A stretch of 21,021 nucleotides of DNA. Source: a virus. Of this stretch, positions 1-21,021 are shown in pieces. A model generated the notes under the pieces. It was not told the DNA's origin and did not search any database. It saw only the letters and a list, made by a program, of their open reading frames with translations. Location of the stretch: positions 1 to 21,021 of IMG/VR virus record IMGVR_UViG_3300012008_000033. One strand, 5' to 3'. The position numbers and the translations under genes are program-made. How positions within the stretch are numbered: position 1 is the first letter of the stretch; each line of letters opens with the position of its first letter.

Positions 1-3
1 GCA

Positions 4-636
4 GTGACATGGGTGAACGACGGTCCATGGCAGACGAAACTTGAAATCGAAAAATGGTCAGCTGAAGGAACGCTGGGCAGGGAGATCGAGGAGGCCTTCG
101 CGCCGTATAAGCAGCGGGAGATGAAGCTCACGCAGGACACGGTGGGCATCAACTGTCGCCACCACATGAAGTATGAGATGCCCTTTTTGGGGGAGATGGT
201 TGCGTGGCTGAGCCACAAGGCCGGCGAATTACTGAAAGAACATGAAGAGGCGGTGAGTAAGCGCGACGCGTTTGGCTCCCATCGCAGCGTTCAGAAACGG
301 CTCCAGTACCTCTATGAGCGGCCAGTGCGCGATGCCGTCGCTTCTCGAACAAGCATCACGGGCTCGGAACAGGTCAACCAGTATGAATGGGTGGACAGCC
401 CGCCCCGAACCGTCGCCGATGTTCAAAACGAGATCGCTAACTTGATGGCCACGCTTCCCAAGCTCCAGGCGCTCGTGCGCTGCATCGTGGGCGATGACTA
501 CGCCGAATACCGCATGAAGGCGTTTCCTCGCGTTGCAGGCGGGAAGAGCTGGCGACCACCGCCCACGCCCGATCCCGTTTCTGTGTCAGCCCCCTATTAT
601 GACGAAGGCCCCCCGCCCCCATCGAGCCAACGTTGA
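4..636 (+). CDS. Hypothetical protein, possibly 5'-truncated
   Basis: I do not recognise this protein. The frame is open to the left edge of the window, so the GTG at 4 may not be the true start and the gene may begin upstream. The product is at least 210 residues: mixed and largely helical in the first 150 residues with many charged residues, then a proline-rich tail (roughly residues 180-210) that looks disordered. No membrane segment, signal peptide or metal-binding motif is visible. It ends just before the promoter region of the replication-relaxation gene, so it probably belongs to an operon that lies mostly to the left. No function is proposed. Confidence 0.6.
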   Translation: MTWVNDGPWQTKLEIEKWSAEGTLGREIEEAFAPYKQREMKLTQDTVGINCRHHMKYEMPFLGEMVAWLSHKAGELLKEHEEAVSKRDAFGSHRSVQKRLQYLYERPVRDAVASRTSITGSEQVNQYEWVDSPPRTVADVQNEIANLMATLPKLQALVRCIVGDDYAEYRMKAFPRVAGGKSWRPPPTPDPVSVSAPYYDEGPPPPSSQR

Positions 637-650
637 CGTCGTTATGTCAA
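633..650. promoter_or_regulatory. Inverted TTGAC half-sites and possible promoter
   Basis: TTGAC (633-637) and GTCAA (646-650) form an inverted repeat. The right arm is part of TTATGTCAA (642-650), the reverse complement of the TTGACATAA motif found at other promoters in this window. TTGACG at 633 with TATCGT at 656-661 (17 bp spacer) could form a weak promoter starting near 668, four bases before the chosen ATG at 672. Inverted half-sites overlapping a promoter would suit an operator; that is inference. Confidence 0.35.
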
Positions 651-671
651 TATGATATCGTAAACAAAACT

Positions 672-1562
672 ATGACCATAACCCGTGATGTCCTGTCCTA
701 TAAACCAACTCGGGAAGTCTTTAGCGCTATCGGGCGCTACCATTACCTCACGGTTCCCCAGCTTCAGCGCCTGCTATATCAGGGTCGGCTGCGTTCCTAC
801 GTCCAAGGCTCGCTCAATAAGCTTCAGGCTGCGGGCTACGTCGACAGTAAGGATCAGACTCTCGTCAGTGACACCGGCCGGCCGCTGAGGGTTTGGACAT
901 TCACCACCCAGGGCGCGCGAACACTCAGCCAAATGGGCTTTAGTGATCTGCCGGTCATGCACCAACGGCTCAACCGCTCCGCCTTCATGCTCGATCACGA
1001 TCTGGACGTCAACGATGCGATGATCGTCTGTGAACTGCTCTCGACTCGCTATAGCGTCGAACTTATTGGGTTCAAAACCGATAACCAGCTCCACAAAACG
1101 CCAACGAGCGTCATCCTACCTGACGGCAGTAAGACCAACGTTATTCCGGACGGTTGGGTCTGCTATGGCTTCGGCGGCACCAAGGCTGCTTACGCCATCG
1201 AGGTCGACCGCGGCACTGAGAACCGCTTCAAATGGCAGAACAAGGTGCGCTCGTTTGTCGCGTTCGCCTCGGGCAACCCCTCCCCTTATGAGATCGCTTT
1301 TGGTGAAAAGTCGCTAACGGTCTTGGTCATCGTCAAGCCGGCCCAGCTGCGCTCCATCAAAGAGCCACAGGCGCGGCTCGAGGATCTCAAGCGCTGGACT
1401 GAAGCCGAGCTATTAGTGCTTGGCAAGCAGAATTGGGGGTCGCTCTTTCGCTTCACGGTTCAACGAACTGATCAGACCGATCCCTCGATCTTCTTTGGCG
1501 GGGCGCATTGGGTAGCAGCGTTTGACCCTACTCCGCGATCGCTGCTGGAGGGAGTGCTGTAA
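672..1562 (+). CDS. Replication-relaxation family protein
   Basis: This is a 296-residue protein of the replication-relaxation type (Pfam Replic_Relax), known from plasmids and integrative elements of Gram-positive bacteria, where it is linked to plasmid replication and DNA relaxation. Residues about 8-80 look like a winged helix-turn-helix (AIGRYHYLTVPQLQRLL, then a wing before VWTFTTQGARTL). The second half carries a PD-(D/E)xK-like pattern: Asp160 in VIPDGW, Glu177 and Asp179 in AIEVDRGTE, Lys191 in WQNKV. I chose ATG 672 over the upstream frame opening at 633 because the family-like sequence begins there and a weak promoter would start transcription near 668. It is followed after one base by the VirD4/TraG-like ATPase, a pairing typical of mobile elements. 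Nuclease activity is inferred from the motif, not shown. Confidence 0.75.
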   Translation: MTITRDVLSYKPTREVFSAIGRYHYLTVPQLQRLLYQGRLRSYVQGSLNKLQAAGYVDSKDQTLVSDTGRPLRVWTFTTQGARTLSQMGFSDLPVMHQRLNRSAFMLDHDLDVNDAMIVCELLSTRYSVELIGFKTDNQLHKTPTSVILPDGSKTNVIPDGWVCYGFGGTKAAYAIEVDRGTENRFKWQNKVRSFVAFASGNPSPYEIAFGEKSLTVLVIVKPAQLRSIKEPQARLEDLKRWTEAELLVLGKQNWGSLFRFTVQRTDQTDPSIFFGGAHWVAAFDPTPRSLLEGVL

Positions 1563-1563
1563 T

Positions 1564-2988
1564 GTGCCCCAGCCCAAGCTCTACATCGGACACACCGGCT
1601 GGCTCTTCCTCAAAAAGAAAATCCACCTGCAAGGGCCGGGGATCACGTCCCACAAACACGTCATCGGGCTCACGGGTCAGGGGAAGAGCAAGTTCCTTGC
1701 TCACTGTTATGTCGAGTTGGTTTCACAGGGTATCGCATGCTCACTTGTTGACCCGCACTCGGATCTTGCAGATGACGTGCTCGGTATGCTCGCTGACCGT
1801 GGGCTTGCCGACGATCAACTCCTCTTTGTGGACTTTGGTAGACGCGATCGATTCGTACCATTCAACGTATTGCGCCAACCGTACCCCGATGACAAAGTCG
1901 CTTCGATCATGGTTGAAGCGTGCAAGCGAGTCTGGCCGGCGCTAGCCGATGGCAACGCGCCGATGTTTGAAAATGTCATGCTCGCTGGCTGCCATACCCT
2001 GATTGAAAACAAACTCCCCTTCGCCGCACTACCGCTATTCATCTCTGACAGTCGCTATAGAGCCAAGTTACTCGCTAATGTGACCGACCCCTTAGTGGTT
2101 CAGTACTTCAAATCGACATTCGACCGCTTGTCGATCAAGGATCAACTCGACCAGGCGGGATCTTCTCTCAGGCGAGTCTTCGATCTCGTTCAGCCGCACG
2201 AGCTGCGCTACACGATCGGCCAGACCGAGAACGTTCTCAACTTCAGGGAGATCATCGACAGTAACCGCTCAGCCATCTACGACTTAGGGGGCCTTGAGGA
2301 ACAGACCCAGAAGTTTCTCGGAGCGCTCATCTCGCACGGCTATGAAGTGGCCAGCCTCTCACGAGCCGACCAACCCGAGCGCGATCGCGTTCCTCATCAT
2401 CTGTTCCTTGACGAGTTCTCGATGTTTAGCGCTACTACGGAGGGAGCGCTAGGGCGCATCCTCTCTTTAGCGCGAAAATACAAGTTAACGCTTTGGTTAG
2501 CGCATCAGACGTGGGGACAGTTATCGGATCGACTCGCTAACGCTCTTCAAAACACGACAAGGGTAGCGTTTGCGCTGGGCTTCACTGACGCCCGGTTAAT
2601 GGCTCCCAACTTCACCAACTACGATCCCTACCTCGTCAAGCACATCGTTCAGGAGGGGGAGGAGAGGTCACACCCAATCTTCTTTGGCGTCCAAGACACG
2701 TTCGAGAAAATGGCGACGATTCTCCAGACCCTCAAACCGCGGCACATCTTCGTGCGCTATCCAGAACTTGAACGGCATTGGTGGTTTTGGACTAAGCCGG
2801 CGATCAAGACGATCCAGCTCAAGACACCGACCGTGCAGACAAGCGGGGCGAGGGTGGCCGATCTCCGAGAACGTTATGCCCAGATGTATCTCAAGCCGCG
2901 AGAAGAGGTCACCAAGGCGGTCGACGAGTTGCTTAGAACCGAGATGGATTCAGCTGAACCCCCACCTACGAGCAGTTATCGGGACTAG
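1564..2988 (+). CDS. VirD4/TraG-like DNA-translocating ATPase (coupling-protein family)
   Basis: This 474-residue AAA+/RecA-like ATPase belongs to the type IV secretion coupling-protein/HerA-FtsK superfamily, which pumps DNA. Walker A is GLTGQGKS (residues 35-42) and Walker B is LFLDEF (280-285). DPHSDLADD follows the second strand as in this family, and LWLAHQTWGQL resembles the conserved sensor segment near the end of the ATPase domain. Unlike classical VirD4 or TraD it has no N-terminal membrane helices, so it should be soluble. I start it at GTG 1564: GGAGGGA lies about 10 bases upstream and the previous gene stops at 1562. An alternative TTG at 1522 would add 14 residues. Coupling with the replication-relaxation protein suggests DNA processing or transfer of the phage or plasmid genome; the actual role in a phage is unknown. 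Confidence 0.8.
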   Translation: MPQPKLYIGHTGWLFLKKKIHLQGPGITSHKHVIGLTGQGKSKFLAHCYVELVSQGIACSLVDPHSDLADDVLGMLADRGLADDQLLFVDFGRRDRFVPFNVLRQPYPDDKVASIMVEACKRVWPALADGNAPMFENVMLAGCHTLIENKLPFAALPLFISDSRYRAKLLANVTDPLVVQYFKSTFDRLSIKDQLDQAGSSLRRVFDLVQPHELRYTIGQTENVLNFREIIDSNRSAIYDLGGLEEQTQKFLGALISHGYEVASLSRADQPERDRVPHHLFLDEFSMFSATTEGALGRILSLARKYKLTLWLAHQTWGQLSDRLANALQNTTRVAFALGFTDARLMAPNFTNYDPYLVKHIVQEGEERSHPIFFGVQDTFEKMATILQTLKPRHIFVRYPELERHWWFWTKPAIKTIQLKTPTVQTSGARVADLRERYAQMYLKPREEVTKAVDELLRTEMDSAEPPPTSSYRD

Positions 2989-3017
2989 TTGACATAAACC
3001 ACAGTTTTGTCTAGTAT
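2989..3017 (+). promoter_or_regulatory. Sigma70-like promoter for the ArdC-like gene
   Basis: TTGACA (2989-2994), a 17 bp spacer and TAGTAT (3012-3017) directly follow the stop codon of the ATPase gene. The -35 box is part of the recurring TTGACATAA motif. Predicted start is near 3024, which leaves an 85-nt leader before the ATG at 3109. Confidence 0.7.
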
Positions 3018-3108
3018 ATGAGAGATCGAGTGGCGTCTCAAAAAACTAGGAGTAGTCACCTCACGTGCCGCTGAGAGAATCAAACTCCCGCTGTCTCGAT
3101 CACTTTGA

Positions 3109-4050
3109 ATGTCATACGAAAACCGAAGACAGCAACTCCACGAGGCCTTACCAGAACCGCCAATTAGCGAAGCGCCTCGACCAAGTTCCGCCCCAGTCGA
3201 TATCTTCGACGCCCGAACCGATAAACAGAAGCAAGTCCTCGACACGCTCCAAGCCGGAGTAGAGGGCATCCTCACCTCAGAGGGCTATCAGGCGTATCTC
3301 AAGACGATGTCAAAGTTCCACCGCTACTCATTCGCCAATAGTCTGTTGATTCACGTCCAGAACCCCGAGGCCACTCACGTCGCCGGGTACCAAAAATGGA
3401 AGCAACTCGACCGCCAGGTGCGTAAAGGCGAGAAGGCAATCAAGATCTTTATTCCCTTCCGCAAGAAGACTGAAGACCCCGAGACAGGGGAGGAGCGCTG
3501 GAGAGTCACAGGCTTTGGTCTAGGCAGTGTCTTCGACATCAGCTCGACGGACGGAGAGCCCCTTCCGGAGCCTCCTGCGATCACTGAGTCACATGAGGTC
3601 ACAGACGTATCTCGTGAGGTCAACAAACGGCTCTCACGCTATCTGATCGATCAGGGGCTACTACTGGAGAGCAAGGACTTCCCCGGCCACGCACACGGCT
3701 TCTGGAACCCCACCAAGAACCAGATCGTGATCAGGCAGAACAAGGACGTCGATCCGCTCAATATCAGTAAGACCAAGACGCTGCTCCACGAAGGTGCTCA
3801 CGCACTGGCTAATCATCAAAACGCCGACGAGCGCCAGGACGCCGAGGTGGTTGCTGAGAGCGCTGCCTATGTGGCGTTCTCGCATTTTGGAGTCGATACC
3901 GCTAACTACAGCTTTTCTTATGTAGCCGGCTGGGGACAGGATGCCCAGCGCTTACGCAAGAATCTGGGTGAAGTGCAGAAGATCTCTAACGTCCTTATTT
4001 CGGCGATCGAGGGCACAGAACCGACAGAACCTGATAATGATCTAGATTGA
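3109..4050 (+). CDS. ArdC-like antirestriction protein with zinc metallopeptidase domain
   Basis: The 313-residue product has an N-terminal ArdC/DUF1738-like single-stranded DNA binding domain (about residues 35-150; FHRYSFANSLLI, AGYQKWKQLDRQVRKGEKAI). An IrrE/ImmA-type (M78-like) metallopeptidase domain follows, with HEGAH at residues 227-231 and a downstream acidic segment (EVVAESAAYVAF) that could supply the third zinc ligand. ArdC of conjugative plasmids protects incoming DNA from restriction, so this gene fits the neighbouring transfer-type genes. The first 30 residues are low in order. The ATG at 3109 has no Shine-Dalgarno; an AGGAG at 3048-3052 is too far away to serve it, so translation initiation is unclear. 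Antirestriction is inferred from the family. Confidence 0.8.
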   Translation: MSYENRRQQLHEALPEPPISEAPRPSSAPVDIFDARTDKQKQVLDTLQAGVEGILTSEGYQAYLKTMSKFHRYSFANSLLIHVQNPEATHVAGYQKWKQLDRQVRKGEKAIKIFIPFRKKTEDPETGEERWRVTGFGLGSVFDISSTDGEPLPEPPAITESHEVTDVSREVNKRLSRYLIDQGLLLESKDFPGHAHGFWNPTKNQIVIRQNKDVDPLNISKTKTLLHEGAHALANHQNADERQDAEVVAESAAYVAFSHFGVDTANYSFSYVAGWGQDAQRLRKNLGEVQKISNVLISAIEGTEPTEPDNDLD

Positions 4051-4064
4051 TCGTATTTGTTCTC

Positions 4065-4093
4065 TTGTCTCTGTTGACATAAAGTTCTATAAG
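4065..4093 (+). promoter_or_regulatory. Probable promoter of the 4100-4188 leader RNA
   Basis: TTGTCT (4065-4070), a 17 bp spacer and TATAAG (4088-4093) form a plausible sigma70 promoter starting near 4100. The spacer contains TTGACATAA (4074-4082), the motif used as a -35 elsewhere, so here it may act as an operator, or as a -35 with a poorer -10. No coding sequence follows closely. Confidence 0.45.
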
Positions 4094-4099
4094 TAAGTT

Positions 4100-4188
4100 G
4101 ACTGTAAATAATGAGCGCGGAGTCCCTTTAGTGTGTGGGGTTGGGTAGCGTTCAACCCTAACAGTCCCCCACATTAAGGGGATTTTTT
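4100..4188 (+). ncRNA. Candidate short structured RNA ending in an intrinsic terminator, attenuator-like
   Basis: Transcription from the promoter above would give a transcript of about 89 nt with no credible reading frame. A hairpin GGGTTG (4138-4143) / CAACCC (4153-4158) is followed by a terminator TCCCC (4165-4169) / GGGGA (4178-4182) and T6 (4183-4188). An alternative pairing TGTGGGG (4134-4140) / CCCCACA (4167-4173) uses most of the terminator's left arm. The two folds are therefore mutually exclusive, as in attenuators and riboswitches. It could be a stand-alone small RNA or a switch in front of the 4430 operon. I recognise no known RNA family. Confidence 0.45.
4165..4188 (+). terminator. 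Intrinsic terminator with 5 bp stem and T6
   Basis: Stem TCCCC/GGGGA with an 8-nt loop, followed by six T at 4183-4188. The stem is short but GC-rich. It lies 115 nt after the ArdC-like gene and could end that transcript as well as the short leader RNA. Confidence 0.6.
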
Positions 4189-4394
4189 ATTGGGAAAGTC
4201 GTAGGGGGTTAGTCTGGAAGCGACTCTAAACAAGTAACCAGACAGAGTGATGCCTGCCAAACGGCTAGAGGAAGTTTGGTTGACCGCCGTAATTCATTTT
4301 TTTGAAGAGGGGGGTAGGGGGGAGATGAAGCTCCCACCGTAATTCATATAAAGTAGTTAACTCCTTTTTCTTACATAGTTCTTACATAAACCAC
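4189..4394. other. Non-coding stretch with hairpins and a direct repeat
   Basis: I see no gene here. It contains GTCTGG (4212-4217)/CCAGAC (4238-4243), CCAAAC (4257-4262)/GTTTGG (4274-4279) and GGGAG (4320-4324)/CTCCC (4331-4335), plus an 11-bp direct repeat CCGTAATTCAT at 4287-4297 and 4337-4347, exactly 50 bp apart. The stretch between the repeats is very G-rich on the + strand. A replication origin, a regulator-binding region or the body of a longer structured RNA are all possible. Confidence 0.5.
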
Positions 4395-4423
4395 TTGACA
4401 TAATCATTATCCCATGATAACAT
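4395..4423 (+). promoter_or_regulatory. Promoter of the ribbon-helix-helix operon
   Basis: TTGACA (4395-4400, within TTGACATAAT), a 17 bp spacer and TAACAT (4418-4423). The predicted start falls at about 4430, the A of the ATG of the next gene, so the first message would be leaderless. A second possible pair is TTACAT (4382-4387) with CATTAT (4405-4410), also spaced 17 bp. Confidence 0.55.
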
Positions 4424-4429
4424 GATTGT

Positions 4430-4591
4430 ATGACCAAGCCACTACAAGTAATCTTAGATAATGATCTCTATCAGGAGCTAAGAACAGTGAGTTTCTATGC
4501 CGCTGAGCCTATGAGTGACATTGTTCGCCGAGCTATCAAGAAGGAACTAAGACTCATGGAGAGAAAGGGGGCACATGCTGATTCAAAATAA
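4430..4591 (+). CDS. Ribbon-helix-helix (CopG/Arc-type) DNA-binding protein
   Basis: A 53-residue protein with the size and pattern of a ribbon-helix-helix regulator. A short beta strand with alternating residues (PLQVILDNDL, residues 4-13) is followed by helix A (LYQELRTVSFYAA) and helix B (MSDIVRRAIKKELRLM), with a charged tail. These proteins bind DNA as dimers through the paired strands, often to short inverted repeats, and commonly repress their own promoter. There is no Shine-Dalgarno, and the predicted transcription start coincides with the ATG. The 3' end overlaps the next gene by 17 bases, so they are co-transcribed. It could be an autoregulator of this operon, an antitoxin-like protein or a plasmid copy-number regulator; the target is not shown. 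Confidence 0.8.
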   Translation: MTKPLQVILDNDLYQELRTVSFYAAEPMSDIVRRAIKKELRLMERKGAHADSK

Positions 4592-4781
4592 GAACGATTA
4601 TTGGAAGCTCCCTTACAAACGAATTGCTCGTCTTGAGAGGATCGCTGCCTCACTTGGTCGACAGGATATCTGGCACCGAGACGGCACATGTCCTGATCCA
4701 GACAATGATCCTTGCTGGGATTTAGAGATCGCAGAAAATGACAACATACGAGCAGACAGCACATTTATTACAGGCATCTAA
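4575..4781 (+). CDS. Hypothetical small protein
   Basis: A 68-residue protein that I do not recognise. The first half is basic and helical (YKRIARLERIAASLGR, residues 14-29). The second half is acidic with two cysteines (GTCPDPDNDPCWDLEIAEND). No membrane segment. The ATG at 4575 has AAGGGGG at 4565-4571 close upstream and lies inside the end of the ribbon-helix-helix gene in another frame, which suggests translational coupling. The basic-then-acidic layout and position behind a DNA-binding regulator would allow a partner role, but nothing in the sequence proves it. Confidence 0.6.
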   Translation: MLIQNKNDYWKLPYKRIARLERIAASLGRQDIWHRDGTCPDPDNDPCWDLEIAENDNIRADSTFITGI

Positions 4782-4784
4782 GAT

Positions 4785-5336
4785 ATGAAAAACTATAGAA
4801 GCAGATTACATCGCAACAAAATCGGTTCAAATCAATTCCGCCTCAAGCAGGATCGAGTCTTTGGCCTCAAGCACAAGACCGCTTGGAATGTCGCCTTAGC
4901 GATTAACTTCATTCTCTTAGTCGCTATCGTCGGCACTCGGGTCAAATCACTTGAGGCAATTCATATTGAGTCGCCGTTGGCCACCACCGCCTATGCGATG
5001 GAAGACGATCAAGCGCCTCGTGTCAAAGCAACGACTCCAGAACAAAAGGACATCGTCGACTATATCAATCAGGTGTTCGGTCAGGACGCTGATAAAGCCC
5101 TCCAGTTGCTCTCTTGCGAAAATCACCGACTCAATCCCAGTGCGGTCAATACCGCTGGCAACTTTCCAGCCGGTAGCAGGGACATCGGCGTCTTTCAGAT
5201 CAATGAGTACTGGCAAAAGACCAACGCTAAGTATCTCTTCAACTGGAAAATCAATGTGCTCGTCGCGAAGCAGCTCTTCGACGAGAACCACGGTTCATTC
5301 AATCTTTGGACCTGTGGCAGAAAGCTAGGGCTTTGA
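4785..5336 (+). CDS. Membrane-anchored lytic transglycosylase (SLT/lysozyme-like)
   Basis: A 183-residue protein with a basic N-terminus, one membrane helix (about residues 34-52, WNVALAINFILLVAIVGT), a short linker and a C-terminal lysozyme-like transglycosylase domain. The probable catalytic acid is Glu112 in LSCENHRLNP, followed by the family pattern DIGVFQINEYWQ and a final segment NHGSFNLWTCG. Cys111 and the cysteine in LWTCG could form a disulfide. Such enzymes cleave the glycan strands of peptidoglycan without water. The N-in anchor would place the domain outside the membrane. Possible roles are host lysis, cell-wall opening for DNA entry, or the lytic transglycosylase typical of type IV secretion loci, which would suit the coupling-type ATPase nearby. 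The ATG follows the preceding stop by three bases and has no clear Shine-Dalgarno. Confidence 0.8.
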   Translation: MKNYRSRLHRNKIGSNQFRLKQDRVFGLKHKTAWNVALAINFILLVAIVGTRVKSLEAIHIESPLATTAYAMEDDQAPRVKATTPEQKDIVDYINQVFGQDADKALQLLSCENHRLNPSAVNTAGNFPAGSRDIGVFQINEYWQKTNAKYLFNWKINVLVAKQLFDENHGSFNLWTCGRKLGL

Positions 5337-5351
5337 AAGGGGGTGATATAT

Positions 5352-5561
5352 ATGGCATATGAAAAAACTGCATTTGAAATGATGGCGGAAGATTTACGGC
5401 TAATTCGAGAAGCATTAATGAGGCTTGAAAAGACCGGAATAAATAGTGAGTTGATGGTTTTGTATATACAGAAACTAACAAAACTGTCTCAGAGAGATAT
5501 TAAAGAAGTGCTTGCAGCACAAAAGCAATTTCTTGTTGAAGCATTTAGGGTGCAGAAATAG
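5352..5561 (+). CDS. Hypothetical small helical protein
   Basis: A 69-residue, probably all-helical protein (LRLIREALMRLEKTGINSELMVLYIQKLTKLSQRD in outline). The strong GGGGGTGA element at 5339-5346 selects the ATG at 5352 rather than the in-frame GTG at 5343, which lies inside that element. Its bases are visibly richer in A and T than the flanking genes, hinting at a different origin. The helical pattern with a possible second helix-turn-helix-like unit (LSQRDIKEVLAAQKQFL) might mean DNA or protein binding, but I do not recognise a family. Confidence 0.7.
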   Translation: MAYEKTAFEMMAEDLRLIREALMRLEKTGINSELMVLYIQKLTKLSQRDIKEVLAAQKQFLVEAFRVQK

Positions 5562-5594
5562 CTAGATTTTCTAGCAGAAAGGGGGTGAATTAAT

Positions 5595-6245
5595 ATGACA
5601 AACGAATTACCAACTATCAAAATACAAAATAAAGATTACGTTCTCGTCAAAGACAGAGTGGCCTATTTCAACGACACTTATGCCAACGGCATGATCCAAA
5701 CCAAGGTCGAACAGGTCGAAAAAGGACTCTGGATCTCCGAGGCAATCGTAACGCCTGACGCTGAAAAGCCAATGCGCTTTTTCACCGGACATTCGCAAGC
5801 TCGCGAAGACAACGGCATGATCAATAAGACATCAGCCGCCGAGAACTGCGAAACATCAGCAGTCGGAAGGGCTCTGGCCATGATGGGCATCGGAGTCGTC
5901 GAGTCAATCGCTAGCGCTGATGAAGTCACTAAAGCAGTGAATCAGCAGCCAACAGGTGAGCAGATTATCGCTAAGGCAGCCGCTAAGCGCGAGCCAACTG
6001 AGGATCACATCTGCCAGATTCACGGTGTTCAAATGAAACCTAGGATCTCGCCTCAAGGTGGGAACTACTGGGATCACAGACATAAGAATACAAACGATGA
6101 GTGGGAAAGATGCATGGGTTACGGATGGAAGGGCGACATGAAACGCTCCGATCCAACGCCAAGAATCGTTGAGGAAGCTAAAGTACAGTACACGGCACCA
6201 ACGATCGAGGATGATATGTGGCCGGATGATCCATCAGAAGTCTAA
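5595..6245 (+). CDS. Probable phage single-strand annealing or recombination-associated protein
   Basis: A 216-residue protein. Residues about 5-110 carry a pattern common in phage recombination-type proteins: RVAYFNDTYANGMIQTKVE, a repeated strand region, then ENCETSAVGRAL (83-94) and MGIGVVESIASADEV. I recall this motif from phage proteins near replication genes; it resembles the core of ERF/Sak-type single-strand annealing proteins, but I cannot confirm the assignment. The C-terminal part has a likely zinc-binding module: Cys140 and His143 (CQIHG), His161/His163 and Cys173 (ERCMGYGWKG). A strong AAAGGGGGTGA lies ahead of the ATG. A single-stranded DNA binding or recombination role would suit the nearby nuclease and helix-turn-helix genes. 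Confidence 0.55.
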   Translation: MTNELPTIKIQNKDYVLVKDRVAYFNDTYANGMIQTKVEQVEKGLWISEAIVTPDAEKPMRFFTGHSQAREDNGMINKTSAAENCETSAVGRALAMMGIGVVESIASADEVTKAVNQQPTGEQIIAKAAAKREPTEDHICQIHGVQMKPRISPQGGNYWDHRHKNTNDEWERCMGYGWKGDMKRSDPTPRIVEEAKVQYTAPTIEDDMWPDDPSEV

Positions 6246-6259
6246 TTTTTGATCTGAGC

Positions 6260-6300
6260 GTACCGCTTTAGGAAGCCCGCGGGGGCAGAGGGAGCGGTAC
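6260..6300 (+). repeat. 8-bp inverted repeat with nested hairpin, upstream of the winged-helix gene
   Basis: GTACCGCT (6260-6267) and AGCGGTAC (6293-6300) pair perfectly. Between them GCCC and GGGC can form an inner stem. There is no T-tract, so this is not an intrinsic terminator. It lies 16 bases before the ATG at 6317, so it may control translation or RNA stability, or be a protein-binding site. Confidence 0.6.
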
Positions 6301-6316
6301 ACCTAGGCCAAAAGCT

Positions 6317-6778
6317 ATGAAACCAACCAAGAAAGAAACACTATTACGACTTCTCCTGCAAGCGGGCGTCAAGGGCGTCAACAGCTTCTCGGAGGTCAGA
6401 GGCCACATGCTCCAGCTGCCCTACGTTGTGAGCACGCTTCAGGACGATGGCTATGTGATTCATCATCACGATGAACCCAACGGCTCGACGACCTACCTCC
6501 TGATGCACGTTCCATTAGCGCTAAAGAAAGAAGCACGTTTGATCAAGGGGGACCTCGATCTCACGCCTCCACCCGAGCCAACGATGTTCGAGCTTCCTAG
6601 CCAGCAAGACATCAAGGACAAGCTTGAGATCCTCATGGGCAAGCTCAAGCAGCTTCGCAGGGATTACGTCCTCGCCGAGAATCTTGTCGACCAGGCCATC
6701 ATTCTTCGCCGCGGCCGAGCTATTAAGAACGCCATTTACAAACTAGACCCGAACCATTCAGAGATTGCTAGGGGATAG
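6317..6778 (+). CDS. Winged-helix DNA-binding protein
   Basis: A 153-residue protein. Residues 1-65 look like a winged helix: TKKETLLRLLLQAG, a recognition-type helix around EVRGHMLQLPYVVSTLQ and a wing VIHHHDEPNGSTTYLL, resembling the HTH_39 type seen in phage proteins. After a proline-rich linker (PPPEPTMFELP, about 92-102) the last 50 residues form a basic amphipathic helix region (KDKLEILMGKLKQLRRDY) that could dimerise as a coiled coil. It may be a transcription regulator or a replication-linked DNA-binding protein. There is no good Shine-Dalgarno; the hairpin at 6260-6300 lies just upstream. Confidence 0.65.
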   Translation: MKPTKKETLLRLLLQAGVKGVNSFSEVRGHMLQLPYVVSTLQDDGYVIHHHDEPNGSTTYLLMHVPLALKKEARLIKGDLDLTPPPEPTMFELPSQQDIKDKLEILMGKLKQLRRDYVLAENLVDQAIILRRGRAIKNAIYKLDPNHSEIARG

Positions 6779-6984
6779 GCTGGTCGTGGGAGCCCGCATC
6801 GAGCTCAAAGGGTAAAGGCTCGGCGGTCACTTCCAAACGAGCGTACTCCCTAGGAGTTACTGAGGGAGAGAGAGTTCGCCTTTGGTACCACCTGTTCCTT
6901 AGGCGAGCGCGAGCCATGTCCTGACACCACAGTGAGGGATAGGCATCTGAGCAGGTTTACGCTCTCTCAGTAGTTCCAATATCT
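6779..6984 (+). ncRNA. Candidate structured RNA or structured leader (non-coding gap)
   Basis: These 206 bases have no credible gene but many complementary arms: GAGCC (6790-6794)/GGCTC (6817-6821), GGGAG (6788-6792)/CTCCC (6846-6850), CTCCCT (6846-6851)/AGGGAG (6863-6868), TCGCCT (6876-6881)/AGGCGA (6901-6906) and CTGAG (6947-6951)/CTCAG (6966-6970). Some arms compete with each other. A promoter and T-tract are not obvious, so it may be processed from the operon message or act as the leader of the nuclease gene. I recognise no known RNA family, and there is no tRNA T-loop. Confidence 0.4.
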
Positions 6985-7395
6985 ATGAACAACAATCGAA
7001 TAGCCCACATGACGGTGATTGAGCTCAAGCCGACCGAACACCAGATTCAGACCCAAATCATGAATTATCTGAGGATCAAGGGGTGGTTCGTGATGAGGCT
7101 CAACTCAGGCAAGATCCCGATAGGGGAGGGGAGATCCAGGCGCATGATCCAGCTGGCCGAGGTCGGCACCCCGGATCTGATGTGCTTCAAGACTATTCCA
7201 GGCGCTGCTCTCTATGAGGGGGAAAATCAATCATGGAGGCTCGGTAGATATGTATCTCTCTTCTTCATCGAGGTAAAACGGCCAAAGATGAAGGCAACTC
7301 TTCACCAGACCATGAAGATGAAAGAACTTGAATCCTTCGGCGCGAAGTGCTTTGTAGCGACGTCGATCGAGGACGTGGAGGAGGCGATTACATGA
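6985..7395 (+). CDS. VRR-NUC domain nuclease
   Basis: A 136-residue protein that matches the VRR-NUC type of PD-(D/E)xK nuclease. TEHQIQTQIMNYLRIKGWF (residues 17-35) and MRLNSG match the start of the fold. Then come VGTPDL with Asp64, FIEVKRP with Glu96 and Lys98, and the later Gln in LHQTMKM and a GAKCFVA strand. Asp, Glu and Lys would form the metal-binding catalytic site. VRR-NUC proteins in phages are thought to be structure-specific endonucleases, for example Holliday-junction resolvases. The neighbouring annealing-type and DNA-binding proteins support a recombination or repair role. The ATG at 6985 has no Shine-Dalgarno; an internal ATG at 7009 is possible. It overlaps the next ORF by ATGA. 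Confidence 0.8.
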   Translation: MNNNRIAHMTVIELKPTEHQIQTQIMNYLRIKGWFVMRLNSGKIPIGEGRSRRMIQLAEVGTPDLMCFKTIPGAALYEGENQSWRLGRYVSLFFIEVKRPKMKATLHQTMKMKELESFGAKCFVATSIEDVEEAIT

Positions 7396-7505
7396 AGCAG
7401 ATTCTGCTCTGGATCGCTATCTATCTCTTCGTCATTGCTCTCTCGTTTTACCTGTTCATCTATGCCTATATCTATGTCATGGTTTTTTTCTACTGGCACC
7501 TATGA
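7392..7505 (+). CDS. Tiny membrane protein (37 aa)
   Basis: The ATG overlaps the TGA of the nuclease gene (ATGA at 7392-7395) and the stop overlaps the next ATG, so it should be translated by coupling. After MKQ almost every residue is hydrophobic or aromatic (ILLWIAIYLFVIALSFYLFI), giving one long membrane helix with many tyrosines. A phage function such as holin-like membrane disruption or superinfection control is possible, but nothing specific is seen. Confidence 0.6.
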   Translation: MKQILLWIAIYLFVIALSFYLFIYAYIYVMVFFYWHL

Positions 7506-7660
7506 TCGATTTTGAACTCACCATCGAAATAACAGGATCACAGCCCGCAACGTGTCAGGACTGTGGAGCTGAGCTTAAGCCCATGGGCTATGACGACGAC
7601 CTGAGATGCTCGAGCAACTGTGTTTGGAAGAAGTATTGGAAGGAGAGGAAGGACAAATGA
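7502..7660 (+). CDS. Small zinc-ribbon-like protein (52 aa)
   Basis: A 52-residue protein with four cysteines in a zinc-binding layout: Cys18-x2-Cys21 (TCQDCGAEL) and Cys36-x3-Cys40 (RCSSNCVWKKYW), ending in a strongly basic tail. It overlaps the previous gene by four bases and the next one likewise. A small zinc ribbon with a basic tail could bind nucleic acid or a host protein such as RNA polymerase; this is inference. Confidence 0.7.
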   Translation: MIDFELTIEITGSQPATCQDCGAELKPMGYDDDLRCSSNCVWKKYWKERKDK

Positions 7661-7782
7661 TCCTCGCGCTTTTGATTTTCATCCCGGCCGGCTTGCCGAT
7701 CGTCTGGCTCTTTGTTCATTTCAGCCTGAGGTACATCGACATGAAGAAAAAGAAGATCGAGATCATTTTTGAGATGGAGTGA
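7657..7782 (+). CDS. Tiny single-pass membrane protein (41 aa)
   Basis: ATGA overlap with the zinc-ribbon gene and an AAGGAGAGGAAGGA purine run upstream support translation. One membrane helix (ILALLIFIPAGLPIVWLFV, residues 2-20) is followed by a basic then acidic tail (DMKKKKIEIIFEMEME-like). An N-out, C-in topology is likely from the lysine cluster. Unknown function. Confidence 0.6.
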   Translation: MILALLIFIPAGLPIVWLFVHFSLRYIDMKKKKIEIIFEME

Positions 7783-7792
7783 CGCAGAATCT

Positions 7793-7909
7793 ATGATTTA
7801 CCACATTAAGGACAAACTATATCGCATCTTAACCTTTATACGATCTCGTCGCTGGATGCCCTGGAGCGTGGTGAGATTCATCGACAAGTTTCGCTACAAA
7901 TTACTGTGA
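7793..7909 (+). CDS. Tiny basic protein (38 aa)
   Basis: A 38-residue, strongly basic protein with tryptophans (FIRSRRWMPWSVVRFIDKFR). No good Shine-Dalgarno, but it lies 10 bases after the preceding gene and its stop is directly followed by the AAAGGAGGTGAT site of the next ORF. An amphipathic basic helix at the membrane is possible. It may be a real small gene or a chance frame. Confidence 0.4.
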   Translation: MIYHIKDKLYRILTFIRSRRWMPWSVVRFIDKFRYKLL

Positions 7910-7926
7910 AAGGAGGTGATACATGT

Positions 7927-8007
7927 ATGCCAGATGTGCTAAAATTATTTATTTTATTATTAGGTATTATCATCTTTCTTATTATTTGTGCGAGGGGAGG
8001 TAAATAA
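7927..8007 (+). CDS. Tiny membrane protein (26 aa)
   Basis: A perfect AAAGGAGGTGAT (7909-7920) precedes two ATGs, 7923 and 7927, in different frames. The 7927 frame gives a clean membrane helix (VLKLFILLLGIIIFLIIC) with a basic end (ARGGK). The 7923 frame gives a tyrosine-rich peptide without a clear fold, so I prefer 7927. The sequence is distinctly AT-rich. Confidence 0.5.
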   Translation: MPDVLKLFILLLGIIIFLIICARGGK

Positions 8008-8064
8008 ATGAGATTATTAGAATGGATTTATACATGGCTCTGGTGTAGGAGTGAGAGGAGGTGA
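8008..8064 (+). CDS. Possible 18-residue peptide
   Basis: The ATG follows the previous stop with no gap and has GGGGAGG about 8 bases upstream. The peptide is tryptophan-rich (MRLLEWIYTWLWCRSERR). Its last codons contain the GAGGAGGTGA used by the next gene, so it may exist to bring ribosomes to that gene, or may be a chance frame. Confidence 0.3.
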   Translation: MRLLEWIYTWLWCRSERR

Positions 8065-8067
8065 CTT

Positions 8068-8235
8068 ATGAAAATCAACATTGACCAATTTATTAAAGAC
8101 TACTTACCCGAGATTATTCTCGCCGGCGTGTTCATCCTGATCGGCACGTTCTTAGGTCCGGTCGGCATCATCGTCGTTCTGGGAGCGATTGCCTGGATAG
8201 TCTGGACACTCATTCAATTCGTGAAGAAGCAGTAG
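8068..8235 (+). CDS. Small two-helix membrane protein (55 aa)
   Basis: GAGGAGGTGA at 8055-8064 supports the ATG at 8068. The protein has a polar N-terminus (MKINIDQFIKDYLPE) and then two hydrophobic stretches (about 16-33 and 34-50, separated by a GP turn), ending FVKKQ. This hairpin layout resembles small holin-like or phage membrane proteins. No family is recognised. Confidence 0.65.
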   Translation: MKINIDQFIKDYLPEIILAGVFILIGTFLGPVGIIVVLGAIAWIVWTLIQFVKKQ

Positions 8236-8242
8236 TCCATTG

Positions 8243-8287
8243 TGAGCTGGGAAGCTTTGACCCTGCCGTTTTAGTCTTCCCGGCTCA
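8243..8287 (+). repeat. Long imperfect inverted repeat between two membrane-protein genes
   Basis: GAGCTGGGAAG (8244-8254) pairs with CTTCCCGGCTC (8276-8286), 11 pairs with one T-G wobble, extended by T8243-A8287, around a 21-nt loop. There is no T-tract after it; a Shine-Dalgarno follows. It may be an RNA-processing or stability element, or a partial terminator. Confidence 0.6.
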
Positions 8288-8306
8288 GAGGGGAGGTGAA
8301 TATGAA

Positions 8307-8492
8307 ATGATTCAATTACTAATCGATTTACTTATTGGAGGACTCGTCATCTATTTGATCTACTGGATACTCGGGATGTTGGCTCTTCCTCAGCCTGTTA
8401 AGCAGGTGATCCTCGTCGTTGTGGCGATCATCGCGATTATCTGGCTCTTGAGTGCGCTCGGAGTGACAGGCGGTATGCCGTCTCTTAGATAG
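8307..8492 (+). CDS. Small two-helix membrane protein, Thivi_2564-like
   Basis: A 61-residue protein with two membrane helices (LIDLLIGGLVIYLIYWILGML, in outline, and VILVVVAIIAIIWLLSAL) around PQPVKQ. The arrangement resembles the Thivi_2564 family of small membrane proteins often found in phages and environmental bacteria. GGGGAGGTGA at about 8290-8299 sets the ATG at 8307. Placed last in a run of small membrane proteins and just before the packaging genes, it is a candidate holin, but sequence alone cannot show that. Confidence 0.7.
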   Translation: MIQLLIDLLIGGLVIYLIYWILGMLALPQPVKQVILVVVAIIAIIWLLSALGVTGGMPSLR

Positions 8493-8500
8493 TCAGTTGC

Positions 8501-8521
8501 CACCGGGGATAGACCTCGGTG
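8501..8521 (+). terminator. Strong 8-bp hairpin, possible operon end
   Basis: CACCGGGG (8501-8508) pairs with CCTCGGTG (8514-8521) around a 5-nt loop, with one G-T wobble. No T-tract follows, so it is not a canonical intrinsic terminator. It sits between the last small membrane gene and the promoter of the packaging genes, where an operon end would be expected. Confidence 0.4.
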
Positions 8522-8534
8522 AGAGCTGATCATA

Positions 8535-8563
8535 TTGACATAATGTTCTATTTCTGCTAGGTT
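8535..8563 (+). promoter_or_regulatory. Promoter of the packaging genes
   Basis: TTGACA (8535-8540, in TTGACATAA), a 17 bp spacer and an extended TGC-TAGGTT (-10 at 8558-8563). Start is predicted near 8570. GAGTA (8566-8570) and TACTC (8578-8582) form an inverted repeat across the start point, a typical operator position. The ATG at 8588 lies about 18 bases downstream without a Shine-Dalgarno. Confidence 0.6.
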
Positions 8564-8587
8564 CTGAGTACCGCAAATACTCAACCT

Positions 8588-8977
8588 ATGACTCTAAAAC
8601 AAAAAGCCGCTGTCAAGAAGATCACAGAAAATCACGGAAATGTTAGTCGGGCAATGCTCGACGTTGGTTACTCTCCCAATACAGCTAAAAAGCCTTCAAA
8701 TCTTACAAATTCAAAAGGCTTCAAAGAACTCCTCGAAGAGTATTTCCCGGATACAGACCTCTTCAAAGTAGGGGTAGAGGGGCTCCATGCCACTAAGCTG
8801 GCCACCTCCTTCACTGAAGCTGATCAGTTCATTCCGGACTATCCAACTCGCCACCGCTATTACGAAACCGCCCTAAAGCTCAAGCGTTACCTCGGACCCG
8901 AGACATTGATTCAAAACAATGTGGGGGGAGACATGAGCCTTGAGCTGATCGGAGGCCATGCAGGCAGTCTTACATGA
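8588..8977 (+). CDS. terS: Terminase small subunit
   Basis: A 129-residue protein placed directly before, and overlapping, the large terminase. Residues 1-45 form a helix-turn-helix of terminase small-subunit type (LKQKAAVKKITENHGNVSRAML, in outline, then DVGYSPNTAKKPSNLTNSKGF), as in proteins that recognise the packaging site on concatemeric DNA. The middle is helical (KELLEEYFPDTDLFKVGVEGL) and a region around RHRYYETALKLKRYLG may serve oligomerisation. The small subunit would form a ring and stimulate the large subunit. The last 20 bases overlap the large-subunit gene, which suggests coupled translation. The leader lacks a Shine-Dalgarno. Confidence 0.75.
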   Translation: MTLKQKAAVKKITENHGNVSRAMLDVGYSPNTAKKPSNLTNSKGFKELLEEYFPDTDLFKVGVEGLHATKLATSFTEADQFIPDYPTRHRYYETALKLKRYLGPETLIQNNVGGDMSLELIGGHAGSLT

Positions 8978-10310
8978 AACACAGCTTGAAGTCGCCAGAG
9001 ATACGCACCGCTTCAAAGTCCTCTGTGCCGGCCGCAGGTGGGGAAAGTCAGTCCTCGCGCAGCTCATCACGCTCCAATGGGCAGTCCAGAAGCCGGGGCT
9101 CTACTGGATCGTCTCACCCAGTTACAAGCAGTCAAAGCAAATCCATTGGCGTGGTCTCCAGCAGATCATCCCGCGCGACTGGGTCGTCAAAACCAATCAG
9201 AATGAGCTCTCAATCACTCTCAAGAATGGTTCGATCATTGAGCTCAAGGGCGCAGAGAATCCCGATGCGCTCCGGGGTGTCAAGCTCCGAGGCCTCGTCA
9301 TCGATGAGATTGCTTCTATTAGAAACTGGGACTGGCTCTGGTCTGAGGTATTACGTCCGACGCTTACTGACTACGCGGCCCCTGCTCTCTTTATATCTAC
9401 GCCTAAAGGCTTCAACCACTTCTACGAACTCTTTACTCAGGGACAAGACTCAGCTAGTGACCAAGAACATAGTGATTACAAAAGCTGGCGTTTTACGAGT
9501 TACGAAAACCCCTACATCCCCAACGCAGAGATCGACAAAGCGAAAGACGAGCTCTCCGAAAACACCTTCGCCCAAGAGTATATGGCCGATTTCCGCAAAT
9601 ACACTGGCCTCGTTTATAAAGAGTTCGACCGTAAAATCCACGTCCAAGAGCTCCCAGACTTCCAGCCCGTCTACTACATTCGAGGACTTGATCGAGGTTT
9701 CACCAACCCTACCGCTGTCCCGATCATTGAGGTCAACTCAGACGGGGACTGGTATCAAACGCACGAGCTCTATAGCTCAAGTCTCACCAACGTCCAGCTC
9801 AACGAAGAGCTCACTCGACTTACCCAAGACGTGGCGATTGGCTCCTACGAGCTCTCGACAATGGACTCTGCGGCCGCCGGCGACATCCAAGAGCTCAACG
9901 ACCTCGGCCAAGACTTCATCAGCGTCCGCAAGGAATCAGGCGAAGCGATGGTCAACTACGTCAGTTGGAAGATCCAAAAGTTCGCCGATCGTCTCAGGAT
10001 CAACGCCACAGGAAAGCCGCGGTACTACTGCCATCCCCGAAACGTCAAAACCGTCTATGAGTTCGAGCGCTACGCGTGGCCGGATAAAGTCATCGACATC
10101 AACCAACCAGAAGCGCCGATCAAAGCCAACGACCACATGATGGACGCTCTGGCCGATCTCAACGCGATGTATATGCATGCCTACGAGCCGGCAGTCAGGC
10201 ATCCGTGGGACGGTAAGATCCCCGGCACATTCGTGCCACCGTCGCTACCAGATGAAGATGACAACGAGTGGGGAACACCGATGCGTGACTATGGATCAGA
10301 CGAATTTTGA
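8958..10310 (+). CDS. terL: Terminase large subunit (ATPase and nuclease)
   Basis: The 450-residue packaging motor. The ATPase domain has Walker A GRRWGKS (residues 25-31), Walker B LVIDE (113-117, with the catalytic Glu117) and the coupling motif STPKG (147-151). The C-terminal RNase H-like nuclease has Asp245 in GLDRG, Asp303 in TMDS and Asp392/Asp396 in NDHMMDAL, the expected metal-binding acids. Length is normal for a two-domain terminase. It docks on the portal, drives DNA into the capsid with ATP and cuts the concatemer. The start is the ATG at 8958, inside the end of the small-subunit gene. The gene is complete and no key residue is missing. Confidence 0.95.
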   Translation: MQAVLHETQLEVARDTHRFKVLCAGRRWGKSVLAQLITLQWAVQKPGLYWIVSPSYKQSKQIHWRGLQQIIPRDWVVKTNQNELSITLKNGSIIELKGAENPDALRGVKLRGLVIDEIASIRNWDWLWSEVLRPTLTDYAAPALFISTPKGFNHFYELFTQGQDSASDQEHSDYKSWRFTSYENPYIPNAEIDKAKDELSENTFAQEYMADFRKYTGLVYKEFDRKIHVQELPDFQPVYYIRGLDRGFTNPTAVPIIEVNSDGDWYQTHELYSSSLTNVQLNEELTRLTQDVAIGSYELSTMDSAAAGDIQELNDLGQDFISVRKESGEAMVNYVSWKIQKFADRLRINATGKPRYYCHPRNVKTVYEFERYAWPDKVIDINQPEAPIKANDHMMDALADLNAMYMHAYEPAVRHPWDGKIPGTFVPPSLPDEDDNEWGTPMRDYGSDEF

Positions 10311-10524
10311 CAAACTCATGCAGGAGTATTTTCCTGATATTCATCGGCTCAACGAGCTGAGTAAGACTGACGTGCACCTGTGGGCGCTCTTGCTGCTTCT
10401 CCTTGAGAACAACACCAAGCAGCTCACCGGCCGAGTGGAGGTGTTCTACACCAAGGGGCATATCGATGCGATCAAGCAGACGATCGACATGCTGGCTTTC
10501 AAGGCCTCTAGACCAGGCTATTGA
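10291..10524 (+). CDS. Small hypothetical protein behind terL
   Basis: A 77-residue protein. I start it at ATG 10291, 20 bases inside the end of terL, because sequence upstream in this frame is only the shadow of terL. It is helical and leucine-rich (MDQTNFDKLMQEYFPDIHRL, then DVHLWALLLLLLENNTKQL). The segment LMQEYFPD recalls ELLEEYFPD in the small terminase, which may be chance or a sign of shared binding. The leucine run is too broken by polar residues for a certain membrane helix. Position between terminase and portal suggests a packaging or head-assembly accessory. No family is recognised. Confidence 0.65.
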   Translation: MDQTNFDKLMQEYFPDIHRLNELSKTDVHLWALLLLLLENNTKQLTGRVEVFYTKGHIDAIKQTIDMLAFKASRPGY

Positions 10525-10547
10525 CAATGTTGTGTAAAGTATATAAA
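10513..10547 (+). promoter_or_regulatory. Promoter of cassette A
   Basis: TTGACA (10521-10526) with TATAAA (10542-10547; 15 bp spacer) or TAAACT (10544-10549; 17 bp). It is preceded by CCAGGC, and the 14-mer CCAGGCTATTGACA (10513-10526) recurs at 10916-10929. Transcription should start about 10 bases before the terminator hairpin. Confidence 0.55.
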
Positions 10548-10566
10548 CTCATGTTGACTATAAGCG

Positions 10567-10591
10567 GTCGCCCCACCGGGCGGCTTTTTTT
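10567..10591 (+). terminator. Intrinsic terminator touching the next ATG (cassette A)
   Basis: GTCGCCC (10567-10573) pairs with GGGCGGC (10578-10584), seven pairs including one T-G, 4-nt loop, then T7 (10585-10591). The ATG of the next gene begins at 10592, directly after the last T. Confidence 0.8.
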
Positions 10592-10903
10592 ATGTATCCG
10601 AACAACTTTACAGCATTGATTCAAGCACTTCAGCCTCAACAGCAAATGCAGGGGTTTGGAGGACTTCAGGCTCTCAGTAGATCTGGTGGCAGCGCGCAAT
10701 ATAGCCCGCAACAACTTGCTCCCCCCGCGGTGAATCCTGCAATAGCCCAACATAATCAGATCAAGTCACAAATCGCCGACATCTTCTCGCACCTAAACTA
10801 TCTCGGGGTACCTACCCCACCAAATCCCTTTGATTCTGGATATACTCCGGATCATCTCGCACATTGGAAGGCGATGACGGCGGGCCTCTTCGGATCGAAA
10901 TAA
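10592..10903 (+). CDS. Hypothetical small protein, Gln/Pro-rich N-terminus
   Basis: A 103-residue protein not recognised as any family. Residues 1-55 are rich in Gln, Ser, Gly and Pro (ALQPQQQMQGFGGL, QYSPQQLAPPAVNP) and probably flexible. The second half looks folded (IKSQIADIFSHLNYLGVP, GYTPDHLAHWKAMTAGLFG). The ATG directly follows the T-tract of a terminator and has no Shine-Dalgarno, so expression would need readthrough or an unusual initiation mode. It has its own promoter cassette on each side. Its place between terminase and portal suggests a virion or assembly role. Confidence 0.65.
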   Translation: MYPNNFTALIQALQPQQQMQGFGGLQALSRSGGSAQYSPQQLAPPAVNPAIAQHNQIKSQIADIFSHLNYLGVPTPPNPFDSGYTPDHLAHWKAMTAGLFGSK

Positions 10904-10915
10904 TATCACGCACGT

Positions 10916-10953
10916 CCAGGCTATTGACATTCATGCTTGGTTCTTGACATAAT
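10916..10953 (+). promoter_or_regulatory. Promoter of cassette B, two overlapping -35 motifs
   Basis: TTGACA (10924-10929) with CATAAT (10948-10953) at an 18 bp spacer. That CATAAT is itself the end of a second TTGACATAAT (10944-10953), which might act as a -35 with TACAAA (10963-10968), but the 13 bp spacer is poor. The 14-mer CCAGGCTATTGACA repeats that of cassette A. Confidence 0.5.
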
Positions 10954-10971
10954 CGATACGACTACAAAAAT

Positions 10972-11004
10972 GGTCGCACCCTAAAAGGGGAGCGGCCTTT
11001 TTTT
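10972..11004 (+). terminator. Intrinsic terminator of cassette B
   Basis: GGTCGC (10972-10977) pairs with GCGGCC (10992-10997) with one T-G, then an A-A mismatch and CCC (10979-10981)/GGG (10988-10990), followed by T7 (10998-11004). The next ATG is at 11016, 11 bases later, without a Shine-Dalgarno. Confidence 0.75.
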
Positions 11005-11015
11005 GTGCCTAACAC

Positions 11016-11240
11016 ATGGACACCGTGATCATTCTTGCCCTCATCATCTTTCTTATCTGGCGCGAGTGGCTCTCATTCCACGAACGCGAGAACCTTGTCG
11101 ATCGCCTCATGGCGCGCAATCTCCCTGAATACAAAGACAACGTCGCTCCTGAGCCTAATCACGTCGATCCAGCGCCATCAACGGTGTTCGATCTAGACGA
11201 GGCGAAGGAGGAAATAATCAATGGACCAGAAGAAGAGTAA
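11016..11240 (+). CDS. Small membrane-anchored acidic protein
   Basis: A 74-residue protein with one N-terminal membrane helix (about residues 3-18, VIILALIIFLIWREWL), a charged middle (FHERENLVDRLMARNLPEY) and an acidic tail rich in Glu, Asp and Pro. Small proteins of this build often precede portal genes in environmental phages, but I cannot name a function. The last 20 bases overlap the portal gene and contain its AGGAGGAAATAA site (from about 11206), so it is translationally linked to it. Confidence 0.65.
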   Translation: MDTVIILALIIFLIWREWLSFHERENLVDRLMARNLPEYKDNVAPEPNHVDPAPSTVFDLDEAKEEIINGPEEE

Positions 11241-13254
11241 GAAACCAAAAGACGACAAAGTTCTCAATGCCAAGCTTGAGCGCTTCTGGAATGGAGCGCA
11301 GGCAGCCCGTCGAGAAATCGACTGGCGATGGTTCAATTATGACCTCTGGGTCTCAGGCAACCACTACGCTAAGTGGGACAAAAACACCCAACAAATCATC
11401 ACCTCGCCTCGCACCGACGGTAAGCCTAAGATCGTCATCAATAAGACCTATTCGATTCTTCGAGCGGTTCGAAACTATGTCGTCAGAAATGAGCCTAAGC
11501 CCGACGTTACGCCTCACAATCTCACCCCTGACACCGTCAAGGAAGCAGCGCAGCTCAATAAATACCTCGACTATCTCTATAGCCGCTTAGGGCTTCGTAT
11601 GAAGCTTCGAGCGACCGTCTGGCATGCGCTCAAGTATTCAGTGGGCTACTGGCAGGTGCTTTACGACGGCGACGCCGAGGATGGCAAGGGCGAGATCCAA
11701 GTCAATGTGATCGATCCCTATGACCTTTACTGGGACGCAGCCGCTCGCACGCCTGAAGAGGCTCGCTTTGCCATCCTAGCTGTTCGACGCAATCTCTCTG
11801 ATCTCAAAGAGGACGAGAAATACAAGAACGTCGACTGGGACACCATCCAGCCAGATAACGCGCTCGCATCTTCATCGCTCAAAGGCAGACTTCTTCAGTA
11901 CGAGCGCGGCACGCCGGCATTCAACAAAGACACCGAAGACACCACGGTCATCCTCAAAGAGTTTTGGATCAAAGAAAAGCAGTCTGATAAAGACGCCGGC
12001 TCGACCGGTTATAAGATCCGCATCGTCGCCAAGATAGGGGAGACCATCATCCGCAATGAGTTGACCGAGCTCGATCGCTTGCCGTTCTTCCGAGTGTTGT
12101 CCGATGTCGAGCCGCTTCAGATGTACGGTCAGGGCTGGGTCAAAAACATCATTCCACTCAACCGCCTCTATGAGCGCTTAGCGTCCTCAGTGGCCGAATA
12201 CAACGACATCATGAATAAGGGTAAGTGGGTCGCCGATAAGGGTGCCGGCGTTAGGATCATCAACAACGAGAATGGCCAGATCATCGAGAAAAAGCGGGGT
12301 TTCGAGGTTGCTCAGGCAGCTATCCAGCCACTCGCCGCAGCGATCTTTCAGCAAATGGACTACACGATCAGGGATATGGAGGACATCTCCAGCTTCCACG
12401 ACGCATCGCTTGGCCGCATCCCTACCGGAGCAAAGTCAGGCGTCTCGATCGAGGCGTTGCAAGAAGGCGATTCCAACAACCTCAGTGAGCTGACCGAGAA
12501 CACTGAAGACTTCTTAGCGCGTGTTTATGAGTATGCCCTCTATCTGGCATCCCAAAAATATCAGTTCGCCCGCGACGTGGTCATTCAGAGTAAGACAGGG
12601 GAAAAAGAGTTTCTCAAGATAATTGGCGAAAACGCTTCCACCGTCGATGCACAGGGCGCACCGTCCGGAGCAACAGTCATCAAGAAGAAAAACGTTGTCG
12701 ATGTTAAGATCGATTCATGGCTTGCTTACACCTCAGAAGGACGCCGCAGCGCGATCAAGGATCTCGCCGGCCTCGTGCCGAATCTCCCCGTTCAGTACAT
12801 CCTAGAAGCCTATGAGACCGGCAATATTGCCGACATCATCCAGCAAATGCAGGAAGACCAGGCTAAGCAGCAACAAGCGCAGATGGCACAGGAGCAACAA
12901 CAACAAGCTCAGCAAGCGCAGATGCAAGGTCAACAACAACAGGCTAACATCCAAGCCCAGTCACAAGCCAAGATGCAGCAACAGCAGGCACAACAGCCGC
13001 AGCCAGCCGGCGCAGCTCAGGCGATCGCCATCATTCGGCAGATCATCAACGGTCAGATCCCGCAGCAAATGCCACAAGTCTTAGGCCCCGACTTCGTCAA
13101 CTATTTCGACAAGTTCCTGAGCAGTCCAGAAGCTCAACAGCTTCCACCGGAGATCCAGAAAGTCCTCCAGACTATTCGCGATCACGGTGTTGCGAACATG
13201 CAGGGAGGCGCTCAACCATCGCCCATGGCTCAGCAGGCTCCTACAGGAGCGTGA
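11221..13254 (+). CDS. Portal protein (P22-like)
   Basis: A 677-residue protein that forms the twelve-subunit ring at the capsid vertex through which DNA passes. Typical of large P22-type portals are an early WFNYDLWVSGNHYAKW region, KIVINKTYSILRAVRNYVV, VNVIDPYDLYWDAAA and a long helical stem around the middle (IIPLNRLYERLASSVAEYNDIMN, in outline). Residues about 541-600 are extremely rich in glutamine and probably form a flexible or coiled barrel-like tail, and the last 25 residues are also low in order. A strong AGGAGG lies before the ATG. It follows terminase and precedes scaffold and capsid, as expected. Confidence 0.85.
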   Translation: MDQKKSKKPKDDKVLNAKLERFWNGAQAARREIDWRWFNYDLWVSGNHYAKWDKNTQQIITSPRTDGKPKIVINKTYSILRAVRNYVVRNEPKPDVTPHNLTPDTVKEAAQLNKYLDYLYSRLGLRMKLRATVWHALKYSVGYWQVLYDGDAEDGKGEIQVNVIDPYDLYWDAAARTPEEARFAILAVRRNLSDLKEDEKYKNVDWDTIQPDNALASSSLKGRLLQYERGTPAFNKDTEDTTVILKEFWIKEKQSDKDAGSTGYKIRIVAKIGETIIRNELTELDRLPFFRVLSDVEPLQMYGQGWVKNIIPLNRLYERLASSVAEYNDIMNKGKWVADKGAGVRIINNENGQIIEKKRGFEVAQAAIQPLAAAIFQQMDYTIRDMEDISSFHDASLGRIPTGAKSGVSIEALQEGDSNNLSELTENTEDFLARVYEYALYLASQKYQFARDVVIQSKTGEKEFLKIIGENASTVDAQGAPSGATVIKKKNVVDVKIDSWLAYTSEGRRSAIKDLAGLVPNLPVQYILEAYETGNIADIIQQMQEDQAKQQQAQMAQEQQQQAQQAQMQGQQQQANIQAQSQAKMQQQQAQQPQPAGAAQAIAIIRQIINGQIPQQMPQVLGPDFVNYFDKFLSSPEAQQLPPEIQKVLQTIRDHGVANMQGGAQPSPMAQQAPTGA

Positions 13255-13386
13255 TCGTTCTCTGGCTTCTCCTGATCGCATCGGGTCAGGGGGAGCAAGG
13301 GAATAATCCCTTGAAAATATAACGGTCGACAGTCGTCTCGGGAGACGTAAAACAGCGTATCGGCACGTTGAAAGGAGGAAAAAAGT
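13255..13386 (+). other. Non-coding leader with hairpins before the scaffold gene
   Basis: This 132-base gap has no gene. AAGGGA (13297-13302)/TCCCTT (13307-13312) and CGTCTC (13334-13339)/GAGACG (13342-13347) are perfect 6-bp hairpins. It ends with the strong AAAGGAGGA site of the scaffold gene. There is no T-tract, so RNA stability or processing is more likely than termination. Confidence 0.5.
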
Positions 13387-14058
13387 ATGGAAGACGTAAA
13401 AGAACAGGCAGAGCAAACTGCTATTGACTCGTCAGTCAGTGAAGAAACCACTCAGGATCAAGCCCAAACCGCTGAATCAGCGGACGTAGCCGACCCTGAA
13501 AACCAAGCGGTGCCTTACTCCCGTTTCAAAGAAGTAAACGAAGAGCTTAAGAATAACCGCGGCACGGTCGAGCAGTTGCAAAAAAAGCTTGGCGAGTTGG
13601 AGTCGCGCTTTGCGCCACAACAACAGGTCAACCCACAGGTTGAGCAAGTTAAGCAGCAGCTAAAAGACCTCGGCTTTATAGACAGGTCAGAGGTTGATCG
13701 CATGAACCAGCAACAGCAGGAGAACATGCGCATAGCATCGCAACTGGAGAAGCTTGAAGGCCAATACGACGGTAAAGACGGAAGACCTAAATTCGATCGC
13801 AAGTCGGTCGTAGAGTTCGCCCTCTCTCAGGGCATTGGTAATCCGGAGACTGCGTATAAGGCTTTACATGAAAAAGATCTCATGAACTGGCACATCCAGC
13901 AAGCAATCTCTAAGTCGGGCGGGACAAAGTCTGAAGCCAGTGATGGCTCAGGCTCATCCCAAGCGGCCGGGACATCGGACCAAGATCTAAAAACAGCTAT
14001 AGGCCAGGGCGACAAAAGCGCGCTCAGGACGTATCTGAAACGCTTCGCTCCTAAATAG
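13387..14058 (+). CDS. Capsid scaffold protein
   Basis: A 223-residue, acidic, Gln- and Glu-rich protein directly before the major capsid gene. The first 45 residues are acidic and disordered. Residues about 45-75 (FKEVNEELKNNRGTVEQLQK, then LGELESRF) form a coiled coil, with a further helical stretch to about residue 130. A Ser/Gly-rich linker leads to a short basic C-terminal helix (KSALRTYLKRFAPK). That is the usual build of scaffold proteins, whose basic tail binds the capsid shell during assembly and which leave before DNA fills the head. The AAAGGAGGA site gives strong translation. Confidence 0.8.
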   Translation: MEDVKEQAEQTAIDSSVSEETTQDQAQTAESADVADPENQAVPYSRFKEVNEELKNNRGTVEQLQKKLGELESRFAPQQQVNPQVEQVKQQLKDLGFIDRSEVDRMNQQQQENMRIASQLEKLEGQYDGKDGRPKFDRKSVVEFALSQGIGNPETAYKALHEKDLMNWHIQQAISKSGGTKSEASDGSGSSQAAGTSDQDLKTAIGQGDKSALRTYLKRFAPK

Positions 14059-14096
14059 GGCGAGGACTCTCTAAAAAGAAGGAGGTGAAATAACAT

Positions 14097-14993
14097 ATGG
14101 CACAATCAACAGCACTAAAGACCTACGATGCAATCGGTAATCGCGAAGACCTCACAGACGTCATCGCAACGATTACCCTGCATGATACGCCTCTTTTCTC
14201 CGGACTGGAGAAAGTGAAGGCTAATGGTCGTACTCATGAATGGCAGATCGACACTCTTTCAACTGGCGCAGATAACGCACAGATTGAAGGTGCAGACTTC
14301 ACGTTTGCAATCCCCGCCGCTCGAACCAGAACGTCCAACAACACGCAGATTTTCACGAAACAACTTGAAGTTTCAGAAACACAGCGTGCTGTCTCAGTCG
14401 CAGGACTGGAGGATGAGTACGCATATCAGATGGAAAAACGCATGAAAGAAATCGCTACCGATATTGAGAAAGCTCTCATCACCGGAACCGGTAACTCAGG
14501 CGCATCTGGTACAGGTCGAAGACTCAAAGGCTTCCTTAGTTTCATCACGACTAACGTCGAGACAGGAACTGGTACAGCCGCTCACTATTTGACGGAAACC
14601 CTCTACAACAACTTGCTCCAGTCAATCTGGGCGAGTGGAGGTAGACCAGATAATACCTACGTTAACGGATTCCAAAAACGGCAAATCTCATCGTTCTCAA
14701 CACCGAATACGAGATATGTCGACATGGATAACTCAAATAAGTTGAAAAACACCGTTTCAGCGTATGAGTCAGATTTCGGCGTTCAAACGATCAATCTTGA
14801 TCCGTTCATGGACACCGACAAGACCCTTGTTCTGCAAAAGGACATGAACAAGATTGCAGTTCTCCGAGGCATTAAGCCCGTGGACGTAGCAACAATAGGC
14901 GACGCTAAACGCGGCGCTTTGGTAGGTGAATTAACACTGGAAGTCCGCAATGAAGCGGCTGACGGTAAGAACACCAATCTATCTACTTCTTAG
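14097..14993 (+). CDS. Major capsid protein, SU10/DUF5309 type
   Basis: A 298-residue HK97-fold capsid protein of the SU10 (DUF5309) kind. Supporting motifs are DAIGNREDLTDVIATITLHD (residues 10-29), TPLFSGLEKV, EWQIDTL, the EGADFTF segment and KQLEVSETQRAVSVAGLEDE in the shell domain, then DIEKALITGTGNS. Length is normal. It is preceded by the strongest ribosome binding site here, AAGGAGGTGA at about 14079-14088, as expected for the most abundant protein. A terminator (15020-15045) follows, so the scaffold-capsid message can end there. Several hundred copies would assemble on the scaffold. Confidence 0.9.
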   Translation: MAQSTALKTYDAIGNREDLTDVIATITLHDTPLFSGLEKVKANGRTHEWQIDTLSTGADNAQIEGADFTFAIPAARTRTSNNTQIFTKQLEVSETQRAVSVAGLEDEYAYQMEKRMKEIATDIEKALITGTGNSGASGTGRRLKGFLSFITTNVETGTGTAAHYLTETLYNNLLQSIWASGGRPDNTYVNGFQKRQISSFSTPNTRYVDMDNSNKLKNTVSAYESDFGVQTINLDPFMDTDKTLVLQKDMNKIAVLRGIKPVDVATIGDAKRGALVGELTLEVRNEAADGKNTNLSTS

Positions 14994-14995
14994 GT

Positions 14996-15014
14996 ATCTA
15001 TTACTGGAATAGAT
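14996..15014 (+). repeat. 7-bp hairpin after the capsid gene
   Basis: ATCTATT (14996-15002) pairs perfectly with AATAGAT (15008-15014) around a 5-nt loop, directly after the capsid stop codon and just before the terminator. Two stacked hairpins at a highly expressed 3' end may protect the message. Confidence 0.6.
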
Positions 15015-15019
15015 GGCCG

Positions 15020-15045
15020 GGGGCGAGCCTATCGCCCCACTTTTT
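15020..15045 (+). terminator. Intrinsic terminator after the capsid gene, touching the next ATG
   Basis: GGGGCGA (15020-15026) and TCGCCCC (15032-15038) form a perfect 7-bp stem with a 5-nt loop, then AC and T5 (15041-15045). The ATG at 15046 follows at once. The open frame continues back to 15013 through the hairpin, but a start inside the stem is unlikely. Confidence 0.8.
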
Positions 15046-15411
15046 ATGGGAGCTTTTAGAGACAAACCACTCCAACACGAAGAGCAGTACGCCGCGGTTA
15101 ATGACCAAAAGCTGCGCATGACGATCTCTGCTATGTCCGATCGTTACAGCGAGGACATCCGCGATCTGATCTATCGCACCTATCAAGACGATCGCTTGGC
15201 GATGATCTATCGCGGCATCCGCGCCTCGGGCATCTACCAACACGGCGGCAAGAGCAGGGTGCGCCGCAAGATCATCGAATTCCCCAATCGATTTGTCTAT
15301 GACTTTGTTGATACGGCGCTCAGGGCTCTCTATGGCGCTGATTGGCTGAGCAACCCCAAGGCTCTACGTCATCCGCTTGTCAAACCCTGGTTAGTTGTGC
15401 AACGTTTATAA
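15046..15411 (+). CDS. Hypothetical protein downstream of the capsid gene
   Basis: A 121-residue protein that I do not recognise. I start it at ATG 15046, right behind the terminator's T-tract, because the longer frame from 15013 would encode the hairpin itself. The sequence is basic and helical (LRMTISAMSDRYSEDIRDLI and SRVRRKIIEFPNRFVYDFVD), ending in a Trp-containing tail (KPWLVVQRL). No membrane segment or metal motif. Immediately after the capsid gene one expects head-completion or neck proteins, but that role is only inferred from position. No Shine-Dalgarno; expression probably depends on readthrough of the terminator. Confidence 0.6.
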   Translation: MGAFRDKPLQHEEQYAAVNDQKLRMTISAMSDRYSEDIRDLIYRTYQDDRLAMIYRGIRASGIYQHGGKSRVRRKIIEFPNRFVYDFVDTALRALYGADWLSNPKALRHPLVKPWLVVQRL

Positions 15412-15423
15412 GTGTGATAAAGT
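15395..15423 (+). promoter_or_regulatory. Possible promoter of the sugar-modification cassette
   Basis: TTGTGC (15395-15400), a 17 bp spacer and TAAAGT (15418-15423), with start near 15431, about 11 bases before the ATG at 15442, which lacks a Shine-Dalgarno. The match is moderate. Confidence 0.4.
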
Positions 15424-15441
15424 ATTGTCTAGATCGTTCGT

Positions 15442-16692
15442 ATGAATTACACCATTCGCAAGAACTGCCGCATCTGTCATAACGCCAACAATGACGCCCC
15501 TCTCACGCAGAAGTTCCTCTCGCTTGGCTCAACCCCTTTAGCTGATCGTTTCCTAGATAGTCCCACTGATCCTAAAGAATCCTTCCCGCTTGATCTCTAT
15601 GTCTGTAAGCAATGCCAGCTCGTGCAGCTCGTCGATATCGTTGATGACAAGCTGCTCTTTGGCGACGACTATGCCTTTTTCACGGGTGGATCTCCCTCCT
15701 CGATTAGCTACTTCAAAGACTATGCCGATGAGATGATCCAGCGTTTCCCGGAGCAAGCCCGTTACACCGTTGAGATTGCTTCTAATGACGGCACGTTGCT
15801 CAAGCATTTTCGCGACGCCTCAGGGATCGGACGAATGCAGGTGCTCGGCATCGAGCCGGCTAAGACGGTAGCTGATTACGCCAACGCCCAAGGCGTTACC
15901 ACAGTTCAGGAATATTTATCCTATCAGACCGCTAGAGACGTCAAACGCTGGTTTTCCACTGCCGGCCTGATCATAGCCAACAATGTCGTTGCTCATGTCG
16001 ACAACCTCTATGACTTCATGGCCGGGGTTGATTGTCTGCTCGACGAGAAGGGCGTTTTCGTCTTCGAAGTGCAGTATTTCCCGCACTTACTCGACAAGAA
16101 TGCTTTCGATCACGTCTACCACGAGCACCGCTCGTTCTTTTCGCTGCGGCCGCTGCTCAAACTGCTAGAAATCTCAGGTTTTCGAGCTTTCGATGTCAAG
16201 ACAGCCGATGCGCAAGGCGGTTCGATTCGCATTTATGCTGACAAAAAGCATCGCGAGGCGCTCCCGTCAGTACAAAAGCTCATCGACGAAGAGATTGCCC
16301 GTGGTCTCGACAAGATGGAGACTTATCAAGGCTTCCAAGAGCGCGTCGACAGTATCAAAGCGGGTCTCGTCAGCATGCTCAAAGGCCTCAAAGCTCAGGG
16401 AAAGACGGTGTATGGCTTCGGAGCCTCTGCTAAAGGAAATACCCTTCTGAACTACTGTGAGATCGGCCCCGATCTCCTCGATTGCGTGGTCGATCTCACC
16501 CCCTACAAGATCGGCAAATACACCCCAGGAAGCCACATAGTCGTTAAATCGCCTAGTCAACTCAAGAAGCAGCCTGATTACTACCTCGTGCAGGTGTGGA
16601 ACTATTTAGGGGGCATCCTAGAACGCGAGACAGCGTTCAGAAAGGCGGGCGGCAAGTTCATCGTCCCGATTCCCAGCCCGACCATTCTATGA
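15442..16692 (+). CDS. NDP-sugar C-methyltransferase family protein
   Basis: A 416-residue three-domain protein of the TylC3/NovU-type C-methyltransferase family, which adds a methyl group from S-adenosylmethionine to a keto-sugar nucleotide. The N-terminal zinc-binding domain has Cys9/Cys12 (NCRICH) and Cys55/Cys58 (CKQC). The Rossmann methyltransferase domain has motif I EIASNDG (111-117) and ANNVVAHVDN. The segment DHVYHEHRSFFSL holds the conserved histidines near the active site. The C-terminal domain includes YGFGASAKGNTLLNY and VVDLTPYKIGKYTPG. Length matches the family. With the two glycosyltransferases downstream it may build a modified sugar for the virion or the host surface. Overlap with the next gene is ATGA. 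Confidence 0.85.
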   Translation: MNYTIRKNCRICHNANNDAPLTQKFLSLGSTPLADRFLDSPTDPKESFPLDLYVCKQCQLVQLVDIVDDKLLFGDDYAFFTGGSPSSISYFKDYADEMIQRFPEQARYTVEIASNDGTLLKHFRDASGIGRMQVLGIEPAKTVADYANAQGVTTVQEYLSYQTARDVKRWFSTAGLIIANNVVAHVDNLYDFMAGVDCLLDEKGVFVFEVQYFPHLLDKNAFDHVYHEHRSFFSLRPLLKLLEISGFRAFDVKTADAQGGSIRIYADKKHREALPSVQKLIDEEIARGLDKMETYQGFQERVDSIKAGLVSMLKGLKAQGKTVYGFGASAKGNTLLNYCEIGPDLLDCVVDLTPYKIGKYTPGSHIVVKSPSQLKKQPDYYLVQVWNYLGGILERETAFRKAGGKFIVPIPSPTIL

Positions 16693-16910
16693 ATAAATCA
16701 ATAGCTGAACTGATCGACGAACTCTCGATCACGAACATCAAGATTTACATGATGGTCGAGGACGTCGAAGCCGGTCGCAACGCCAAAGAAGACGCTCAGA
16801 AGATGCAAGCGCTAATCAAATACCGCTCTCAACTGAAAAACGCCATCAACGCCGACTTAGGCGATCGAAAGGAGGAGACCAAGGTCTATGGCTCAGTTCC
16901 TCGTCGTTAA
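16689..16910 (+). CDS. Short helical protein in the glycosyl cassette
   Basis: A 73-residue protein starting at the ATG that overlaps the methyltransferase stop (ATGA, 16689-16692); sequence upstream in this frame is a shadow. It has two predicted helices (SIAELIDELSITNIKIYMMV and KEDAQKMQALIKYRSQLKNA) and a polar tail. Its last part contains the AAAGGAGGAG site of the next gene, which it overlaps by 23 bases. Short helical proteins of this kind occur next to glycosyltransferases in phages; I cannot assign a function. It might help assemble the glycosyltransferase. Confidence 0.65.
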   Translation: MNKSIAELIDELSITNIKIYMMVEDVEAGRNAKEDAQKMQALIKYRSQLKNAINADLGDRKEETKVYGSVPRR

Positions 16911-17727
16911 TCGGAAAAATCACATGGGCGATTGCATGTGCCAGATGCGCGCGCTCAAGGAATGGAAGGATCGATGTCCCAACGACACGCTCGACTTTGC
17001 GACCTGCAACTATCTTCATTACTTGATGGCAACCCATACGGATCTTTTCGGGTCAGTTCAGCTCCTCTCGTTTAGCGAAGTCAGCCAGCTCGCCGCAGCT
17101 CAGCCGGCCGACCAACTCATTGAGTTCTCGATTGACTGGGATCGAGCCTGTGAGATCGGTATCCTCAAAGCGTGGGGAGAAAAGACGCTCGGATTCATTC
17201 CGTCGACCGATAAGCCTTATTACCTCGTGCGAGACGAAGAGCACATCGTCGCTCAGGCTCACATTGCCCGCCTCAGGCAACGAGGCTTTCGCAAGTTCGC
17301 CCTGCTCCAGCTCAACACGCCGTCAGGCATCGAGCGCAGCTTTCTCCCCGAGGACTGGGATAGAGCGCTTGACTGCTTTCCGGAGGACGTAGCTCTCATT
17401 TACCCCGGCCCGATCGATCTCGCGCTTGAATCGCCAATGCGGCATCGTCCGAATTTAGTTCTCTTACCTGCCTATGACATCGGCATCACCGCGGCGCTTC
17501 TCGAGCAAGTCGATTACGTCTTTGGTGCGCATGGCGGCACCATCATGTTGGCGCACGCGGTCGATCAGAAGAACGTCACTCAGGTGATGTTTCTCGATGC
17601 CTGCTCTCCAAAGATCCTCTCGGTTCCCAAGTGGGACAACCTCGCCTACCCCTCTCATCGAGCTATCAATTGGGATGAGATCCAATCGACGATCACGAAG
17701 CGCCTTGAAGGTGCGAATGATCGGTGA
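16888..17727 (+). CDS. GT-B glycosyltransferase, family 9-like
   Basis: A 279-residue protein similar in pattern to family 9 (heptosyltransferase-type) glycosyltransferases. The N-terminal strand and loop FLVVNRKNHMGDCMCQMRAL match the acceptor-side GD loop. The middle half-domain begins near LLQLNTPSG, and the C-terminal sugar-nucleotide site has FGAHGGTIMLAHAV (around residues 212-225), equivalent to the DSG-HLA segment. It is shorter than typical family members (about 320-350). AAGGAGGAG lies 12 bases upstream. It should be cytosolic and transfer a sugar to a nascent glycan or protein; donor and acceptor are unknown. Confidence 0.7.
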   Translation: MAQFLVVNRKNHMGDCMCQMRALKEWKDRCPNDTLDFATCNYLHYLMATHTDLFGSVQLLSFSEVSQLAAAQPADQLIEFSIDWDRACEIGILKAWGEKTLGFIPSTDKPYYLVRDEEHIVAQAHIARLRQRGFRKFALLQLNTPSGIERSFLPEDWDRALDCFPEDVALIYPGPIDLALESPMRHRPNLVLLPAYDIGITAALLEQVDYVFGAHGGTIMLAHAVDQKNVTQVMFLDACSPKILSVPKWDNLAYPSHRAINWDEIQSTITKRLEGANDR

Positions 17728-17743
17728 AAGGAGGTGACGACAC

Positions 17744-18091
17744 ATGCACGAACACAAATTCTTGAATTACGGGGATGAATATCTCAAATGCCCATGCGGG
17801 CAATTCTCAGATAAGAAAGCTCCTAAAACTTCTCAAGAGAAGAAGGAGTATGAGGCAGCTCACACTGTCCCAGATACTGCCAAATTCGACGATGCTAAGA
17901 AACTTAACGCAGTCTCAACCCCGGACGTAGTCTCAGTAGTTCCCAACGATGTTGGCAAGGCCACTGATCCCTATGTAGCTCCTCGGGTTTCAGGAGTAAA
18001 GGTGGATTCAAAGGCCGCCGACCCAAGCGCAGCACAAGAAGCTGCCAATAAAGAAGCAGCCGACCAAGCTGCTAAGCAAGCAAAAGCCTAG
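17744..18091 (+). CDS. Small protein with Cys/His N-terminus and Ala-rich tail
   Basis: A 115-residue protein with a perfect AAAGGAGGTGA before the ATG, one of the strongest sites in the window, so it is probably abundant. The N-terminus (MHEHKFLNYGDEYLKCPCGQ) has histidines and a Cys-Pro-Cys that could bind a metal, and a lone later His. The remainder is low complexity: polar to about residue 75, then Val-rich (VAPRVSGVKV) and an Ala/Lys/Asp tail (AAQEAANKEAADQAAKQAKA) that should be helical or disordered. No family is recognised. Strong translation inside a sugar-modification cassette might mark a glycosylated virion protein, but that is a guess. Confidence 0.65.
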   Translation: MHEHKFLNYGDEYLKCPCGQFSDKKAPKTSQEKKEYEAAHTVPDTAKFDDAKKLNAVSTPDVVSVVPNDVGKATDPYVAPRVSGVKVDSKAADPSAAQEAANKEAADQAAKQAKA

Positions 18092-18099
18092 TGCTTTGC

Positions 18100-18120
18100 C
18101 CTCCGGCACCTCGCTGGAGG
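18100..18120 (+). repeat. Hairpin next to the Shine-Dalgarno of the GT4-like gene
   Basis: CCTCCGGC (18100-18107) pairs with GCTGGAGG (18113-18120), eight pairs with one G-T wobble, around a 5-nt loop. GGAG of the ribosome binding site starts at 18121 and could partly pair in place of the stem's own GGAGG, so the hairpin may tune translation. No T-tract. Confidence 0.55.
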
Positions 18121-18130
18121 GGAGAACACT

Positions 18131-19234
18131 ATGAATAAACCTTTCGGCATTCTCAGTTTGCCCGTTGATAAGGGTGGTTGTGGCTGGTACCGCGTGCGCC
18201 AGCCCTTCAACATGATCAACTTCTGGACGGATTACGAAGCGCATGTCCTGGACAAGGATCAGGACACGCTTCAGATGACCAAGGCTCTATCTATCGCCAA
18301 AGTATGTGTTGTGCGCCAGGGCGGGGAAATAGGGATGCGTACTTTCCGTAAAATCCCCGAGTTTAGTCATCTTAAATGGGTTCTCGATATCGACGACAAC
18401 ATCGAGCTCATTAGTCCCTATTCAGAGCACTACGGCGAGTATGGACTCGACGAGTACTTCGATCCGGGGATCAAGAAATGGGTCTGGAAGACAGGGGAGC
18501 ACAACTTCCATCCCGAGAAAAACAGGGAGCGGGTTATCTCACTACTTCAGGGAATGCGTGAGGCCGACATGGTCACGACGACCACTGAGAAGCTGGCTTC
18601 CTATGCCCGTCAGTACAACCCCAATGTCTTCGTCTTACCTAATGTGGTCAATCCGGACGCCTGGTGGCCGCTCAACAACGCACCTAACAAACAGCTTCGT
18701 GTCGGCTGGAGCGGGGGAGTTTCACACTATGAAGACTGGTACTCCATTCGCGAGCCGCTCAATGCTCTGATGCGAAAACACCGCTTCAAGCTGATCATGG
18801 CCGGCAGTCACTTCGAGGGGCTGATCGATCCGGATAATCGGGATCTCATCGAGGTTTACCCGTGGGTTCCCTTCGATGCTCACTCTTACCGCATGATGAG
18901 CCTACAGCTCGATATTTCAATCATTCCACTAGCCAAACTGCCTTTCAATGACTACAAAAGCGAGATCAAGCTCGTCGAGATGAGTGCTATGGGGATTCCC
19001 AGCGTGACGGCCAACGTCGGCCCGTACGCTGACACCAAAGACAAGCTCAGGACGCTGCGCTATGACACGCCCGAGCAGTTTTATTCTTCGATGGAGTTGC
19101 TTCTCACAGACCCCGCCAGACGTCATGAGATGGGCTTAGAAGCCCGCAAAGACGCAATGCGGCACTATGACGGCAAGAAGAAAGCGAGCTTGTGGACAGA
19201 CACTTATAATCAATTGTTGACAGAAAGCAAATAA
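18131..19234 (+). CDS. GT-B glycosyltransferase, GT4/GT1-like
   Basis: A 367-residue GT-B glycosyltransferase. The N-terminal half has GGCGWYRVRQPF (15-26), a phage-associated variant of the glycine-rich loop, and WVLDIDDNIE. The linker strand VFVLPNVVNPDAWWP marks the crossover to the second half. That half begins RVGWSGGVSHYEDW and carries the donor-site signature DYKSEIKLVEMSAMGIPSV with Glu283, and a final helix that returns to the first domain. Length is normal. It is preceded by a hairpin and GGAG. Together with the methyltransferase and GT9-like enzyme it would assemble or decorate a glycan, perhaps on capsid or tail proteins or on the host surface to exclude other phages. Confidence 0.8.
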   Translation: MNKPFGILSLPVDKGGCGWYRVRQPFNMINFWTDYEAHVLDKDQDTLQMTKALSIAKVCVVRQGGEIGMRTFRKIPEFSHLKWVLDIDDNIELISPYSEHYGEYGLDEYFDPGIKKWVWKTGEHNFHPEKNRERVISLLQGMREADMVTTTTEKLASYARQYNPNVFVLPNVVNPDAWWPLNNAPNKQLRVGWSGGVSHYEDWYSIREPLNALMRKHRFKLIMAGSHFEGLIDPDNRDLIEVYPWVPFDAHSYRMMSLQLDISIIPLAKLPFNDYKSEIKLVEMSAMGIPSVTANVGPYADTKDKLRTLRYDTPEQFYSSMELLLTDPARRHEMGLEARKDAMRHYDGKKKASLWTDTYNQLLTESK

Positions 19235-19243
19235 GATTATAGT
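19217..19243 (+). promoter_or_regulatory. Promoter for the 19252 gene
   Basis: TTGACA (19217-19222), overlapping the end of the GT4-like gene, with TATAGT (19238-19243) at a short 15 bp spacer. The predicted start is near 19250, so the ATG at 19252 would be essentially leaderless. It has no Shine-Dalgarno. Confidence 0.5.
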
Positions 19244-19251
19244 CTAGACCT

Positions 19252-19611
19252 ATGGAGCTCTCCGAAGCGTTGACCAACGCCACCATCAAAATTCAACACA
19301 AAGCCGGCGGCTTTGAGTCGAGTCTTTCTGATGGCACGATTGAGCGTCCCGCTTGCAACGAGCTCGTGAGTTCGTTCCTTGGCGTGGAGAATCCCTCCCA
19401 GGCCGACGCGGCCAAGATAAACGAGATCTACGACTGGGCAAAGACTAAGTCTGGTGAGAGCGACGCTGATTTAGTCGCTCTACTGCGGGACGTGCGCTTC
19501 AAGCTCGGCTCCAGCGCGTCGCACTCCCTGCTGGAGCGGCTGCACCGCTATGTCGCCCTGCGGCAAAAAGCCGGCCATCTGGAGGCGCAGGCGGAGGCGA
19601 TGGAGCAGTGA
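19252..19611 (+). CDS. Hypothetical protein (119 aa)
   Basis: I do not recognise this 119-residue protein. It is soluble and mostly helical, with a conserved-looking N-terminus (MELSEALTNATIKIQHKAGG) and a C-terminal amphipathic helix (RLHRYVALRQKAGHLEAQAE). One Cys, no metal motif. Its start is close to the predicted transcription start. It overlaps the next small gene by four bases. Between the glycosyl cassette and the tail-fibre genes a neck, tail-completion or chaperone role is conceivable but unproven. Confidence 0.65.
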   Translation: MELSEALTNATIKIQHKAGGFESSLSDGTIERPACNELVSSFLGVENPSQADAAKINEIYDWAKTKSGESDADLVALLRDVRFKLGSSASHSLLERLHRYVALRQKAGHLEAQAEAMEQ

Positions 19612-19769
19612 GAATCGCTATTCTGACTGAATCCGACGATGTCTATGTCGCCTTCCCCGAAGAGACATTCCGTGAACTTCTCAAGACTTACTTTCAGCGT
19701 ACTGGCGACATTGATGCGGCGCTCGACCAAATAATAATTGACTTGAAGAAACAAACCTTGTATAAATAA
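19608..19769 (+). CDS. Small hypothetical protein (53 aa)
   Basis: A 53-residue protein starting at GTG 19608, overlapping the stop of the previous gene (GTGA), with GGAGG and GGAG just upstream. The sequence alternates (MRIAILTESDDVYVAFPEET) and then forms a helix (FRELLKTYFQRTGDIDAALD). Its last codons hold the promoter of the next gene, including the -10 TATAAA. Unknown function; likely co-translated with the preceding gene. Confidence 0.65.
   Translation: MRIAILTESDDVYVAFPEETFRELLKTYFQRTGDIDAALDQIIIDLKKQTLYK
19738..19766 (+). promoter_or_regulatory. Promoter of cassette C
   Basis: TTGACT (19738-19743), exactly 17 bp, then TATAAA (19761-19766) with a TG just before it. This is the best promoter match in the window. 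It lies inside the end of the 53-residue gene. Start is near 19773, about 12 bases before the terminator hairpin. Confidence 0.75.
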
Positions 19770-19784
19770 AGGGTCTCAACCGTC

Positions 19785-19808
19785 GGACGCCGTAAGCGTC
19801 CTTTTTTT
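19785..19808 (+). terminator. Intrinsic terminator touching the next ATG (cassette C)
   Basis: GGACGC (19785-19790) pairs perfectly with GCGTCC (19796-19801) around a 5-nt loop, then T7 (19802-19808). The ATG of the next gene is at 19809. Same layout as cassette A. Confidence 0.8.
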
Positions 19809-20135
19809 ATGGCCGATACCTTCCCAAAATACGTCAATCAACTTGCCCAGGATGAGGCCGACAACAGCACCGGCCCCACCTCGCAGCGTGTGCAGCTCTA
19901 TGGCTGGGATACAACCAATCTGCAAAAGGTCAAGCTGGCGGTTGACCCCAACGGCATTTTTCAGCCGGGCGGCTTCTCGCTCCCCGTCTACGACTACATC
20001 GCCGTGACGAGCGCCACCACCACCGACACCTTCGTCTACAAGAGCGGAGGCGCGGCCGGCGGAACGGTCGCCACGCTTACCGTGACCTACACCGATTCGA
20101 CCAAGGCCACGTTGTCGTCGGTGGCTAAAACCTGA
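19809..20135 (+). CDS. Probable small structural (tail-associated) protein
   Basis: A 108-residue protein whose ATG directly follows a terminator T-tract, without a Shine-Dalgarno. The N-terminal half (MADTFPKYVNQLAQDEADNS, LYGWDTTNLQKVKLAVD) and the beta-rich, Gly- and Thr-rich C-terminal half (DTFVYKSGGAAGGTVATLTV) look like a small all-beta phage protein. Proteins with such a TFVYKSGGAAG segment sit in phage tail-fibre neighbourhoods. It lies one base upstream of the fibre gene, so a role as a fibre-base or attachment protein is likely. The exact family is unknown. Confidence 0.65.
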   Translation: MADTFPKYVNQLAQDEADNSTGPTSQRVQLYGWDTTNLQKVKLAVDPNGIFQPGGFSLPVYDYIAVTSATTTDTFVYKSGGAAGGTVATLTVTYTDSTKATLSSVAKT

Positions 20136-20136
20136 T

Positions 20137-21021
20137 ATGCCAAACTGGACATTTAATCCATTCACGGGAAATCTCGACGCCGTCAATTCGATGGCTGGCT
20201 TCGTGCAGAAGGCCGGCGACACCATGACCGGCAGCCTCACTAATCTTTTTGGGCTTATCGTCTCAAAGATCTATCCTGCTGCTGATTCAACCACCGCTAT
20301 TCAAATCAATAAAGCAGACGGAACTACTAATGTCTTAGATATAGATACTACCAATGGGCGTGTGGGGATTGGGACGGTGATACCTGCCCAAAAACTCGAT
20401 GTGGCAGGAAACATTCAAATCTCTGCGAGTTCAGCCTATATGTACGATGGTAAAAACGTCATCCTCGCTCAGACAGGACTCTTCAACTATTTTTTCGGTA
20501 CTGCCGGAAATCTTACTATGACGGGAACTGAGAATACGGCCATGGGAGACCGTGCACTTTTGGCTAACACCTCAGGAGGTAATAATACTGCCATAGGAGC
20601 AGTAGCCCTATTCCGCAACACCACCGGAAGCCAAAATACCGCTGTGGGGTTTGGTGCCCTCTTTTCTAACACTTCTGGCACCGTCAATCTGGCATTTGGA
20701 ATGTATGCGCTCGAACACAATACTACCGGCAGTTACAACATTGGCAATGGTAACTACTCACTCTATTCAAACACTACAGGTAATGATAACACTGCCATAG
20801 GCGGCTATGGGACACTTTTGGCTAACACCACAGGCTCCTACAACACGGCCGTAGGTATGTCTGCTATCTTAAACAACACCACAGGCTCCTACAACACGGC
20901 AAATGGAAGTTCTGCCCTTGGAGATCTCGGTTCAGCTCAAACAGCCGGAGCGTTCAATGTCGGTACAAGCTACACTATTAAAACAGTAGGTACGACAGAC
21001 TTTACGCTCATTGGTGCTTCT
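20137..21021 (+). CDS. Tail fibre/adhesin with beta-roll repeats, 3'-truncated by window
   Basis: An open frame of 295 codons to the window end, so the gene is incomplete. The N-terminus (MPNWTFNPFTGNLDA) leads to KAGDTMTGSLTNLFG, a motif typical of phage tail fibres. It then has VGIGTVIPAQKLDVAGNI, as in fibres and trimeric adhesins. From about residue 127 come about seven and a half repeats of 16-17 residues with the pattern NTAxGxxALxxNTTGS, which resemble the left-handed beta-roll head of YadA-type adhesins. The end GTSYTIKTVGTTDFTLIGAS is a further phage-fibre element. It should bind the host surface as a trimer. The start at 20137 is one base after the previous stop and lacks an obvious Shine-Dalgarno. 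Confidence 0.8.
   Translation, partial: MPNWTFNPFTGNLDAVNSMAGFVQKAGDTMTGSLTNLFGLIVSKIYPAADSTTAIQINKADGTTNVLDIDTTNGRVGIGTVIPAQKLDVAGNIQISASSAYMYDGKNVILAQTGLFNYFFGTAGNLTMTGTENTAMGDRALLANTSGGNNTAIGAVALFRNTTGSQNTAVGFGALFSNTSGTVNLAFGMYALEHNTTGSYNIGNGNYSLYSNTTGNDNTAIGGYGTLLANTTGSYNTAVGMSAILNNTTGSYNTANGSSALGDLGSAQTAGAFNVGTSYTIKTVGTTDFTLIGAS
20824..20900 (+). repeat. 26-bp direct repeat inside the fibre gene
   Basis: The same 26 bases occur at 20824-20849 and 20875-20900, 51 bases apart (17 codons), encoding NTTGSYNTA. Near identity at DNA level in a diverged repeat array points to recent duplication or gene conversion. Confidence 0.75.

Follow-up and report, generated by a model that had tools for sequence, protein, structure and literature searches.

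Conjugation-type genes upstream of the head module in a lineage of tailed phages

Why should a tailed phage carry, upstream of its head genes, a set of genes usually associated with conjugation? The question is raised by a viral DNA fragment of 21,021 nucleotides (positions 1 to 21,021 of IMG/VR record IMGVR_UViG_3300012008_000033; hereafter the window). The original prediction, made from the sequence, described a trio encoding a replication-relaxation (Replic_Relax) protein, a soluble VirD4/TraG-like ATPase and an ArdC-like protein, separated from a standard phage head module by a membrane-anchored lytic transglycosylase. All of these genes were recovered, and all features described here lie on the plus strand unless otherwise indicated. 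Replic_Relax is found at 672–1562, a VirD4/TrwB-type ATPase at 1564–2988 and ArdC at 3109–4050. The transglycosylase (4785–5336) is followed by a conserved phage early protein of unassigned function (5595–6245; phrog_11717, E 6e-26) and a VRR-NUC type endonuclease (6985–7395; phrog_93, E 1.5e-15). Further downstream are the probable small subunit and the large subunit (TerL) of the terminase (8588–10310; a weak match to phrog_51, E 0.04, and phrog_2, E 1e-45, for TerL) and the portal, probable scaffold and major capsid genes (11221–14993; phrog_156, 6e-49, and phrog_1328, 2e-85; the scaffold assigned by position only). TerL, portal and major capsid protein are clear by PHROG profiles, and the order portal, scaffold, capsid is the same in the capsid relatives L002–L006. 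Neither Rfam nor tRNA scanning gave a match in the window.

A chimeric assembly, or an integrated element adjoining phage sequence, could give the same picture. The window is a linear fragment without listed end repeats, and the GC content of the trio is slightly higher than that of the head genes (0.56 against 0.52). We nevertheless consider such an artefact extremely improbable, because a complete relative has the same gene order. This relative, L155/G403, is an independent viral record of 45,162 bp that has a terminal repeat of 123 bp. It was found through TerL; single-protein scans of viral contigs with Replic_Relax, ATPase and ArdC, and a scan with a close ATPase alignment, gave no relatives. 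The order common to both genomes is Replic_Relax (31% identity), ATPase (31%), ArdC (47%), transglycosylase (40%), early protein (65%, at the same position) and TerL (55%). The two parts of the window are also linked by a promoter-like box, TTGACATAA, which occurs as six exact copies, at 642 (minus strand), 2989, 4074, 4395, 8535 and 10944, in both the trio region and the head genes; 0.14 copies would be expected, and 0 of 100 shuffles reached six. Read from the sequence, the copy preceding ArdC forms a candidate promoter (2989–3017) with a 17-nt spacer and TAGTAT. Codon use in the trio is similar to that of the head and late genes (r 0.88–0.92). The presence of the same ordered block in a second, complete phage genome indicates that part of the conjugation kit is a standing feature of these phages, and it supports the original prediction in placing such genes within a phage genome.

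The distribution of the block is nonetheless narrow. The ATPase was seen in just two of 36 related viral records, a set that includes many fragments: in G403 and, distantly, in the related phage G405, which has an integrase. L002–L006 share the head genes; their contigs either stop short of where the trio would lie or do not have it. In G403 the block is preceded by an HTH gene and by what may be a replication-type protein. The lineage probably keeps it among the early genes, with a replication or regulation block on one side and the genes for transglycosylase and terminase on the other.

The Replic_Relax protein of the window matches PF13814 well above the cut-off (46.2 bits against 25.3; E 7e-12), as does its counterpart in G403 (65.6 bits; E 8e-18). 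Its AlphaFold model (pLDDT 79) appears to combine a MarR/PadR-like winged helix with a PD-(D/E)XK-like nuclease-type domain. The best Foldseek matches are to FokI (E 1e-4 to 4e-4, with low TM), and a structural comparison (VIA) gave Z scores of about 11 for the winged helix; the best 50 matches of that comparison were winged-helix only, with none for the nuclease-like half. Residues P159-D160, E177-x-D179-R180 and W188 are invariant in an alignment of four homologues. The PD and E-x-D elements are conserved with no K at the motif position, and because most nucleases have E-x-K there, cleavage by Replic_Relax is uncertain.

Of the 31 Replic_Relax matches examined, 29 have a coupling-type ATPase no more than 200 bp away; among them are plasmids of Bacillus, Niallia and Staphylococcus, where the pair sits inside conjugation operons. 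In plasmids of these genera and of Embleya, a DUF87 coupling-type ATPase of 810–970 residues is directly followed by the Replic_Relax gene, whereas in the window Replic_Relax precedes a short, soluble second ATPase. A role for Replic_Relax as the relaxase of pWBG749-type plasmids was considered and dropped: in that family the relaxase is encoded by a separate gene, smpP (PMC4652767), so Replic_Relax need not be one. A winged-helix protein of G405 was also considered as a Replic_Relax homologue, and an hhalign probability of 1.9% leaves that identity unsupported.

The soluble ATPase (T4CP-B, 474 residues) starts at a GTG at 1564, immediately after the Replic_Relax stop. It matches phrog_5156 (E 3.5e-26) and falls just below the TraG-D_C cut-off (20.2 bits against 22; E 6e-4), while the G403 homologue passes the cut-offs for both TraG-D_C and DUF87. 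The Walker A (GLTGQGKS) and Walker B (HLFLDEF) motifs are conserved across three homologue alignments. TrwB-deltaN70 is the best fold match by Foldseek (E 2.7e-10; TM 0.61 by target), with HerA ranking lower, and in the whole-model comparison helices 105–228 sit between the Walker motifs, as the all-alpha insert does in a TrwB-like fold. No hydrophobic helix, and hence no N-terminal transmembrane domain (TMD), was detected in T4CP-B (maximum 19-residue hydropathy 1.39). The original prediction had taken this as an argument against a coupling protein. The observation stands but the argument is weak, since coupling proteins without a TMD, such as TraJ of pIP501, are a recognised subfamily whose partners are separate small membrane proteins (PMC7434980); it is only by way of this subfamily that T4CP-B is admissible as a coupling protein. 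Like those proteins, T4CP-B has a TrwB-like core, intact Walker motifs, a helical block between them and no membrane helix, and candidate small membrane-protein genes lie just upstream of the coupling ATPase gene in related loci (G403, G405 and L036).

The block also appears to be larger than a trio. An open reading frame at 4–636, open to the contig edge and cut off by the contig start, lies directly before Replic_Relax, in the position held in G403 by a second coupling ATPase (T4CP-A) that scores above the T4SS-DNA_transf cut-off. Its translation is 41% identical over 44 residues to the C-terminal part (629–672 of 734) of a Chloroflexota coupling ATPase from L035 (E 5e-6 pairwise, 5e-4 among 1041 ORFs), and 41% identical over 34 residues to the C-terminus of T4CP-A of the complete relative (E 0.002). 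It probably represents the C-terminal end of a second and larger coupling ATPase. The three genes first described are real, but that description was incomplete: the block probably comprises T4CP-A, Replic_Relax, T4CP-B and ArdC.

ArdC matches PF08401 (48.2 bits against a cut-off of 22.6; E 1.5e-12) and the anti-restriction family phrog_7245 (E 1e-19), and pairs a predicted ssDNA-binding N-terminal domain with an HExxH metalloprotease motif, HEGAH, at residue 227. Matches to it came from 1738 plasmid records and 14 phage records. ArdC-N domains are most commonly linked to conjugative elements, whose DNA arrives in single-stranded form (PMC5512222). The transglycosylase, part of the early block shared with G403, is predicted to contain a membrane helix near residue 33. 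Its match to SLT_3 is weak (E 0.003), and that of its 40%-identical G403 homologue is good (1.3e-5).

In the phylogenetic analysis T4CP-B clusters with homologues from Chloroflexota and from phage G403 (support 100/99); inside this clade the window protein groups with the Chloroflexota copies and not with the phage copy (99/90). Its closest relatives, at 50–54% identity, are in non-phage Chloroflexota islands, again behind a Replic_Relax gene: L035 and L122 have the same gene order, with genes nearly touching or overlapping and Replic_Relax proteins 31–34% identical to that of the window. In L036 (ATPase 37% identical), ArdC and a second ATPase are also found. The islands differ from the window in adjoining restriction, BREX or integrase genes, and no head genes were found in the scanned flanks of the three pairs. 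The Chloroflexota copies adjoin type I restriction genes and a PglX/BREX gene (8e-200), an arrangement that would fit defence as well. A prophage search of 400 Chloroflexota genomes with capsid and TerL profiles gave only weak matches; a Chloroflexota host is suggested by ATPase kinship.

From these data we infer a function in DNA transfer. Our preferred explanation, to which we give a probability of roughly 0.45, is that one tailed-phage lineage has kept a coupling-protein module from conjugative or integrative elements and most likely uses it to mobilise its DNA through the channel of another element, ArdC guarding the DNA as it enters. It draws on the gene order shared by two phages at 31–65% identity, the intact ATPase and protease motifs, and the Replic_Relax–ATPase relatives in Chloroflexota. 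The winged helix of Replic_Relax would bind a site on the phage DNA, which the PD-(D/E)XK-like domain might nick or clamp; Replic_Relax would then hand the DNA to the hexameric coupling ATPase, which would move it with a membrane partner or through another element's channel. ArdC might travel with the entering DNA or guard it against restriction, and the phage would gain mobilisation besides virion transfer. A helper channel would be needed, because neither a relaxase nor VirB4 or any other channel protein came up when 31 G403 proteins were scanned with Pfam. Of the hallmarks of an integrative conjugative element (integrase, relaxase and VirB4 channel), none was found among the scanned proteins of the window, a 21-kb fragment, or of G403. 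The block differs from VirD4/TrwB systems in that no mating-channel genes or relaxase were found, in lying within a tailed-phage genome and in probably having two coupling ATPases.

The suggestion that the element is a phage-plasmid was not borne out, as the scanned G403 proteins also lack ParA/B and integrase. P1-like phage-plasmids resemble the window in being phages with plasmid-type genes, and some plasmids derived from them have gained a relaxase or oriT (PMC10879196); the window differs in having conjugation-type genes beside an intact head module, with no partition or plasmid-replication genes shown. A bolder version of mobilisation, in which the lineage spreads both in virions and, as a lysogen or episome, through another element's conjugation channel using its own coupling ATPases and Replic_Relax, with ArdC protecting the incoming strand, seems to us rather doubtful.

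The same proteins might instead serve defence or competitor exclusion, a HerA-like motor hexamer and a nuclease-like DNA-binding protein degrading or blocking rival DNA to give superinfection exclusion. Evidence leaning this way comes from the mad8, HerA and DndH models of PADLOC, which match the ATPases weakly, from defence ATPases of the HerA type that turned up in both structural and sequence comparisons, from the restriction and BREX neighbours in Chloroflexota and from the weak resemblance of the Replic_Relax model to FokI. We still regard defence as somewhat unlikely, given that the best ATPase fold is TrwB and not HerA, that Replic_Relax constantly adjoins coupling ATPases, including those in conjugation operons of Firmicutes plasmids, and that the neighbouring ArdC counters restriction instead of defending. 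Help with replication, segregation or packaging is in our view unlikely: Replic_Relax would open or nick the phage origin and the ATPase would be a translocase in replication or partition, yet the fold and constant pairing point to conjugative coupling proteins, and ArdC is left unexplained. This idea does find some encouragement in the naming of PF13814 after a plasmid replication role, a match to phrog_9381 ('replication initiation by nicking', E 0.005), the lone Replic_Relax protein annotated in Bacillus podophage Pony (PMC3853050) and the genes that precede the block in G403.

It is very unlikely that these are passenger genes, recently inserted from a Chloroflexota mobile element or decaying, with no present phage function. 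Most of the related viral records examined, which include many partial ones, do indeed lack the trio, and the ATPase tree groups the window copy with Chloroflexota; against this, the reading frames and motifs are intact, gene order is kept across phages despite only 31–65% identity in these genes, and the TTGACATAA box spans trio and head genes alike.

A multi-gene conjugation-type block is thus kept in order in tailed phages with a normal head module, and Replic_Relax, a family of little-known function, is tied to coupling ATPases in plasmids, Chloroflexota islands and phages alike. Should the block serve DNA transfer, these would be intact phages whose second route of spread is linked to conjugation; should it serve defence, it would be a new phage-borne motor–nuclease pair. 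In both cases the Replic_Relax family becomes open to experimental test.

A partial parallel is seen in Bacillus phage G, where gp156 is a phage-encoded coupling-like ATPase, 23% identical to T4CP-B, and gp146 matches Replic_Relax in an iterated profile. Phage G differs in being a jumbo phage, and other genes separate the two, which lie 5 kb from each other.

The window, the entire contig of a 21,021-bp IMG/VR viral record, carries the trio that the original prediction had placed in it, and profile scores and motifs bear out all three genes: a Replic_Relax protein (RR, 672-1562), a coupling-type ATPase (1564-2988) and an ArdC-like protein (3109-4050). Read from the sequence, the ATPase has no ATG; it starts at GTG 1564, immediately after the RR stop and preceded by the ribosome site GGAGGGAG. 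Downstream lie a membrane-anchored transglycosylase (4785-5336) and then the large terminase subunit (TerL), portal and major capsid genes (8958-14993).

Concern that the trio and head genes had been joined by chimeric assembly was refuted by a complete relative phage, G403, reached through a TerL-alignment scan of viral contigs. Its 45,162-bp record repeats its first 123 bases at the end and, in window orientation, has the same gene order: a second coupling-type ATPase (about 6832-8157), RR (8181-9032), the counterpart of the window ATPase (9029-10450), ArdC (11054-12016), a transglycosylase ending at 13468, an early protein (13497-14108), the small terminase subunit, TerL (18189-19547), portal, scaffold and a capsid protein. 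When these genes are compared with those of the window, identity is 31% for RR, 31% for the ATPase, 47% for ArdC, 40% for the transglycosylase, 65% for the early protein and 55% for TerL. Six exact TTGACATAA boxes (0.14 expected; 0/100 shuffles) are spread over both the trio and head regions of the window, where codon use is also similar. The window is not a chimera, an explanation to which we assign a negligible probability.

The block is probably larger than first noted. An ORF at 4-636, open into the contig edge, aligns with the C-terminal end of coupling ATPases from the Chloroflexota locus L035 (41% over 44 aa, E 5e-6) and G403 (E 0.002), and its position immediately before RR is that of the second ATPase in G403. 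It is a probable C-terminal end of a second coupling ATPase.

The RR model (pLDDT 79) combines a MarR/PadR-like winged helix (Z about 11) with an alpha-beta-beta-beta-alpha-beta domain. Because this second domain has invariant PD and E-x-D motifs, and the top Foldseek matches are FokI (E 1e-4 to 4e-4, low TM), a nuclease-type fold is likely, with activity uncertain. The ATPase model (pLDDT 74) best matches TrwB-deltaN70 (E 2.7e-10), followed by DndH, Cag-beta and HerA. No membrane helix is predicted in it, as originally observed, but the argument drawn from this against a coupling protein is weakened by a recognised subfamily lacking the transmembrane domain (PMC7434980). In G403, in the related phage G405 and in the Chloroflexota locus L036, genes for small membrane proteins precede the coupling ATPase gene.

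Among 85,000 genomes, the closest ATPases are from Chloroflexota, namely L035 (Dehalococcoidia, 54%) and G016 (50%), both immediately preceded by RR. L036 (37%) also holds RR, ArdC and a second coupling ATPase. The flanks contain type I restriction genes (L035), integrases, SSB and an AAA_22 ATPase (G016) or a PglX/BREX gene (L036), with no head genes among the families listed, which number at most 25 in the two family lists. The ATPases of the window, L035, G016, L036 and G403 form one clade (support 100/99), in which the window joins L035 and G016 (99/90) and not phage G403; this implies at least one transfer of the cassette between phages and islands. In the loci examined, no more than 200 bp separate RR from a coupling-type ATPase in 29/31 RR hits, which indicates tight pairing and not an unbiased rate, as loci were picked for the ATPase and several are duplicates of the same place. 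The pair occurs within conjugation operons on Bacillus, Niallia, Staphylococcus and Embleya plasmids. A 34-kb viral-classed record, IMGVR_UViG_2898945296_000003, has three coupling-type ATPases, with Replic_Relax 20 bp behind one; instead of a virus it could be an integrative element or a plasmid.

A coupling-like ATPase in phage G and ArdC in phages were already known singly, as was Replic_Relax alone in Bacillus podophage Pony (PMC3853050); the papers searched, all open-licence, gave no instance of the ordered block from tailed phages. About 5 kb from the coupling-like ATPase gp156 of phage G, gp146 (L028 1061-1885) is matched by the iterated Replic_Relax profile at E 8e-62, and the annotation names neither as such. 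G405 is a second complete phage, of 44,377 bp with a terminal repeat of 146 bp. Its TerL, a related one, is preceded by a winged-helix gene that could not be identified as Replic_Relax, an integrase, a SmaI-like nuclease and a coupling-like ATPase that is only distantly related. In this temperate relative the SmaI-type restriction endonuclease adjoins the phage integrase (L223 13292-14350 and 14468-15574). Both G405 (L223 18950-19807) and the close capsid relative L003 (564-1340) lack ArdC; in their early regions a gene of the SprT-like zinc protease type, with an HExxH-like motif, perhaps replaces it.

ArdC-N domains are mostly tied to conjugative elements, with a proposed role in guarding single-stranded DNA at entry (PMC5512222), and R388 ArdC is reported to be required by recipient cells if restriction is to be overcome (PMC7213743). 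With ArdC beside coupling ATPases and RR, a role in DNA transfer or mobilisation fits best, and we tentatively put its probability at about 0.45. Against transfer count the absence of relaxase and channel genes from the 31 scanned G403 proteins and the defence surroundings of the Chloroflexota copies; the latter would also fit a defence role for the block, which we hold to be less likely than transfer. Replication or segregation appears slightly less probable still, and that the trio are simply passenger genes seems quite improbable.

Elsewhere in the window, about 900 bp between the VRR-NUC-type nuclease and terminase genes (7396-8306) hold only very short frames, several of them small membrane-like peptides. 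The capsid gene is followed, at 15442-19234, by genes for a SAM-methyltransferase-like protein and a glycosyltransferase. In related contigs the set of genes of this kind at that position varies, with one glycosyltransferase recurring. Near the right contig edge (20555-20915) are imperfect 51-bp repeats (AACACCACAGG...), resembling those of fibre or adhesin-like proteins.
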